Shown here: piece after piece, positions 1 to 64,000 of the stretch
Numbering within the stretch: position 1 is the stretch's first letter
Layout of the letters: every line of letters begins with the position of its first letter
NCBI GenBank assembly: GCA_027493955.1
Contig: JAOSJT010000001.1
Coordinates: 1,847,131 to 1,911,130 of the forward strand
From: Bacteroidia bacterium
GTDB lineage: Bacteria; Bacteroidota; Ignavibacteria; SZUA-365
Direction: 5' to 3'
Length of the DNA stretch: 64,000 nucleotides
Program-made: the position numbers and the translations under genes
Notes under the pieces: model-generated
Databases searched by the model: none
Told to the model about the DNA's origin: nothing
Seen by the model: only the letters and a program-made list of their open reading frames with translations

Positions 1-84
1 CGTATACAGACTCTTGCCCTTGAGCAGCTTGCCGAATTTGTCTCTGTACGTGGGTTGTATGAAATACACTTTCTTTTTCATCAT
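1..84 (-). CDS. N-terminus of probable radical SAM/B12-binding protein (partial, runs off left edge)
   Basis: Only the first 28 codons are inside the window. The start is one of two adjacent ATG codons (84-82 or 81-79). The upstream ABC ATPase gene ends in TGA at 83-81, so the two genes overlap. An AGAGGTGA ribosome-binding sequence sits just before the start. The visible protein begins MMKKKVYFIQPTYRD and continues with LLKGKSL. From memory, this opening (KVYFIQPTYRD...G.LLKG) is typical of B12-binding-domain radical SAM proteins, but the cysteine motif lies outside the window, so the call is an inference. Its position at the end of an operon that already holds another B12/radical SAM enzyme fits. 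Confidence 0.6.
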   Translation of the reverse strand, partial: MMKKKVYFIQPTYRDKFGKLLKGKSLYT

Positions 85-791
85 TCACCTCTGCCTTCGG
101 ACGCGGTGATGCGGCCGCTGTCCATGAAATGAATTACGTCGGCATACTCGCGCAGACGGAGGTCGTGGCTTGCCGCGAGGACGCATTTCTTCAGATCCGC
201 CGCGCAGGAATGGAGCAGACGTATGATTGCTTCGCCCTGCTGTGTGCCGAGACTGGCTGTGGGTTCGTCGGCAATGAGAAGATCGGCGTCGATGGCGAGT
301 GCACGCGCTATTGCCACTCGCTGCCGTTCGCCATGGCTGAGTTCCGGCGGACGCTTGCCTGCGAGCTGCGGAATGCCTACGCGCTCAAGCGCATTCAACG
401 TCCGGCCACGGGCGTCCGCGTTCCGCACCCCTGCGAAGCGCAGTTGCAAGTCGATATTCTCTGCCGCGGTAAGCGCATCGATGAGCAGGAACGTCTGAAA
501 AACGAAGCCGATCCTGGCTGCGCGCAGCGCCTGAAGCTGCCTGGAGCTGTATCCGCCCAGCGTCTGTCCGAAAAGTTCCACCGTTCCACTGCACGGGGCC
601 ACGAAGCCCGCGGAAATCGTGAGCAGCGTGGTTTTACCGCTGCCGCTGGGACCGAGCAACAGCAGCAATTGCCCGGGAAAGGCATCCAGATCGATGTCAG
701 TGAGAGCGGTATATTCGTTGCCCTGCGAAACAAATGACTTCGAAATCCCGCGCAGACGGACCGCCGGTGTGTTTGTATCATGCCGCGTCAT
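81..791 (-). CDS. ABC transporter ATP-binding protein (LolD/MacB type)
   Basis: This 236-aa protein is the cytoplasmic ATPase of an ABC transporter that powers the neighbouring FtsX-type permease. All nucleotide-binding motifs are present: Walker A GPSGSGKT at 47-54, Q-loop Gln99, signature LSHGE at 151-155, Walker B LLIADE at 171-176 and H-loop His209. Length and sequence match the LolD/MacB/FtsE class, which drives export or membrane extraction rather than substrate uptake. The ATG at 791 overlaps the permease stop as ATGA (788-791). The reading frame is open for 67 more codons upstream, but that part is the permease gene read in another frame and was discarded. The gene belongs to the minus-strand operon 84-8530, which suggests export of the operon's product. 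The substrate is unknown. Confidence 0.92.
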   Translation of the reverse strand: MTRHDTNTPAVRLRGISKSFVSQGNEYTALTDIDLDAFPGQLLLLLGPSGSGKTTLLTISAGFVAPCSGTVELFGQTLGGYSSRQLQALRAARIGFVFQTFLLIDALTAAENIDLQLRFAGVRNADARGRTLNALERVGIPQLAGKRPPELSHGERQRVAIARALAIDADLLIADEPTASLGTQQGEAIIRLLHSCAADLKKCVLAASHDLRLREYADVIHFMDSGRITASEGRGE

Positions 792-1888
792 GAGAACACC
801 TCCGACGTAGAAATGCGCCGTACCCTTCTGCTTGCGAGCAAACCGCTGGCGATGCTGATCACGAACACCGCTACGGTGACTGCGAGGATGTGTGACGCTG
901 TGACGAGAGCGGCCACCTCGGGTGTGATCGATTCGATCAGCAGCAGCAACGGATACAGCGCAGCCAGACCGAGACACTCGGACGCGGAACACACGAACAG
1001 CGACTGCGTCAGAACCACACGCCTGAGATAAGAGGACGGCGAACCGATGAGCTTCATTATCGCGAAGTCGTGACGCCTCTCGAGTATATTCACCGAAAGG
1101 ATCAGACTCAGAATGATTGCCAGAACGACTCCCCCAATCAGCGCTATTGCGAAAAACAGCGGAAGTATACCGGACTCGACTTCGCGAATGTTGTTATCGA
1201 GAAATTGCGCATGCTGATGCACGGACAAACGCCCCGGGTACTTCAGGGCAATGTCCCGCGCCACAGATTCGGATGTGCTGCCTCCCCGCACCTGAACGAT
1301 GAAGAAACTCGCCAGACCCGGCAGCTCGATGATCGACTGCTCGTAAGCCAGCGTCACAAACGCGTATTGCGTGACAAATGCGTTTGTCCCGGATGAGAGT
1401 CCAACAACCGTCAGCGAATCGTCCCGCAGCTTCAGTCGCCGGCCGAGACCAATGCCGTGCTTTGCCGCAAACGCCTGATCGAGCACGATCTCGCCGTCCC
1501 TTGTGATCGCCCGCCCTTCGGCGATGCGCGGTGGTCCGCCCAACTCTCCGGGCACGTACCCTGTGAGCAGCACTGTTGCATTGCAGCCGTCAAGCTCAAT
1601 TGTTGCAAAGAACAACAGCACTGCGGTTGCCGAGGCGATGCTCTCGTGTCGGCGGATTTCATCGCAGTATGCCTCGGGCAGTATGGAAGTGCCGCGCATG
1701 ATATTCGATGTGTTCGCCTGCAGCACCCATAAATCGGCGGGGGTCTGACGAACGTAATCCACCGATCCTGTCGCGACGCCATTGTACACCCCGAGAATGA
1801 AAAGTATGAGCACGATACACAGCCCGATGCCCGAAAGTGTCAGCAGCAATCGGACAGGGTGTGTTGTCAGTACGCGCAGGACATACAT
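788..1888 (-). CDS. FtsX/MacB-family ABC transporter permease
   Basis: This 366-aa membrane protein has the MacB/LolC/FtsX layout: one N-terminal transmembrane segment (about 13-36), a large extracytoplasmic domain (about 40-240), then three segments near 243-270, 292-316 and 325-347. The stretch RRHDFAIMKLIGSPSSYL after the second segment resembles the conserved cytoplasmic loop of FtsX permeases. The chosen start at 1888 follows an ACGGAG ribosome-binding site and leaves 19 bp after the epimerase gene. The frame could extend to 1942, but that would overlap the epimerase and add a non-membrane N-terminus. It is translationally coupled to the ATPase downstream. It probably forms a homodimer with two ATPases and exports a lipidic or small-molecule product. 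Confidence 0.88.
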   Translation of the reverse strand: MYVLRVLTTHPVRLLLTLSGIGLCIVLILFILGVYNGVATGSVDYVRQTPADLWVLQANTSNIMRGTSILPEAYCDEIRRHESIASATAVLLFFATIELDGCNATVLLTGYVPGELGGPPRIAEGRAITRDGEIVLDQAFAAKHGIGLGRRLKLRDDSLTVVGLSSGTNAFVTQYAFVTLAYEQSIIELPGLASFFIVQVRGGSTSESVARDIALKYPGRLSVHQHAQFLDNNIREVESGILPLFFAIALIGGVVLAIILSLILSVNILERRHDFAIMKLIGSPSSYLRRVVLTQSLFVCSASECLGLAALYPLLLLIESITPEVAALVTASHILAVTVAVFVISIASGLLASRRVRRISTSEVFS

Positions 1889-1907
1889 GCGGCACGCTCC
1901 GTGTTTT

Positions 1908-2891
1908 TTAATCGTCCAGACACGAACGAAGCACGACTTCAAAATCCGTCCAGCGGAATTGAAAATCCGTTTCGCGCAGTCTGGCCGAGGAAAACGTCAT
2001 ATCGAAGCCGGGCCTCCAGACGCCGAACGCCAGGCTGCGCCGGCCGTGCAATCGCAGTCTGCGCGCCAGCGATGGTCTTCGCTCTATCAATACGGAGATT
2101 TGTCCGAGGAGGCGCTGGCGCAGAAAGCGATACCCGGCGCCGTCGAGTGCACGAAGGTAGGCCTGAAACGCATGTTCGTAGGAGACGGAAGGCTCCGCGA
2201 CGATGTTGTACACGCGGGCACTGAGCTTCTGAAGTTGCATGACATGCACGGCAGCCGCGGCCACATCGTCCACATGCACAAAATTGAAATGCTTGTTCCT
2301 GAACCCTCCGCCAAGAAGAATGCGGGAAACCGCGGCCTTCCGCAGTTCGCTTCCGAAATGCGTGTGCTCCCCGGGCCCAAACACTGCGGTGGGACGAATC
2401 ACAACGGTGTCGATTTCTCTCCCGGCGCCGATCTCCGCAGCGATGCGCTCGCCCAGTAGTTTCGAGCGTCCGTACGGTTCGACTGCACGCGGCAGGATAT
2501 CCTCGGTCACAGCCTGTCCGTTCTGCGCAAGCAGACCATACACTGCGGTGCTGCTGCAGTACAGCGCCTTGCCGATCCCGGCATCGGCGGCAGCTTCCCA
2601 TACGCTGCGTGTGCCCTCAGCGTTGACGCGCAGGAGCTTCGCGGCTGACGTGTGCGAGGTTACCGTCGCCGCAAAATGGTACAGTTGGTCGACTCCGCGC
2701 ATCGCTCCGGCGAGAGACCGGGCGTCGCAAATGTCAATCGCGACCACTTCACAATCATCGCGCCGCGGCAGGGCTTTTTCTGAGCCATGATGTCGCACAC
2801 CCGCTCGCACGTGTACACCGGCGGCGAGCAGGACGTCGACGACGCGTCGTCCCACAAATCCTGATGCTCCGGTGACAAGCGCGGTTGTCAT
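1908..2891 (-). CDS. NAD(P)-dependent epimerase/dehydratase (extended SDR)
   Basis: This 327-aa protein is an extended short-chain dehydrogenase/reductase. The Rossmann motif TGASGFVG is at residues 7-14, and the catalytic set is visible as Ser113/Ser114 and YGRSK (Tyr140, Lys144). Such enzymes epimerise, dehydrate or reduce nucleotide sugars or related hydroxy-ketones. The substrate cannot be read from the motifs, and the closest sub-family could also be a 3-beta-hydroxysteroid or dihydroflavonol-reductase-like SDR. The start codon at 2891 overlaps the stop of the carbamoyltransferase gene as ATGA, so it is coupled to it. Within this operon it probably tailors a sugar or the carbon chain of the product. 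Confidence 0.88.
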   Translation of the reverse strand: MTTALVTGASGFVGRRVVDVLLAAGVHVRAGVRHHGSEKALPRRDDCEVVAIDICDARSLAGAMRGVDQLYHFAATVTSHTSAAKLLRVNAEGTRSVWEAAADAGIGKALYCSSTAVYGLLAQNGQAVTEDILPRAVEPYGRSKLLGERIAAEIGAGREIDTVVIRPTAVFGPGEHTHFGSELRKAAVSRILLGGGFRNKHFNFVHVDDVAAAAVHVMQLQKLSARVYNIVAEPSVSYEHAFQAYLRALDGAGYRFLRQRLLGQISVLIERRPSLARRLRLHGRRSLAFGVWRPGFDMTFSSARLRETDFQFRWTDFEVVLRSCLDD

Positions 2892-4747
2892 ATCTGCCCC
2901 GCATCCTCCGTGCGCCTGGTGACGATGAAATCGCCGAGCGCGAGGAGATCGATATCTGTGTTCAGAAAACAGCGGATGGCATCATCCGGTGTACAAACGA
3001 TGGGCTCATGCATGACGTTGAACGAAGTGTTCAGGAGGACGGGCAGGCCGGTCCGACGGCCGAACGCCCGAATCAGCTCATGGAATCGCGGGTTCGAGTC
3101 CCTTGAGACTGTTTGCACACGCGCAGTTCCGTCGACGTGTGTAACAGCAGGTATTTCACTCCTTTTATCTGGCAGCACCGGCACAACAAACAGCATGTAC
3201 GGCGAATCATGCAGGCCGCTCATATCGAAGAAGTCGTGCACATCCTCTACAGTCACCGCTGGTGCAAAGGGACGGAAGCCTTCGCGGTGCTTGACCTTTG
3301 CATTGATGCGGTCTTTCATATCCGCCGGGCGGGGATCCGCGAGTATGCTTCTGTTGCCCAGGGCACGCGGACCGAATTCCATTCTTCCCTGAAACCAGCC
3401 TGCAACCTTGCCATTCGCCAGTGCTTCTGCCACATCCTCGGTGATGTGCTCTGAGATATCCCAGGCAACTGCATCAGCATGTTTTTCCAGTGCGGCGGTG
3501 ATGTCCGTGTTGTCAAAGCCCGGCCCTGTATACACGTGTCTGAGCTGCGGGCTGGCGCCGTTTCCTTCACCGTATTGATGCCATGCCTGCTGCGCTGCAC
3601 CGAGGGCACCGCCTTCGTCGCCGGCCGCCGGCTGCACGAATATGTCATCGAACAGTCCCGAGCGGGCAATGACGCCGTTCATCATGCTGTTGAGTGCGAC
3701 GCCGCCGGCCATGCACAGCTTGCGCAGTCCAAGACGCCGCTGTGCGTGCGTGAGCGCATGCAGCACCGCTTCTTCCAGCGCTTCCTGCAATGCTGCGGCG
3801 ATATCGCAATGGTGCTGCGCGATTTCCTCTCCTCGCATCCTTGGCATGCCCAACGCCTCCGTCAGACGTGACTTCAGATCACTGCGCGCAAAGCCTTCGA
3901 GCGTATGCGAGCCATCCTCGTGGAGACGAACGAGCGAGCGGAAGAAATCGCGGTAGCGTGCAGGATTGCCATAACCGGCAAGCCCCATCACCTTGTATTC
4001 GTCGCCGAGACTCCTGAAGCCAAGCAACACGGTGACGAGCAGATACAGGGTGCCGAGTGAGGTCGGCAGCATTGTCCGCGACTCCTCGGTAATAGTGGTA
4101 CCGCGACCGACTGCGAGCAGCGCGCTTTCGCGTTCGCCTGTTCCGTCGATGGTATAGATCAGCGCCTCGTGGAATCCCGACGGGTAAAATGCGCTGGCCG
4201 CATGCGCAAGGTGATGCGGGACTTGCTCGAAGCGCCGCGGAGAGCCGCCAGTCATGGCTTCGAACTGGCGAAGCAGCACAGGCAGATCCATCATTTCCAT
4301 AAACACCTTTCGGTACGAATCGCCGATCATGGCGGACTCGTCCGGTGACACGAAGGGTGCGATCAGAGCCTGCCTGTCCGCTATGGCTTGCGAATCAAAG
4401 CGGCAATAATGCGCCACAATATCCACATCATCGATGCCGATGCCTGCTTCTTTCAGGCAGTACGCGATCGCATGTTTCGGCAACAGCGTATTCCCCGCAA
4501 GATTGAGAGCGAACTTCGCTCGGGTAAAGCGCTCCTCCGCAGCGCAGGCGACGAGCTCGCCGTCGCACAGCAGCGCGGCGGATGCATCATGCCCGAAGAA
4601 GCCGAGCGGGAACATCTGAAACGGCACCTCGCCTTCATGAAACATAAAAACGGAGTCGAAATCCTGCTTCGTTTTTGCAAAGGGATTGCGGTAGCCGTCC
4701 GCAGACCGCGAGTCGCGCGTAAAACCGCTGTAACCGAGTACATACAT
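2888..4747 (-). CDS. NodU/TobZ-type O-carbamoyltransferase
   Basis: This 619-aa protein matches the NodU/CmcH/TobZ carbamoyltransferase family, which moves a carbamoyl group from carbamoyl phosphate, through a carbamoyl-adenylate, to a hydroxyl on a sugar or antibiotic. Visible family motifs are GHDASAALL at 52-60, the metal-binding HHLAH at 178-182, and FGPRALGNRSILADPR in the C-terminal half. The length is normal for the family (about 550-630). It starts 5 bp after the methyltransferase stop and ends in the epimerase start. Carbamoylation is a common late decoration in natural products and surface glycans, which supports reading this operon as a tailoring cluster. The substrate is unknown. 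Confidence 0.93.
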   Translation of the reverse strand: MYVLGYSGFTRDSRSADGYRNPFAKTKQDFDSVFMFHEGEVPFQMFPLGFFGHDASAALLCDGELVACAAEERFTRAKFALNLAGNTLLPKHAIAYCLKEAGIGIDDVDIVAHYCRFDSQAIADRQALIAPFVSPDESAMIGDSYRKVFMEMMDLPVLLRQFEAMTGGSPRRFEQVPHHLAHAASAFYPSGFHEALIYTIDGTGERESALLAVGRGTTITEESRTMLPTSLGTLYLLVTVLLGFRSLGDEYKVMGLAGYGNPARYRDFFRSLVRLHEDGSHTLEGFARSDLKSRLTEALGMPRMRGEEIAQHHCDIAAALQEALEEAVLHALTHAQRRLGLRKLCMAGGVALNSMMNGVIARSGLFDDIFVQPAAGDEGGALGAAQQAWHQYGEGNGASPQLRHVYTGPGFDNTDITAALEKHADAVAWDISEHITEDVAEALANGKVAGWFQGRMEFGPRALGNRSILADPRPADMKDRINAKVKHREGFRPFAPAVTVEDVHDFFDMSGLHDSPYMLFVVPVLPDKRSEIPAVTHVDGTARVQTVSRDSNPRFHELIRAFGRRTGLPVLLNTSFNVMHEPIVCTPDDAIRCFLNTDIDLLALGDFIVTRRTEDAGQI

Positions 4748-4752
4748 GGCAA

Positions 4753-5715
4753 TTACCCTCCGGATTTCTTTCCCAGCATGAGAAAATAGCGATCGGGTTT
4801 CAACAGCAGGTCGCAGGCGATCAATTGTTCATCGCTGCTCATCAAATAATATCGACGGCGGAGCTCATCGGATCGCAGCAAAACGCTGATATCCTTTGGA
4901 GCACCGATCCATTCCTCCATGTTCAGCCCGCTTGACTGCAACAGAGCCAGGATAACGCGAAATGTGAGACTATATTCGTTGGGATTGAGAAACTGGTCAG
5001 CTATCCACGTTGCATCCTCAAAAAACGTGCGCAGCAACGGATCGGCGCTTCGCTCCCCGAGCAGATCACGGGCCGCCATGTTGTCTCCTGCCGCTTGAAT
5101 GAATTCGCGTGCCACAGCAACCGCATCATCCGTCGGGTCAGCACCGAGCAACATCGCCAGCAACTCCATGTTGAGCACGTGCCGGTATCGTCCGTATGCA
5201 CCGTACACCCAGAGGAACATGCTGCCTTCGTCTCCAAGCACAGCACTGATATTTCCAAGCGCAGTGTGCATATCCGCCGTGTGGTGCAGCGCGCCGAAAC
5301 AGAGAATAATATCGAAAGGCTTCTCGTGTCTGAGCGGATGAAGCAGATTCCACCGATAGAACTCCGCGTTCCAGAGGCCGTGCGCCGCCACACCACACTT
5401 GGCGCGCTCAATGGAGCTGCCGGAAAGATCTACTCCGGTAAAGGTCACTGCAGGGAACTGCGCCGCGAGCGAAAGCGTCGTGTTCCCCGTCCCGCAGCCT
5501 GCGTCCAGCACGCGTACATCCCTGCCATCCTTTCTCATCGCAGTCACGAGGCGGTCGAACTTCCGTAAAAAGACGAGACTATCCTGTTCCATAGGACGCG
5601 TACCCGGAAATTGTATCGCCTCGTAGAAGCTCCGGACCTCTGCCGTCACATCCTCCTGCGAGCCTCCTACGGAATGACGCAGCGGCATGCCAGTATACCG
5701 ATTCGTGTCAGACAT
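4753..5715 (-). CDS. Class I SAM-dependent methyltransferase
   Basis: This 320-aa protein carries the class I methyltransferase fold. Motif I VLDAGCGTG lies at 69-77, followed by an acidic strand (FTGVDLS), and the FGALHHT motif is typical of Methyltransf_11/12/25 proteins. The C-terminal 130 residues are helical and of no recognised family. They contain an Asn-Pro-Asn-Glu-Tyr (NPNEY) stretch seen in some methyltransferases that follow B12 radical SAM genes, though that association is from memory. The start at 5715 overlaps the upstream radical SAM gene by 8 bp. It may methylate O, N or C on the operon's product. The acceptor cannot be inferred. Confidence 0.88.
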   Translation of the reverse strand: MSDTNRYTGMPLRHSVGGSQEDVTAEVRSFYEAIQFPGTRPMEQDSLVFLRKFDRLVTAMRKDGRDVRVLDAGCGTGNTTLSLAAQFPAVTFTGVDLSGSSIERAKCGVAAHGLWNAEFYRWNLLHPLRHEKPFDIILCFGALHHTADMHTALGNISAVLGDEGSMFLWVYGAYGRYRHVLNMELLAMLLGADPTDDAVAVAREFIQAAGDNMAARDLLGERSADPLLRTFFEDATWIADQFLNPNEYSLTFRVILALLQSSGLNMEEWIGAPKDISVLLRSDELRRRYYLMSSDEQLIACDLLLKPDRYFLMLGKKSGG

Positions 5716-7228
5716 AAAATTCTCTCTTCCTTGAGAACCGATCCGCGATAATGAAATGTCGTTTCAGGCGCGTGCGCACATAGTCATCCTCGATGTCCTC
5801 CCAACGCGTCTGCGCCGACACCACGTAGGCCATGAAGAGACCATCTATCTCGCGCGGTGTGAAATACGGCGGCATGATGTTCTCCGCACGCATCACTCTC
5901 TCCTTCGTAAATGCGAATTCCGTTATCGCCTTCTTCTTCAGCTCTATCATCCGCTCGGCGCTGAAATTGTATGGACCATCGCTTACCTGGACGTAATCGC
6001 GATTGATTTCGTTGTGTTCCTCCTTGAAATACCCCATCGACTGCGCGAGCTCGTACAGTTTTGTTCCGGGGTAATACACGACCTGGAAGAAGGTCGCCCC
6101 GCACAAAGCAGACTGCTTCGCGTATTCGATGGTGCTGAGCGCTTCTTCCTCGGTTTCAGTTGGGAAGCCGAGCATGAAGAAGCCGCGTGTCACGACTCCG
6201 GCCTCTGAAAACAAATCGATCGTGCGAAAGGCCGTGTCGAGATCGAGATTCTTCTTTATCAGCTTCTGCAGACGGGGAGACGCGGTTTCGATGGCTATAG
6301 CGGTAAACTTCGTCCCCGCCAGCGCCATTTTTTCCACAAGTTCCTCATCGACCCTGTCCGAGCGTATCGCATTCGGAAACGCGAACGTCAGATTCATGCC
6401 ACTCTGGATAATCAAGTCGCAAATTCGCTTCGCCCGGTCCATATCGAGATTGAAAATGTCGTCGATCACCTGAAAGTCCGTGATCCCCAGTTCGTCATGT
6501 ATCCAGCGGATCTCCTCGAACACGTTCTGTGCGGACCTGGGTCGGAAGGTCTTGCCCAGAATATTGTGACAATACGCGCAGCGGTAGGGACATCCGCGCG
6601 ACGTCATGATATTCGCATGCGGCGTCGATACCTTAGCAGCGAAGCTGAGGTAGCGGTTCGAAAAAATATCGAGATCCACGACCGAGTAATCCGGAAACGG
6701 GAGCGCATCGAGATCGTTGATCACGGCGCGGGGAGGATTTTTGACCATGCTTCCATTGTTCCGAAACGCGATGCCCTCGACGTGCGCGTAGGGCACGCGA
6801 TCGAGCAGGCACTGCGTCAATTCAAGCAGTGTCAGCTCGCCTTCCCCGATAACGGCCACATCAACCAGACCTGTCGACAGCACATCGCCCGGATCGTCGG
6901 ACGCGTATGGACCGCCGGCGAGAAGCACGCAATCGCTTCGCCACCCCTTCACAACCCGGGCCACAGTGTGGACACAATCGCTGCTGAGCGTGAGTGAGCG
7001 TAGCCCCACGACGTCCGGCTGTGCTTCCTCCAGCAGGCGCTGCATCGACTCGCGGTCCTGGTCTGCATGATGAGGCAGCGAAATCAGCGAGCGCAGTTCC
7101 ACGTCCACCAGTGCGCCGAAGCGCTGTTTAAGTACAGCCGAAAGGTACATCAGGCCGAGCGAGTGTTCTGCGGCGGGCCATATCTCCTCGAGGCCCGAGC
7201 GGAGAATATCGACGAGCAGGAATTTCAT
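5708..7228 (-). CDS. B12-binding domain radical SAM protein
   Basis: This 506-aa protein has an N-terminal cobalamin-binding-like domain (about 1-140) followed by a radical SAM core. The 4Fe-4S motif CPYRCAYC places cysteines at 213, 217 and 220. Downstream are the SAM-domain strands (DDIFNLD, RSDRVDEEL, GFFMLGFPTET). Such enzymes do radical methylations, ring contractions or C-C bond rearrangements. The cobalamin DxHxxG motif is not obvious, so B12 may or may not bind. The ATG at 7228 overlaps the stop of the FkbH-like gene as ATGA and has GTGAGGA upstream. The frame continues to an ATG at 7252, but without a good ribosome-binding site. Its partners suggest an unusual C-methylation or rearrangement in the cluster's pathway. 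Confidence 0.9.
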   Translation of the reverse strand: MKFLLVDILRSGLEEIWPAAEHSLGLMYLSAVLKQRFGALVDVELRSLISLPHHADQDRESMQRLLEEAQPDVVGLRSLTLSSDCVHTVARVVKGWRSDCVLLAGGPYASDDPGDVLSTGLVDVAVIGEGELTLLELTQCLLDRVPYAHVEGIAFRNNGSMVKNPPRAVINDLDALPFPDYSVVDLDIFSNRYLSFAAKVSTPHANIMTSRGCPYRCAYCHNILGKTFRPRSAQNVFEEIRWIHDELGITDFQVIDDIFNLDMDRAKRICDLIIQSGMNLTFAFPNAIRSDRVDEELVEKMALAGTKFTAIAIETASPRLQKLIKKNLDLDTAFRTIDLFSEAGVVTRGFFMLGFPTETEEEALSTIEYAKQSALCGATFFQVVYYPGTKLYELAQSMGYFKEEHNEINRDYVQVSDGPYNFSAERMIELKKKAITEFAFTKERVMRAENIMPPYFTPREIDGLFMAYVVSAQTRWEDIEDDYVRTRLKRHFIIADRFSRKREFYV

Positions 7229-8253
7229 TGTATCCTCACCCATGATGGACATACAGGCTTCTGTGAATGGTCAAGAAGAAACACAAGACTTCCATTTTCG
7301 CGAAGCTCATGCTGCCGGAAACCCGCCATCTGGAACATTGTGCGCATCATACGATTCCGATCCGTCGCTGTGTACGATGCTGTTACGCTTGCGCAGCCTC
7401 GCTCCGTCGCCTCACCTATGAGCGTGGAGAGAATCGCACGTTCGACTCCGCGCCCCATGACGCGGCACGACATCGCGAAGAGTTGAATATCCCAGCGCGC
7501 TCCGGTGGTTTCCGACATGACCGTACCGATGATACCGCAGGCGCCAAACCTGTCCCGCAGTTCCGCGACATAGAGGCTGCGGACGTCACCGGGATCCTCA
7601 AGCATGCGATATACCTCGGCCTCGTCCGGTAACAGCCCGGTAGAGTTCATCTGATGCGTGCGCTTCATCAATTCAAGAACTCGTGGAACGTCCGTGGTCG
7701 CAGCATGGCGGACGCACAACTCCATGCCGCAGGAGAGCAGGAAGTCCTCACGACTCGCGAAATCGCGCTCGGCGGCTTTCCTGGCCTCTTCCTCCTGATA
7801 GAGCCGGTTGCGCTTCATGGCCTCGGGAGTCAGCGGACCGGAATCAAAGCCAGGGAGATCCGGAAGCCCTGCTGCCTGATCCGCTGCGAAAACGCGCACG
7901 CCCGGCAGCATCCATGCGACCTGCTCGCGTTCGAAGGGATCGTCGTCGATAAAGGCCGCGGCATCCGGCGCCAGATTGAGCGTACGCACGATGTCAAGGA
8001 TGTTCGTGTTTTTCGGAAGCCAGTTAATCTTCGGAGCGGTGAAATACGGGCGCAGTTGATGCTCTTCCAGGGTCCGCAGCGCGATGGCTTCATCTCCCCG
8101 GCTGGCAATGGATTGCAATATCCCGCGCCCGTGGAGAGTTTCAAGCGTCCGGACCGCCTCCGGGCGGGGTGTGACCTGTCCTTCGAGACAGATGCCGTCC
8201 CACACCGTATTATCCAGATCCCAGATCACGCATTTGCAGAGCCACGACATCAT
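7225..8253 (-). CDS. FkbH-like HAD-IIIC protein with C-terminal GNAT-like domain
   Basis: This 342-aa protein shows the HAD-IIIC/FkbH architecture. The nucleophile motif DLDNTVWDG (Asp12, Asp14) is near the N-terminus, FIDDDPFE is at 101-108, and a GNAT-like domain fills about 175-342. In characterised pathways FkbH proteins dephosphorylate 1,3-bisphosphoglycerate and load the glyceryl group onto an acyl carrier protein, supplying methoxymalonyl-type or glycerate-derived starter units. The ACP gene directly upstream (1-bp gap) is the expected partner, so glyceryl-S-ACP formation is a reasonable prediction. An AGGAGGGGTGAA ribosome-binding site precedes two adjacent ATGs (8253 and 8250). Related HAD-IIIC proteins also occur in surface-glycan clusters, so polyketide chemistry is not proven. 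Confidence 0.92.
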   Translation of the reverse strand: MMSWLCKCVIWDLDNTVWDGICLEGQVTPRPEAVRTLETLHGRGILQSIASRGDEAIALRTLEEHQLRPYFTAPKINWLPKNTNILDIVRTLNLAPDAAAFIDDDPFEREQVAWMLPGVRVFAADQAAGLPDLPGFDSGPLTPEAMKRNRLYQEEEARKAAERDFASREDFLLSCGMELCVRHAATTDVPRVLELMKRTHQMNSTGLLPDEAEVYRMLEDPGDVRSLYVAELRDRFGACGIIGTVMSETTGARWDIQLFAMSCRVMGRGVERAILSTLIGEATERGCASVTASYTATDRNRMMRTMFQMAGFRQHELRENGSLVFLLDHSQKPVCPSWVRIQ

Positions 8254-8254
8254 T

Positions 8255-8530
8255 TCACCCCTCCTCGATTACGGCGGGCTCGCTGAGCCGGCTGCGGATG
8301 TAGTCCGCGATGGAGGCGATGGTAGTGAATTTTTCCGGGATGAGATCCTCGTCGGGAATGACGATATCGAATCGTTCCTCGATATAGCCGATAAAATGGA
8401 TCAGTCCGGCGGAATCGATGGTCCCGGTCTCGAACAGGTTGTCACCAAGCCCGAGCGTTGTCTGCATCTTCTGAGGAAGACAGTGCTCGCGGATAAATGC
8501 GATAAGGATAGCTTCGATATCCGTTTCCAT
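8255..8530 (-). CDS. Acyl carrier protein
   Basis: This 91-aa acidic protein has the four-helix carrier-protein pattern. The predicted phosphopantetheine attachment serine is Ser40 in GTIDSAG, where the usual DSL is DSA, so a small residue follows the serine. It is the first gene of the operon and is preceded by GAGGAGATGACTG, a strong ribosome-binding site. It is not the housekeeping fatty-acid AcpP, because the motif and context differ. It is the likely carrier for a glyceryl unit loaded by the FkbH-like protein encoded immediately downstream. No ketosynthase, adenylation or condensation domain is seen in the window, so the enzyme that extends or offloads the ACP-bound unit must be elsewhere, probably beyond the left edge. 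Confidence 0.92.
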   Translation of the reverse strand: METDIEAILIAFIREHCLPQKMQTTLGLGDNLFETGTIDSAGLIHFIGYIEERFDIVIPDEDLIPEKFTTIASIADYIRSRLSEPAVIEEG

Positions 8531-8673
8531 CAGTCATCTCCTCATGGTTGTTGCACCTGGCACGGGACAATGGTGATTCGATCGCAGACAGAGGACACTG
8601 CACCGGGGTAGCAATCGCGAGACCGCGTTTCAGGCGTCCATAATGCCCGATTATCTTCTATTTTGACATTGCG

Positions 8674-8705
8674 CAAAGATACCTGCGATGGCAGCGAAAA
8701 ACAAG
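8674..8705 (-). promoter_or_regulatory. Candidate Bacteroidetes-type promoter for the ACP/FkbH operon
   Basis: On the minus strand, TATCTTTG (8681-8674) matches the -7 consensus TAnnTTTG exactly. A TTGT that approximates the -33 TTTG lies 20 bp upstream (8705-8702). This would start transcription near 8667, about 135 bp before the ACP gene. It is a pattern match only, in the right place and orientation. Confidence 0.4.
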
Positions 8706-8832
8706 TGTCGCGCATCGGGCAGCGCGTCTTCGGGCAGCGCGTCAACCGCAATTTCGCCCGCCGCTCCCCCCTCTTTGTCACAATGTTGTCAAAGTATCGT
8801 CACGGGTGCTGTTACCGAAGCACGTGGCCGTT

Positions 8833-8862
8833 TTTGGGCTGAGATGCCCTCGCATAGTTTAG
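8833..8862 (+). promoter_or_regulatory. Candidate promoter facing the SBBP gene
   Basis: TTTG at 8833-8836 and TAGTTTAG at 8855-8862 match the -33/-7 Bacteroidetes consensus with one mismatch and an 18-bp spacer. It faces the plus-strand gene starting at 9137 and would leave a leader of roughly 270 bp. The match is weak. Confidence 0.25.
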
Positions 8863-9136
8863 CGGCGATAGGCCTGGCACGATGTTAGTGTCGTTTGATG
8901 CTGGAACTCCGGGAAGCACGCACATTTCAGTGTAACTACGTAGGGATTTACGTACCTCCACTCATTGAGCTTGCGGGATGAATCAGGTAGTTTTCTGCTG
9001 CACAACCCGCATCGATCCCGGCAACCTCCATTGCCGAACCTTATGGCGCCAGGCGTCACCGCATGCATGCGGGCAATGCAACACGTGAAGTCAGACATCA
9101 TTTTTCTTACGCATTGCACAGCAGGAGGACAAGACA

Positions 9137-12118
9137 ATGAAACGGTTCCATTTTTCGATTATGACAGCGATACTGCTCATCTCTTCGGTGGTAGAGATGT
9201 ACGCGTCCGGTCCCGACCGTGCCTCGCAGTCACTCGCGAATACAGGGATCCGATTCCAGGAAAACCGCGGGCAAATTGTTGATTCCGAAGGACGAGCGCG
9301 CCACGACATCGCCTTCATTGCGGAGGCACCAGGAGTGCGTATGTATTTTCGCATTGACGGAATCAGCTATGTCTTCAGCGAGACAAGCCTTAACCTCGCC
9401 GAAGCTCCTCATGAGGGTGCGCCGGTGACCTTCGCCAAAAGCAGCACAGCTGCTGAATCAAAGCTCTATCGCATGGATATGACATTCCCGGGCAGCAATC
9501 CGAACACGCGTCTGCGCGTCGGCGATGTGTACCCGGGGTATGTGAATTACTACCTCCCCCACTGCCCGCAGGGTATCACGGGTGTCAAAGAGTACGGTCG
9601 TATCGTGTATGAGAATATCTACCGGCACATCGACCTGGAACTCCTCAGTAGCGGCGGAAAGATCAAATACAACTTCGTTGTGCGTCCCGGCGGGCTGGTG
9701 AGCGACATACGTATGCACTATGATGGCTCCATCGAAACCGCGCTGACACAGGCAGGGCTACTGCAAATCGCAACGCCCCTCGGCCGCATCGAAGAAGCCG
9801 CTCCGTACAGCTACGTTGGCCGTGAAGAAAACGAAGTGCAATCACGATTTATTCAAGACGGCAACACCGTGGGCTTCGAGGTGGATGCGTATGATCGTTG
9901 GCAGACGCTCGTCATCGATCCCTGGGCGACCTATTATGGGGGAAGCGCAGGAGACGGAGCGTATGAAATTGTCGTCGACGAATACGGAAATGTCATTATT
10001 GCCGGAAACACAAGCAGTCTGAATCTCCCGGTCAGCACGGGTCTGCAGACGGTACTTGCCGGCGGATCCGATGCGTTTGTGACGAAGTTTGACAACGCGG
10101 GACAGCGCGTCTGGGCGACGTACTATGGAGGCAGCGGTAATGATGGGGCTGCCAGCATCTCGTGGAATACGAACGGGAAATGCACTATCGTCGGCACCAC
10201 CTACAGCAGCAATCTCCCCGGAACGTCAGGATCCTATCAGCCGCTGTACAAGGGTAACGGCGATGCCTACCTCGCACAGTTCAGTTCCGCCGGAGTGCTT
10301 CTGTGGGCGACCTATTACGGCGGCACAAAGGTGGAGCAGATGCCCTGTGCCGCCACGGATGCCAACGGCAACATTTTTCTTGCCCTTCAGTCCGGCAGCA
10401 AGGGCATGCCTCTCACGCCCGGCGTGTTTTCCGTGAGCGGTGGTCTGAACCTCGTAAAGTTCAGCGAGAGCGGCACCTTGCTCTGGGCCACGCAGCATGG
10501 CAGCGGAACACCGTGGGACGGCATCGCCACCGACGTGTACGGCAACATTCTCGTCACGGGTATGGCGCCCAGCGGATTTCCGGTGTCAAGCGGAGCGTGG
10601 CAATCCACCTGCGCCGGAGGCAATGACGCCTTTATCCTCAAGTACAGCGGAAGCGGTGCGCGGCTGTGGTCAACATATTACGGAGGAAGCAGCAACGACT
10701 GGGCGCGCGGGCTAGCGACCGACGGAAACGGTGATGTTGTGATCACCGGCTACACGTACAGCACGGATCTACCCGTTTCTCCCACTGCATTCCAGACCTA
10801 CCATGCCGGAGGTGGGATGTATGACCAGGATGCCTATCTCGCGAAGTTTTCCGCCTCGGGACAGCACCTGTGGTCCACATACTACGGAGGAAGCAGCTAC
10901 GACTATGGATTCGCAGTGACAACAGATCTGAACAATAGCATCACGTTCGCCGGAAGCACCAGCAGTGCGCAGTTTCCGGTTTCTCCCGGAGCATTCCAGG
11001 GGTCGATCCAAGGAATGCGAGATGGCTTTGTTGTCCAGTTCAGCAGCGCTGGAAGCAGAAATTGGGCGACGTTTTTCGGAGGCAGCAATGACGAGACAGT
11101 GTATGGTATTGTTTCTGACGCAGCGGCCGCGTTGTACTTTACGGGAAACACGTACAGCACCGATTTCCCGACTCTGAATCCATCTCAGCCGGTAAATGCA
11201 GGTCAAGCGGACGCCTTCATCGCACAGCTCAACTCGAGCGGCCTCATTCCCGGCTACAATGCCCCACCTGTTGCGGTGATGGCTGCAGTTCCGACACAGG
11301 GTAAAGCTCCGCTGGCGGTGAACTTCAGTTCCGCCGGTTCGTATGATCCGGACGGCACGATCACAGCATATTCCTGGGATTTCGGCGACGGAGGCAGCTC
11401 TAATCTGGAGCACCCGTCTCATGACTACCTGACTCCCGGCGTCTATACCGCCGTGTTGATGGTGACGGACAATGGCAACGCGACCGCGAGTGCGAGTACG
11501 ACGGTTACTGTCACCTCGGCCTCCGCATACCTCTATGTGCATGATCAGACGGTCACCCGCGTCAAGGCAGGAAACAAGTGGAAAGGCCGGGATCTGATCA
11601 CCATTTATGATGGAGCGAATCAGCCCGCGTCCGGTGCGGTGGTGACCGCCAGCTACAGCGGGCCGAACAGCGGAACGGCAACGGGAACGACAGCCAGCAA
11701 CGGAACAGTAATGCTCGAAACAGCGCCCATAGCCAATCCTGCGGGCATTTGGTGCTTCACCGTCACCAACGCCCAGAAAAGCGGCTATACGTATAATTCC
11801 GGCATCGGTGTGCCCAGCGCCTGTGAAGTGGCACCGAAAGTGAGCACGTCCATCCCATCCACGATTGATGTCAGCGTGGATCCTAATCCCTTCAATCCTT
11901 CGACGACCCTCACATACAGTATACCAGACGACGGCTTTGTCCTACTGAAAGTTTTTAATGTGAGCGGACAGGTTGTATCAGTTTTGGTGAAGGAGAAGAA
12001 AGCACCAGGGACATACTCCGTTGTCTTCAATGGTGCTCATCTGCCGAGTGGACTCTACCTCTACCGTCTTGAAGCAGACGACCAGACTTGTGTTGGCCGG
12101 ATGATTCTGATCAAGTAG
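9137..12118 (+). CDS. Secreted SBBP-repeat / PKD-domain protein with T9SS sorting domain
   Basis: This 993-aa exported protein has a signal peptide (about 1-23), then a beta-rich N-terminal domain (about 35-255) containing ENRGQ and ending in VIDPWATYYGG. That layout is usual for the domain that precedes SBBP repeats. Seven SBBP-type repeats follow (W-A/S-T-Y-Y-G-G-S spaced about 55-60 residues, about 257-690), forming a likely beta-propeller. Next come a PKD domain near 711-800 (WDFGDGGSS), an Ig-like segment, and a C-terminal type IX sorting domain (about 910-993) with DPNPFNPSTTLTYSIP and LPSGLYLYRLEA. It is probably surface-attached or released. The ligand is unknown. The ribosome-binding site GCAGGAGGACAAG is strong. 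A paralogue lies at 60445-63300. Confidence 0.93.
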   Translation: MKRFHFSIMTAILLISSVVEMYASGPDRASQSLANTGIRFQENRGQIVDSEGRARHDIAFIAEAPGVRMYFRIDGISYVFSETSLNLAEAPHEGAPVTFAKSSTAAESKLYRMDMTFPGSNPNTRLRVGDVYPGYVNYYLPHCPQGITGVKEYGRIVYENIYRHIDLELLSSGGKIKYNFVVRPGGLVSDIRMHYDGSIETALTQAGLLQIATPLGRIEEAAPYSYVGREENEVQSRFIQDGNTVGFEVDAYDRWQTLVIDPWATYYGGSAGDGAYEIVVDEYGNVIIAGNTSSLNLPVSTGLQTVLAGGSDAFVTKFDNAGQRVWATYYGGSGNDGAASISWNTNGKCTIVGTTYSSNLPGTSGSYQPLYKGNGDAYLAQFSSAGVLLWATYYGGTKVEQMPCAATDANGNIFLALQSGSKGMPLTPGVFSVSGGLNLVKFSESGTLLWATQHGSGTPWDGIATDVYGNILVTGMAPSGFPVSSGAWQSTCAGGNDAFILKYSGSGARLWSTYYGGSSNDWARGLATDGNGDVVITGYTYSTDLPVSPTAFQTYHAGGGMYDQDAYLAKFSASGQHLWSTYYGGSSYDYGFAVTTDLNNSITFAGSTSSAQFPVSPGAFQGSIQGMRDGFVVQFSSAGSRNWATFFGGSNDETVYGIVSDAAAALYFTGNTYSTDFPTLNPSQPVNAGQADAFIAQLNSSGLIPGYNAPPVAVMAAVPTQGKAPLAVNFSSAGSYDPDGTITAYSWDFGDGGSSNLEHPSHDYLTPGVYTAVLMVTDNGNATASASTTVTVTSASAYLYVHDQTVTRVKAGNKWKGRDLITIYDGANQPASGAVVTASYSGPNSGTATGTTASNGTVMLETAPIANPAGIWCFTVTNAQKSGYTYNSGIGVPSACEVAPKVSTSIPSTIDVSVDPNPFNPSTTLTYSIPDDGFVLLKVFNVSGQVVSVLVKEKKAPGTYSVVFNGAHLPSGLYLYRLEADDQTCVGRMILIK

Positions 12119-12128
12119 GCAAACAGTA

Positions 12129-12158
12129 TGCGGGTTGGGAAGCAATTCCCAACCCGCA
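12129..12158 (+). terminator. Hairpin terminator without T-tract after the SBBP gene
   Basis: There is a perfect 13-bp stem (TGCGGGTTGGGAA with its complement) closed by a GCAA tetraloop, starting 11 bp after the stop codon. The downstream bases are not T-rich, so it may act as an RNA 3'-end stabiliser as much as a terminator. Confidence 0.65.
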
Positions 12159-12217
12159 CGATCCTATTCAAGATGGCCATAAATAACTGACTTTACGACT
12201 ATAACCGATAACGAGGC

Positions 12218-14026
12218 ATGGTTATGATATACTCCATAATTAATATTCACAACACGATAGCAAGAGCAATGAACATACGAAACAGAGTTCTCACATTGCT
12301 CATATTGACGACTCTGACATCATTGGTCGCAACACAGGACTGTTGGTCACAATCCGTAGCTGGTGGCGGGGCTCATTCTCTCGTGTTGTACCCGACTGGT
12401 GCCGTTTCTGCAACCGGACTGAACGACTGGGGGCAACTCGGCGATGGATCGACAACAAACAGAACGACACTTGTTCGGGTAACCGAGCTTAATGGCGTAA
12501 CCGCCGTTTCAGCTGGTCAACATTTTTCTCTTGCCTTGAAAGAGAATGGGACTGTCTGGGCATGGGGATTGGGTGGACATGGACAACTCGGTGATGGGAC
12601 CCAAACGACAAGGCTTACACCTGTTCAGGTATCTGGGTTATCAGGAGTAACAGCAATTTCCTGCGGTCAGGAGTATTCGCTCGCCTTGAAAAACGACGGG
12701 ACGGTCTGGGCATGGGGATATAATGGAGAAGGCGAGCTCGGTGATGGGAGTACGGTGTGGAGAGTGACGCCCGTACAGGTTTCGGGATTAGCTGGAGTAG
12801 TTGCTATTGCAGGCGGATGGCGCCATTCTCTTGCATTGAAAGATGATGGAACAGTCTGGGCATGGGGGCTGAACACAGATGGACAACTCGGAGATGGCAC
12901 CACGACAACAAAATTGTCTCCCGTACAGGTCGCTGGACTATGTGGAATAACCGCCATATCGGTTGGTTGGACTCATTCACTTGCCGTAAAAGCTGATGGG
13001 ACTGTCTGGGCTTGGGGATTGAATGTGAATGGACAACTCGGCGATGGCACCACCACGACGAGACCGACACCCGTTCAAGTAACTGGGTTATCAGAAATAG
13101 TTGCCACTTCCGCAGGGAGGTATCATTCGCTGGCCAAAAGGGCTGATGGAACAGTTCGAGCGTGGGGAGTAGGTGGGGAACTCGGCGATGGAAGCACAGT
13201 GACGAGGCTGACGCCCGTCCAGGTTCTCGGGTTATCTGGAATAACTTCCATTTCCAGTGGAGCGGAGCATGGCCTTGCAATGAAAAATGATGAATCGGTC
13301 TACGCATGGGGAGCGAATTGGTTTGGACAACTCGGTGATGGAACCACAGATTGGAGGTTAACACCGTTTCAAATGATTCCTACCGTCGATGCAGGGCCCG
13401 ATTTGACACTAACTTTGGGCTATGGAGATCAATCCAAGACGATCACGGCGGTCGCATCTGGCGGCACGCCCCCCTACAGCTACATGTGGTCCACGAACCA
13501 GACCACAGCTTCAATTACTGTTTCTCCTATGCTCACCACAGTCTATACTGTGACAATCACTGATGCGAGCAACCGGACGGCAACAGACAACGTGACAGTG
13601 ACCGTGATTGACTGGCGTTGTGGGATTCAGAACAACAAAGTCAAGATCTGTCACAATGGTCATGAGATATGCGTCGATGCGAGTGCCGTGCCTGCACATC
13701 TCGAACATGGAGACAACCTTGGTAGCTGTCAAACACCAAAAGTTGAGTCTAACACCAATACATCTAATTTTTTCCTCTCCCAAAACTTCCCCAACCCCTT
13801 CAACCCAACCACCACGATCAGCTACAGCCTACCGGAGCGCGCCGTCGTGCAGCTTCGCGTCTATGACCTCATCGGGCGCGAAATTGCTGTGCTGGTCAAT
13901 GGAGAGCGGGAGGCCGGTGTGCATACTGTGTTGTTCGACGCCCACGCACTTGATGCAGGCGTATATTTCTATCGGCTCTTTGCCGGCAATGAGGTGCTCT
14001 CGGGAGCGATGACGCTGGTGAAGTAA
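12218..14026 (+). CDS. Secreted RCC1-repeat (beta-propeller) protein with T9SS sorting domain
   Basis: This 602-aa exported protein contains seven consecutive RCC1-type repeats of about 50 residues, each with GQLGDG or GELGDG and most with TVWAWG. Seven copies are the number needed to close an RCC1 seven-bladed propeller. After the propeller come a SprB/PKD-like domain (about 390-465), a short cysteine motif ICHNGHEICV...AHLEHGD...C, and a type IX sorting domain (NFPNPFNPTTTISYSLP...GVYFYRLF). Two starts are possible: ATG 12218, with ACGAGG just upstream, or ATG 12269, which begins directly at a classic signal peptide (MNIRNRVLTLLILTTL) but has a poor ribosome-binding site. The upstream start is kept. 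RCC1 proteins often bind proteins, so an adhesive role is possible but unproven. Confidence 0.9.
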   Translation: MVMIYSIINIHNTIARAMNIRNRVLTLLILTTLTSLVATQDCWSQSVAGGGAHSLVLYPTGAVSATGLNDWGQLGDGSTTNRTTLVRVTELNGVTAVSAGQHFSLALKENGTVWAWGLGGHGQLGDGTQTTRLTPVQVSGLSGVTAISCGQEYSLALKNDGTVWAWGYNGEGELGDGSTVWRVTPVQVSGLAGVVAIAGGWRHSLALKDDGTVWAWGLNTDGQLGDGTTTTKLSPVQVAGLCGITAISVGWTHSLAVKADGTVWAWGLNVNGQLGDGTTTTRPTPVQVTGLSEIVATSAGRYHSLAKRADGTVRAWGVGGELGDGSTVTRLTPVQVLGLSGITSISSGAEHGLAMKNDESVYAWGANWFGQLGDGTTDWRLTPFQMIPTVDAGPDLTLTLGYGDQSKTITAVASGGTPPYSYMWSTNQTTASITVSPMLTTVYTVTITDASNRTATDNVTVTVIDWRCGIQNNKVKICHNGHEICVDASAVPAHLEHGDNLGSCQTPKVESNTNTSNFFLSQNFPNPFNPTTTISYSLPERAVVQLRVYDLIGREIAVLVNGEREAGVHTVLFDAHALDAGVYFYRLFAGNEVLSGAMTLVK

Positions 14027-14156
14027 GAGAAGCGTCCTCAGCGAGACCAGGAATAATTGAAGGAAAGAGGAGACGGTCTTGATATTCGGAATTACAAACC
14101 GTATGTTACGGCCGTACTCCCCTTTTCTCCATACGAACCGACGAACGGTGACAGCC

Positions 14157-17100
14157 ATGAAAACGAGGTTGTTCTACTGGGGCGCTTTCTCCTTCCTGGT
14201 CCTGTGGCTGATGAGCAGTGTGCTTTGCGCTCAGCAAGCGAAAATTGACAGTCTCCATGCCTGCTTGTCCTCCAAACAACTCCCAAGTGAAATCAGGGTT
14301 CGGTTACTCTTGGAACTTTCGGAACTCGTGAACAGGACCGATCCGGAATATTCATTTTCACTGGCGAAGCAAGCCCTACCCATCGCACGGAAAATCAGGG
14401 ATGCAAGAATTGAAGCTCGGTCTCTATACCTGATGGGCTATTGCCGTCTCGTACTGAGCCAATTGAACAGTGCAACGGAACTCATCAATTCCAGCATGGC
14501 GATCAGCACAAGAATCAGGAACTATGCTGCTATGGCAGATGCTCTTCGGTGTCTTGGCTACATTGAAAAACGAAAGGGCAATCAGGATAAATACGTTACA
14601 TACCTCAAACGTTCGCTGTCCGTGTGCGAACAGCACGGGTATACCAAAGGGGCGGCCCAGGTCCTGATGAATCTGGGCTTCGCAGCAATCGGAGCTGAAG
14701 CATTGGGCTACTTTGAGCGCAGCTATGAGAAATTTCATCAGCTGAACGATATTCACTCGATCCTTAGTGTGTTACACGTGCTCGGCGGGGGATACTATGA
14801 TTTGCAGGAATACGAGCGCGCCGAGCAATGGTTGCTCAAAGCCCCACCGCTCATCCCTCTTGCGGGCGACGACCGACTTGTAGCGGGCTGTTATGAATTG
14901 CTCGCCATGACGCATCAGCAGCTGGGAAAAATCCAGACTGCGCGGACCTATTTCTCGAACGCTGTGGATCATGCACGCTTGTCGGATGACCGGAATCTAT
15001 TCGCCGAATGTCTACAGAAAGCGGGTGTCGTAGAATACGACGCCGGCTTTCAAGTGATCGCTCTCAGATATTTCTCTGAGGCAAGAGAGGTATTCAGCCT
15101 TCTGAACGATTCCGCCCGGCTGTGCGAATTACTTGTAAATGTGGCGAATTGTCATGAACGCCTCGGGAAAAATGATTCCGCCATTTCGAACTATAAGAAG
15201 GGACAGAGCATAGCGAGCAGTATCGGACATATCCCTGCTCTTCTCGGAGCCCTGGAGGGTATGAGTCTCGTATACAAAAACCTGGGTGCCGCTGAAAAAG
15301 CACATGAAATGGACAAGCAGCGCCTGACGATCTATGAGAATTCTGGCGAAAGCTCGGAATGGAGTGCAAGGCAAATCGCGGGGATATATCATGACTTCGG
15401 TTTGTACTTTGAGCTCCGCGGAAGCAATGATGAAGCACACCGGCACTATGAACGCGCCTTGAAAGTGCTCTCGGATGCGAAGATAAAGGATGGTATGGCA
15501 CAGCTCTATTCAAGTATCGGCGGTCTTTATGAAAAGACCGGCAATCCAAGAGCTGCACTGGAAGCATACAGCACTGGCCTCGCCATTGCCGAGAATACCG
15601 GTGAGTTTGCTTCACAGGTCACACACCTCACCAATATCGGTTTGCTCCATCTGGGAGAGGATCGGCTGGATGAATGTTTGAAATATCTGAAGAGGAGCAT
15701 CGACTTGAATTCCATGCTTGGTAATCCAAAGGGCTTTGTCTATGCTTATGTCAATATGGGACTCGCGTACAGACGGCTCGGGAAATTGGACCTTGCGATG
15801 GATTATTATCTGCGTGGCCTGGATCAGGCACGTTCCGTCGGGGAGCAATATGCTCTTGCCTGGGCTCTCCACCGCGTCGCGGAATGTTACCTGTCACTCG
15901 AAGATTACCACCGTGCCATCAAGCATATCGAAGAATGTCGCAGCATCGTAGAGAACAGATTTGACCGTAGTTGGCTTGCCGAAGTGCTGGGTACAGCCGC
16001 CTTGGCATATCGGCATCTACATGAATTTGACAAGGCACAGCAGTATGTCCAACGCAGTCTGGAGATTCATAAGATGATCGGGAGCACGGAGGGTATCGGA
16101 AAGGATAACTTCATCATCGGATTGATTCACGCGCAGCGACGGCAGTTCGACGAGGCGCTACCCTACTTCGATGCGGCTGAAAAGTTGGGGGCGCAGACGA
16201 CTCAATATGCGAGTGTTGCGGAGGCTCGTTTGAACATCGGTTTGTGTCATCTTGCACGCCACCGCTATGAGCAGGCTCGGGATCATTTGATGCAAGCTCT
16301 CTCCATGGCTGAGTTATGCAATCGGATTGAAGTCAAGCGAGATGCATGCAAGGGGCTGAGTGACGCCGCACACGCGAACGGTGATCATGTCGCAGCCTTC
16401 AAATATCACGTGCGTTTTACAGCATTGAGGGATTCGGTTCTCAGAGAGCAAAATCGACAGAGTATCAACGAGATTACGGCACGTTACGAATTTGATTTGA
16501 AGAATCAGAGGATTACGATACTTGAGCAAGAACAGTCCCTACAGAAGTCCGAGCTAGCCAGACAAGCAGAGTCGCTTCGCCTTAAGGCGCTTGAGATGGA
16601 GCGCATGCGTCAGCGTAACCAGCTGATCACACGGCAACACGAACTTGATCTTCTGCAACTCGAAAAACAGCGCCAAGACCATCTATTGACAACTACACAG
16701 CTCGATCTGGAACGTGAAACCAGAGTTCGGAGGGAAAAAGATGTCATCCTCATTTCGAATGAGAGATCATATAACGCATCGCTAGCTCATTCTGCCAGAC
16801 AGGTAAAGAACATGCTCCTGATACTTCTTCTGCTGCTCCTCGTCATCTCCTACCTCACCTTCAAACGCATACGTGCGAAAAAAGTGGAAGCCGCGCTGCG
16901 TGCCGAAGCGGCGGAAGTCCGCGAGTTGGCCGCACGCACCGAGCTGGAGCGTAAGGAAAGTGAATTTCAGAAACTGTATACCAGCAGACTGATCGAAATC
17001 GAGGAACAGGAGAGACGGAGACTCGCCGGCGAATTGCACGACGGCCTCGGACAGGAATTGCTCGTCATTGAAAACCAGGCCGAGCTTGCACTGATCGATT

Positions 17101-17654
17101 ATAACGTCCTTTCGGCCCGCGAGAGCCTGGCCAGCATTGCTGAACGAGCCAAGAACGTCATCGTGGAGGTGCGTCGGGTTTCACGGAACCTGCGTCCTGT
17201 ACAGCTCGAACGCGCCGGACTCACCGAAACAGTGAGAGACACCCTGCACCGCATTGAAGCATCGACAGGGCTGCATATACAAACCGATATAGAGAACATG
17301 GACGGCTGCTTTTCCCAGGACAAGGAAATTCATCTCTTCCGCATCGTCCAGGAAAGCATCAGCAACATCCTCAGCCACTCGCATGCGGATGCGGCATCCG
17401 TCAGCGTTTCGCGAAATGATGCGGACGTGCATATCCGAATCGAGGACAATGGCATCGGCTTCGATGTGTCGGCATTGACGATACGGCAGGATTCAGAACG
17501 TGGCTTCGGACTTCACGGAATGAGAGAGCGGGTGGCGATGCTCGGCGGCACTATAGCAATCGTAAGCAACCCGGGACAAGGCACAACAATTGACGTGCGC
17601 ATCCCACTGCCTGTTGATACTGAGCGTATGTACGAGGCGCAGGAGGTAACGTGA
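14157..17654 (+). CDS. TPR-repeat sensor histidine kinase (HisKA_3 / NarL-type)
   Basis: This is a very large sensor kinase (1165 aa). A signal-peptide-like segment (MKTRLFYWGAFSFLVLWL) leads into a long array of tetratricopeptide repeats (about 35-780, periplasmic by topology), then a coiled coil (about 795-880), one transmembrane helix at 886-902 and a cytoplasmic kinase. The HisKA_3 box has ERRRLAGELHDGLGQ with the phospho-acceptor His961. The ATPase has an N-box near 1061 (RIVQESISNILSHSHA) and G-boxes DNGIGF and GFGLHGMRER. HisKA_3 kinases pair with LuxR-type regulators, and one overlaps its 3' end by 4 bp. The start is uncertain: a TTG at 14079 preceded by GAGGAG at ideal spacing would add 26 residues. 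The sensed signal is unknown, probably a protein or peptide bound by the TPRs. Confidence 0.9.
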   Translation: MKTRLFYWGAFSFLVLWLMSSVLCAQQAKIDSLHACLSSKQLPSEIRVRLLLELSELVNRTDPEYSFSLAKQALPIARKIRDARIEARSLYLMGYCRLVLSQLNSATELINSSMAISTRIRNYAAMADALRCLGYIEKRKGNQDKYVTYLKRSLSVCEQHGYTKGAAQVLMNLGFAAIGAEALGYFERSYEKFHQLNDIHSILSVLHVLGGGYYDLQEYERAEQWLLKAPPLIPLAGDDRLVAGCYELLAMTHQQLGKIQTARTYFSNAVDHARLSDDRNLFAECLQKAGVVEYDAGFQVIALRYFSEAREVFSLLNDSARLCELLVNVANCHERLGKNDSAISNYKKGQSIASSIGHIPALLGALEGMSLVYKNLGAAEKAHEMDKQRLTIYENSGESSEWSARQIAGIYHDFGLYFELRGSNDEAHRHYERALKVLSDAKIKDGMAQLYSSIGGLYEKTGNPRAALEAYSTGLAIAENTGEFASQVTHLTNIGLLHLGEDRLDECLKYLKRSIDLNSMLGNPKGFVYAYVNMGLAYRRLGKLDLAMDYYLRGLDQARSVGEQYALAWALHRVAECYLSLEDYHRAIKHIEECRSIVENRFDRSWLAEVLGTAALAYRHLHEFDKAQQYVQRSLEIHKMIGSTEGIGKDNFIIGLIHAQRRQFDEALPYFDAAEKLGAQTTQYASVAEARLNIGLCHLARHRYEQARDHLMQALSMAELCNRIEVKRDACKGLSDAAHANGDHVAAFKYHVRFTALRDSVLREQNRQSINEITARYEFDLKNQRITILEQEQSLQKSELARQAESLRLKALEMERMRQRNQLITRQHELDLLQLEKQRQDHLLTTTQLDLERETRVRREKDVILISNERSYNASLAHSARQVKNMLLILLLLLLVISYLTFKRIRAKKVEAALRAEAAEVRELAARTELERKESEFQKLYTSRLIEIEEQERRRLAGELHDGLGQELLVIENQAELALIDYNVLSARESLASIAERAKNVIVEVRRVSRNLRPVQLERAGLTETVRDTLHRIEASTGLHIQTDIENMDGCFSQDKEIHLFRIVQESISNILSHSHADAASVSVSRNDADVHIRIEDNGIGFDVSALTIRQDSERGFGLHGMRERVAMLGGTIAIVSNPGQGTTIDVRIPLPVDTERMYEAQEVT

Positions 17655-18313
17655 AAACCATGCCTGAAACCATCACTGTGGTGATCGCCGATGATCATCC
17701 GGTATTCCGCAAAGGTCTTTACGATGCAATGATACGAAATATGTCATACAAGATCGTTGGAGAAGCAGCAGACGGCAAAGAGGCGTACCGCCTGATTAAA
17801 AAACTTCTGCCGACGCTCGCAATCCTTGATATCGAAATGCCGGGGCTGAACGGACTCGATGTCGCCCGACGCATCAATGATGAGAATCTACCTGTTCGTG
17901 TAATAATCCTGAGCATGTATGATGAGCAGGCTCTTTTCAACAAAGCCATCGATGCCGGCGTGAAGGGTTATATCCTGAAGGAATCGGCGGTGGGTGACCT
18001 CCTCGCTGGTCTCTCGGTCGTGGCTGAAGGGAAGTACTACTTCAGTCCTACTCTTACGAGTTTTCTTGTGAGAAGAAATCTCGCGCAACAAAGCTCTGAG
18101 AAACCAACAAGAATTGCGGCGAACCTTACCCCGACGGAGCAGGAGATCCTGCATTTGATATCCGAATCATTATCCAGCCGTGAAATCGCAGAGCGGCTGT
18201 ATGTCTCCCTTCGCACCATCGAAACACATCGCTACAACATAAGCCACAAACTCGGGCTAAATGGGAGTTACGCGCTGCTCCGTTTTGCACTTGGTCATAA
18301 AGACGAACTCTGA
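17651..18313 (+). CDS. LuxR/NarL-family response regulator
   Basis: This 220-aa response regulator is the evident partner of the preceding kinase. The receiver domain (about 7-125) has the acidic pair Asp14-Asp15, the phosphorylation site Asp60 in AILDIEMPG, and Lys112 in YILKES. The C-terminal LuxR-type helix-turn-helix (about 150-215) reads LTPTEQEILHLISES...IAERLYVSLRTIETH. It starts at GTG 17651, overlapping the kinase stop as GTGA, after a near-perfect AGGAGGTAAC. It is a transcription factor acting on DNA. The two T9SS cargo genes upstream on the same strand are possible targets by proximity only. Confidence 0.95.
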   Translation: MKTMPETITVVIADDHPVFRKGLYDAMIRNMSYKIVGEAADGKEAYRLIKKLLPTLAILDIEMPGLNGLDVARRINDENLPVRVIILSMYDEQALFNKAIDAGVKGYILKESAVGDLLAGLSVVAEGKYYFSPTLTSFLVRRNLAQQSSEKPTRIAANLTPTEQEILHLISESLSSREIAERLYVSLRTIETHRYNISHKLGLNGSYALLRFALGHKDEL

Positions 18314-18368
18314 CGATTGCGTTATCCCATGAACAACGCGCGTGCTGTGCGTCGACGGCTTCGATTCC

Positions 18369-18611
18369 TCATTTCATACGCCGCTCGATCTCCTGTCCGA
18401 GCATCACCACCAGGCCGGTTGCCACGCCGATACCGCCGAGGATAATGGCGGCAAGCGCGAGCAGACCGAGGCCGATGGGATTGCCGTCCGATGGACCGAA
18501 CTGTATGTACAGCAGCAACGGGAGACAGCCGCCGAGACCGACAACGATGCTCCAGAGCAGGATTTTCAGACCGATGGATTGTTGTCGCACGGAAGCGTTG
18601 TCCTTGCTCAT
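18369..18611 (-). CDS. Small two-helix membrane protein, unknown function
   Basis: This 80-aa protein has two hydrophobic segments (about 15-36 and 45-70) and a charged C-terminus (GQEIERRMK). No family was recognised. The start ATG at 18611 overlaps the stop of the upstream membrane-protein gene as ATGA, so the two are co-translated and probably work together. The open frame could be extended by 13 codons, but into the neighbouring gene. It lies convergent to the response regulator. Confidence 0.65.
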   Translation of the reverse strand: MSKDNASVRQQSIGLKILLWSIVVGLGGCLPLLLYIQFGPSDGNPIGLGLLALAAIILGGIGVATGLVVMLGQEIERRMK

Positions 18612-18997
18612 GCCGCTTCCCTCCTTTCGCGGAGGCGAACAACAAACCATCCTGCCACAGCGCCGACACCAGCCGTCAGCAAGCCCAGTAACGCTGCGAT
18701 GATCAGTTCGAACGGCCAGAGATTATGGGACGTGGGATCCATGATGGCCTCGACGATGACGCGGAGCAGAACCAGAAATGGTAACGCGGACCCAATGAGA
18801 AGCACACTGCTCAGCCAGAATGCTTTGCGCAACGTCACGAGCAGCATGGCGGCGAAAGCGGCAACAAGCAATCCCGGCGCTATGAGCGTCGTGGGAAGTG
18901 AGACCTGACTGTACGGGACGACCCAATACGGTAAGCCCGAGGAGAGCACAGACAGCGCGAAAGCCGCGATCCTCCATGTTGTATCGGATAGCTTCAT
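18608..18997 (-). CDS. Four-helix membrane protein, unknown function
   Basis: This 129-aa hydrophobic protein has about four transmembrane segments, starting MKLSDTTWRI and ending in the basic tail VVRLRERREAA. No family was recognised. The start is set at ATG 18997 because upstream codons add a non-membrane, Cys/His-rich peptide and because short GTGAAGA repeats begin there. The ribosome-binding site is poor. It forms a two-gene unit with the 80-aa protein downstream. Confidence 0.65.
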   Translation of the reverse strand: MKLSDTTWRIAAFALSVLSSGLPYWVVPYSQVSLPTTLIAPGLLVAAFAAMLLVTLRKAFWLSSVLLIGSALPFLVLLRVIVEAIMDPTSHNLWPFELIIAALLGLLTAGVGAVAGWFVVRLRERREAA

Positions 18998-19051
18998 GTC
19001 AGTGTTGGTATAAAGTGAAGAGTGAAGAGCGCACACCCTGTCATGCACTTT

Positions 19052-19082
19052 GAAAGGACCCGCCGTTTTGGCGGGTCCTTTC
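19052..19082 (-). terminator. Hairpin terminator after the OmpA gene
   Basis: A 13-bp perfect stem (GAAAGGACCCGCC and its complement) encloses a 5-base loop. It lies 72 bp past the stop of the minus-strand OmpA gene. It is symmetrical and could also end plus-strand transcripts. Confidence 0.75.
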
Positions 19083-19153
19083 CGGTTGTCATGTGTCGGG
19101 ATTGAAGGATTTCATCGAGACGCTGTCCGTTGAAACGTCTTTCCGGAATCCGA

Positions 19154-21043
19154 CTATTTATCGCAGGTCTGTGTCACAACGATGGAGATGCGGCGGTTGA
19201 GTTTGCGAATGGCTTCGATTTGCGCGGCCGTCATCTTTCTCAAGGTCTTGCCGGTGGGTTCCTTTACCTTGGGCTGGCTGGATCCGTAACCGGCAGTCTG
19301 CGCAATAACCTCTGGCTTGATGCCGCGCTCGATCAGCCACGCGCGCACACGATTGGCGCGCATCTCCGACAGTTCCTGATTGCGTGTGGGATTGCCTTCG
19401 GAAGAGGCGTGGCCCTCGATGCGAATCCGCAAGCCTTCGCATTGCCGTACGAACGCGAGCAGCGTATCGAGGTTGGCGGCGGTCTGCGGAAATTCGTAGT
19501 TGAACTCATCGGTGTTCACGATGAAAAAGATATCCGGGAAGTCCACTCTTGTACCCACCTTCGGCGCGGCGGGACAACCGTTGCGCCCCTCTTCTTCGCT
19601 CTTCACGCCGCGGATCAACGGACAGTCGTCCTCGCTGTCGATGATGGTGTCGCCGTCGGTATCGGGATTGAGAGGATCGGTGCGATAGCGATCACTGAGT
19701 TCCTCACCGTCCTTGAGGCGATCTTTGTCGGTATCCGGATCGAGGGGATTCGTCTTGTGTTTGAGCACTTCATCACCATCGCTCAGGCGGTCGTTGTCCG
19801 AATCCACTTCCTTCGGATTGGTTTTATAGCGCTGCACCTCATCACCGTCGCGCAGGCCATCCCCGTCGCTGTCCGCGAGCATGGGATTGGTGTTGGTGGT
19901 GTTCACCTCTTCACCGTCGGTCAGTCCGTCGGCGTCCGTGTCCCGCGCGGCCGGATCGGTTTTGAACTTCCTGATCTCCTCCCCATCGGGGAGACCATCC
20001 TCATCCGTGTCCACCCTGATGGGATCGGTTTTGTGATCCCGCACCTCATCTCCGTCCAGCAGACCGTCGCCGTCACTGTCCGCCGTCATGGGATCGGATT
20101 TTCTGGCGATTTCCTCGCCGTCGTTGAGGCCGTCGCTGTCCGTGTCCGGTTTGATGGGTGACGTGTTGTGCAGTTTGATTTCATCGAAATCCGTAAGATT
20201 GTCGCCGTCCGAATCCGCTTTCTTCGGATCCGTGGTATAGATTCGCACCTCTTCGTAATCGTTGAGTCCGTCCCCATCCGTGTCAGGATTTTTGGGATCC
20301 GTGCCAATGCGCTCCTCTTCCTCATCGTTGAGGCCATCCTTATCCGTGTCGCGGGTGCCGAAGAGATAATAGGATAAGCCGATGCCGAAGGTCAGGAAGG
20401 CATCATCGCTGCTGCCCTCCTCCAAGACGTCGTCGAAGAAATCCGTCCCCGTCAGGCGCATCGTCGCTCTGCCGTTGAGCACGAGATTGCTGGTCAGGTA
20501 GGATTCGAAGCCGAAGCCGAGAGGTATCGACAACTGCCTGGCTTCGTACTTGTCGTTCGCGATATTGGGCAACTTCTCGTTGGAGTAGATGTTTGCCGCA
20601 TTCCATTCGAGCATGCCGACTCCTCCGAAGATGAAGGGAACGACACGCTGCGACGGGAACGCATTGATGGAGAGCACGAGATCGTAGGTGGAGAAGCGTA
20701 ACGCGTTTTTCTCCTCGATCAGGGCGCTCGTACCGGGGTACAGCCCTCCCAGGGTATTGCCCGGTCCGAAGTATTCCGGACGTTCCCGAATAATGGTGTT
20801 GTCAATTTTATAGCGCGCCTGCCCGAAACCCACGACGGCATGCAGCGACAGATACGGAATGATGTTATAACGCGCAAACCCATCACCGGCGAGCCAGAAT
20901 TGGTTATCGGTGAATTCTCCCCAGTATTTCACGCCTCCTCCCTCGAATCCGAACGCCACATGGCCGCCTGCGACCTGTGCGTTTGACATGCCGGTGGCCA
21001 AGAGCAGCATGAGCAGCATGAGACGAACTGCTTTGTGTGCCAT
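19154..21043 (-). CDS. OmpA-family outer membrane protein with thrombospondin type 3 repeats
   Basis: This 629-aa envelope protein has a signal peptide (MAHKAVRLMLLMLLLATGMSN), an N-terminal outer-membrane beta-barrel (about 25-220), about eleven thrombospondin type 3 calcium-binding repeats (DTDGDGLNDGEE-like, about 225-480), and a C-terminal OmpA peptidoglycan-binding domain. The OmpA domain is shown by IEGHASSEG, ELSEMRANRVRAWLIERGI and GYGSSQP. It links outer membrane to peptidoglycan, and the Asp-rich linker is expected to be stiffened by calcium. AGAGAGGATGTC before ATG 21043 fixes the start. The repeats are also tandem at DNA level and so prone to copy-number change. Confidence 0.94.
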   Translation of the reverse strand: MAHKAVRLMLLMLLLATGMSNAQVAGGHVAFGFEGGGVKYWGEFTDNQFWLAGDGFARYNIIPYLSLHAVVGFGQARYKIDNTIIRERPEYFGPGNTLGGLYPGTSALIEEKNALRFSTYDLVLSINAFPSQRVVPFIFGGVGMLEWNAANIYSNEKLPNIANDKYEARQLSIPLGFGFESYLTSNLVLNGRATMRLTGTDFFDDVLEEGSSDDAFLTFGIGLSYYLFGTRDTDKDGLNDEEEERIGTDPKNPDTDGDGLNDYEEVRIYTTDPKKADSDGDNLTDFDEIKLHNTSPIKPDTDSDGLNDGEEIARKSDPMTADSDGDGLLDGDEVRDHKTDPIRVDTDEDGLPDGEEIRKFKTDPAARDTDADGLTDGEEVNTTNTNPMLADSDGDGLRDGDEVQRYKTNPKEVDSDNDRLSDGDEVLKHKTNPLDPDTDKDRLKDGEELSDRYRTDPLNPDTDGDTIIDSEDDCPLIRGVKSEEEGRNGCPAAPKVGTRVDFPDIFFIVNTDEFNYEFPQTAANLDTLLAFVRQCEGLRIRIEGHASSEGNPTRNQELSEMRANRVRAWLIERGIKPEVIAQTAGYGSSQPKVKEPTGKTLRKMTAAQIEAIRKLNRRISIVVTQTCDK

Positions 21044-21432
21044 GACATCCTCTCTATTGTTACGATTATTGATGCTGTTATCTGTAGAACCTCTTCTTCG
21101 CGAGGCGCTCTGCCAATTGCGCGGGTTCACCCGTCCTTAATATGGATATCGTCGGAAAAACGACAACTGTGCGCATGGGAATTGAACATGCATGGAACGA
21201 ATATATCCGTTGGTGCTGAATTGTTTGCTGTTGCGCACTATTTACTGGAATTTCACGAGAAATCAAACTATGATGCACCATTTTTTTCCGACCGGCGGTA
21301 CGACTCCGTATCGGCGGACTACGATGGTAGCGCATCCGCACACTCTGGAGAATCCGCTATATTGTCGTACATCTCCTGCGAGAGAGTCCGTCCTATCTTA
21401 CGAATGTCGCATCCAACTCCGGAAAGCAATCC
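21044..21432. other. Divergent intergenic region
   Basis: This 389-bp stretch lies between the OmpA gene (minus) and the GH92 gene (plus). No gene or clear consensus promoter was found, though it must hold promoters for both directions. It contains A/T-rich patches near 21238-21290. Confidence 0.4.
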
Positions 21433-23802
21433 ATGGCCAATCGCAATCGTTCAGGCGTATGTCGCGCGAGTGTGCTCCAGTGCGCGATGTTCGTCGCTCT
21501 GATTCTCGTATCTGCAACGCTGGGACTTCCTGCCCAGGAAATCCGCTACACGGAGTATGTGAATCCCTTCATCGGCACCGACCGCATGGGGCATACGTTT
21601 CCCGGTGCGGTCGCTCCGTTCGGTTTCGTGCAATTGAGTCCGGATACGGACACGATCAGCTACGAGAAAGACGGTGCGTACAATCCGCGCGTGTACGAAT
21701 ATTGCGCGGGGTATCAGTACCGCGATTCCACCATCGTGGGTTTCAGTCATACGCATTTCAGCGGAACGGGACGTGCCGATCTGGGCGATTTCCTCATCAT
21801 GCCCACCACCGGCGAAGTGCAACTCAATCCCGGCATCGCCCAAAATCCCGACGGCGGCTACCGCTCACGTTTCTCGCACGACACTGAAAGCGCCGGCCCC
21901 GGATACTATCGTGTGCGGCTCGACGACTACGCCATCGTCGCCGAGCTCACCGCGACAGAGCGCGTCGGCTTCCATCGCTACACCTTCGAGCGCGGCGGTG
22001 CGGCAAACATCATACTGGATTTGATGCACGGCATATACAACACTCCTGAAAAAAACGTGTGGACCTTCGTGCGCGTCGAAAACGAACGGCTGATCACCGG
22101 TTACCGGATGACCAGCGGCTGGGCGCGTACACGTGTGCTGTACTTCGCGATGGAATTCGATACACCGTTCAGCGCGTACGGACACAGGAAATACGACACG
22201 GGAATCTACCGGGGCTTTTACAGAAAATTCGACGAGTCGAAGAATTTTCCGGAAATGGCGGGCCGGCAGCTTCGTGCATACTTTTCCTTCGATACGCGCG
22301 AAGGCGAGACGGTTCAGATCAAATTCGCGCTCTCGGCGGTGAGCACCGAAGGCGCGCTGAACAACCTCCGGACGGAAACACCTGATTGGGACTTTTCGAA
22401 AACCCGGGCCGCGACATCGGAGCAATGGAACAGAGAGCTCGCCCGCGTCCACGCCGACTTCCTCTCCGATGACGATCGCACCGTCTTCTACACCGCGCTG
22501 TATCACAGTTTCATCAGTCCATCGCTGTACGAAGACGTCGACGGATCCTATCGTGGTCTCGATCAGAGCATTCACCGTTCGGAGGGCTTCACGAATTACA
22601 GCACGTTTTCCTTGTGGGACACGTACCGCGCGCTGCATCCCCTGTTCACACTCCTGCAGCCAACGCGGACGAACGACATGATTGAATCCATGCTCGCGCA
22701 TCAGCAACAAAGCGTGCACGGCATGCTCCCGGTATGGTCGCATCACGCGAATGAGAACTGGTGCATGATCGGCTATCACGCTGTGTCCGTGATCGCCGAC
22801 GCGGCCGTGAAAGGAGTGTACACCGGCGATCTCAAGCGCGCACTCGATGCCTGCGTCGCCACCGCGACCTATGGTCCCTACGACGGCATTGCCGAGTACA
22901 TGCAACGCGGATATGTACCCCAGGAGCGGAGCCGCAACTCGGTCAGCATGACGCTGGAATACGCCTACGACGACTGGGCCATCTCGCGGCTCGCCGCGCT
23001 TGCCGGAAACAGCGACGCTGAGGATACCTTCCGCCGCCGATCCGGGTTCTGGCGGCACTGCTACGACCCCTCCATCGGATTCATGCGTCCGAAAAGCGCG
23101 GACGGTGTATGGATGCGCGATTTCGACCCGCTCGGCACGCACGGGCAGGGCTTCATCGAAGGAAACGCCTGGAATTACGGCCTGTACGTTCCGCATGACG
23201 TCGAGGGATTGATTGCGCGCATGGGTGGGCAGACGCGCTTCACCGCTTTCCTCGACTCACTGTTCGTGATGCACCTCGACGACCGGCACTTCGAACACAC
23301 GGAAGACATCACGCGCGACGGCATCATCGGCAGCTATGTGCACGGCAACGAGCCGGGACATCACATCCCCTATCTGTACAATTGGACTGCGTCGCCATGG
23401 AAAACGGAGACGACAGTCCGCATGATCCTGGACAGCATGTACGCCAACAGGCCGGACGGACTGTGCGGCAACGACGACTGCGGACAGATGAGCGCCTGGT
23501 ACATTTTCAGCGCACTGGGCTTCTACCCTGTCGCTCCCGGATCCGACCGGTATTATTTCGGGAGTCCCCTCGTGCGTAGCGCCCGCATTCATTTCGAGAA
23601 CGGAAACATGCTCACCATCACCGCCTCACAACAGAAACGCGAGAACGTCCATGTACGCGATATCATTCTCAACGGACGCTCCCTCGGTCGGCGCTATATC
23701 ACACATGCCGAGCTGACTGAAGGCGGGGAGTTGGAGTTCGTAATGGGAAACGCAGAATTCGGAACACAGAATTCGCAGAATAAACAGAACACGCAGAAAT
23801 AA
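21433..23802 (+). CDS. GH92-family alpha-mannosidase, exported
   Basis: This 789-aa protein matches glycoside hydrolase family 92, calcium-dependent exo-alpha-mannosidases that trim alpha-mannosides such as N-glycans. Family motifs are visible: FIGTDRMGHTFPGAVAPFG near the N-terminus, FSHTHFSGTG, GNEPGHHIPYLYNW near 638 with the catalytic acid region, and GNDDCGQMSAWYIFSALGFYPV near 679. A signal sequence (about 1-34, ending LGLPAQ) sends it to the periplasm or surface. There is no lipobox and no T9SS tail. It stands alone, with no SusC/D pair nearby, so this is not a typical polysaccharide utilisation locus. The last residues are rich in Gln and Asn (TQNSQNKQNTQK), next to repeats. Confidence 0.95.
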   Translation: MANRNRSGVCRASVLQCAMFVALILVSATLGLPAQEIRYTEYVNPFIGTDRMGHTFPGAVAPFGFVQLSPDTDTISYEKDGAYNPRVYEYCAGYQYRDSTIVGFSHTHFSGTGRADLGDFLIMPTTGEVQLNPGIAQNPDGGYRSRFSHDTESAGPGYYRVRLDDYAIVAELTATERVGFHRYTFERGGAANIILDLMHGIYNTPEKNVWTFVRVENERLITGYRMTSGWARTRVLYFAMEFDTPFSAYGHRKYDTGIYRGFYRKFDESKNFPEMAGRQLRAYFSFDTREGETVQIKFALSAVSTEGALNNLRTETPDWDFSKTRAATSEQWNRELARVHADFLSDDDRTVFYTALYHSFISPSLYEDVDGSYRGLDQSIHRSEGFTNYSTFSLWDTYRALHPLFTLLQPTRTNDMIESMLAHQQQSVHGMLPVWSHHANENWCMIGYHAVSVIADAAVKGVYTGDLKRALDACVATATYGPYDGIAEYMQRGYVPQERSRNSVSMTLEYAYDDWAISRLAALAGNSDAEDTFRRRSGFWRHCYDPSIGFMRPKSADGVWMRDFDPLGTHGQGFIEGNAWNYGLYVPHDVEGLIARMGGQTRFTAFLDSLFVMHLDDRHFEHTEDITRDGIIGSYVHGNEPGHHIPYLYNWTASPWKTETTVRMILDSMYANRPDGLCGNDDCGQMSAWYIFSALGFYPVAPGSDRYYFGSPLVRSARIHFENGNMLTITASQQKRENVHVRDIILNGRSLGRRYITHAELTEGGELEFVMGNAEFGTQNSQNKQNTQK

Positions 23803-23838
23803 TGGTGAAAAGGTAAAAAAGTAAAAAGGTGAAAAGGT
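23803..23838 (+). repeat. Purine-rich short tandem repeat
   Basis: Units resembling GTGAAAAG and GTAAAAAG alternate four times directly after the GH92 stop codon. This is an imperfect octamer relative of the GTGAAGA heptamer tracts found elsewhere in the window. Confidence 0.6.
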
Positions 23839-23840
23839 TC

Positions 23841-24497
23841 CAGCCCGTAGGGCGACACCTCCCGTAACCCCATACGTAAGTATGGGGGCCACGCATCCTC
23901 CCTAGCACCTCAACTCCCAGCCCGCAGGGCGGCACATGGAAAAGTGAAGAGTGAAGGGTGAAGAGCCCGAAGGGCGACACTTCCCGCAACCCCATACGTA
24001 AGTATGGGGGCCACGCACCCTCCCTACCACCTCAACTCCCAGCCCGCAGGGCGACACATGGAAAAGTGAAGAGTGAAGGGTGAAGAGTGAAGAGCCCGCA
24101 GAGCGACACTTCCCGTAACCCCATACGTAAGTATGGGGGCCACGCACACTCCCTACTACCTCGACTCCCAGCCCGCAGGGCGGCACATGGAAAAGTGAAG
24201 AGTGAAGGGTGAAGAGTGAAGAGCCCGCAGAGCGACACTTCCCGTAACCCCATACGTAAGTATGGGGGCCACGCACACTCCCTACTACCTCGACTCCCAG
24301 CCCGCAGGGCGGCACTTCCCGTAACCCCATACGTAAGTATGAGGGCCACGCACCTCCCTACCACCTCGACTCCCAGCCCGCAGGGCGACACTTCCCGTAA
24401 CCCCATACGTAAGTATGGGGGCCACGCATCCTCCCTAGCACCTCAACTCCCAGCCCGCAGGGCGACACTTCCCGTGACCCCATAAGTAAGTGTGAGT
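23841..24497 (+). repeat. Seven-copy array of a hairpin repeat (CCCCATAC-GTAA-GTATGGGG)
   Basis: Seven copies of a 20-bp perfect or near-perfect palindrome, with an 8-bp stem and GTAA tetraloop, start at 23868, 23990, 24119, 24248, 24325, 24401 and 24478. The fifth and seventh copies have mismatches. Spacing is 122, 129, 129, 77, 76 and 77 bp. Between palindromes lies a conserved segment that includes a second small hairpin (GCCC-GCA-GGGC) and GCGACACTTCCCGTAA. The longer units carry an inserted GTGAAGA-type heptamer tract (for example 24063-24095). Short minus-strand reading frames across the array repeat the same peptide and are artefacts. Function is unknown; it resembles REP-type arrays. 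Confidence 0.9.
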
Positions 24498-24813
24498 TCC
24501 GCAGGTTGATACTTCCTCGTCCCATGTGAACAGTGAGAATGCGATACCGATTCTTCGGTGCCGTGCATAATCTCTTTGATCGTGGTTCTGGTGTTGTCTT
24601 CCGCCGCGTCCATTTCTCATACATAATATTTGCTTTTATAATATTTCCGGTACATATTGGGGGGTTGTTCATACGTACATATCCCTGAACACCCGCCGAG
24701 GAGGCAGTATGGCCTTCGAGGCAGTTGGTGAAGCGATACACCGGATCATGCAACAGTACGTGTTGCTGAATGTGGCAAAGTCACCCTCTATTTCTTACGC
24801 GGAGAAGAACAAT
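24498..24813. other. Upstream region of the large adhesin gene
   Basis: This region holds A/T-rich sequence near 24618-24650 (ACATAATATTTGC, a partial promoter match) and a very strong GAGGAGG ribosome-binding site before ATG 24709. That ATG is in frame with the adhesin gene and is a possible alternative start. Confidence 0.4.
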
Positions 24814-27800
24814 ATGAGAAGATATATACGAAGATCAGGTCTTTTGCTGATGTCGGCGGTGCTGCTCCTCGCGGCCCTGTTGCCAGTCGGATCAGCGTTC
24901 GCGCAGCGGCGAGGCGTACCCTCGTTACCTGTGTACACTCCCTCGCAGGCGCCGTATGCACGGGCAGCCAGAGGAGCCATGATTTCTCCCCTCAACAGTA
25001 CGGGGGCGGTTTCGGGTCCCGGTATGCAATCACAGCATGCCATAGCAGCATTCAGCGTTACGAATACCAACGACGCCGGCGCCGGCAGTCTGCGGCAGGC
25101 GATTCTTGACGCGAACGCCGCGGCGGGATCGGACATTATCACGTTTACCGTCACCGGCACGATCACACTCACCAGTGGAGAGCTGACAATTAGCGGCGAC
25201 CTGACAATCAGCGGACCGGGTGCCGGACAACTCACCGTAAGCGGAGGCAACAGCAGCCGTGTGTTTGTTGTCCATGGCGGCTCGACGGTCACAATGAGCG
25301 GGCTTACCATCGCCGAAGGCAATGTGGCAGCGTTCGGTGGAGGGATTCTCAGCAGCGCGAATCTTACAATCGACAAATGCGTCATCACCGGTAATACCGC
25401 CTCAGGATTCAATTCGGGTGGCGGCATTTTTTCTGACGGTACCCTCACCATTACGAATTCATTGATCACGGGAAATTCCTGCGATTTCGGCGCGGGTCTG
25501 GCTCAGTACGCTCCCGGCACCGCGACGCTCACGAACACCACGGTTACCGCCAATTCTGGTATCACCGGCGGGACAGGCGTAGGATTGCTTTCGGGATTCA
25601 GCGGAGCACTGATCAATCTCAATAATTGCACCATCGCGAATAACACCTTTGCCGGTGCCGCCGCCGGCGGGCTTTTCGTCGGTGGAGGCGGGGCGAATGC
25701 GACGTACAGGAACACCATTTTCGCCGGAAATACCGCTCCGAATCTCGCCAACGGAGGTGGTACACTCACATCCCTTGGCCACAACATCGCCGACGACGGC
25801 ACCGGACTGCTCATCGCACCCGGCGATCAGCCATTTACCGATCCGATGCTTGCGCCTCTTGGCAGCTATGGCGGCCCCACGCAGGTGCATCCGCCGATGT
25901 TCGGCAGCCCCGCGATCGATGCCGGCAACAATACGGGCGTCGCGGCTTTCGACCAGCGCGGAGTTACCCGTGTCGCGGACGCAAATTGCGACGGAAACGC
26001 CATCGTGGATATCGGTGCTGTGGAACTTCAGCAGTACGTCGTCACCAATCCCGGTGATGGCGGCCCCGGCAGTCTTCGCGATGCGCTCGTGGCCAACAAC
26101 AGCCAGGGATTCGGTGTCGTGTGTTTCAGCATCGGCATCAGCGGTACATCTCATTCGCTCACTCCCGCGACGATGTATTCCCCGATTACACGTCCGGTGT
26201 ATCTGGACGCTTGGTCGCAGGGCGGCAGCAGTTATAACGGCCCCCCACTGATAGAGATCAACGGCAGCAGTGTCACCAACGGCTTCGGTTTCGCCGTACT
26301 GAACACGAAATACAGCATTATTCGTGGCTTCACCATTAACCGTTTCACGGGCACCAACAACGGCGCGGCGATTATTCTGTTCGGACCGGGCAGCGACAGG
26401 AACTGGGTGTACGGCAACCGGCTTGGGACCGATCCCGCAGGAAACGCGGCGCTCGGAAGTTCCATGGTCGGTGTGTTCCTGTTCGATGGCGCCAACAACA
26501 ACATTATCGGCAGCAACGCCGACGGGGTCAACGACGCCGCGGAAAGAAATCTCATTTCCGGTAATTCGCGCCAGGGCATCATGTTATGGGGCTTCACGAA
26601 CCTCGCCAACGACAACAAAATCTATGGCAACATCATCGGTATGAATGCGACCGGCTCCTCGGCGCTGCCCAACGGCACGGGTGTGTATCTTCAGGACGGC
26701 AGTTCCAGAAATCAGATCGGCGGGAATGATCCGGCAATGGCGAACACCATTTCCGGAAACAGCCTGCAGGGAGTCCGCATTACGCACTCCACCAGCGACA
26801 GCAACGCTATCGTCCGCAACATCATTTCCAACAATGGCAATGCCGGCGTCGCCGTGTCAGATGGGACCGGGAACCGGATCAACGGCAACAGCATAGTGGG
26901 CAACGCAGCTCTCGGCATCGACCTCGATTTAAACGGAATCACGTTGAATGATCCGGGCGATGGTGACTCGGGTGGAAACGACAGACAAAACTTCCCGATT
27001 CTCACCAGCGTGATCGATAATGCTGGTACCACAACGGTCAGCGGAACGCTGAACAGCACGCCTTCGACGACATTCCTCGTTGAGGTCTTTTCGCAGCCCG
27101 CATGCGACCCCTCCGGACACGGCGAAGGCGCCACGCTCGTGCAATCACTCCCGGTCACTACCGACGGCAGTGGAAACGCGGTGTTCAGTTTCGCCCTCGC
27201 CACCGCGACAGCTCCCGGCACGATGTTCACCGCCACCGCTACGAATCCGGCAGGAAGCACATCGGAGTTTTCCGCCTGCCGCCGCGTCAACCACCCGCCG
27301 GTGGCTGTTGCCGGCCCCGATCAGGTTCTCGAGTGCGTGTCCGGAGCCGGCACAATCGCTGTGCTCGATGGCAGCGGCTCATCCGATGCGGACGGCGATG
27401 CGCTTACCTACACCTGGCGTGAGAACAATGTCGTGATCGCCGGGCCCAGCAATTCACCCACATCACCGGTGTTGTTCCAGCTTGGAACGCATATCGTCGA
27501 ACTCACCGTCTCTGATCCGGATGGACAGATCGGGCTCGACACCGTGGTTATTCGCATTCGCGACACCACACCGCCGGTCATCACCGCCCCGGCAGCGGTC
27601 ATCGCAAGCAACGATCTCAACGTTTGCGGTCGCGCGCTTGCAAACACGCCGCTCGGCGCTCCCGTCGCTTCCGACATTTGCGGCAGCGTCACCATCACGA
27701 ACAACGCCCCATCGCTCTTCCCGGTCGGCACCACGACTGTCACCTGGAGGGCCACGGACGGCTCCGGGAACACGGCGACCGCCACACAGCTCGTGACCAT

Positions 27801-29433
27801 CAACGACACGCAGCAGCCCAACATCACGGCTCCTGCCGCGCTGGTGCTCGCCAACGACCCTGGCCTCTGCGGAAAGAACAGGTCCAGCTTCTCGCTCGGA
27901 ACGCCCACCGTATCCGACAATTGTCCCGGTGTGACCTTCTCCAACAACGCGCCTGTCTTCTTCCCGAGAGGACTGACCGTTGTGACCTGGACCGCGCTGG
28001 ATGCGCATGGCAACACGCGCACCGCAACGCAGAACGTCACCATCAACGACACGCAGCCCCCGACGATTTCCACGCTGCCGCCGGTGACCGCGAACAACGA
28101 TCCCAACATCTGCGGACGTGCACGCGCCAATACCGCGCTCGGCACACCCACAGCGGCGGATAACTGCGTCACAGTAACCATCACCAACAATGCACCGGTG
28201 ACCTTCCCTGTCGGCAATACCACAGTGACCTGGACGGCGACCGACGGTTCCGGCAACACCGCGACGTCGACCCAGCTTGTCACCATCATCGACGCGCAGC
28301 CGCCGACCATCACCGCGCCCGCGGCGGTGAACCTCGTCAACGATCCCGGCCAATGCGGCCGCGCGAAGACGAATATCGCGCTGGGCAATCCCACCACGGC
28401 GGACAATTGCGGCGTCACGTCCGTGACGAATAACGCGCCCAACTTCTTCCCGGTCGGTACCACGATAGTGACATGGACCGCGCAGGACGCACGGGGCAAC
28501 ACCGCCACCGCAAATCAGACCGTGATCATTCGCGACACCGAGAAGCCGACCATTTTCGCACCGGCAGCCGTCACGGTAGATGCGAACGCCACGCTGTGCG
28601 GACGCAGCTCTCCTTTCGCTCTCGGTACGGCAACGGCCAGCGACAATTGCGTGATCGTAACGATCACCAACAATGCGCCGGCGTTCTGGCCCGTGGGTAT
28701 CACCATCGTAACCTGGACCGCTACGGATCAGTACGGCAACTTTAATACGGCCACGCAGCAGGTGACCGTACGGGACGTCACGCCACCGGTGGTCACGCCG
28801 TTCCTCTATCCGCAGTATCTCTTCCCTGTGGATCGCACGATGCGCACCATCACCGCCAGCATCAATCTCACGGATAACTGTCCGGGCAGCACTTTTACGT
28901 TGCACTCGATCACGAGCAACGAAGCTGATGCCGGAACAGGCCCTGGTGATCTGCCCGGCGACATCTCCGCCGTGATCGGACAGGCCACAACGCAGTTCGC
29001 CTTGCGGGCGGAGCGTTCGCCCACTGGTTTCGGACGCACCTACACCGTGCGTTATACGGCCAAGGATGCGAGCAACAATACGTCCATGGCGACACGATAC
29101 GTGTACGTGGCCTGGAATTTCCTGAAGGATGAAGAAGTGGTGTTCTCAGACGAAGCGGTGGTCCCGGCCTCACCTTCCCTGGAGCAGAACTATCCCAATC
29201 CCTTCTCCGGAAGCACCAGTCTCGTGTTCCGCCTTCCGTCGGAGCAAAGCATCACGCTGACGGTGCACGACGCCCTCGGTCGTGAAGTCTCGCGCCTGGC
29301 AGAGGGTCTGTACAATCCGGGTTCCCATGCCGTGATTTTCCAGGCAAACGACCTACCGGACGGAGTGTACTTCGCACGTCTTGTCGTCGGATCGCAGGTG
29401 ATTCAGAACAAGATGTTGCTCGTGCGCGAGTAA
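24814..29433 (+). CDS. Giant secreted adhesin: beta-helix, PKD-like, five HYR repeats, T9SS sorting domain
   Basis: This 1539-aa surface protein has a signal peptide (MRRYIRRSGLLLMSAVLLLA...AFAQ), then a right-handed parallel beta-helix region in two blocks (about 55-340 and 420-700, with repeated GNxIxGN-like turns such as NRISGNS). A PKD/cadherin-like domain follows (about 825-915), then five HYR domains of about 82 residues (about 918-1320; each has ITAPA, a Cys-Gly and NNAP..FPVG motif) and a type IX sorting domain (about 1452-1539, NYPNPFSGSTSLVFRLP). The HYR repeats are tandem at a 246-bp period in the DNA. ATG 24814 has GGAGAAG upstream. ATG 24709 has a stronger site and would add 35 residues. 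It is likely an adhesin or matrix protein. Confidence 0.92.
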   Translation: MRRYIRRSGLLLMSAVLLLAALLPVGSAFAQRRGVPSLPVYTPSQAPYARAARGAMISPLNSTGAVSGPGMQSQHAIAAFSVTNTNDAGAGSLRQAILDANAAAGSDIITFTVTGTITLTSGELTISGDLTISGPGAGQLTVSGGNSSRVFVVHGGSTVTMSGLTIAEGNVAAFGGGILSSANLTIDKCVITGNTASGFNSGGGIFSDGTLTITNSLITGNSCDFGAGLAQYAPGTATLTNTTVTANSGITGGTGVGLLSGFSGALINLNNCTIANNTFAGAAAGGLFVGGGGANATYRNTIFAGNTAPNLANGGGTLTSLGHNIADDGTGLLIAPGDQPFTDPMLAPLGSYGGPTQVHPPMFGSPAIDAGNNTGVAAFDQRGVTRVADANCDGNAIVDIGAVELQQYVVTNPGDGGPGSLRDALVANNSQGFGVVCFSIGISGTSHSLTPATMYSPITRPVYLDAWSQGGSSYNGPPLIEINGSSVTNGFGFAVLNTKYSIIRGFTINRFTGTNNGAAIILFGPGSDRNWVYGNRLGTDPAGNAALGSSMVGVFLFDGANNNIIGSNADGVNDAAERNLISGNSRQGIMLWGFTNLANDNKIYGNIIGMNATGSSALPNGTGVYLQDGSSRNQIGGNDPAMANTISGNSLQGVRITHSTSDSNAIVRNIISNNGNAGVAVSDGTGNRINGNSIVGNAALGIDLDLNGITLNDPGDGDSGGNDRQNFPILTSVIDNAGTTTVSGTLNSTPSTTFLVEVFSQPACDPSGHGEGATLVQSLPVTTDGSGNAVFSFALATATAPGTMFTATATNPAGSTSEFSACRRVNHPPVAVAGPDQVLECVSGAGTIAVLDGSGSSDADGDALTYTWRENNVVIAGPSNSPTSPVLFQLGTHIVELTVSDPDGQIGLDTVVIRIRDTTPPVITAPAAVIASNDLNVCGRALANTPLGAPVASDICGSVTITNNAPSLFPVGTTTVTWRATDGSGNTATATQLVTINDTQQPNITAPAALVLANDPGLCGKNRSSFSLGTPTVSDNCPGVTFSNNAPVFFPRGLTVVTWTALDAHGNTRTATQNVTINDTQPPTISTLPPVTANNDPNICGRARANTALGTPTAADNCVTVTITNNAPVTFPVGNTTVTWTATDGSGNTATSTQLVTIIDAQPPTITAPAAVNLVNDPGQCGRAKTNIALGNPTTADNCGVTSVTNNAPNFFPVGTTIVTWTAQDARGNTATANQTVIIRDTEKPTIFAPAAVTVDANATLCGRSSPFALGTATASDNCVIVTITNNAPAFWPVGITIVTWTATDQYGNFNTATQQVTVRDVTPPVVTPFLYPQYLFPVDRTMRTITASINLTDNCPGSTFTLHSITSNEADAGTGPGDLPGDISAVIGQATTQFALRAERSPTGFGRTYTVRYTAKDASNNTSMATRYVYVAWNFLKDEEVVFSDEAVVPASPSLEQNYPNPFSGSTSLVFRLPSEQSITLTVHDALGREVSRLAEGLYNPGSHAVIFQANDLPDGVYFARLVVGSQVIQNKMLLVRE

Positions 29434-29464
29434 TTCTAAACGACCTCAAGATCCTTTTCTTTAC

Positions 29465-29498
29465 ACAGCAACGGCGGCCGCAAGGTCGCCGTTGCTGT
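29465..29498 (+). terminator. Hairpin terminator after the adhesin gene
   Basis: A 15-bp stem (ACAGCAACGGCGGCC paired with its complement, including one G-U) is closed by a GCAA tetraloop. It starts 31 bp past the stop codon and is followed by TACAAAA, not a T-tract. Confidence 0.75.
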
Positions 29499-29568
29499 TA
29501 CAAAATGGACTGCGGAAGTTCTCCGCTTATTGCATCTTTCGCTGCCGTCCTTCAAGGTCCCCCGCAAT

Positions 29569-29598
29569 AAAAAAAGACCACCCCGTCCCGGAGTGGCC
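29569..29598 (-). terminator. Rho-independent terminator of the S8 protease gene
   Basis: On the minus strand, GGCCACTCC and GGGGTGGTC form a stem followed directly by seven T residues. One pair is G-U in the minus-strand RNA but a mismatch in the plus-strand RNA, which fixes the orientation. Confidence 0.88.
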
Positions 29599-29618
29599 TG
29601 AAAGTGCGAAGTCGTAGC

Positions 29619-31442
29619 TCAGGGTTTGTTTACCCGTATCGGGAAAGTCACAGAGGGATAGAGGCTTTGATCGTATGTGAGGTTGCTCCCCGTGACGTTC
29701 GTGATACTCAAATCCACATAGGCCACATTCTTGTTCAGCGAAGAGGTAGAGAGCATGACATAACCGTTCACATCCGTCGTGGCGGAAGAAGTTCCGGATG
29801 CGCCTCCCGACCAGGAAAGCGTGACAGTCGCATAGGGGATACCGTTGCCATTCGCGTCTTTTATCGTGACCGCAAGCCGGGCGGTCCAGTTGTTGCGAAC
29901 CGATACCGTGCTTGGCACCGCCGAAGCAACTCCGACGCTTGTGGCTGACACCAGCGTCGCGGACACCGAGTTGGAATAGCCGGACGCTCCGATAGTGTTG
30001 AACGCAAATACTCTGAACCAATACGTCGAATTCGTCGTAAGCCCCGTCACTGAACAACTCTGCGTATTCTGGCCCAACTGCACGATGGTCGGATTGGTGA
30101 AGCTGCTGTTGTCCGCATACTCGACTTTGAATCCGTCTTCGTTCGAGGAATTATCCTGCCAGGTGAGATTGACCGATGTTGGAGAGCCGACTGTTGCTGA
30201 CAGATTTGACGGCGCGTTGGGAGCCGTCGGGGTGCTGCTAGACCCCAGCAGACTATACACAAGTAAATTCGGTGTGCCACTCGGAATACTTGACAGTACC
30301 CCGCTGGTCGATGTGCTGCTAATCGCGGATACTACTGTGGCTGGGGGCGCCGAGGGATTATTCTGTAAATACAATGCCGCCACACCCGCCACATGTGGTG
30401 ATGCCATGGAAGTACCGGACATCGTAGTGTAGGACGTGGTCGAACTTTTATAGGCAGAATAGATACTCGAGCCCGGAGCGAAAACGTCGACGCAACTCCC
30501 ATAGTTGGAGAACGAAGATCGGGCATCGGTATTGGTCGTAGAACCTACCGTGATGGCCTCTGGTACACGGGCAGGTGAGTAGTTGCATGCGAGCGCATTA
30601 TCATTACCCGCTGCAACAGCAAACGTTACGCCATCCGCAATCGCCGCTTGTACTGCCTGGTCGAGGGAAATGGAGGGTCCCCCACCGAGAGACATGTTGG
30701 CAACGGCGGGTGCTGTCCCGCTATGGTGCGATGCCACCCAATCGACACCATCTATCACGCCGGATGTCGTTCCGGATCCTCTCCGGTCCAGCACACGCAC
30801 GGAAATGAGATTGACAGCTTTGGCTACACCCACGGTCGATCCGCCGACCGTACCAGCCACATGCGTGCCATGACCGTTAAGATCTGCACCGTTGCTGCCA
30901 AATGCATCATATCCAAAAGTTGCGCGTGTCGGGTTCCCGAATTCGACATGACCGTAAAGTATACCCGTGTCGATGATGTACACCGTAACACCCGTTCCTG
31001 TGGACAGGTATTCATATCCCAGACTCAATGGAAGAGCCCTTTGATCGATGCGGTCCAGACCCCAGAGTGCACTCGTCACAGGCTGAACGGTATTGATTGA
31101 CATGATGCCATCGGCTTCAATGTAATCCACGTTCGGATTGCGTCGAATCCCTTCCAACGCCTGCGGAGGGATGGTCGCGCAGAAGCCTCGGATGGAATGC
31201 TGATAGCGGTAGTGGATTTGGGCACCCTTGCCGCGGGTCACTTCGTCAATCAGGGCGTCGACATTGCGCACATCCCTCTTAAAGACGACGATGTAGCGGT
31301 CCTTGAGATCGAAATCTTCACTGCCCTGCTCCGTCGCGGCTTTGCGCACTGCGTTATCGGCTGGATCGGGACCAGAGGGCTGATCGCTGCAGGCCGCGAA
31401 GATCAGTACGCCGGCGAGCAGCATGAGATGGAAGCGTTTCAT
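29619..31442 (-). CDS. Subtilisin-family (S8, proteinase K-like) protease with FN3 and Ig-like domains
   Basis: This 607-aa exported serine protease has an N-terminal signal ending LIFAACSD, a probable lipobox with Cys18 although position -3 is Phe. An inhibitor-I9-type propeptide follows (about 45-115), then a proteinase-K-like catalytic domain. The triad is visible: Asp158 in VYIIDTG, His191 in NGHGTHVAG and Ser345 in SGTSMASPHVAG, with the oxyanion Asn280. After it come a fibronectin type III domain (about 420-505) and a bacterial Ig-like domain to the end. There is no T9SS tail, so lipoprotein anchoring or periplasmic action is likely. A CAGGAGACATACC ribosome-binding site supports ATG 31442. 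It may process neighbouring surface proteins, but that is only proximity. Confidence 0.94.
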   Translation of the reverse strand: MKRFHLMLLAGVLIFAACSDQPSGPDPADNAVRKAATEQGSEDFDLKDRYIVVFKRDVRNVDALIDEVTRGKGAQIHYRYQHSIRGFCATIPPQALEGIRRNPNVDYIEADGIMSINTVQPVTSALWGLDRIDQRALPLSLGYEYLSTGTGVTVYIIDTGILYGHVEFGNPTRATFGYDAFGSNGADLNGHGTHVAGTVGGSTVGVAKAVNLISVRVLDRRGSGTTSGVIDGVDWVASHHSGTAPAVANMSLGGGPSISLDQAVQAAIADGVTFAVAAGNDNALACNYSPARVPEAITVGSTTNTDARSSFSNYGSCVDVFAPGSSIYSAYKSSTTSYTTMSGTSMASPHVAGVAALYLQNNPSAPPATVVSAISSTSTSGVLSSIPSGTPNLLVYSLLGSSSTPTAPNAPSNLSATVGSPTSVNLTWQDNSSNEDGFKVEYADNSSFTNPTIVQLGQNTQSCSVTGLTTNSTYWFRVFAFNTIGASGYSNSVSATLVSATSVGVASAVPSTVSVRNNWTARLAVTIKDANGNGIPYATVTLSWSGGASGTSSATTDVNGYVMLSTSSLNKNVAYVDLSITNVTGSNLTYDQSLYPSVTFPIRVNKP

Positions 31443-31834
31443 GGTATGTCTCCTGAATGCTGGTGAAATCTATGCTATACGTCCCTGCGCGATAACCGCG
31501 TAAGGGAAACGGTACACAGCGATGGTAGCATCAGTGATACCAGGACCGTCGGAGAGAACATTCCGTCAATACGTGACAGGATGAGATGCCGCAGCGAATA
31601 CCTGAAACAACGCATCCGCATGACGAAAACTTCGTAGCACGAGGTACATTTTTGCAGATCATAATATCTTCAACACACAACGGTACTGTTTTTTTCGGTG
31701 AATGTCAAGTGATATAAATCTGTGGATGATGGGATGTGTGGCTGTCTCGGCCTGCTGAGGATCGGCTTGCCAACGGCGAAGTCAGCCGGCGCGGGTATTT
31801 CCTCTGGAATTCCCCGAGGAGTGACTGACCGCCG
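31443..31834. other. Intergenic region, nothing recognised
   Basis: This 392-bp stretch upstream of the protease gene has no credible gene. An A/T-rich patch at 31640-31715 may hold the protease promoter, but no consensus was found. Confidence 0.35.
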
Positions 31835-32548
31835 TCAGATCGTCTGCAGCGAGAAGCTGTGTACGGTGATCTCCACGAGCAACGGAAAACCTCTGGCGAC
31901 GCCCGCCCGGGTTCGAGGGGTAACACGCCGGAGCGAGGGGTAGTCGTGGCCATCGAAGCGTGCATGCTCGATAACCGTGTTCGCGGCGGTCGCGAGCGGA
32001 GTAACCACGTCGGCGTTGTAATTGTGCTGCCGCAGCAGTCCGGTTTCATTGTCAAAAAAGAGTACCTGTTCGCGACTGTGCGTCGGGATATGCTCAGGGA
32101 AGTACGCGGACAATACGCCGTCCGCTTTCTCCGTCCATACGATGTCATCGTTCAGCAACAGCCGCGGGAACGTGAGGTAATTCCAGAACGCGTAGTTCGC
32201 GAAGTACGCCATGTCCAGATCGTCCCAGTACAGCAATCTGCGCTTGTAGGGAAAGTACGCACGTGCGCCGGTTCTTCGTGCCAACGGAGTACCTTGTGCA
32301 TCCTCCAGGGCAACATCATGCGAATACAGCACACCGCTGACCAGCGGGCTCTTCCCGATCGGCGTGATACGTGAAACGGGCTTGGCGACTTCCATTATAA
32401 TGCGGGCGTGTCGCAGAGGCGGTCTCCGCTTCAGCGTGAACAGCAGACCGGCAGCGGATATCTCGGCTTCGACGGTGGTCGCTTTTCGCCAGCGCTCTTC
32501 TCCCCCATAGGCATCGAGGGCACGCCGCGCGGTCGGACTCAGAGTCAT
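31835..32548 (-). CDS. Conserved-looking hypothetical protein (soluble, beta-rich)
   Basis: This 237-aa protein of unrecognised family begins MTLSPTARRALDAYGGEERWRKA. It shows alternating charged and hydrophobic strands suggesting a lipid- or lipoprotein-carrier-like (LolA/RseB-like) beta fold, but this is only an impression. No signal peptide, membrane segment or catalytic motif was seen. The start ATG at 32548 overlaps the stop of the upstream membrane-protein gene as ATGA. The reading frame is open for 77 more codons into that gene, but that part is a shadow. The pair appears to be a two-gene operon of unknown role. Confidence 0.75.
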   Translation of the reverse strand: MTLSPTARRALDAYGGEERWRKATTVEAEISAAGLLFTLKRRPPLRHARIIMEVAKPVSRITPIGKSPLVSGVLYSHDVALEDAQGTPLARRTGARAYFPYKRRLLYWDDLDMAYFANYAFWNYLTFPRLLLNDDIVWTEKADGVLSAYFPEHIPTHSREQVLFFDNETGLLRQHNYNADVVTPLATAANTVIEHARFDGHDYPSLRRVTPRTRAGVARGFPLLVEITVHSFSLQTI

Positions 32549-32931
32549 GCGACCACCGGAGCCACTTTGTTGATTATATACACGGCGAGAAACACCTCGA
32601 AGAGACTGAGCGGGACAGCGATGGGCAGTATCCCGAAAGGCAGCACCCCGAGGTTGCCGATCACCAGCCACATACACACGAAGCCGAACAGCCAGGAAAG
32701 CAATGCAGTATGCACCATCGTGAACTTCCTGCTCAACACATAGATGCTTATCGCAAAGCACAGCGACCACATCCCCCACACCGCACCGTTCAGCGCTTCC
32801 TCGGGAAAGGCCTGGCCGCGAGCGGTGAAATGCGCCACCCAGTACTCGCGGAGGAGAAATGAATTACGAACGAATTCCGAAATACTTATCCATAGTGTCG
32901 TAGCCGCAATCGCCAGAAATGCTCTTTTCAT
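32545..32931 (-). CDS. Four-helix membrane protein, unknown function
   Basis: This 128-aa protein has four probable transmembrane helices (about 5-22, 45-65, 72-92 and 98-122) and no recognised family. The start is ATG 32931 with GGGAG upstream; an in-frame TTG lies six bases earlier. It is coupled by a 4-bp overlap to the 237-aa soluble protein, so the two may act together at the inner membrane. Confidence 0.75.
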   Translation of the reverse strand: MKRAFLAIAATTLWISISEFVRNSFLLREYWVAHFTARGQAFPEEALNGAVWGMWSLCFAISIYVLSRKFTMVHTALLSWLFGFVCMWLVIGNLGVLPFGILPIAVPLSLFEVFLAVYIINKVAPVVA

Positions 32932-33502
32932 TGTCAACTCCCGATTCTGCAGGTGCGTCGTGTGGTTTTGAGTATCATGGTGATCATCACCGATCCGACT
33001 TTCGCCGGACCTACGGTCGCGACGTGGGCAAAGGACCGGTCGAGCAACATTCAGCGAGCGGACCTCTTTGTCCGGGTTTTCCGTGATGACACGGAGACGG
33101 GATAGATGTCTTGACCACTCCTCCGATAGCCGAGATAGTCGTCATCGTGAACAATCAATTTGATCCCGTACGCGCGTTCGATCTTGTCGCACGCCTCGGC
33201 GTGAATGGTCGGCGCTTTTCTGGAAGAAGAAGAGATGATGAAAGAGTCACGCAGACCTGTTCGGTTTTCAAACCGTCTCTTGCTTCCACCGGCGAGATCC
33301 TGGACGAGTACTTCAAGCAACTGGTATGCAAGCATGTAGCACAGCCTCCACAGCTATGAAAAAATTGATCTGCAATGTCTTCCATTGCGCACGTGGGAAT
33401 GCGGATGCAATGTCGCGAATAGCCCAGCCAAGTACAACCGCTTTCGTGCGGTACGGTACGCTTGCCTTGAACTCGATACGCGACTACGGGATTGCCGCGG
33501 TC
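32932..33502. other. Intergenic region with no confident gene
   Basis: This 571-bp stretch contains short open frames on both strands: a 94-codon minus frame at 33051-33335 and an 82-codon plus frame at 33111-33359. Neither has a ribosome-binding site or recognisable domain. It may be a decayed gene. No repeat or RNA structure stood out. Confidence 0.4.
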
Positions 33503-35407
33503 CTATCTCCGCACCGGGAACAAGGCCACGTCCCGGCGCTGGCCCGAGGTCACCTCGAGCATATAGACGGCCGCCGGGAGCGATGAGACATCCAGCGTCC
33601 GGACTTCACGGCCACGCGAGAACTGATCCATGCGATGCTGCAGGCGGATACGACCGGTGAGGTCGTAGATGGTGATCTGCCCGGGTTCATCCGACAGCAG
33701 ATCCAGCGTGATGGTCACGGTTTCCACCGCCGGGAGGGGACTCAACGACACGATGCTCATACGCGAGGGTCGGGTGGCGGCGAGTGTCAACTCCGGGGAG
33801 TAGCTCTCGCTTCCATCGTTGTCCACGATGCGCAAACGATACAGTGTGGCGTTGGTGGCCATGACGGTGTATTCGTAGCGGGCGCCATCAGCGGCACGGG
33901 CGGGCACAAAGCCCTGTGTGCTGAACTGCCCTTCCACCGCACTCTGTACTTCAAAGCCGTGCACATTGACTTCGGCGGCCGTGCGCCAACGAAGTACGAC
34001 ATCTTCTCCCGACCGGTCCGCCGCGAACGAGAGCAACTCCACCGGCAGGCCCGTACCGTAACGATTGACACGTTGCACAAAGACGTCCGCAGTGCCATTG
34101 CGATAATCGGTCCAGGCTACATATACACCGTTGAGTCTGTCGCGCGCCAGCATCGGACGCTGCTGGGCGGCGGTGTTGGTGCAGACAGGGCTGCCGTTCA
34201 TAAGCCAGAGGATGCTTCCATTGTTGTTCACCGCCTGTGTATAGACGTCACCTCGGGCGTTGCGGTAATCCATCCACGCCACGACGACACCGCCGGAATC
34301 CCGCGGAGCGATGTCCACGGCATGCTGGGTTGCGGCCTGGGTGCAGAGAGGCACACCATCAGCCGACCATTGCAGCACACCGGCCGAACTGACGCGCCTG
34401 GCGTAGATATCACCCGCGGCAACGCGGTAATCCGCCCACGCCACAATCATCCCTCCGGTACCATCGGGGGCGACGCGCGGAGCTTCCTGCGTCGCCGCGT
34501 CCGTGCACACTGCGGCACCACTCCCGATAAACGCAAGCCCCTGAGGATTGAGGATATGCGCATAGATATCCGCGGAAGTGTTGCGATAATCCTGCCACGC
34601 CAGAAGCATGGTTCCCGTGCCGGTGGAGTACCCGGTGAGCTGCATCTGCACACCCGCGGACGTGCACACCGCGATACCACCCGCGCCCCACTGCAACGCG
34701 CCGCTGCCGTTGACGCGCTGCGCATAGATGTCGTACTCCGTTCCTACGCGATTCTCTTCCCATGCCACCAGGGCGCCTCCGGCGGCATCTGTGGCGATGA
34801 CGGGAGCGTAGCGCGTACCCGATACGGTAGCGAGCGGCACGCCGTCGTTTTGCCACAGGACCGCTCCGTTGGATGAAACGCGCTGCGCGTAGATATCACC
34901 CAGTCCACCGCGGTAATCCTCCCACGCGATAATGGCACCGCCCTGACCGTCGCTGATGATTGCGGGCCGCATCTGCACGTTGGCCGCGCTGCAGATAAGC
35001 ACACCGAGGGGATTCCAGAGTAGCGTGCCCGTGGGGGAAATCCGCTGCGCGTAGATGTCCGCACTGTTCAATGCGATCCGGTAATCTTCCCATACCACGA
35101 TCACTCCACCCGCGCCGTCGCTGACGGCCACCGGATTGAACTGCGGCTTGATGACGGAACACACCGCTATGCCATCCGCAGCCCAGAGCTGCGTACCGGA
35201 CGCATTCACTTTACGCGCATAAATATCGGCCTCGCCGGAGCGGTAATCTTCCCACACGACGATAGCACCGCCGCTGTCGGACACCACGACATGATTGAGC
35301 TGATGATTTGCCGCGCCGCACATGAGCAGACCGTCCGGTTGCCACTGCGCGTACGATAGAGTGGTTGCCAAAAGGAGAAGAAGCAAAAGCAGAATGCGAG
35401 TGAGCAT
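33503..35407 (-). CDS. Repeat-rich secreted protein with C-terminal sorting-like domain
   Basis: This 634-aa exported protein has a signal peptide (MLTRILLLLLLLLATTLSYAQ) and then eight repeats of about 52 residues, each carrying A/V-W-E/Q/A-D-Y-R and D-I-Y-A-Q-R-V. This layout suggests a beta-propeller. The C-terminal third has a beta-sandwich starting LPVELLSFAA and the W-R-T-A-A-E-V-N motif that precedes many T9SS tails. The tail itself (about 550-634) is divergent, with LSPLPAVETVTITLDL in place of NPFNP but ending LPAAVYMLEV. It starts 30 bp after the GH26 gene on the same strand and may be co-transcribed with the polysaccharide cluster. Confidence 0.88.
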   Translation of the reverse strand: MLTRILLLLLLLLATTLSYAQWQPDGLLMCGAANHQLNHVVVSDSGGAIVVWEDYRSGEADIYARKVNASGTQLWAADGIAVCSVIKPQFNPVAVSDGAGGVIVVWEDYRIALNSADIYAQRISPTGTLLWNPLGVLICSAANVQMRPAIISDGQGGAIIAWEDYRGGLGDIYAQRVSSNGAVLWQNDGVPLATVSGTRYAPVIATDAAGGALVAWEENRVGTEYDIYAQRVNGSGALQWGAGGIAVCTSAGVQMQLTGYSTGTGTMLLAWQDYRNTSADIYAHILNPQGLAFIGSGAAVCTDAATQEAPRVAPDGTGGMIVAWADYRVAAGDIYARRVSSAGVLQWSADGVPLCTQAATQHAVDIAPRDSGGVVVAWMDYRNARGDVYTQAVNNNGSILWLMNGSPVCTNTAAQQRPMLARDRLNGVYVAWTDYRNGTADVFVQRVNRYGTGLPVELLSFAADRSGEDVVLRWRTAAEVNVHGFEVQSAVEGQFSTQGFVPARAADGARYEYTVMATNATLYRLRIVDNDGSESYSPELTLAATRPSRMSIVSLSPLPAVETVTITLDLLSDEPGQITIYDLTGRIRLQHRMDQFSRGREVRTLDVSSLPAAVYMLEVTSGQRRDVALFPVRR

Positions 35408-35437
35408 GATGAATCCGTCTATAGTGCGGGAATCCTG

Positions 35438-36484
35438 TTACTTGCGAAACACACCGCCGCGTACGGCGGCAGACACGGTCGCAAGCGAGACATCATCGTC
35501 GTCGATGGACCAGTCCATTTCCAGCCCGGGTAGTGTCCGGTCACGCGGATTGTTGTACAGAACAACTGCGCGCGTCGCGGGATACTGTGTACGCAGTTTT
35601 CGCCACGCATCGTTCAGCCACGCCGGACGGCTACCACCCACCGCGGAGCAGCCCAGCTCCGCGATCATGATAGGCTTGTCATATAAGATAACACTCCGAT
35701 ACACGGTTTCGAACAGGTATTCAAAACTGTACCATGCATCAACCTGCGGACCGTAATTGAACACACCGGTACCAATCCAGTCCACATACTGTCCTCCCGG
35801 ATACAGATCACGCGGGGCTTCGCGTTTGGGCGACCAGACCCAGATGACGTTCTCGGCGCCCTCGCGTTCGAAAATGGACCAGACGTGCCGCCAGGCTCGT
35901 ACGAAATCTTCGGCCGTATTCCCCGCCTGCAACGACCAGGGATATTGCGGGTTGTTCATTTCATGGGCGAATCGGAGAAAAAACGGTTTTCCGAAAACCA
36001 CCGCTTCACGCGCCCACTCCCGTATGTATGCGTCATATCGTCCGGCGGCGATTTCCTCCATGTCCGTGCGCAACGCATCGCTTCCTCGGCCTGCGTTTGC
36101 GCGGAATTCCGTCGTCCACGGTTCCCAGGTCAGCAGTGCGATAGCGCCGGCTCCGTCAATTTCGCGCAGCAGTGCGTCGGGAAAACGATCCTCCTCGCGC
36201 TCGCCCCAGGTGGTGTACAAGGAGATAATGTCGAGCTTTTTTCCGATCGCGGATTCCAGCCGCGGGAGTCCGTTGAAAGAATACGGATATTCGGGCTTGT
36301 ACATCCCGAACATTACTTCTTCGTCCTGACTCAGCACTCCGGCCGACACCGCGAGCTTGCCGGCATACACGCGCACGAAGGACACCGCCTCGGTGTACCA
36401 TCCATCGAACAGCGGAAACGCAAGTACCAGCGCAACGACAAAGGCGAGCGGGGTGAGCCATCCGCGTATCTTTCTCAGAATCAT
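35438..36484 (-). CDS. Membrane-anchored GH26-family glycoside hydrolase
   Basis: This 348-aa protein has one N-terminal membrane anchor (about 9-28) and a glycoside hydrolase family 26 (beta/alpha)8 domain. The acid/base glutamate is Glu175 in RFAHEMN and the nucleophile is Glu276 in IMIAELG. Supporting strands include LLTWEPW and VIWVWSPK. GH26 enzymes cut beta-1,4-mannan or mixed beta-glucans. The ATG at 36484 overlaps the stop of the glycosyltransferase gene as ATGA. The long open frame upstream of it is a shadow of that gene. A hydrolase translationally coupled to a processive synthase recalls BcsZ in cellulose operons and alginate lyase in Alg systems, so it may trim or release the polymer in the periplasm. 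Confidence 0.9.
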   Translation of the reverse strand: MILRKIRGWLTPLAFVVALVLAFPLFDGWYTEAVSFVRVYAGKLAVSAGVLSQDEEVMFGMYKPEYPYSFNGLPRLESAIGKKLDIISLYTTWGEREEDRFPDALLREIDGAGAIALLTWEPWTTEFRANAGRGSDALRTDMEEIAAGRYDAYIREWAREAVVFGKPFFLRFAHEMNNPQYPWSLQAGNTAEDFVRAWRHVWSIFEREGAENVIWVWSPKREAPRDLYPGGQYVDWIGTGVFNYGPQVDAWYSFEYLFETVYRSVILYDKPIMIAELGCSAVGGSRPAWLNDAWRKLRTQYPATRAVVLYNNPRDRTLPGLEMDWSIDDDDVSLATVSAAVRGGVFRK

Positions 36485-38043
36485 GACGCCGCCTCCCTGT
36501 CCCCCAGTATCTCGGCGAGCGCCACAACCAGCGTCGGAAGCATCAGGGCGCAGTTCAACGAAGCAAAAAATATCATGAGCTGCGTCCCCTCGAAATTGCT
36601 GAGCGGCGAACTCAATCCCCACGCGATGGCGGCAAGAGAGAGTACGACGACGACGGCATGCGGGAGAATCAACAGAGGGTTGCCGCCCCGTGCGTGCGTT
36701 TTTGGTGTGGGGAGATACGGCACATTCCTGCCCGCCATCGCATACAGGAGCGCAAGCACATACACGGGCCACGTGCCGAGTTTGAGCAGCATGCCGCGCC
36801 ATTGCAACCCCCGCTCCGATGGATGACGCATCCAGCGCTGCGCCAGCACATGGATCACAATGAACAGTACCGCGAACGGAAGAAGGTGCGTCGCATAGCC
36901 GCGAAAGGGCATCTCCACCGCCCACACGGCGAAAAACAGAAAGATGATCGGCAAAAGCAGGTTGATCAACATGGGAACACCCGCGAGATAGTACGTGGCG
37001 CTCATGGCGTAACTGAGCTTTTGCCACCCCTTCAGTCGGTACAGCATGCGCGGCAGCATGCCGAACAGCACCTGAAACATCCCGGTCGCCCATTTGAGCT
37101 GCTGATTGAAATACGAGGAGAGATCCTCGGGCACCAGGCCGCGGGCGAGGATTTCGGGAACATACACGGACTTCCAGCCCTGCGCGTGCAAGCGCAGCGA
37201 GGTGACGAAATCCTCGACCAGATGCACCGCATGTCCGCCTATGGAGGTTAGTGCCGCTCTCCGAAACGTGCAATTCGCCCCGATGACGATAGGGGTGCCA
37301 TAACCGTGCATGCCCATGAGAATCGGCCCGTAAAAGCCGTAGGTCTGTTCGGCGGCGGCGCGGGCGATGAAGGAGGAGTTCTGATTATGATAGGCCTGCA
37401 CTACCTGCACGAAACCGACAGCCGGATCCGAAAACTGCCCCGCAACGCGATCGAGAAATTCCGGGGCCGCTATATGATCCGGATCGATGACGAGCACGAT
37501 ATCCCCGTCGCTGCGCTCCAGCGCGTGGTTGATCTTCCCCGCCTTGGCTCCCTGCACCTCGCGGCAATCAATGTGCTCAACACCGCACCGCTCCGCCAGA
37601 GCGAAGAAGGCCGGATCGCCGGTACCATCCAGTAAAAAGGTGCGATGCGGATAGCGTATGTTTTTCAGTGCCGGAAGGGATCGCTCGAACATTTCGAGAG
37701 GTTCACCCGGCGCGGCGGTTGTGAAGACATCGACGGAAAGCTCCTCAGGAGCCTCCCTGTGCCCGGGCGCCCGCATGCCCATGAGGTAAAACCAGTACAT
37801 GAAGGATTCGTAGAACAGCCAGAATGTCGAAAGCGTGAGCGGCAGAAACCACGACCAGTGCTTCGCGTGCTCCGGACTGAACCACCACACAGCGAAGTAC
37901 AGCACGCTTTGCAAGGCGGCGAACACGAGCAGCAGTAACAGCACCCGCGCTCCGGCTCCCGGCATGACGGCAACAGACCCGGCGGAGGCAAACCCGTCGC
38001 GATAGCGATCTTCCATGGAGGATTCCGATATCGGATGTTTCAT
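36481..38043 (-). CDS. Cellulose-synthase-like GT2 processive glycosyltransferase
   Basis: This 520-aa membrane enzyme has two N-terminal transmembrane helices (about 33-55 and 63-88), a GT-A domain, and about five C-terminal helices. Processive-synthase residues are present: Asp139, DPD at 187-189, the base in VEDF (Glu277-Asp278) and QQLKW at 314-318, which stands in for QxxRW with Lys replacing Arg. It should polymerise a sugar from an NDP donor and thread the chain through the inner membrane. No PilZ domain is present, so c-di-GMP control is not direct. It sits 79 bp after the TPR gene and is coupled to GH26. The polymer is unknown; beta-linked mannan or glucan would suit GH26. Confidence 0.92.
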   Translation of the reverse strand: MKHPISESSMEDRYRDGFASAGSVAVMPGAGARVLLLLLVFAALQSVLYFAVWWFSPEHAKHWSWFLPLTLSTFWLFYESFMYWFYLMGMRAPGHREAPEELSVDVFTTAAPGEPLEMFERSLPALKNIRYPHRTFLLDGTGDPAFFALAERCGVEHIDCREVQGAKAGKINHALERSDGDIVLVIDPDHIAAPEFLDRVAGQFSDPAVGFVQVVQAYHNQNSSFIARAAAEQTYGFYGPILMGMHGYGTPIVIGANCTFRRAALTSIGGHAVHLVEDFVTSLRLHAQGWKSVYVPEILARGLVPEDLSSYFNQQLKWATGMFQVLFGMLPRMLYRLKGWQKLSYAMSATYYLAGVPMLINLLLPIIFLFFAVWAVEMPFRGYATHLLPFAVLFIVIHVLAQRWMRHPSERGLQWRGMLLKLGTWPVYVLALLYAMAGRNVPYLPTPKTHARGGNPLLILPHAVVVVLSLAAIAWGLSSPLSNFEGTQLMIFFASLNCALMLPTLVVALAEILGDREAAS

Positions 38044-38122
38044 AAACGCCGGGCCGTTGACAGCTTCGGATTATTCGTGGGTCGTTTGTCGCAACGGTAT
38101 CCATGCAAAACTGCGCGGCGCA

Positions 38123-38959
38123 TCATTTCACCCAGAGCAACTGCAACAACTTCGCTTTCGCCGCCTTATGCTCCGGCTGCACCTTGAGAACGCGCTCGTA
38201 GCGCCGTTTCGCTTCTTTGTAATTTCCCGACCACTCGTCGAGTTCACCCAGACCAAGCAGCGCGTCCACATTGCCGTCGTCAAGGCGCAGCGCTTCCCCC
38301 CAGGCCGTGCGCGCCGCATCCATGTCCCCTTTCCATACATGCACCTGACCGATTCGTGCGAGCGCAACGCTTTTATAGGCGGGGACGCTGGTGAGCGAAA
38401 CAACACGGCGGTAGGCGGAGAGAGAGTTGTCGAATTGCTTTTTCCATGAGAGTAATTGGCCGAGCCCCATATGCGCATCGAGGCTCGATGGATATTCCTT
38501 CGCGGCCATGCGGTACTGCTCGATTGCTCCGTCGAAATCCTTCATCCACGACAGCGTCCGGGCGTAGCCCAGGCGCGCGTCGACACCGCTGTAACCGGAA
38601 GCCAGAACTTCCTTGTACAACGCCGCGGCTTCTCCGAAATTCTTGTTCCAGCTCAACGCTTCGGCGAGGTACACTTTCGCTTCGGCATCCCGGGGTTCCT
38701 GCTTCAACCCCGCGCGCAAAGCCTCTATCGCGGCAGGCATGTCCCACAGCTTGATGTACGACGCTCCCATGCGCTTGCGCACTTCGGACGTCAACGGAAG
38801 TTTGTGGTACTCCGCAAGAGCTTCCTTGTACAGCTCCCGGGAATAGAGCCGGTCGCCCTTTGCCGTTTCGGGGGATTGCGATTTGAAGGGACTTTGCGCG
38901 AATGCGCTTACGGTCAGAACAAAACTGAGGGAAAAAGTGAAAAATACGTTTATTCTCAT
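38123..38959 (-). CDS. Periplasmic TPR protein
   Basis: This 278-aa protein has a signal peptide (MRINVFFTFSLSFVLTVSAFAQ) followed by about six tetratricopeptide repeats covering the rest (for example AKVYLAEALSWNKNFGEAAALY, ARLGYARTLSWMKDFDGAIEQY). The ATG at 38959 overlaps the upstream epimerase stop as ATGA. In synthase-dependent polysaccharide systems (BcsC, PgaA, AlgK) a periplasmic TPR scaffold bridges the inner-membrane synthase to an outer-membrane barrel. The position between nucleotide-sugar genes and a GT2 suggests the same job here. No barrel is fused to it. A separate barrel gene lies upstream at 42153-43241. Confidence 0.9.
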   Translation of the reverse strand: MRINVFFTFSLSFVLTVSAFAQSPFKSQSPETAKGDRLYSRELYKEALAEYHKLPLTSEVRKRMGASYIKLWDMPAAIEALRAGLKQEPRDAEAKVYLAEALSWNKNFGEAAALYKEVLASGYSGVDARLGYARTLSWMKDFDGAIEQYRMAAKEYPSSLDAHMGLGQLLSWKKQFDNSLSAYRRVVSLTSVPAYKSVALARIGQVHVWKGDMDAARTAWGEALRLDDGNVDALLGLGELDEWSGNYKEAKRRYERVLKVQPEHKAAKAKLLQLLWVK

Positions 38960-39927
38960 GCCCGTGCCGTGTAATTGTTGCGATACCACTCAATGGTGTT
39001 GGTGAGTCCCTGCTCCAGATCCGTCGTGGGATTCCAGTTGAGCAGCTTTCGCGCTTTTTCGTAGCTGCCGACGATTCGCCACACCTCATTCTGTCTATAC
39101 GGCAACGCTCCCGGTAGAAGTTCCATCTCCGGCTGCATCATACGCATGATGCGCCCGGCAACATCGCGTATGCTGTATTCCATCCCCGAGCAAATGTTGA
39201 ACACCTGCCCTTCGGCAGCGGATGTGATCGCTGCAAGAAGTATGCAGTGCACCGCATCCGACACATAGACGAAGTCGCGTGTCTGTTCCCCTTTTGTCAT
39301 GGGAAAATCCTCGCCACGCAGCGCCGCGAGAATGAGTTGCGGAATCATCATGTTCCCCGACTGCCCCGGGCCATAGAGGATGAAGGGACGGAGAATGCAG
39401 ACGGGAAAGTGAAACAACTCGGCATACAACTGCGCAAAGCGGCTCGCGGCCGCTTTGGCCACGGAATACGGTGACACCGGATGCACGGGAGTATCCTCAT
39501 GCACCGGAAGGGACGGACTGTTGCCGTATTCTTCGGCGGATCCGAGCAGCACCATGCGGCGGAGCTCCGGTGCATGCATGCCCAGCGCGATCATGAGACG
39601 GTTGCCTGCACAGAAATTGATTTCCGTCGACTCTTCGGCGAATTCCCAACTGCGCTGGGCGGACAGCTTTGCAGCGAGGTGAAACACGTATTGCGGACGG
39701 AGGTCCCGTATCAGTGAGTCCGCGGCTCCCGCTCCTGTCAGATCGCATGAAAGCCATTCGGCATCGGTACCTAGCGTGGTCTGTTCGCCCGGGCGAAACA
39801 CCGCGAACGGACGGATATCGGCCGCATTGAGTGTCTGGAGCAGGTGCCCACCGACAAAGCCGTTGGCACCTGTGACGAGCACACGCACGTCGGCGGGGAA
39901 CGCGTCGCGAATGCGCTGCACTTCCAT
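38956..39927 (-). CDS. NAD-dependent nucleotide-sugar epimerase/dehydratase
   Basis: This 323-aa extended SDR has TGANGFVG at 19-26 and a catalytic YSVAK motif. The middle reads like GDP-mannose 4,6-dehydratase / RmlD / CDP-paratose-type enzymes (LILAALRGEDFPM, TRDFVYVSDAV). The start is set at ATG 39927, 5 bp after the rfbG stop; a longer frame would overlap rfbG. Given the preceding rfbF and rfbG, the most likely role is to act on CDP-4-keto-6-deoxyglucose or a derived sugar, for example as a 4-reductase or epimerase giving a CDP-6-deoxy- or 3,6-dideoxyhexose. It is translationally coupled to the TPR gene. Confidence 0.88.
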   Translation of the reverse strand: MEVQRIRDAFPADVRVLVTGANGFVGGHLLQTLNAADIRPFAVFRPGEQTTLGTDAEWLSCDLTGAGAADSLIRDLRPQYVFHLAAKLSAQRSWEFAEESTEINFCAGNRLMIALGMHAPELRRMVLLGSAEEYGNSPSLPVHEDTPVHPVSPYSVAKAAASRFAQLYAELFHFPVCILRPFILYGPGQSGNMMIPQLILAALRGEDFPMTKGEQTRDFVYVSDAVHCILLAAITSAAEGQVFNICSGMEYSIRDVAGRIMRMMQPEMELLPGALPYRQNEVWRIVGSYEKARKLLNWNPTTDLEQGLTNTIEWYRNNYTARA

Positions 39928-39932
39928 CTCGC

Positions 39933-41039
39933 TCAGGCCGCCCACATTTGCTCCTTCTGTGCGGCCAGACGCGTGTAATCGCGGATCTGGTGCACACAGT
40001 ACTGATACATATTCGTATCGGCGTATTCGTAAAAATACTTGTACCATTTGACGGTCATGGCGATGGTCTCGTCAAAGGAGAGGACGGCGTTCCATGGCAA
40101 CATGAAATGGGCTTTGTCGCAACTCAGGCGCAACCAGCCCGCCTCGTGCAGGCGATGGTCGTTCTTGTCGGAAATGTCCAGCCAGGCCCCTGTTTTCCAT
40201 TCGCGCACAATGGCTCCCGCGAGATCACCGACACATTTGGCGGAACTGTCGGCCGGGCCGAAATTCCATCCCCCGGAGAAGCGCTGTACATCCTCATGCA
40301 AACGCGCACCCAGCCAAAGGTAGCCGCTGAGGGGCTCAAGCACATGCTGCCAGGGACGGATGGCCATGGGATTACGGACTTCAATCACCCGGCCTTCTTT
40401 CAACGCGTTGATGCAATCCGGGACGATACGGTCACGCCCCCAGTCTCCGCCGCCTATCACATTGCCCGCGCGTACGCTGACGCCGCCGAGCATTTCCCTG
40501 TGCGAGAAAAACGACTTCAGATAGGATCGGCACACAATCTCCACGGCACCCTTTGAAGCGCTGTAGGGATCGTCTCCTCCCATGGGATCATTCTCCTTGT
40601 AGCCCCAGACCTGCTCACGATTTTCGTAGCATTTGTCACTGGTCACGACAACGACGGTATGCACGGAGGGTGACTGACGGACGGCTTCAAGGACGTTGAC
40701 CGTGCCAAGGATGTTGGTTTCCAGGGTTTCCCGCGGGACCTCGTAGCTATACCGCACAAGCGCTTGAGCGGCGAGGTGAAAAACGATCTCCGGCTGCACT
40801 TCCTCGATGAGGCGCGTGAGTGCGGCGAGATCCCTGACATCACCATGTACGTGGCGGATTTTCGCGTCGAGACGGCAGATGCTGAAATTGTTGGGCTCCG
40901 AGGGAGGTGCGAGCGCAAAGCCGGTCACATCCGCACCGAGTTCATTGAGCCAGATGCACAACCAGGATCCCTTGAAACCGGTATCGCCCGTCACAAGCAC
41001 GCGCTTGCCCGCATAGTATCGTTTGAACGCCGTTTCCAT
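39933..41039 (-). CDS. rfbG: CDP-glucose 4,6-dehydratase
   Basis: This 368-aa SDR matches RfbG, which converts CDP-D-glucose to CDP-4-keto-6-deoxy-D-glucose using tightly bound NAD. Diagnostic features are VLVTGDTGFKGSWL near 14-26, HLAAQALVRYSYE, TSDKCYENREQVWGY and the catalytic YSASK. The Lys/Trp in GFKGSW and the KCYEN motif separate it from dTDP- and GDP-sugar dehydratases. It starts 3 bp after the rfbF stop, and the pair supplies the CDP-linked branch of deoxy sugars (abequose, paratose, tyvelose, ascarylose types). No 3-dehydratase (RfbH/AscC) is seen in the window. Confidence 0.95.
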   Translation of the reverse strand: METAFKRYYAGKRVLVTGDTGFKGSWLCIWLNELGADVTGFALAPPSEPNNFSICRLDAKIRHVHGDVRDLAALTRLIEEVQPEIVFHLAAQALVRYSYEVPRETLETNILGTVNVLEAVRQSPSVHTVVVVTSDKCYENREQVWGYKENDPMGGDDPYSASKGAVEIVCRSYLKSFFSHREMLGGVSVRAGNVIGGGDWGRDRIVPDCINALKEGRVIEVRNPMAIRPWQHVLEPLSGYLWLGARLHEDVQRFSGGWNFGPADSSAKCVGDLAGAIVREWKTGAWLDISDKNDHRLHEAGWLRLSCDKAHFMLPWNAVLSFDETIAMTVKWYKYFYEYADTNMYQYCVHQIRDYTRLAAQKEQMWAA

Positions 41040-41042
41040 AGG

Positions 41043-41828
41043 TCAATCCCACAGTTTCCAGGGTGCCTTTCCCTCGTGCCAGATATCGTTGAGGAGCTTG
41101 AATTCCCTCGCGGTATCCATGCATTGCCAGAAGCCATCGTGCCGGAAACTCGCCATCTGTCCGTCCTTGGCCATGGCGGGAAGGGGTTCGGTTTCGAGAC
41201 TGAGACTTTCCTCCGGCCAGAGATAGTCCCACACACGTTTGCCGTCGAATACCATGAAACCGCCGTTGATCCGGCCTTCGCGGATATTGGGTTTCTCGTT
41301 GAAATGCGTGACCGTATCGCCGTCCAGTACGATTTCACCGAAGCGGCTGGCGGGATGCACACCGGCGATGGTAGCGACTTTTCCATGCGCGCGATGAAAC
41401 GCTATACTTGCGGCGATGTCGATATCCGCAACACCGTCCCCATAGGTCAGGCAGAACGCGTCTTCATCCTTCAGGTATTTCCGCACGTTCCACAGCCGCG
41501 CACCCGTCATGGCCTGATCTCCGGTGTCAACGAGGGTGACCTTCCAATCCACGACTTCGGATTCGGAATGAAATTCCACAGACGAGGCGCCATCGAGTGT
41601 CACGGTAAAATCGCGCGTCATTGCATGGAAATTGAGGAAGTATTCCTTTATTTTCCATCCGTTGTAGCCGAGACAGAGCACGAAATCCTTCAGCCCGTAA
41701 TGGGCGTAGAGTTTCATGATGTGCCAAAGGATGGGCTGCGGACCGATAGGCAGCAGGGGTTTGGGTATGACATCCGACACGTCGCGTATGCGGGTTCCGC
41801 GACCACCACAGAGAATCACGACTTTCAT
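41043..41828 (-). CDS. rfbF: Glucose-1-phosphate cytidylyltransferase
   Basis: This 261-aa nucleotidyltransferase makes CDP-glucose from glucose-1-phosphate and CTP, the first committed step of CDP-deoxysugar synthesis. The N-terminal MKVVILCGGRGTRI is the nucleotide-binding signature. KPLLPIGPQPILWHIMKLY and FVLCLGYNGWKIKEYF are strongly characteristic of RfbF. The length is normal (about 257-260). The start ATG at 41828 follows TGGAG; eleven more in-frame codons upstream lack support. It is the first gene of the minus-strand polysaccharide operon, and the 324-bp gap upstream probably carries its promoter. Confidence 0.95.
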   Translation of the reverse strand: MKVVILCGGRGTRIRDVSDVIPKPLLPIGPQPILWHIMKLYAHYGLKDFVLCLGYNGWKIKEYFLNFHAMTRDFTVTLDGASSVEFHSESEVVDWKVTLVDTGDQAMTGARLWNVRKYLKDEDAFCLTYGDGVADIDIAASIAFHRAHGKVATIAGVHPASRFGEIVLDGDTVTHFNEKPNIREGRINGGFMVFDGKRVWDYLWPEESLSLETEPLPAMAKDGQMASFRHDGFWQCMDTAREFKLLNDIWHEGKAPWKLWD

Positions 41829-42152
41829 GCGAACTCCATTCAGGAATTGTGTAGTGCTCATGCATGCGCATTGTCCGTCAGCCCGATGCGCGCAGTTGCC
41901 TCTCGGAGCGGATGAATGTGTCTGAGCATCGGCGTTCCGATACTAGCGGCGAATCACGAGCGCTCTTGGGCTGCAGAGGCTTCTCAAGAATACAGTTTTT
42001 ATCAATGAAAAACAGCTATCCGTGGGAATCCGTGACTGCACGGTGGCATGGCGCTTGCTGCAGACCATGCGGGAATCGTACTTACGCGTCTGAACGCAAA
42101 ACCCGAGTATCGGGACACCATTCCCACCGCGAGCCCCCCGTTGCAGATGAGA
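41829..42152. other. Intergenic region upstream of the rfbF operon
   Basis: This 324-bp stretch lies between the barrel-protein gene and rfbF on the same strand. No gene, repeat or consensus promoter was recognised. Confidence 0.35.
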
Positions 42153-43241
42153 TTACTTGCTGTCGAATCTGTATTGCAATCCCAGGCGCCCGGCCGTATA
42201 GCTGTAATACGGCTTGGAGAAATACTCGGCAAAGACGCTGACGACCACCGGATCGAATACCTCTGTAATGAGGCCGACTTCATACTGCGTCGGCAGGATA
42301 TCCTCAATTTCATAGGTTACATCGAAATCAATGGGGACTGGAGATCGTCCCGCTTCGGGCATATACTTCAGACGACCACGGGAGTACACCGGGACAGTCG
42401 CCTTCCCGTGAAGCAACACTTCATCGAAGAGATACCATTGGAGAATGGCAATCGCGAGATGTCCTCGTTCCATCAGTGGTGTGAAGTACGGGTAGTAGAA
42501 ATACTCGAAGCGATACTCACGCGTGGACGGATTGAAGCTTGTGCCCGTAGCGGACCAATTCGAACGCTCGGTATCCGTCCAGGACCAGGCGTAGCCGAGA
42601 GTGATTTTTGGATCTGCAAACACGTTGGCGAGCAGGTACGCGTAGGCGGATTCCTTGCGATTCCCATCGGAATACCAGGATCGTTGTGCGCGTGCGGAGA
42701 TATCGAGCACCTCCATGAGCGAAATATCCAGTTGTCCGGCCGCGTCGCGAACGGAAATGTTTTCCACTAAGGCGGTAGTGACACTCTGGTCCCGAGAACG
42801 TCCCGCGTCGGCTTTCAGGGTAAAAAGGATGGGAGGATCGCCTGCACTGACCGACACGGGGATATCGTAGGCAGCGCCAAGGCGAAAATCTCCCACGATA
42901 GCGTCGGTCGGTAACAGGGTCAGTGCTCCGGAGATATGCAGTTGCAAACCGGTCGCGAGCCATCGCGCCCTGAATGCCTGTTCCACAGTATGCAGAGCAA
43001 CACGGAGCCGTTCGAGACCGCTGAATGGGTTCTGATCTGCGAAGAGATAGCGGTAGCTGCTTTGCGAAATCAGCTCGCCACTTAATGGATAATTCAGCGC
43101 GAGCCGATGTTGCTGAATGTCCGCCGGGATGTCGTCGCGCAGCAAGCCCGATTCGAGAGAAAGTATTTGGCCGTGCAAAGGATGCGCGGCGAACATGGCC
43201 ACGGCGATGAGAATAGCTGTGTGTCGCGGATTCGTCGGCAT
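42153..43241 (-). CDS. Outer-membrane beta-barrel-like protein
   Basis: This 362-aa exported protein has a signal peptide (MPTNPRHTAILIAVAMFAAHPLHGQ) and then alternating amphipathic strands rich in Tyr, Trp and Phe, ending in an aromatic strand (LGLQYRFDSK), as in outer-membrane barrels. No family was firmly recognised. The start ATG 43241 follows GGAGGAG; the longer open frame upstream is unsupported. It sits upstream of the CDP-sugar/GT2/TPR/GH26 genes in the same orientation and could be the outer-membrane exit pore for the polymer, completing a BcsC/PgaA-like pair with the separate TPR protein. That role is inference. Confidence 0.8.
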   Translation of the reverse strand: MPTNPRHTAILIAVAMFAAHPLHGQILSLESGLLRDDIPADIQQHRLALNYPLSGELISQSSYRYLFADQNPFSGLERLRVALHTVEQAFRARWLATGLQLHISGALTLLPTDAIVGDFRLGAAYDIPVSVSAGDPPILFTLKADAGRSRDQSVTTALVENISVRDAAGQLDISLMEVLDISARAQRSWYSDGNRKESAYAYLLANVFADPKITLGYAWSWTDTERSNWSATGTSFNPSTREYRFEYFYYPYFTPLMERGHLAIAILQWYLFDEVLLHGKATVPVYSRGRLKYMPEAGRSPVPIDFDVTYEIEDILPTQYEVGLITEVFDPVVVSVFAEYFSKPYYSYTAGRLGLQYRFDSK

Positions 43242-43555
43242 TACTCCTCCATGTACAAATCTGAGAGCATCAGTATGGAATTTCGCTACAGTGTCGGTTA
43301 TCGCTGTTCCGCTGCCGTTCCACTGAGCGGCAGCATGCATGCTCATGACGAGGATCAGGAGCGGCTTCGCGGTGTCGGATCAGCAAGGGAATACCTGTTC
43401 GTGGATGACAGAGCGAAACTCCGAATGTTTTCGATGAAAAGCAAACGGGTGCCTCAAAGCGCTCATCACACCCTCTGCTGGGGAAATGCTGCCGCTTCTT
43501 TCCGCTTGCCGGACGATTCGCTATTTTTCATGACGATCACATCCGGAATGGCGGC
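43242..43555. other. Divergent intergenic region
   Basis: This 314-bp stretch lies between the minus-strand barrel gene and the plus-strand fusion-protein gene. Open frames here have no ribosome-binding site and no domain. No clear promoter consensus was found. Confidence 0.35.
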
Positions 43556-46500
43556 ATGAACAAGGAAAAATCTCTCGGCGACCTCCTCTATGCTCTCGGC
43601 GAACGAAAAAAGGAGCTGAACTGCCTGTATCACGTCGAAGAGGTGTTGACGCAGCAAAACGTCTCGCTCGACACCATTTTCGAGCAGACCATCACCGCTA
43701 TCCCTCCCGGCTGGCAGTATCCGGACATTTGCCGCGTCCGCATTCTCTTCGGCGGCCGTGCATGGACCTCCGCCGATTTTCATGAAACGCCCTGGGTGCT
43801 CAGCACGCCCATCCTGATCGACGACCGCGCCGAGGGATCCATCGAGGTATTCTACATGAATGAGATGCGCCCCGCAGACGAGGGCCCCTTCCTTCGCGAG
43901 GAGCGGCGGCTGGTGAACACCATCGCGGAGCGCATTGCGAACTACGTGCAGCACCAGCGTCTGAAAAATGTGTTTCACGAGTGGCAGATCATGAAGGACC
44001 AGCTCGCCGAGAAAAAGCGGGCGGAATGGAAAGTGATTCTCGAGATGCTCCGCAGGACGGACCAGAATCTCTACACGCGCATTTCCAGAAAAATGCTCAA
44101 TCGTATGTGCTGGGCGGGAATCCCTGTTGCCTGCGAGCTGATGCAACGCTTCAGCGCCAGACGCGGCAACGGAGAGCAGGATGTGTTCGGGGAGAGCAAT
44201 CGTCCCCGACAACGCGAGGAGTTGTATAACTTCATCGCTTCCAGCGACGAGATCTTCCTGATAGCGGCCGAGCATCTCAGCGACGAGGATATTCTGAATC
44301 TGATACAGAAATGGATAAAGGATGACAAGGCCTCATTTCTCGTCAATTCGGTGGAAAACCTCGACACGTCGCTGGCGGAAATCGTGGACGCGATCAGCCG
44401 CTACTACCACATCTTTCCCGAGGGTATCGAGCTCTCCCCTTCCACCGAACTCGGTCTCCGGGTATCGCTGATCCGCCGCTTCTTCACGGAACAGTTGCAG
44501 TACATCAACATCGCCAAGGGATACCTGCAGGTCAATGACTTTTTCGAGCTGACCAAGCGCATCGTGTTTCATCAGAAAAGTCATGGCAAGCTCGGAGGGA
44601 AAAGCTCCGGTCTCTTTCTCGCGTCGCACATTCTGAAAAAGGAAACGGAGGCCACGGGCAACTTCCAGAATATTCGCGTCCCGAAAACCTGGTACATCAC
44701 CTCCGACGGGATCCTGAGCTTCATCCATTACAATAATCTGGAAGAGGTGTTCAACCAGAAGTACATGGATATCGAACAGGTGCGGGAGGAGTATCCGTCC
44801 ATCGTACAGGTATTCAAAAACTCCTACTTCCCTCCGGAAATGACCAAGGGTCTCGCGATCGCCCTGGATGATTTCGGTGATAACCCGGTGATCGTGCGCA
44901 GCAGCAGTCTGCTGGAGGACAGCATGAACGCCGCATTCTCGGGGAAGTACAAGAGTCTCTTCCTCGCAAACGCCGGCAGCAAGGCGGAACGCCTCGCGGC
45001 GTTGCAGGATGCCATCGCGGAAGTGTATGCCTCCACGTTCGGTCCGGATCCGATAGAGTATCGCGCGGAACGCGGCCTGATTGACTTCCATGAAGAAATG
45101 GGGATCATGATTCAGGAGGTCGTCGGTACACGGGTCGGAAAGTACCTGATGCCGGCCTGGTCGGGAGTCGCCTTCAGCAATAACGAATTTCGCTGGTCAC
45201 CACGCATACGGCGGGAGGATGGTCTGATACGCCTCGTGCCCGGACTCGGGACGCGGGCTGTGGACAGAGTGGGCGACGACTATCCGGTACTGCTCGCTCC
45301 CGGGCAGCCCAATCTGCGCGTGAACGTCACACCGGATGAAGTGGTACGGTATTCTCCGAAAAAAATCGACGTCATAAACCTGGCATCCGGGTGTTTCGAG
45401 ACGATTGATATTCTGGACCTGCTGCGGGAAGCCGGGAATGATTATCCTGGAATCAATCTCATCGTCTCGCAATACGACGGCGATACCATACGGCAGCCCT
45501 TCGGATTTGAATTGGATTTCGATCGCGACGTGTACGCCGTCACGTTCAACGGTCTGATCAACGGGACGCAGCATATCAAGACGCTGTGGAACATGCTTCA
45601 GACTCTGCAAAAGAAATTGAACACTCCCGTAGATATCGAGTTCGCCTCGGACGGCGAGCATATTTACCTGCTGCAATGCCGTCCGCAAAGCTTTACACGC
45701 CACAATCTGCCCGCGCCCATTCCGCAGGATATTCCCAACCGGCAGAAACTGTTCACGGCGAATCGGTATGTGTCCAATGGCATCATCCCGGACGTCACGC
45801 ATCTGGTGTATGTCAATCCCGAAAGCTACTCGCGCCTGCCGGAGCGTATCGATCTCGTGACCGTGGGACGCATCGTCGGCAAACTCAACAAAATATTACC
45901 GCGACGTCGCTTCATCCTGATGGGACCCGGTCGCTGGGGCAGTCGTGGCGACATCAAGCTCGGGGTGGGTGTCACGTACTCGGACATCAACAATACCGTC
46001 ATGCTCATCGAAATCGCACGGCAGCAGGGCAATTACGTACCGGACCTCTCGTTCGGCACGCATTTCTTCCAGGATCTGGTAGAGGCCTCCATCCGCTACC
46101 TGCCGCTGTATCCCGACGACGAGGATGTGGTGTTTAACGAAGTGTTTTTACGAAGCAGCCGCAATTTGCTCTCCGAGTTGCTTCCGGACTATGCCGCGTA
46201 CGCGGACACCGTCGCGGTGATCGACATCCCCGCGAGCACGGGAGGCAATGTTCTGCGCATACTCATGAACGCGGAACTGGAACAGGCCGTCGCGTTCTTT
46301 ACGCAACCCAGTACGATGAGTGAAGAGACGCGGGAAAACACTCACACACCGACGCTGTTCGTCACCGACCACTGGGAGTGGCGCCTGCGCATGGCGGAGC
46401 GCATCGCGGCTTCCATCGACGCGAAATATTTCGGCATTCGGGCACTGTATCTGTTCGGCAGCACGAAAAATGGCTCGGCGGGGCCGGCCAGCGACATTGA

Positions 46501-46738
46501 CCTGCTCGTCCACATCGAACAGAGCGCCGTGCGGCGAAGAGAACTGGAACGATGGTTCGAAGGCTGGGGTATCTGTCTCGCAGAGTTAAACTATCTGCGC
46601 ACTGGCTATCGCAGCGATTCCCTGCTTGACATACACTATGTCACCGACGACGACATCGCCAAACAGACATCCTATGCGATGAAAATTGATGCGGTGACGG
46701 ATGCCGCGCGCATGCTGCGCTTGACGCGGAAGGAATGA
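43556..46738 (+). CDS. GAF / PEP-pyruvate-binding / nucleotidyltransferase fusion protein
   Basis: This 1060-aa cytoplasmic protein has several parts. The N-terminal 25-150 looks like a degenerate GAF domain. Residues about 345-720 are a pyruvate phosphate dikinase N-terminal (ATP-grasp) domain with GKLGGKSSGLFLA, VIVRSSSLLEDSMNAAFSGKY and IYLLQCRPQS. A following domain (about 740-930) contains LMGPGRWGSRGDIKLG. The last about 110 residues carry a minimal nucleotidyltransferase motif, LFGST...SDIDLLV (about 965-980). The swivelling phosphohistidine domain and the PEP/pyruvate barrel of true dikinases are absent, so classic PEP synthesis is unlikely. The nucleotidyltransferase may modify the host protein, an RNA or a partner. 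The fusion is unusual. Confidence 0.88.
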   Translation: MNKEKSLGDLLYALGERKKELNCLYHVEEVLTQQNVSLDTIFEQTITAIPPGWQYPDICRVRILFGGRAWTSADFHETPWVLSTPILIDDRAEGSIEVFYMNEMRPADEGPFLREERRLVNTIAERIANYVQHQRLKNVFHEWQIMKDQLAEKKRAEWKVILEMLRRTDQNLYTRISRKMLNRMCWAGIPVACELMQRFSARRGNGEQDVFGESNRPRQREELYNFIASSDEIFLIAAEHLSDEDILNLIQKWIKDDKASFLVNSVENLDTSLAEIVDAISRYYHIFPEGIELSPSTELGLRVSLIRRFFTEQLQYINIAKGYLQVNDFFELTKRIVFHQKSHGKLGGKSSGLFLASHILKKETEATGNFQNIRVPKTWYITSDGILSFIHYNNLEEVFNQKYMDIEQVREEYPSIVQVFKNSYFPPEMTKGLAIALDDFGDNPVIVRSSSLLEDSMNAAFSGKYKSLFLANAGSKAERLAALQDAIAEVYASTFGPDPIEYRAERGLIDFHEEMGIMIQEVVGTRVGKYLMPAWSGVAFSNNEFRWSPRIRREDGLIRLVPGLGTRAVDRVGDDYPVLLAPGQPNLRVNVTPDEVVRYSPKKIDVINLASGCFETIDILDLLREAGNDYPGINLIVSQYDGDTIRQPFGFELDFDRDVYAVTFNGLINGTQHIKTLWNMLQTLQKKLNTPVDIEFASDGEHIYLLQCRPQSFTRHNLPAPIPQDIPNRQKLFTANRYVSNGIIPDVTHLVYVNPESYSRLPERIDLVTVGRIVGKLNKILPRRRFILMGPGRWGSRGDIKLGVGVTYSDINNTVMLIEIARQQGNYVPDLSFGTHFFQDLVEASIRYLPLYPDDEDVVFNEVFLRSSRNLLSELLPDYAAYADTVAVIDIPASTGGNVLRILMNAELEQAVAFFTQPSTMSEETRENTHTPTLFVTDHWEWRLRMAERIAASIDAKYFGIRALYLFGSTKNGSAGPASDIDLLVHIEQSAVRRRELERWFEGWGICLAELNYLRTGYRSDSLLDIHYVTDDDIAKQTSYAMKIDAVTDAARMLRLTRKE

Positions 46739-46739
46739 A

Positions 46740-46752
46740 CCCGGTATCCGGG
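46740..46752. terminator. Small palindrome between convergent stops
   Basis: CCCGG-TAT-CCGGG lies exactly between the stop codons of two convergent genes (46738 and 46754). The stem is short and lacks a T-tract, so its role as a terminator is weakly supported. Confidence 0.35.
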
Positions 46753-46753
46753 A

Positions 46754-47614
46754 TCAGAGCAACTCCCTCTCCGCATCGGCGGGATGGTCGGGATCAAAGC
46801 GCACAAGCGCGAGTTCTTTCCCCTTGTGTGCGGCCGAGTAGCACCAGGTCGCACCGAGTTGTTGCTTCCACGTTCCGGTAATCGATGCAGACTCGTGTAT
46901 GTGACCGTGAAGGGAGATGCGCGGAACACGATCAAGTATGAATTTCCGTATTGCGATGCTGCCGACATGTACATCAAGCGGCACATGATCAATAAAACGT
47001 CCGTCCAGGGCCGCGCGGTCCATCACCGTGTCATACGGCGGTGAGTGAAAAAGGCAGATCGTGCGCGAAAGATCGCGGCAATCTGACATTTCTTTCAGAT
47101 CATCCTCGATGGTCCCATAACGAAGGTCGCGCTGGTCACGCGGAACAGTGAGGAAGCCGTCTTCAGGAGAAATGCAGCCGGGATCGACATAGCGGGATAC
47201 ATCGTACCGTTCCCAGTCCTTGCAGCGGAAAGGCGTCGGTGGGACGAAGGCGTAGCCCAGTACGTCATAGTCCCGCAGCGCCTGAATTCGTCCATGTGCA
47301 TAGGTCCAAAGTCCATGATCCTCGGTCGCGATCAGCGCGTCTTCGTGTGTGCGGGCATCGTCGTTTCCGGGAATCAGAAAAATCGCCGGATAGTCCTCGC
47401 GCAACCGGGAGCGCAGTTCGTCCAGACGAACAACGAGAAAATCCCTGATAAAGTCGTTTACCACAGGATAGACTCCCGCCGCCGAGCGTCGCACGGCGGG
47501 CAACAGATCGCCGCCGAGAAAGACGGCTTGGGGAAGTTCGCGCTCAATGGCGTCGAAAAGCGCGAGCCAGCGCCGCTCATGCCCATGGATATCCGAGGCA
47601 AACAGGCAGCGCAT
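46754..47614 (-). CDS. Calcineurin-like metallophosphoesterase
   Basis: This 286-aa protein has the metal-binding motifs of the calcineurin-like phosphoesterase family: SDIHGH (Asp8, His10), FLGGDLLPA, IPGNDDARTHED and GHIHES. Such enzymes hydrolyse phosphomono- or diesters with two metal ions. The exact substrate cannot be assigned. The ATG at 47614 shares one base with the stop of the barrel-protein gene (TGATG), so the two are coupled. The open frame upstream of it is a shadow of that gene. No signal peptide is present, so it acts in the cytoplasm. Confidence 0.9.
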   Translation of the reverse strand: MRCLFASDIHGHERRWLALFDAIERELPQAVFLGGDLLPAVRRSAAGVYPVVNDFIRDFLVVRLDELRSRLREDYPAIFLIPGNDDARTHEDALIATEDHGLWTYAHGRIQALRDYDVLGYAFVPPTPFRCKDWERYDVSRYVDPGCISPEDGFLTVPRDQRDLRYGTIEDDLKEMSDCRDLSRTICLFHSPPYDTVMDRAALDGRFIDHVPLDVHVGSIAIRKFILDRVPRISLHGHIHESASITGTWKQQLGATWCYSAAHKGKELALVRFDPDHPADAERELL

Positions 47615-48243
47615 CAGCGGCGACGTGATCCGAAATACCAGGTGACGCCGAGTTGGGCGAAGGAATAGCCGTCGCGATCGTCTCCTTGCACGAGCAAATC
47701 CCAGCGATCCGTGGAGGTGTACGCGACGCCGAGCAGCGCGCGCACACCGAAGTTGCGTCCGGACACCACTTCGAAACCAGCAGCGAGCGACCACGACAGA
47801 TGCAGTCGTTGAGGGATGGAGTACACAACATCGTCCATGCGCAGTTCGGGTGCGATGGACAGCACACCACCACGAATTTGCAGCAACGGATACAGCGCCC
47901 CGCGCAGGAGAGGTGCGCGGAACTCGGTCAGAAAACCTGCCGCGAGGAAATCGGTGTTGGCTTCGCGCCGTAGCGTCGTAGAGCGCAGCATACCACCCGT
48001 ACCGTATATCCCGATGGCGATGTTCTGGTTGACAAGCTTGGACAATTCCACGCCACCCAGAGGTCGGAAGTGGTAATCCTTGCTGTCGCGGGTATTGTCA
48101 TCGCCAAGCACGCCGACACCACCCTCCAGTCCTATGCGCCAGGAGCCATCGCGGGGAGCGTACATCAATCTCCGGGATTGTGCAAACCCTTCCGCCGCGG
48201 AGAACAGAAAGAGCCCGATAAGCAAGGCGACAATATGTTTCAT
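47614..48243 (-). CDS. Small outer-membrane beta-barrel protein
   Basis: This 209-aa exported protein has a signal peptide (MKHIVALLIGLFLFSAAEGFAQ). The rest is alternating strands (IGLEGGVGVLG, IAIGIYGTGGML, SFAQLGVTWYFG), consistent with an 8-stranded barrel of the OmpX/OmpW/outer-membrane-protein-beta-barrel type. Several residues around 40-65 resemble the LGGDDNTRD...FRPLGGVEL pattern of such proteins. Function is unknown. It is the first gene of a two-gene unit with the phosphoesterase. Confidence 0.85.
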   Translation of the reverse strand: MKHIVALLIGLFLFSAAEGFAQSRRLMYAPRDGSWRIGLEGGVGVLGDDNTRDSKDYHFRPLGGVELSKLVNQNIAIGIYGTGGMLRSTTLRREANTDFLAAGFLTEFRAPLLRGALYPLLQIRGGVLSIAPELRMDDVVYSIPQRLHLSWSLAAGFEVVSGRNFGVRALLGVAYTSTDRWDLLVQGDDRDGYSFAQLGVTWYFGSRRR

Positions 48244-48346
48244 AGGAAATCCCGTAGATTATAACCTGTCATGCCGAAAGGTACCACACGCGGCCGGGAC
48301 GGAATTCTTCGTGCCCCCACAATAAGAAAAAAGATCATGGACTGCA

Positions 48347-49021
48347 ATGGCATCACCGACACTCTTTCATACTGAATCACTGGCGCAACGACGCGGACGC
48401 ATGGGAAAAGTCCTGCGTGCCCTGCGCACAGTCTTCCCGGCTCCTGCTTGTGCCCTGGTGCACGACGATCCGTTGCAGTTACTGATAGCGACGATACTTT
48501 CCGCGCAGTGCACGGACGAGCGCGTGAATATGGTGACGCCCTCACTTTTCGCCGCCTGGCCCACGGCACGCGCACTGGCGGACGCGGATGTGGAAGAAAT
48601 CGCTGAGGTGATTCGCAGCACGGGCTTCTTTCAGAATAAATCCCGCAACATCAAAGCCTGCTGTCAACGGCTGATGGAGGTCCACGACGGAGAGGTTCCG
48701 CGCACGATGGAGGAACTCACCGCGCTGCCCGGTGTTGGACGGAAAACTGCGAACGTCGTGCTGGGCAACGCCTTCGGCATACCGGGCTTCCCCGTGGACA
48801 CACATGTCACGCGTATCTCCAATCTCCTCGAACTCACCGATTCGGATGATCCGGTGGTGATTGAGCGCCATCTCTGTGAGATAACACCGAAGAAACACTG
48901 GACTGATGCCAGCCATCTCTTCATCCTCCATGGCCGCGCCACCTGCATTGCACGACGTCCCCGCTGCGGCGAATGCGTCATCGCCCGGTGGTGTCCGGCT
49001 TCGGTAAAGAGTGAAGAGTAA
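48347..49021 (+). CDS. nth: Endonuclease III
   Basis: This 224-aa base-excision-repair glycosylase/AP lyase removes oxidised pyrimidines. The helix-hairpin-helix LPGVGRKTANVVLG contains the catalytic Lys133, Asp151 lies in PVDTHV, and the 4Fe-4S cluster ligands are Cys200, 207, 210 and 216 (C-x6-C-x2-C-x5-C). The length is near the usual 210-220. The ribosome-binding site before ATG 48347 is weak; ATG at residue 19 is an alternative. Unusually, the last four codons (KSEE) and the stop codon are made of a TAAAGAG/TGAAGAG heptamer repeat. Confidence 0.97.
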   Translation: MASPTLFHTESLAQRRGRMGKVLRALRTVFPAPACALVHDDPLQLLIATILSAQCTDERVNMVTPSLFAAWPTARALADADVEEIAEVIRSTGFFQNKSRNIKACCQRLMEVHDGEVPRTMEELTALPGVGRKTANVVLGNAFGIPGFPVDTHVTRISNLLELTDSDDPVVIERHLCEITPKKHWTDASHLFILHGRATCIARRPRCGECVIARWCPASVKSEE

Positions 49022-49095
49022 AGAGTATAGGATGGAGAGGTCCGATGAACTGACGCCTCCAGGCTCTTCACTCTTCACTCTTTACTCTTCACTCA
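49005..49095. terminator. Inverted heptamer repeats forming a bidirectional hairpin
   Basis: TAAAGAG, TGAAGAG and TAAAGAG units (49005-49025) face CTCTTCA, CTCTTCA, CTCTTTA and CTCTTCA units (49074-49101). About 16 bp pair perfectly, with a 45-50-base loop. It sits between the convergent nth and peptidase genes and may terminate both. Confidence 0.55.
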
Positions 49096-50184
49096 TCATG
49101 AATCACTCCGGTCCGCGCTGAGTCGCAGAAGTTCCACGACCATAGTGACGGCTTTCTCCATGTCCGCGACGTGGATGTGCTCGTCGGTGGAATGCTCGAG
49201 TCGGGCGCCGATGCCGACGACGGCCATTTCAATGCCCATATTGTTGTATATGGACGCGTCGGTGAAACCGGTGATGAAGGTCGTCGTTGCGTTGACGCCC
49301 GCGGTGGCCAGTGCCTGAACGGCCGCACGTACGGTCCACGAGTCATCGGGAATACTGACAGCTTTGCAGAGATTGTTGATGACGATTTCTGCCGATGCGC
49401 CCGTCGCCTGCACTTCACGTTCGATGATGGAACGCATTTCTTCCGCGAGTGCCGCCGCCTTCTCATGCTGTAAACTGCGGCACTCGGCGAGGAATTTCGC
49501 CCTGTCCGGAACACCGTTGCGAATAATGCCTCCCTCAATCACACCGACGTTGGCCGTGGTATCGTCGTCGAGACGTCCCAGCCGGAGTGCGGCGATCGCT
49601 CTCGCGGCCGCCTGAATCGCGTTGATGCCCTTCTCCGGTTCCATGCCCGCATGCGCCGCGCGCCCCGTCACGAATACATCGATGGCGAAATACGAGGGAC
49701 CGCCCACGACAATGGTATCGAGTGTGTCGTTGTCCAGGAGAAAACCCTGCCTCGCGGTAATGCGGCTGTAGTCCAGATTTTTCACACCGTGCAGTCCGAT
49801 TTCCTCTTCACGGCTGATGGCGATTTCCACGGGCGGCCGGACCTCCGCGATGCGCAGCGCCTCGAGCATTTCGGCGATGCCTGCCTTGTCGTCCGCGGCG
49901 AGAATGGTGTCGCCCTTGGAGCGGATGACGCCGTCTTCGAGCACGGGATCGATACCGACACCGGGCTTGACGGTATCCGCATGGCAGGAGAGCAAAATGG
50001 GGATGGTCTGATCGGAACCCTTCGCGGGCAGTTTGGCGATGAGATTGCCATAGTCGTCCGTCTCCGCTTCGGCACCGAGTGCTTCGAATTCGCGCTTTAG
50101 ATACGCGATCATTTCCGCTTCGTTTCCGGACTCGCTCGGTATGCGAACCATTTCCATAAACTGCTGTATCATGCGCTCGGACAT
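49096..50184 (-). CDS. M20-family peptidase (PepT-like di-/tripeptidase)
   Basis: This 362-aa zinc metallopeptidase of the M20/M42 kind has its metal and catalytic residues in SCHADTV (His68, Asp70), ILAADDKAG (Asp98/Asp99) and SREEEIGLHG (Glu127/128). The dimerisation domain carries GRAAHAGMEPEKGINAI. These enzymes hydrolyse short peptides or N-acyl amino acids in the cytoplasm, and the sequence is closest in feel to PepT-like tripeptidases. ATG 50184 follows AGAGGTACTCG; longer in-frame extension is unsupported. It ends within a heptamer repeat tract shared with nth. Confidence 0.92.
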   Translation of the reverse strand: MSERMIQQFMEMVRIPSESGNEAEMIAYLKREFEALGAEAETDDYGNLIAKLPAKGSDQTIPILLSCHADTVKPGVGIDPVLEDGVIRSKGDTILAADDKAGIAEMLEALRIAEVRPPVEIAISREEEIGLHGVKNLDYSRITARQGFLLDNDTLDTIVVGGPSYFAIDVFVTGRAAHAGMEPEKGINAIQAAARAIAALRLGRLDDDTTANVGVIEGGIIRNGVPDRAKFLAECRSLQHEKAAALAEEMRSIIEREVQATGASAEIVINNLCKAVSIPDDSWTVRAAVQALATAGVNATTTFITGFTDASIYNNMGIEMAVVGIGARLEHSTDEHIHVADMEKAVTMVVELLRLSADRSDS

Positions 50185-50259
50185 CGAGTACCTCTGTGTT
50201 TGACGGTGGAGAAGGTGCGGACCGCGCGTGACGCGTCCCGCCACGTTTGTGTATCGGAG

Positions 50260-51126
50260 TTATTTGAATCGGATTTCGATTTCGTCGGCGGAGTCGAACG
50301 TGATACCAGGAATTTTCGACACCAGCTCTTTCATCTGCGCGGGAGTGAGATCCTCCATGGCCTCGAGCTGCTTGATCGTTTCTTCGTTTTCCATCAGCTT
50401 CGAGAAATCTATGTCGAGTATGGTAATGGTACTCCCGTCGCGGTAACTCGCGTTCGTGCCGACGATATCTCCGTCGATCTGTACGCGAATCGAGACGCGC
50501 ATCTCGGAGAAGATCTTTTTCATCTCCTCGGAAGCCGCCTCGTCCGGTTGGCTCTGCTCCTCTTGCGTCGGTACGGGCTCGGGCGTCTCCGCAGTGTTTG
50601 CTTCATTCTTCTCGTCCATCGCGGGCGGGCGAATAATCAGCCGCGAGGGCGACCCTTTCGTGAACGTAAACAGAACGAGATCATCGGCATCATCGCCTTC
50701 CTCGATCACTTGCCCCGGCATGTCCGGCAGGGCTGCCGCGGGATTGGAGTTGAGTTTCAGCGCGTTGATGTTGCTGAAAGCGTATTCAGCGCTATACCCG
50801 CTCTTCCCCTCCGTGTCGATGCGTTCGTGAGAAAGATAGCGCACGCCCTCTCCGTAGCTCGCGGCACGTGAGCGAATTTCGTCCTCCGAGAAAATGTCCG
50901 GCGGCGGCGGCGGTGGCGGCGCTTCGGCGCCTTCTTCCGCCTCCCCCTGATTCATCGCCTGGGCCAGCTCCATCATCGGGAGCAGAACGTCGGAGTTCAG
51001 TTTCACGGTTTCGCGCAGCGTGCCGCTGCCGTCCGGACGGACCTTGACCAGAAGATGCGTCTCGATACAGCCGGTGGAAATGAGCAGCAGGAGCGCGGCG
51101 AACACGGGGAATACATATCGTTTCAT
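50260..51126 (-). CDS. Lipoprotein of unknown function
   Basis: This 288-aa exported protein has a lipobox LISTGC at its N-terminus (MKRYVFPVFAALLLLISTGC), so it should be a lipoprotein. It is acidic, with a polyproline run (APPPPPPPDIF) near residue 80 and a central low-complexity acidic linker (about 185-210) separating two halves. No family was recognised. The early segment ETHLLVKVRPDGSGTL resembles other bacterial lipoproteins of unknown role. ATG 51126 was chosen because it directly precedes the signal peptide; 20 in-frame upstream codons are unsupported. Confidence 0.82.
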   Translation of the reverse strand: MKRYVFPVFAALLLLISTGCIETHLLVKVRPDGSGTLRETVKLNSDVLLPMMELAQAMNQGEAEEGAEAPPPPPPPDIFSEDEIRSRAASYGEGVRYLSHERIDTEGKSGYSAEYAFSNINALKLNSNPAAALPDMPGQVIEEGDDADDLVLFTFTKGSPSRLIIRPPAMDEKNEANTAETPEPVPTQEEQSQPDEAASEEMKKIFSEMRVSIRVQIDGDIVGTNASYRDGSTITILDIDFSKLMENEETIKQLEAMEDLTPAQMKELVSKIPGITFDSADEIEIRFK

Positions 51127-51357
51127 GGTGGTGTTCCGATGGGTTGGTGTATGTGCAAATGTACGCAGGGATACAAGGCGAGCCAAGCAGGGTACACTGA
51201 CGGAAGGTGAAACGGATGGATCCGGATGCGGCTGGAGAACCGGACACCGGACACTTTACCTGGTATGCTCCGAAGATGCGTGTCGCGGAATTCTCACGGA
51301 CTCTCCGTGTACATCGCTGTCAATGTTCGCACGCTTGTACGTGTTCACCTTTCAGCA

Positions 51358-53082
51358 CTACCCCCCTGCCTCGATCAGGTAGCGTTTGATTTTTTGCGTA
51401 GTCGTTTTCTCGAATTCCGTATCCTTGACCGTCACCCGCCGGATTTGCTTATATACCGGAAGCTGTTCGTTCAGTTTGCGTATCTGTTCGTCGAGAAGTT
51501 TCCGTACGTACACTTCCGTGACTTCCTCACCCTTGTTCCGGGCGTGCTCGTACACGGCGTTGGCGTCGGGAACGATCATGGTCGCGATCAATTCGTTGCC
51601 GTCGTCACTCTTGCTTCCGTATACGACGCATTCGAGGACGAACGGGAGTTTGGCGATGCGTTCTTCGATTTCCTCGGGGAAGACATTTTTCCCGTTGCGG
51701 GCGATAATGACGTTTTTCTTTCGGCCGTTGATGTGAAGAAAACCATCCTCATCGATGAAGCCGAAATCGCCCGTGTAAAACCACCCGTCGCGCAGCACCT
51801 CCGCTGTCGCTGTTTCGTTTTTGTAATATCCCAGCATGATGCTGTCGCCCCGGGCGACAATCTCTCCGCGTCCCTCGTTGTCCGGATCCTCGATACGGAG
51901 CGCGACGCCGGGTAAAGGCAGTCCCGCCGCATCATCGCGGTATTTACGTAGACGATTGAGCGCGAGAATCGGAGAACACTCGGTCAATCCATAGCCCTGC
52001 AGGAAGGTGAAACCCAGAGCCCTGAAGCCCTGCGCGACGTGGGGATCCGGAGCGGCGCCGCCCACAATGAGCATGCGTATGTGACCGCCAAAACGTTCGT
52101 GGACCTCCGCGAACAGCTTCCGCCGCACCCCTCCGACACCAACAGCCTCGAGTATGGATATGACGCCCTGAAGCGGTTTCATCACCGCCGAAGCGATGCG
52201 TTTCTCCGCTATCGCCTGCGAAATCCGTCGATACATCTTTTCGAAAAGCAACGGCACTCCCAGCACGACGGTGGGACGTACCGTGGTCATGTCCTCAGCC
52301 ACGGTTTTCAGTGAGCGGGCATAATGTACCGAGGCACCCTTCACAAGCGGACAGAGAAAACCGCAGGTACATTCGTAGGTGTGATGCATCGGCAATACGG
52401 AAAGAAAGCGATCCGTCTCGGGTATCTCGAGCATCTGCAGCATGGCGCGCAAATTAGAGCAGATGTTACGCTGCGAGAGCATAACGCCCTTGGCATGGCC
52501 CATAGACCCGGATGTGAAAACGATGACCGCCATCGCTGCGGGATCGATCGCGGGAAAGGGATTATCCTCCGACGGCAGCGGTTGCCCATCGATCAGTTCC
52601 TTCATCGAGTGAATCACTTCCCGGCGGGCGGGAAGGTCCATGTCTATGAGCGTATCGAGCTTCGACACACTGCGCTCGAACGCACTGAACATTTCACGGA
52701 ACGATTCCGTAAACACCGCCGCACGCGAATCGGACGCGTGAAGGATGGTGAGAATTTCGTTTTCCTTCAGATTTCTGTCGATGGGAACAACGACGAAATT
52801 GAAACAGGTGATTGCCAGATACGCGATGCCCCACTGTACGCGGTTTTCACCGATCAGCGCAACGTGATCACGCTCCTTCAGACCGAGAGCGCGTAATGCC
52901 CGACCGAAACGCACGACGTGGCGGTACAACTGCGCGTACGTCGCCTGCTGTATTGGCGTCGGCAACAGATCCGACAATGCGGGCCTGTCCGCATGCGTCA
53001 CAAGACCGTTGCGCAGGATGTCCTGCAAGGACCGCAGTTCGGGGACGGGATACAGCGGATACTCTTCCTTGGGATATTTCAT
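51358..53082 (-). CDS. AMP-forming acyl-CoA synthetase (long-chain fatty acid-CoA ligase family)
   Basis: This 574-aa ANL-superfamily enzyme activates a carboxylic acid as acyl-AMP and then acyl-CoA. Motifs: the P-loop-like VIVFTSGSMGHAKGVMLS, QGYGLTECSP, YTGDFGFIDEDGFLHINGRKK, and the catalytic Lys region near the end (TQKIKRYL). Members with similar motifs are long-chain fatty acid-CoA ligases, but chain length is not certain. ATG 53082 follows TGGAGCGGCC; an upstream in-frame ATG at 53157 is unlikely. It stands as a single gene facing downstream of a repeat-rich region. Confidence 0.93.
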   Translation of the reverse strand: MKYPKEEYPLYPVPELRSLQDILRNGLVTHADRPALSDLLPTPIQQATYAQLYRHVVRFGRALRALGLKERDHVALIGENRVQWGIAYLAITCFNFVVVPIDRNLKENEILTILHASDSRAAVFTESFREMFSAFERSVSKLDTLIDMDLPARREVIHSMKELIDGQPLPSEDNPFPAIDPAAMAVIVFTSGSMGHAKGVMLSQRNICSNLRAMLQMLEIPETDRFLSVLPMHHTYECTCGFLCPLVKGASVHYARSLKTVAEDMTTVRPTVVLGVPLLFEKMYRRISQAIAEKRIASAVMKPLQGVISILEAVGVGGVRRKLFAEVHERFGGHIRMLIVGGAAPDPHVAQGFRALGFTFLQGYGLTECSPILALNRLRKYRDDAAGLPLPGVALRIEDPDNEGRGEIVARGDSIMLGYYKNETATAEVLRDGWFYTGDFGFIDEDGFLHINGRKKNVIIARNGKNVFPEEIEERIAKLPFVLECVVYGSKSDDGNELIATMIVPDANAVYEHARNKGEEVTEVYVRKLLDEQIRKLNEQLPVYKQIRRVTVKDTEFEKTTTQKIKRYLIEAGG

Positions 53083-53332
53083 GGCCGCTCCAGGTGCTTT
53101 CTTTGAGAATATCTGATCCTGAATCGGGAATATCACGAATATCGCACTCGGATTCAAGCCCGGAAAGTTTTCCGGTGTATGTTTGACTCAAGCTTGCGCT
53201 GTGCGGTTAATAGGGTCTCGTTAAAAGTCGAAGACTCGCCTCGGCGAGGTGAAAAGGAGGAAAACCCGGCTATGCCGGATTGTTCGTGCAACGTCCCTGC
53301 TGATGCGGGATCGCTGCGATCACCCAAGTCCC

Positions 53333-53390
53333 GATTAACGATTAACGATTCTCGATTAACGATTAACGATTAACGATTAACGATTAACGA
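53333..53390 (+). repeat. GATTAAC heptanucleotide tandem repeat
   Basis: There are eight successive heptamers of GATTAAC (the third is GATTCTC), immediately before a palindromic element copy. Length variation by slippage would be expected. Confidence 0.95.
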
Positions 53391-53399
53391 ACCGGAACC

Positions 53400-53501
53400 G
53401 AGACGTTGCCGCGAAGACGTTGGGCCAAGTCCGCGGCCGTCACGCCGGATTCATCGCGCAACGTCTCTTCGCATGCAAGGTCTCTACAAAGGCAACGTCT
53501 C
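53400..53501 (+). repeat. GAGACGTTGC palindromic-end element, copy 1
   Basis: A 68-bp core (53400-53467) begins GAGACGTTGC and ends with its inverse GCAACGTCTC. The 3' arm then recurs at 53475 (one mismatch) and 53492, so it is present three times at a 17-bp period. The core includes GACGTTGGG and GCGGCCGTCACGCCGGA. Near-identical copies lie at 60196 and 60294. Confidence 0.9.
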
Positions 53502-53517
53502 TACGAAGGACCTTCTC

Positions 53518-53542
53518 CCATTGTCCATTGTCCATTATCCAT
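53518..53542 (+). repeat. CCATTGT/CCATTAT heptamer repeat
   Basis: Three heptamers and a partial fourth, the complement of the TGGATAA/TGGACAA family at 58763. It sits just downstream of the ZIP transporter stop codon. Confidence 0.8.
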
Positions 53543-53549
53543 CACCCCG

Positions 53550-54365
53550 TCACATCAACAGCAGCAAGCTCAGCGCCATGACTATCATGCCGGCGATCAG
53601 ACCGTAAATCGCGAGATGATGCTCGCCATATTCGCGTGCGCCGGGGAGAAGCTCATCGAGGGAGATAAACACCATGATTCCGGCAACGGAGGCGAACACC
53701 ACGCCGAATACGATTTCACTGAAAAACTGCATCAGGATGAAATAGCCTATCACCGCGCCGAGGGGTTCCGCGAGTCCCGAGGCGAAGGAGAGAAAAAACG
53801 CCTTGCCTCGGTTTGCCGTCGCATAGAAAATCGGAATGGACACCGCGATTCCTTCAGGAATGTTGTGTATGGCAACCGCGATTGCGATGGGTATGCCGAG
53901 ATTGGGATCCTCCATGGCGGAAAGGAAGGTCGCCAGCCCCTCGGGGAAATTGTGGATGGCAATCGCAATGGCGGAGAACATACCCACCCGCATCAGACGG
54001 TCCATGTTCTGTACTTTTGCCGGTCCGTCGGGCATCTCCTCCACTTTGTGCATCTCATGCGGATTTTCCGCCGAAGGCACCATTTTATCGATGATTGCGA
54101 TGAGAAAGATGCCACCGAAAAATCCGCCGACGGTGGCCCAGCTCCCGCCTGTGTAGCCCAGAACCTCCACGAGAGAATCCTTCGCTTTGACGAAGATTTC
54201 CACCATCGAGACGTAAATCATCACGCCCGCGGAGAAACCCATGCTAAGGGAAAGAAATTTGGTGCTTGTTCTTTTTGCGAAAAACGCCAGCGCGCTGCCG
54301 ATACCGGTAGATAAGCCGGCGAACACCGTCAGGCCGAATGCGAGTAACAGATTGGTGGTATCCAT
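53550..54365 (-). CDS. ZIP-family metal transporter (ZupT-like)
   Basis: This 271-aa inner-membrane protein has about eight helices and the paired metal-binding motifs of the ZIP/ZupT family, AIHNFPEG and AIHNIPEG, on helices 4 and 5. ZIP proteins import zinc or related divalent cations into the cytoplasm. The cytoplasmic loop (about 95-125) has His/Glu residues (ENPHEMHKVEE). ATG 54365 is used; a TTG six bases earlier overlaps the CDF stop as TTGA. Neither has a clear Shine-Dalgarno, so expression probably depends on coupling to the CDF gene. That an importer and an exporter family are coupled is noteworthy. Confidence 0.9.
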   Translation of the reverse strand: MDTTNLLLAFGLTVFAGLSTGIGSALAFFAKRTSTKFLSLSMGFSAGVMIYVSMVEIFVKAKDSLVEVLGYTGGSWATVGGFFGGIFLIAIIDKMVPSAENPHEMHKVEEMPDGPAKVQNMDRLMRVGMFSAIAIAIHNFPEGLATFLSAMEDPNLGIPIAIAVAIHNIPEGIAVSIPIFYATANRGKAFFLSFASGLAEPLGAVIGYFILMQFFSEIVFGVVFASVAGIMVFISLDELLPGAREYGEHHLAIYGLIAGMIVMALSLLLLM

Positions 54366-54367
54366 GC

Positions 54368-55291
54368 TCAATCATGATGATGGTGATGCCGCGGCTCGGG
54401 CGGCTGTAAACAGGGGCTGCATACTTCGTCCTCGAACTCCATCTCCAGCGTGAGATGCTCGATGTCTTCGGAACGCAGCACGGATTTTATTTGCTGCTTC
54501 ACGGTAATCACCGCGTTCTTCTCCAAACCACTCTCAACGACAACGTGCGCCGAAAGCACGTGCCTTTCTCCGTCCAGCGACCAGAGATGAATATCGTGCG
54601 CGTCGATCACACCGCCGACCGATCGCATCTTCGCGCGTACAGCGTCCACGTCCACGCTGTCCGGTACACCCTGCATGAACAATTTCAGTGTGCGCGACAG
54701 ATTGACGGCCACATTGTAATACAGAATGTATGCGGCAATGCACAGCGACAAAATCGGATCGAGTATGGGCGCGTGAATAAATTGCATGACGATGCTGGCA
54801 ACGAGTACCGCAGCCCACCCAAGCACATCTTCCAGTAAATGCCAGGTGACGACGCGTGCGTTCATCGAACCGCCCTGTCGCAGGCGCAGCGCGGCGATAC
54901 CGTTGAGCACAATGCCCGCAATCGCGAACCACATCATGCCCTCGGCATGCGGCTGTGGCGGTTCGAGCAAGCGCGGAATGGCTTCCGTGATAATGTACAG
55001 CGATCCCCCGATGAGGATGAGCGAATTCAGCAACGCGCTGAGCAGCGACATCCTCCGAAAGCCGTACGAAAATTTTGCCGTCGGTGCCCTTCCCGAATTG
55101 CGCTCCATGAACCAGCTCAACCCGAGAATGAGGCTGTCGCCGAAATCATGCAAGGCGTCGGACAGTATCGCGAGACTATTGGTGAGGATGCCACCCACGA
55201 TTTCCGCGATCGCAAAAAGGAGATTCAGAAAAAAGGCGAAGCCGATGGCCTTCGTGCTGTCTCCCGAATGATGCGTGTGCGCGTGCCCCAT
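54368..55291 (-). CDS. Cation diffusion facilitator (CDF) metal exporter
   Basis: This 307-aa CDF protein has about six membrane helices with the zinc-site motifs DALHDFGDS on helix 2 and HLLEDVLGW on helix 5, and a C-terminal cytoplasmic metallochaperone-like domain. Both ends are histidine-rich (MGHAHTHHS and the terminal HHHHHD), as in zinc exporters ZitB/CzcD. It uses proton exchange to remove zinc, cadmium or cobalt from the cytoplasm. ATG 55291 is chosen for the characteristic start; an upstream extension to 55324 is possible. It overlaps the ZIP gene region and shares its strand. Confidence 0.92.
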   Translation of the reverse strand: MGHAHTHHSGDSTKAIGFAFFLNLLFAIAEIVGGILTNSLAILSDALHDFGDSLILGLSWFMERNSGRAPTAKFSYGFRRMSLLSALLNSLILIGGSLYIITEAIPRLLEPPQPHAEGMMWFAIAGIVLNGIAALRLRQGGSMNARVVTWHLLEDVLGWAAVLVASIVMQFIHAPILDPILSLCIAAYILYYNVAVNLSRTLKLFMQGVPDSVDVDAVRAKMRSVGGVIDAHDIHLWSLDGERHVLSAHVVVESGLEKNAVITVKQQIKSVLRSEDIEHLTLEMEFEDEVCSPCLQPPEPRHHHHHD

Positions 55292-55367
55292 GGGCAGTCT
55301 CGTCCGTACGATGAAAAAAATCACTCCACGTCAAAATACGGCAAGGACAGTTAGCGTTCCACCGCGC

Positions 55368-56243
55368 TCACCATCCCACAACCAGCGTCGCACCGGCCAG
55401 AAGCAACAATATCGCCATCGCTTTGCGGCCGAGACGGGACTCGTCGAACAGCTTCCCCCCTGCCATCGCCGCCATGAACACCGAGACACGCTTCACCGCG
55501 AGCACGAGCGCCACCGGCGCAAGATACACGGCTTCGAACTGCGTGAAGCGGTAACCCAGCGTCAGCACCCCCACCGCGGCTATCCACAGCAGGGCCTCGC
55601 GGGGGAACGCCGCCGCGGCCACCGGCTTGCGCCCCGATGCGAGAATGAAGACGAGAAAAACAAGGGGAGTGAACGCATGCTGAAACGCCATGAGAGACAG
55701 CGGTCCCATCGCGAGATCGGTGAGCAGCACCTTATCCAGTATGGCAGTGGCCGTGAACAGCAACAGTGCCGCGACAATGGAGCGATGCTTTTCCGACCGG
55801 AAGAAGACAGTGAAGGGATGCAGCAAGGACGCACCACGTACCGTCTCGATGACATAGGTGCCGGCGAGCAACAACAGCATACCGCTCACCTCACGCACAT
55901 TCAATGCCTCTCCGAGCAGCGGCCAGGCCACTACGGCGGTAAGCCCCGGCGTGAGCGTCATCATGGGCAGCGCGGCGCTGAGCTCGAGTCCGCGGATGGA
56001 TTGCATTACGAAATAGAAGGCGAACGCACCGAGAATATTCTTCCCGAAAAGCACGGCCAGCGCAAGCGGCGTGACTTTCGCGTAATCGATGAACAGGAAC
56101 AGCGGCAGCGACAGCACAAGCGTGAACAGCGACAGCGTCCAGGAAAAATTGAGCGCGTCCATGCGGAACAGCACTTTTTTCTCGGCAATGCTCGCCATCG
56201 CCGACATCAGCGCGGACGCGAAGGCCAGCCAGAACCACAGCAT
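55368..56243 (-). CDS. EamA/DMT-family transporter
   Basis: This 291-aa inner-membrane protein has about ten helices in two halves, the layout of the drug/metabolite transporter (EamA) family. The sequence includes a helix-ending PLLGEAL motif and a conserved ALxLTP-like stretch. Such proteins move small metabolites, often outward. The substrate is unknown. ATG 56243 follows GGGAGGTAACGC, an excellent ribosome-binding site. It starts 37 bp after the TonB-receptor stop codon and precedes the metal transporters, so all four may be in one operon. Confidence 0.88.
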   Translation of the reverse strand: MLWFWLAFASALMSAMASIAEKKVLFRMDALNFSWTLSLFTLVLSLPLFLFIDYAKVTPLALAVLFGKNILGAFAFYFVMQSIRGLELSAALPMMTLTPGLTAVVAWPLLGEALNVREVSGMLLLLAGTYVIETVRGASLLHPFTVFFRSEKHRSIVAALLLFTATAILDKVLLTDLAMGPLSLMAFQHAFTPLVFLVFILASGRKPVAAAAFPREALLWIAAVGVLTLGYRFTQFEAVYLAPVALVLAVKRVSVFMAAMAGGKLFDESRLGRKAMAILLLLAGATLVVGW

Positions 56244-56280
56244 GCGTTACCTCCCCTTCCTTTGGTAATCCTTCATCGCG

Positions 56281-58575
56281 TCACCACAGAATGCGCAGCC
56301 GCGCAAAGATGTTACGGCCGGGCTCAAGATTGATGAGTCCCCGCAGCGTGGACAAATGCCTTCTGTACGTCCGGTCGAACAGGTTCTCGACACCCGCGAA
56401 CAATTGCACACCAAGTCCCGCGACGCGCAGGGTGTTCCCGCGAAGATACAGGTCCAAGACACCGGATCCGGGCGTCGTCGTCTCGCCAGCCGCGACATGC
56501 TCCTGATCGGCCGTGACCGTGAGGCGCACATCGCCATGGAGCGCGTCGAAAACGGAAAAGCGCATGCCGGCCCGCAATGTGGCCGGTGCGATGGACGGAA
56601 GGTTTCCGCCGCTGCCGATATCCTCACCCCGCACGTAGGAAAGGCCGGCGTAAGCCGTGGCACCGGCGAGGATGCTGTACTCTGAAGCGAGCTCAAAACC
56701 GTACAGCCGGGCTTTGCCGACATTTTCCTTGACATACAACGTATCGAGCCGCTGCGCATCCACCACCAGATCACGCATCTCGTTGAGAAACACATTCGCC
56801 GTCACGCTGAAATGCTCTGTCCTGGCACGGAGTCCGACATCCAGACAGGTGCCCTTTTCCGCCCGCAAAGCCGGATCGCCGATGTAGGTCGCACCTCCGA
56901 GTTCGATGTACTGATAACGTTCCTCAAGAGCGGGCGCACGCCAGGAACGCGCCAGATTCAGCGTCATGTCAATTGCCGAATTCAGACGCTGCACAAGACC
57001 GGCATGAGCGCTCCACGACACTTCATTGAATTCGGCTTCATTCCAGCGCAGGACGCGGGTGGGCGGCGCATCGTTGCGTACTCCGTTCACTTCGGTGTAG
57101 ATGAGATCGTATGCCTGCGCATTCCATACATCAATGAGATCCGCACGCGCGCCGATGGTCGCTCGTGTGGCGCCATCGAACAGCCGCATGTCGTCCTGGA
57201 CGTACACACCCGCACTGCGGAAGGTGGCATCCGGCAGCGGCAGATCCGCGATGATGGTATTTCGGGCCTTTAATTCCCGGATGCGGCGGCCGGTATAGCT
57301 CCGCTGCCAGGCGTCCACGCCCGCGACGAAGCGATGCGTCCCGCCGTACATCCATCCCGCCAGCGCTTGTACGCCATCCATCGTATGTTCCGCAGAAGGC
57401 CGCAGGACGGTGCTTGGATTGGGCACAATTTCCGCATCGCGTTCGATGAGCTGACGCACATAGCGCACGGACAAATTCTGAACGCCGGGCAACAGCATGG
57501 GCGCGGAGTAGGCGACGGTGTACAGCTCACGTTCTTCGGTGGGATAGCGCGCGGACGCGGTGAGCGGGAAGGACGCCCCCCCCGGGATGCCTACGTCCTC
57601 GGCCTGCGTCAATTGATACCGGGCTGTGATTTCATGCCCCTCCCACACGCGCGAGCCGACGGACGCCGCCATACTGCGGTCGTGAAAACGGCTGTCGCGC
57701 AGCGTACCCTCCGGCGTCATTGCGTCGTCGGCGCTGCGGAGTCGTCCGTGCAGGCGCGCGTACCAGTGTTCATCCCCGGCATCGAGAGTCAGAGTGCCGC
57801 TGCCGCCGTTATTGACGCTGGTATAACCGCTCGACAACGCTCCCCCTAGCCGGAAGTGTTCGCTATAACTGCCGGGTGCGGTGCTGATGTTGACCACGCC
57901 ACCCGTCGCACCGCTGCCGTAGAGCATGGAGGCCGCTCCACGAATGACCTCTATCCTGTCCACGTCGCTGAGGTCGACGAGGGACAATCCTGCCGCAAGG
58001 TTGGACGCGGTTTCGATTCTCGCGCCATCGACGATATTCACCACATTGCTGCGACCGAGACCGCGGATGCTCACGTCCGTACCCCAGACGCCATCCCGGA
58101 TGAGAGCGACACCGGGCTGCGCGTCGAGAGCATCCGCGACACTGATGGCGGGATTGCGCAGCAGTTGCTCGCCCACTGCTACCGTCACCGGAAGAGGGAG
58201 ATTGCGCAGCAGATCGTCCGAGCGGGTCGCGAATACGCTGACCTCGCCGACATCGACGGGTACAGACTCCAACCGCAGGTCGCGCAAGGCCTGCGTTTCG
58301 CCCTGCACGACCGTGACCATTCTTTCCAGCACACGATAGCCGACGTGCGAAACGCGCAGCTCGTACGTGCCGTCGGGCAGTCCGGCAAGAAAAAACTGAC
58401 CGCGCTCGTCCGTCACACCACCGCGCTGCAACGCGGGGAGGGACACGTGGGCGCCTTGTATCGCATTGCCGCTTTGGTCGAGCACACGGCCGGAGATTCC
58501 CCCACCCATGGCGAACACGCTCAAGGGGAAAATGCACAGAAGCAGCAGCAGGGACAGAGAAAACGGATGTCGCAT
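56281..58575 (-). CDS. TonB-dependent outer-membrane receptor
   Basis: This 764-aa receptor has a signal peptide (MRHPFSLSLLLLLCIFPLSVFA), a carboxypeptidase-regulatory-like domain (about 24-105, GRVLDQSG...AGLPDGTYELRVSHVGY), a plug domain (about 125-235, with DALDAQPGVALI and IRGAASMLYGSGATGGVVNI) and a 22-strand barrel ending in FARLRILW, an aromatic C-terminal signature. It takes up a large or scarce ligand with TonB energy. The neighbouring ZIP and CDF genes suggest a metal or metallophore ligand, but that is inference. ATG 58575 is chosen for the signal peptide; thirteen upstream in-frame codons lack support. Confidence 0.95.
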   Translation of the reverse strand: MRHPFSLSLLLLLCIFPLSVFAMGGGISGRVLDQSGNAIQGAHVSLPALQRGGVTDERGQFFLAGLPDGTYELRVSHVGYRVLERMVTVVQGETQALRDLRLESVPVDVGEVSVFATRSDDLLRNLPLPVTVAVGEQLLRNPAISVADALDAQPGVALIRDGVWGTDVSIRGLGRSNVVNIVDGARIETASNLAAGLSLVDLSDVDRIEVIRGAASMLYGSGATGGVVNISTAPGSYSEHFRLGGALSSGYTSVNNGGSGTLTLDAGDEHWYARLHGRLRSADDAMTPEGTLRDSRFHDRSMAASVGSRVWEGHEITARYQLTQAEDVGIPGGASFPLTASARYPTEERELYTVAYSAPMLLPGVQNLSVRYVRQLIERDAEIVPNPSTVLRPSAEHTMDGVQALAGWMYGGTHRFVAGVDAWQRSYTGRRIRELKARNTIIADLPLPDATFRSAGVYVQDDMRLFDGATRATIGARADLIDVWNAQAYDLIYTEVNGVRNDAPPTRVLRWNEAEFNEVSWSAHAGLVQRLNSAIDMTLNLARSWRAPALEERYQYIELGGATYIGDPALRAEKGTCLDVGLRARTEHFSVTANVFLNEMRDLVVDAQRLDTLYVKENVGKARLYGFELASEYSILAGATAYAGLSYVRGEDIGSGGNLPSIAPATLRAGMRFSVFDALHGDVRLTVTADQEHVAAGETTTPGSGVLDLYLRGNTLRVAGLGVQLFAGVENLFDRTYRRHLSTLRGLINLEPGRNIFARLRILW

Positions 58576-58762
58576 GTTACAGAGGCCTTTCAGCAAGATA
58601 CCATCGAATTGCACGATCCATCAGCTGTGCGGACACGAACACATCCACAAACGCCGCGCGTCGTGCGTTGAAATGACATCCTGCCTCTCCCATACACGGT
58701 CGTTCTCCACGCGACCGCATAGATGTAAAATACGAAAGATCAATATGAGTGGCAATTCAGAA

Positions 58763-58818
58763 TGGATAATGGATAATGGATAATGGATAATGGATAATGG
58801 ACAATGGATAATGGACAA
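58763..58818 (+). repeat. TGGATAA/TGGACAA heptanucleotide tandem repeat
   Basis: There are eight successive heptamers, six TGGATAA and two TGGACAA. The complementary family occurs at 53518 and 60411. Confidence 0.95.
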
Positions 58819-58892
58819 TTATTACGGTGACGAAGAGCGGCAGGATGTCGCTTGCCCCGCACTTCCCGCGCGGTCTCATACGTGAGACGCGG

Positions 58893-58958
58893 GAGACGCT
58901 GCCGCAGCGACGTCGGGCAGGGATGTCGGGGATACTGGGTTTTCCGGGACGTTGTCTC
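58893..58958 (+). repeat. GAGACGTTGC element, decayed copy
   Basis: It starts GAGACGCTGCCGCAGCGACGT and ends GACGTTGTCTC, keeping both inverted ends with mismatches. About 66 bp. Confidence 0.55.
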
Positions 58959-59033
58959 AAGGACCTTTGGGTTGGAATTCGTGCCCAATGCTCAACATGC
59001 AGGCAACAGCTCTACAGAGACCGCTCGTATGCA

Positions 59034-59987
59034 TTACATTACCCGCAGCATCTCCATCACACTTCCCGACGAGTTCCGCAGGAGCATGAGATACGGTCCC
59101 GCCGCGCAGGCAGAGAGATCGACCACATGGTAATTCTCTCCGTGCAGGGCGTGAATTCTCGATTGATGCACAGTTCGCCCGAGAAGATCCGAGATGACGA
59201 TGTCCACATCGCCCGCATTTGCGCTGAAATGCATCAATACGGTCCGTCCGGAACGTACGGCGGTATTGTGCAGTCGGAGATCCGTCGGTAAAGCCACATC
59301 CCCGACGCTTGTCGCGGGGCCGTCGTAGATGCATCGCACGCAAATACCATTCGGACGAGCAACGGGCAGGACACGAATCTCGCTCGGACCGACTTGTACG
59401 ATTTGTGTCCGGTCTCCGCTGGCCGGATCGGCGGCCCAGAACGAGGCGCGAGCTTCGTCCGTGGCATAGCCGGGGCTGAACTTGCCGCTCATTTCGTCGC
59501 GGTATCCGGTGAACAGCGCGTCGAAGCCGGAGGAGCCACCTTCGATCATGGCGATATACGCCGCTGCACCGCCGAGATGCAGTGTCAGAATCCGCCATTC
59601 GTTGTTGGAAGGGACATGCCAGCCCTCGGGACAAATGCCGCGCACCGGAAGCACCACCGGACCGCTCCACTGCTGGACGGCTTCCTCCCACTCATACATA
59701 CCGCCGCGTTTCAGCACACCGCCCTCGCCGTCGCAGTTGGCGGCGGAATTCTCCCAGCAATACTTCTCGACCACATTGTTGTCGCGCATCAGCGAACCGA
59801 ATCTGCTCGAAGGTACATAGGTGCCGATGTTCAGATTCTCCGCCATCCACACCTGCGTGCCGATGACCACGGTGCGATACACCTGTCCGTCCCTGGCATC
59901 GGTTATCGGCTCCCCCGGCGCCCACTGGGCCCTCGCCGCGGTGCTGTACACCGCCAGAATGACAATAATTATCGCAATGCATTTCAT
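59034..59987 (-). CDS. FISUMP-domain secreted protein with divergent T9SS-like tail
   Basis: This 317-aa exported protein has a signal peptide (MKCIAIIIVILAVYSTAARAQ). Its FISUMP domain (Fibrobacter succinogenes major paralogous domain) occupies most of the protein, with DARDGQVYRTVVIG, WMAENLN, GICPEGWHVPSNNEW and NGICVRCIYD. The last about 75 residues resemble a type IX sorting tail (VDIVISDLLGRTV, ...GPYLMLLRNSSG) though the NPFNP box is absent. FISUMP proteins are extracellular and common in this phylum; their function is unknown. The stop is about 40 bp from a decayed palindromic repeat. Confidence 0.88.
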   Translation of the reverse strand: MKCIAIIIVILAVYSTAARAQWAPGEPITDARDGQVYRTVVIGTQVWMAENLNIGTYVPSSRFGSLMRDNNVVEKYCWENSAANCDGEGGVLKRGGMYEWEEAVQQWSGPVVLPVRGICPEGWHVPSNNEWRILTLHLGGAAAYIAMIEGGSSGFDALFTGYRDEMSGKFSPGYATDEARASFWAADPASGDRTQIVQVGPSEIRVLPVARPNGICVRCIYDGPATSVGDVALPTDLRLHNTAVRSGRTVLMHFSANAGDVDIVISDLLGRTVHQSRIHALHGENYHVVDLSACAAGPYLMLLRNSSGSVMEMLRVM

Positions 59988-60093
59988 ATTCAGACTCCAT
60001 TTATTACGGAAACGACTTTTTTATCACGTTCTTACTTCTGTCCGGAGCATCGCAGACTTAACCTGCCATGATTCCCGATTCCTGCAACGAAGC

Positions 60094-60160
60094 GAGACGT
60101 TGCCGCGGAGACGTTGGGCGGGTGTCGTCAGATTCGTGCGTGATTTCCGCACAACGATTT
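60094..60160 (+). repeat. GAGACGTTGC element, partial copy
   Basis: The left half (GAGACGTTGC...GACGTTGGGCGGG) is intact; the right half is diverged (GTGATTTCCGCACAACG). The end coordinate is approximate. Confidence 0.55.
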
Positions 60161-60195
60161 TATCGATACCCAACCGTCATTGCTGAATCCCAACC

Positions 60196-60263
60196 GAGAC
60201 GTTGCCGCGAAGACGTTGGGCTATGTCCGCGGCCGTCACGCCGGATTCATCGCGCAACGTCTC
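60196..60263 (+). repeat. GAGACGTTGC palindromic-end element, copy 2
   Basis: This 68-bp element starts GAGACGTTGC and ends GCAACGTCTC; the internal sequence is nearly identical to copies 1 and 3. It lacks the extra 3' arms seen in copies 1 and 3. Confidence 0.9.
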
Positions 60264-60293
60264 TACAAACGATCCATTTTTTAATTCGCAACC

Positions 60294-60395
60294 GAGACGT
60301 TGCCGCGGAGACGTTGGGCTATGTCCGCGGCCGTCACGCCGGATTCATCGCGCAACGTCTCTTCGCATGCAACGTCTCTACAAAGGCAACGTCTC
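60294..60395 (+). repeat. GAGACGTTGC palindromic-end element, copy 3
   Basis: A 68-bp core (60294-60361) is followed by two more copies of the right arm GCAACGTCTC at 60369 and 60386, a 17-bp period exactly as in copy 1. Confidence 0.9.
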
Positions 60396-60410
60396 GACAA
60401 TTTGTCACAA

Positions 60411-60438
60411 TTATCCATTGTCCATCGTCAATTATCCA
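60411..60438 (+). repeat. TTATCCA/TTGTCCA heptamer repeat
   Basis: Four imperfect heptamers, complementary to the TGGATAA tract at 58763, sit 6 bp downstream of the minus-strand SBBP gene's stop. Confidence 0.7.
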
Positions 60439-60444
60439 TTCCTC

Positions 60445-63300
60445 CTACCGCATCACAATCACGCGGCGGGTGATGCGCACAGCACCGGCGGTAAGCGTGC
60501 ACAGGTACAACCCCGAGCGCCACTCGGCGACGGGCAGCACGACGCTGTGGGAGCCACCGGGGATGGATTGCTTGTCGTACACGAGCGCGATCTCGCGGCC
60601 GGTGATGTCATGCACGGACAGGCTGCTGTTGCTCTCGGCGGGCAGTGTGAAATTAAGTGTGAGCCAATCCCGCGCGGGCGAGGGATAGGCGGTTTCGAAG
60701 CTGACTGCCAACGCACCATTCTCGGGCGCGACCTCCACCACGGGCGAGTGCTCAAACGTACCATCGTTATCCACCATGCGGAGGCGGTAGAAGATGCGCG
60801 TTTCTGCTGTGCCGGGATTGCTGTCGAGATAGCGGTAGTCGCGACCCTCGCCGCTCCGTACAGCCACGGGGACGAAGCCGATGTCATGCCAGCCCGCGTT
60901 CGTGTAAGCAGCCGCGTGCTCATACCGCCGCTCGATGATATAGCCATACGCATTGACCTCGCTCTCGCTGCGCCAGGTGAGCTCTACACCGCCGTATACC
61001 CGCTGGGCAGCGATGCGGGATAGGGTGACAGGGATGTAGCCGTCGTGACGGATGCGGGTGATGAAACAATCATCCGGATATTCGCCTCTGCTATCCCGCA
61101 CGCCGGCAATGGTGTCCTGTACCGCGTTAAGTACCGGGAAGTTGTTGCTTTTTGTATACCCACCAACGTACAGGAAGCCCCGTTTGTCACCTACGATGGA
61201 CATACCCCTATCTGCATCATTACCACCTAACCATGTTGCCCACTGCCGCGCCCCGGCACTATCGAATTTTGCAACAATGCCACTGGTAAATCCAGGTCCA
61301 CCCATATGCGGTGGCGTGGGGTAGGCCGCACGGTGAACGGGGAAACCAGACTCGCCGGAGTATCCCGTGATATACACTGCGGACGAGGAGTCCGTAGTGA
61401 TGGCAAGCGCATTGTCACCAGAGGGCCCACCAATATACGTGGACCATATCAGCGCGCCGGCTGAATCATATTTCACAATGACAGCATCAGTAAATCCGGC
61501 ACGCTGTGCTTGCCATGCATTACGCACGGGAAAATCATTGCTCGATGAATTACCAGTGACAAGCAAATTGCCACCCACGTCGAAGGAAAGAGATGAGAGA
61601 ACTTCATTACCTGCCCCCCCGCAGAAGGTACTCCATAGCGGTACGCCACTGCTGTCGAACTTCGCAACAATTCCATCCTCATTACCGCCCCCCCGCAAGG
61701 GTTGCGCCGCGTTCAGCACCGGGAAAGCAACGGAATCAGGGGTTTCCCTTCGATCTGTCCCGCAAAATGCGAAACTGCCGTCCCGATGAACAGCGCCGGC
61801 AAGCCCGTAGGCCGGGGAGAGCCCACTATAGTAGGACGAATATATCAGATTGCCCGCCGAACCGAGCTTGAAGAAAAATGGATTTATTCTCGCCGTGGGA
61901 ATTGCCTGAAATGCCCTCTTGATCGGGAAGCCCTGCACGCTGCCGCCAAAAATTTGAGATGAACCTCCGCCATAGATATTCCCCGCTTGATCCGTGCCGA
62001 TCCACTGAATAAAATCGTCACTGGTTCCTCCAAAGTATGTGGCCCAGAGCCGCATGCCATTGGTGTCGAGCTTCACGACGACGCCATCCACACTACCATC
62101 ATCCCCATCTCCATTGGTCGATTGCATCGCATTGAACACCGGGAAATCGACACTGGCTGTCCAACCTCCAATGATGACGTTTCCGATGCCATCCACCGAG
62201 ACGGAGTTACCTCTTTCACGCAACCTGCTTCCTCCAAAGTAGGTCGCCCAACGGAGCTGTCCGGCGCTGTCGAACTTCATCGCGAACATGGTGTAGTTCG
62301 ACGGGGTGTCAACGTAACTCGAGGGTGAGAACGAGGATTGCCAGGCCCTGTACACCGGAAAATCGACACTGGAGGTCCACCCCGTCGCGACCACGGCGTT
62401 TCGGGGATCACATACGAGAGCAGTGAGGTAGTCGGCACGGCTACCGCCGTAATAGGTCGACCAGGGATCGATGATCAGGGTCTTGCCCTTGTCGTAGTCG
62501 TCAACATCGAAGCGCAATTCATTTTGATCGAGCATGTACGAGGAAGCAATCTCAACCACACCATTTTCGCCCGTCTGAAAGCTGAACGGCTCGCCCTCCC
62601 GCGTGTGGCCCTTCGACCAGTGCAGCCGAAGCGTGCCATCCGACAGCGCCTCCCTACGATCGTAGCCATCGAGGTTTAAACGAATGTCCTCCAGCCTCCC
62701 TCCCGGCCGCACCTCGAACTCGTATTTCAATCCATCGATGGCCGCGTAAAGCACGAGATCGATATTCGGATACAGCTCCTTGTACCGCAATGCGGCGAAG
62801 CTACGAACACGTGTAATCCCGTCCGGACAATGCGGGAAGTAGTAATTCAAATGCCTCGATAGTTCCTCGCCCGTTTCCAACTCGACATGCGGATTTGCTC
62901 CGATAAAGGTGTGATCAAAGCGGTATCGGCGCAGGTTCCGGGTCGCGCGGTGATCATCCGCAGTTATGAGGGACCGCTCGTAACCGGTGTGCTTCGAGCC
63001 CCCCGTCGCCTCGCTTACCGCGTCGGGTTCCGTCTCATCCACGCTGTATACCACGCGCCAGCCGGTCGGCGTGAAATAAACCGTTGCCCCGTTAAAGAAC
63101 GCGTAATAGCGAACATCGTCAGCTTTCTGCTTCTCTGTTGTACGTATCTGTCCGAGATTTTCATAAAATGCGCCACCAAGGGGGTTATCCGCTACGAGCT
63201 TCCTCTGTTGAGGGTCCGGCCCGTCGTTGCCGGAATATGCGCAAAACGATGAGAGGAATAACACCATCAGTATGGTCGGAAAATGCTTATATCGTGCCAT
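60445..63300 (-). CDS. Secreted SBBP-repeat protein with T9SS sorting domain
   Basis: This 951-aa exported protein has a signal peptide (MARYKHFPTILMVLFLSSFCAYS), an N-terminal domain shared with the protein at 9137 (NLGQIRTTE..., LNYYFPHCPDGITRVRSF, KTLIIDPWSTYYGG), and then SBBP repeats with LRWATYFGGS, LWATYFGGT and LIWSTYIGG forms spaced 50-60 residues (about 285-760). After a beta-sandwich (LTWRSESEVNAYGYIIERRYE) it ends in a sorting tail (ETAYPSPARDWLTLNFTLP, ITGREIALVYDKQSI, WRSGLYLCTL). Surface or released location is likely. The paralogy with the protein at 9137 is clear in the first 250 residues. Confidence 0.93.
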   Translation of the reverse strand: MARYKHFPTILMVLFLSSFCAYSGNDGPDPQQRKLVADNPLGGAFYENLGQIRTTEKQKADDVRYYAFFNGATVYFTPTGWRVVYSVDETEPDAVSEATGGSKHTGYERSLITADDHRATRNLRRYRFDHTFIGANPHVELETGEELSRHLNYYFPHCPDGITRVRSFAALRYKELYPNIDLVLYAAIDGLKYEFEVRPGGRLEDIRLNLDGYDRREALSDGTLRLHWSKGHTREGEPFSFQTGENGVVEIASSYMLDQNELRFDVDDYDKGKTLIIDPWSTYYGGSRADYLTALVCDPRNAVVATGWTSSVDFPVYRAWQSSFSPSSYVDTPSNYTMFAMKFDSAGQLRWATYFGGSRLRERGNSVSVDGIGNVIIGGWTASVDFPVFNAMQSTNGDGDDGSVDGVVVKLDTNGMRLWATYFGGTSDDFIQWIGTDQAGNIYGGGSSQIFGGSVQGFPIKRAFQAIPTARINPFFFKLGSAGNLIYSSYYSGLSPAYGLAGAVHRDGSFAFCGTDRRETPDSVAFPVLNAAQPLRGGGNEDGIVAKFDSSGVPLWSTFCGGAGNEVLSSLSFDVGGNLLVTGNSSSNDFPVRNAWQAQRAGFTDAVIVKYDSAGALIWSTYIGGPSGDNALAITTDSSSAVYITGYSGESGFPVHRAAYPTPPHMGGPGFTSGIVAKFDSAGARQWATWLGGNDADRGMSIVGDKRGFLYVGGYTKSNNFPVLNAVQDTIAGVRDSRGEYPDDCFITRIRHDGYIPVTLSRIAAQRVYGGVELTWRSESEVNAYGYIIERRYEHAAAYTNAGWHDIGFVPVAVRSGEGRDYRYLDSNPGTAETRIFYRLRMVDNDGTFEHSPVVEVAPENGALAVSFETAYPSPARDWLTLNFTLPAESNSSLSVHDITGREIALVYDKQSIPGGSHSVVLPVAEWRSGLYLCTLTAGAVRITRRVIVMR

Positions 63301-63325
63301 CGGAGCCTCGGGATGATGTTGAACT

Positions 63326-63367
63326 CACCCCCGGCCCCCTCTCTTACCAAAGAGGGGGGCAGGGGTG
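63326..63367 (-). terminator. C-rich hairpin terminator
   Basis: CACCCC with GGGGTG and CCCCCTCT with AGAGGGGG form a long interrupted stem between the truncated upstream gene's stop (63377) and the SBBP gene start. There is no T-tract. The C-rich/G-rich arms recall a commonly repeated intergenic hairpin in related genomes, but that is from memory. Confidence 0.65.
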
Positions 63368-63376
63368 TGAATGGAG

Positions 63377-64000
63377 TTATTTCGTGAGAAGTAAACGTCG
63401 TGTTTGCACGCTACTCGCGTTGCGCAGCACGACGTGATACATGCCCGAGGGCAGGCTGCCGGCATCGAAGGTGAGGCTGTACCGTCCTGCGTCGTAGTGC
63501 CCGTTGACAAGCGTTGCAACGGTGCGGCCCAGAACGTCGGTTACAAACAGGGTGATGTCCTGTCGCTCGAACAATGTTACCGCGATACTGGTCTGCGGAT
63601 TGAAGGGGTTCGGGTAGGGCTCGGCCAGGAACATCGTCACGGACCGTACGGCCGGGGTGCCGCCCGCCTCCGTGCGTACCTCGGGCGTTTGCATCAGTCC
63701 ACGGGTACGGCGGTAGCGAAGCAGGTCGCTGGTGTACGATCCGGACGGATCCGCCGCCCGCTTGCCGAACTCGATGCATCCAAGCGAATCGGTCTGAGAT
63801 TCGTCTGCATAATCCAGCGTCGATCCACCGTTCGCGATCAGATTCAGGTTCCAGGCCGTCAGACCATCCCACCAATTTTCACGAAAATAGCCGAACGAGG
63901 AGTTGTTGAGAATCACCTGTATCCCGCTCGACGGTGTAAAAATGCTGTTGACCGCGCCGAGTGTCACCGCTATGCCGCCATTGTTGAGGTACTCCCGGCC
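63377..64000 (-). CDS. C-terminal part of a T9SS-sorted secreted protein (partial, runs off right edge)
   Basis: 208 codons are visible, in frame to the right edge, so the N-terminus is missing. The first visible residues are GREYLNNGGIAVTLGAV. The C-terminal about 90 residues are a type IX sorting domain with AEPYPNPFNPQTSIAVTLFE and SGMYHVVLRN. The middle contains no recognised domain. It precedes the SBBP gene on the same strand and ends before the C-rich hairpin at 63326. Confidence 0.88.
   Translation of the reverse strand, partial: GREYLNNGGIAVTLGAVNSIFTPSSGIQVILNNSSFGYFRENWWDGLTAWNLNLIANGGSTLDYADESQTDSLGCIEFGKRAADPSGSYTSDLLRYRRTRGLMQTPEVRTEAGGTPAVRSVTMFLAEPYPNPFNPQTSIAVTLFERQDITLFVTDVLGRTVATLVNGHYDAGRYSLTFDAGSLPSGMYHVVLRNASSVQTRRLLLTK

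What the first reader, a model, noticed from the sequence alone, without database searches (positions are those of the whole stretch)
81..8530. FkbH/ACP operon with B12 radical SAM, carbamoyltransferase and its own ABC exporter
Eight complete genes overlap or nearly touch on one strand. ACP plus FkbH-like HAD-IIIC predicts glyceryl-S-ACP made from 1,3-bisphosphoglycerate (known FkbH chemistry). They sit with a radical SAM enzyme, a methyltransferase, a NodU/TobZ carbamoyltransferase, an SDR and a MacB-type exporter. No ketosynthase or NRPS gene is visible. This is either an unusual small-molecule pathway or a glycerate-based decoration of a lipid or glycan, and I know of no exact match to this gene set.
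Basis: partly seen in the sequence, partly recalled or inferred. Interest (0 to 1): 0.75.

Follow-up and report, generated by a model that had tools for sequence, protein, structure and literature searches.

The report
Assembly-line-free glycerate carrier pathway
A compact set of six enzyme genes, kept together in the same order in eight bacterial genomes including this one, is predicted to load a three-carbon sugar acid onto a small carrier protein and likely decorate it there with methyl and carbamoyl groups, in a genome that showed none of the large assembly-line enzymes that such carriers usually serve, which would make it an unstudied route to a small molecule.

Summary
Window 8530..81 (minus strand) carries ACP, FkbH, B12-type radical SAM, methyltransferase, GdmN/TobZ-type carbamoyltransferase, extended SDR and an ABC pair. 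Three starts move inward, and the operon runs 2 kb beyond the window (a second radical SAM gene and a LysE-like gene): ten genes, 10.5 kb. The left flank beyond is ordinary, with no PKS, NRPS or O-antigen gene. Genome searches found one strong ketosynthase hit beside the one FabH-type hit, no condensation domain, no hopanoid cyclase and one FkbH. The six-gene core ACP-FkbH-rSAM-MT-CarbT-SDR stands in one order in all eight orthologous loci found; exporter and second radical SAM gene are accessory. It is patchy: 4 of 12 listed family genomes, 5 of 294 sampled in the class. It lacks the dehydrogenases of methoxymalonyl-ACP operons and the FabH-like gene of tetronate operons, and its FkbH has RTHQ where four outgroup loci have RTNQ or RSNQ. 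Best reading: a free-standing carrier-bound glycerate pathway, likely giving a methylated, O-carbamoylated glycerate. Product, release step and radical chemistry are unknown. My searches of open-licence papers found no description of this gene set.

The parts
8255..8530 (-). Acyl carrier protein, 91 aa, first gene; Asp39-Ser40 phosphopantetheine site
   Evidence: PF00550 34.1 bits over cut-off 20.8; D39-S40 invariant in 8 of 8 orthologs
7225..8253 (-). FkbH: HAD-IIIC phosphatase domain plus GNAT-like domain, 342 aa
   Evidence: TIGR01686 239.4 bits, cut-off 146.65; DLDNT, DDDPFER, MSCRVMGRG, RTHQ motifs; model pLDDT 92.8 with HAD and GNAT matches
5708..7228 (-). B12-type radical SAM enzyme (rSAM1), 506 aa
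4753..5715 (-). Class I SAM methyltransferase (MT), 320 aa
   Evidence: PF08242 73.6 bits; DAGCGTG in 8 of 8
2888..4747 (-). NodU/TobZ-family O-carbamoyltransferase (CarbT), 619 aa
   Evidence: PF16861 252.1 and PF02543 181.3 bits; nearest solved relative GdmN, E 2e-127; HHLAHAAS and EFGPRALG in 8 of 8
1908..2891 (-). Extended SDR, oxidoreductase/epimerase type, 327 aa
   Evidence: PF01370 141.8 bits; GxxGxxG, S113, Y140, K144 kept in 8 of 8
788..1888 (-). MacB/FtsX-type ABC permease, 366 aa (accessory)
   Evidence: PF12704, PF02687; start by orthologs
81..791 (-). LolD/DevA-like ABC ATPase, 236 aa (accessory)
   Evidence: PF00005 103 bits; start by orthologs
1..84 (-). First 28 codons of a second radical SAM gene (rSAM2, 459 aa) that runs out of the window and is followed by a LysE-like gene
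   Evidence: L003:13705-15084 and L003:12984-13667, L003 15001 = window 1

Best explanation
The operon encodes a free-standing acyl carrier protein with its FkbH loader, a radical SAM enzyme, a methyltransferase, a carbamoyltransferase and a reductase-type SDR, and it is predicted to build a small carbamoylated, methylated glycerate derivative on the carrier without any polyketide or peptide assembly line. Inferred steps: (1) FkbH takes the glyceryl group of 1,3-bisphosphoglycerate, likely holds it on Cys263 (role of this Cys recalled) and passes it to the phosphopantetheine arm on Ser40 of the ACP; (2) MT likely O-methylates one hydroxyl and CarbT likely carbamoylates the other, as loading modules of varlaxin and suomilide are proposed to methylate and sulfate FkbH-loaded glycerate; (3) rSAM1, whose structural relatives CysS and TokK were crystallised with pantetheine-linked substrates, would change the carbon skeleton (C-methylation, or diol dehydration as in AprD4 with the SDR as reductase); (4) the SDR would adjust oxidation state or release the product; (5) where present, the ABC pair and LysE-like protein would export it. 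Shown: gene content, intact motifs, conserved order, no assembly line found in this genome. Not shown: every chemical step.
Confidence: 0.5

Rival explanations
1. The loaded and carbamoylated glyceryl group is a decoration that another enzyme, coded elsewhere, transfers to a cell-surface glycan, lipid or flagellin.
For: An FkbH-domain gene, cj1302, is among the genes compared for Campylobacter jejuni flagellar glycans (one passage of PMC7099621), so FkbH need not serve PKS/NRPS; the ATPase resembles DevA and LolD, some of which move lipids (recalled); SDR's nearest models include sugar epimerases.
Against: No glycosyltransferase, flippase or polymerase family among the ten operon genes, ten flank proteins of the window and 20 flank proteins of six other loci (L004 flanks not scanned). 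L032 has a GNAT acetyltransferase-family gene next to its SDR, not found in the seven loci searched for it.
Confidence: 0.2
2. The core makes a three-carbon extender or starter unit that feeds fatty-acid synthesis (FabH/FabF) to give an unusual lipid.
For: The genome's one FabH-type and one strong ketosynthase hit sit together and could accept a carrier-bound unit.
Against: They lie 2.4 Mb away and, as single copies, would be the housekeeping set; FkbI/FkbK-type dehydrogenases are missing from the operon.
Confidence: 0.1
3. An ordinary methoxymalonyl-ACP or tetronate (glycerate-utilisation) operon that has lost its partner assembly line.
For: ACP and FkbH are shared with both kinds (PMC7489565 passages).
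Against: Neither the two dehydrogenases nor a FabH-like protein is among the ten genes or in the shared core, while L010, an FkbH locus without the core, carries both dehydrogenases and L008 the acyl-CoA dehydrogenase and an NRPS (L008's other dehydrogenase read by eye); purifying selection on the core; FkbH motif differs.
Confidence: 0.07
4. The ACP/FkbH pair and the tailoring enzymes do not act on one substrate; the operon joins two functions, e.g. a carbamoylated nucleoside or sugar made by rSAM1/SDR/CarbT.
For: The nearest solved relatives of CarbT, GdmN and TobZ, carbamoylate large acceptors (recalled); SDR resembles sugar-nucleotide enzymes.
Against: No sugar activation or transfer gene among the ten; the six genes do not separate in the eight loci.
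Confidence: 0.13

Closest known systems
FkbH-PCP glycerate loading modules of suomilide/varlaxin (aeruginosin family)
   Same: FkbH is proposed to load glycerate on a carrier; it is then methylated and given a second polar group (passages of PMC10143770, and PMC8609519)
   Different: There these are domains of an NRPS and the second group is sulfate; here all are single proteins, the second group would be carbamate and no NRPS was found
Mitomycin early pathway (MmcB ACP, MitE, MitB, MitD, MmcS)
   Same: Small molecule assembled on a free ACP; radical SAM enzyme, methyltransferases, carbamoyltransferase (passages of PMC8621148)
   Different: Starter is aminohydroxybenzoate loaded by a ligase, and a glycosyltransferase acts on the ACP
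Methoxymalonyl-ACP operon (FkbG-K)
   Same: ACP, FkbH, methyltransferase (passages of PMC7489565)
   Different: Both dehydrogenases missing; no PKS found in the genome; carbamoyltransferase, radical SAM and SDR added
Tetronate glycerate-utilisation operon
   Same: FkbH and free ACP
   Different: No FabH-like gene in the operon
Ansamitocin/geldanamycin clusters
   Same: Carbamoyltransferase closest to GdmN among solved structures, in clusters that also use methoxymalonyl-ACP (recalled; geldanamycin also)
   Different: Those serve a large PKS (recalled)

Membership tests
FkbH family | TIGR01686 score over curated cut-off | tested here: met
   239.4 bits against 146.65
FkbH family | HAD motifs and conserved Cys in the C-terminal domain | tested here: met
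   DLDNT, DDDPFER, SCRVMGRG in the window protein; SCR motif in 118 of 120 close relatives
FkbH family | Loads glyceryl from 1,3-bisphosphoglycerate onto ACP | not testable with these tools
   needs assay
Methoxymalonyl-ACP operon | Acyl-CoA dehydrogenase (FkbI) and 3-hydroxyacyl-CoA dehydrogenase (FkbK) genes | tested here: not met
   absent among the ten genes and from the shared core; both present in the contrast locus L010
Tetronate glycerate-utilisation operon | FabH-like gene in the operon | tested here: not met
   the single ACP_syn_III_C hit is 2.4 Mb away
PKS or NRPS cluster | Ketosynthase or condensation domain nearby, or a PKS/NRPS in the genome | tested here: not met
   one strong KS hit next to the FabH hit, two weak ones, no condensation domain
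NodU/TobZ carbamoyltransferase | Both Pfam domains and the HHxxHA motif | tested here: met
   motif in 116 of 120 relatives
B12-dependent radical SAM enzyme | B12-binding and Radical_SAM domains, CxxxCxxC | tested here: met
   CxxxCxxC in 120 of 120 relatives
B12-dependent radical SAM enzyme | Binds and uses cobalamin | not testable with these tools
   AprD4, a 1,2-diol dehydratase, matches as well as cobalamin methylases
Hopanoid HpnJ/HpnA pathway | Squalene-hopene cyclase in the genome; model cut-offs | tested here: not met
   no PF13249 hit; HpnJ 148.6 of 577.6, HpnA 120.7 of 367.65 bits
O-antigen/capsule cluster | Glycosyltransferase, flippase or polymerase genes in operon or flank | tested here: not met
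   ten operon genes plus seven left-flank and three right-flank proteins scanned

The most novel reading that the evidence does not exclude
A so far unnamed class of natural-product pathway, spread over several uncultured bacterial phyla, that uses an FkbH-loaded acyl carrier protein as the whole workbench: glycerate is loaded from glycolysis, methylated, carbamoylated and rebuilt by a B12 radical SAM enzyme while bound, and released as an exported carbamoyl-glycerate small molecule, with no assembly line at all.
Probability: 0.35. Interest if true: 0.75.

Novelty: new variant of a known kind. Interest (0 to 1): 0.6.

Why it matters
FkbH is usually described as a supplier of glycerate-derived units to polyketide and peptide assembly lines. 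A conserved cassette in which FkbH, its carrier and four tailoring enzymes stand alone would give a compact, easily expressed pathway, a new place to look for carbamoylated small molecules in uncultured bacteria, and a test case for radical chemistry on a carrier-bound three-carbon unit.

Tried and rejected
Hopanoid link (HpnJ and HpnA are the best NCBIfam models of rSAM1 and SDR): rejected, scores far below cut-off and no cyclase hit in the genome. Cobalamin or other riboswitch: no Rfam match in window 8200-9400, and only two tRNAs in L003, L004, L005, L006, L007, L023 and L025. Sigma-70 promoter upstream of the ACP: none by consensus, 1.0 expected by chance, uninformative. Mobile-element carriage: no relative of the rSAM1 alignment in viral contigs, no plasmid match at E 1e-60. 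Defence system: PADLOC at E 1e-10 gave only partial matches of the ATPase, methyltransferase and radical SAM proteins. Literature: ten searches, seven aimed at the gene set and three at precedents; no listed title or abstract describes this gene set. FkbH with 'radical SAM' gave 0 papers, FkbH with 'carbamoyltransferase' 1 (suomilide, an NRPS cluster). I looked at passages of six papers, whole texts of none; subscription journals are mostly not held, so this is no proof of absence. A pattern for the carrier-protein site was wrong and returned nothing; the alignment replaced it. The carbamoyltransferase pattern was too narrow (33 of 120) and was redone (116 of 120); one search's narrow FkbH DDDPFE pattern matched 54 of 120, and the looser one all but 15.
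Full report
What is there. The eight genes reported at 81-8530 exist, on the minus strand, in the order ACP, FkbH, rSAM1, MT, CarbT, SDR, permease, ATPase. Comparing starts with orthologs shortens three of them (rSAM1 5708-7228, permease 788-1888, ATPase 81-791). Junctions are then +1, -4, -8, +5, -4, +19, -4 bases, and the next two genes outside the window follow at -4 and +37. The window is bases 1,847,131-1,911,130 of a single-contig 5.24 Mb genome. The two extra genes are a radical SAM protein (459 aa; Radical_SAM 57.4 bits, no B12-binding match at E 0.001) and a LysE-like membrane protein (22.6 bits, under the cut-off of 25.6). Beyond them lie a TonB-dependent receptor, a beta-helix protein, an M28 peptidase, a BNR-repeat protein and three small or poorly characterised proteins; to the right of the ACP, on the other strand, an SBBP/PKD protein, an RCC1-repeat protein and a TPR histidine kinase. 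None of these ten matches a PKS, NRPS or polysaccharide family.

Is it real as a unit? A pattern scan of 84,980 species genomes with FkbH gave eight loci, four with the core (L004-L007) and four without (L008-L011). With the window that makes eight loci in eight genomes, and in 8 of 8 the six core genes stand in the same order and strand. Identity to the window runs from 82% (rSAM1, L004) down to 36% (ACP, L032). The second radical SAM gene is linked in 5 of 8 (window, L004, L007, L023, L025; in L025 it lies upstream of the ACP). It is absent from the 1.3 kb between the ATPase and the contig end in L005, from 9 kb upstream and 1.5 kb downstream in L006 (whose genome's best match is 29% identical), and from the 8.8 kb contig L032, where only 440 bases precede the ACP. 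The ABC pair is in 4 of 8 (window, L004, L005, L023), all one family; the LysE-like gene in 3 of 8 (window, L004, L023). The window's seven flank proteins tested have no counterpart in the other loci except shared Por-secretion tails. Twenty flank proteins of L005, L006, L007, L023, L025 and L032 scanned against Pfam give two-component, outer-membrane, nucleotidase, DinB and unknown families, one GNAT acetyltransferase (L032), and no PKS, NRPS or glycosyltransferase; the flanks of L004 were not scanned.

Distribution. At E 1e-120 the window's rSAM1 was found in 1 of 395 genomes sampled from the phylum, 5 of 294 from the class (4 of the 12 listed for the window's family) and 2 of 80 of the Krumholzibacteriia locus's phylum; L007's rSAM1 was found in 1 of 98 genomes of the order of G542; each count includes the centre genome. 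The protein database gives 1213 rSAM1 relatives at E 1e-60 and 2561 FkbH relatives at 1e-30, among about 8,000 scored candidates each; names given by sources include Bacteroidetes, Ignavibacteria and Deltaproteobacteria (rSAM1) and Gemmatimonadota (FkbH only). In the 120 best rows for rSAM1 (119 with a length), FkbH and CarbT, longest-contig lengths coincide in 25, 29 and 25 pairs and in 14 triples; shifted controls average 0.68, 0.71 and 0.46 (maximum 4). This is an indirect sign of linkage, not a reading of those contigs.

No assembly line found. In the whole genome PF00109 gives one strong hit (202.9 bits) and two weak ones (31.1 and 21.1 bits, in ORFs of 425 and 395 aa, probably thiolases, not checked); PF08541 one hit, about 2 kb from the strong ketosynthase; PF00668 none, although the same search rang in 4 of 14 control genomes; TIGR01686 one (this FkbH); PF01648 one. 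So the FkbH/ACP pair has no PKS or NRPS to feed, and the fatty-acid enzymes are single copies far away.

A family mark. RTHQ in the GNAT-like domain occurs in the FkbH of 8 of 8 core loci and 116 of the 120 closest relatives (of the other four, one has RSHQ, one RAHQ and two no match), while L008, L009 and L010 have RTNQ and L011 RSNQ. His200 may mark a distinct cargo or acceptor; that is untested.

Against this reading. No enzyme for release is obvious; the cargo is inferred; L007 has a changed HAD loop (DLYNT) and L025 lacks the exact DDDPFER motif; contig ends limit what can be said of L005, L006 and L032; the dN/dS values (0.055-0.159) rest on saturated dS; and no chemistry has been shown.

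Known or new. Each of the six core proteins belongs to a known family. The methoxymalonyl-ACP and tetronate operons were tested and fail on defining genes; L010, with both dehydrogenases, and L008, with an acyl-CoA dehydrogenase and an NRPS, show what the usual FkbH context looks like. The closest working parallels are the glycerate loading modules of aeruginosin-type NRPSs and the ACP-tethered assembly of mitomycin (passages). Seven searches of open-licence papers aimed at the gene set found no description. I rate it a new variant of a known kind.

Noticed in passing
L007:2941-3963: This core FkbH has DLYNT instead of DLDNT in the HAD nucleophile loop although the rest of the cassette looks intact; the only such case among 120 close relatives.
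   Followed up: partly
L009:9534-11298: Bacillota locus with a GNAT-family gene, FkbH and a short ACP-like gene (PP-binding 20.5 bits, just under its cut-off of 20.8) next to what looks, by eye, like glutamyl-tRNA synthetase and no PKS/NRPS seen by eye in 14 kb: perhaps another assembly-line-free FkbH system.
   Followed up: partly
L011:8181-16561: Omnitrophota locus with a 588 aa FkbH that has the FkbH_N domain, beside (by eye) MaoC- and SDR-like genes, a membrane O-acyltransferase-like gene and a sialic-acid-synthase-like gene: possibly a glycan context for FkbH.
   Followed up: partly
window 9137-14026: Two neighbouring proteins (DUF7948/SBBP/PKD and RCC1 repeats) with Por secretion-tail matches (the first just under cut-off) lie on the opposite strand to the operon.
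   Followed up: partly
window 14079-17654: 1191 aa protein fusing many TPR repeats to a HisKA_3 histidine kinase.
   Followed up: no
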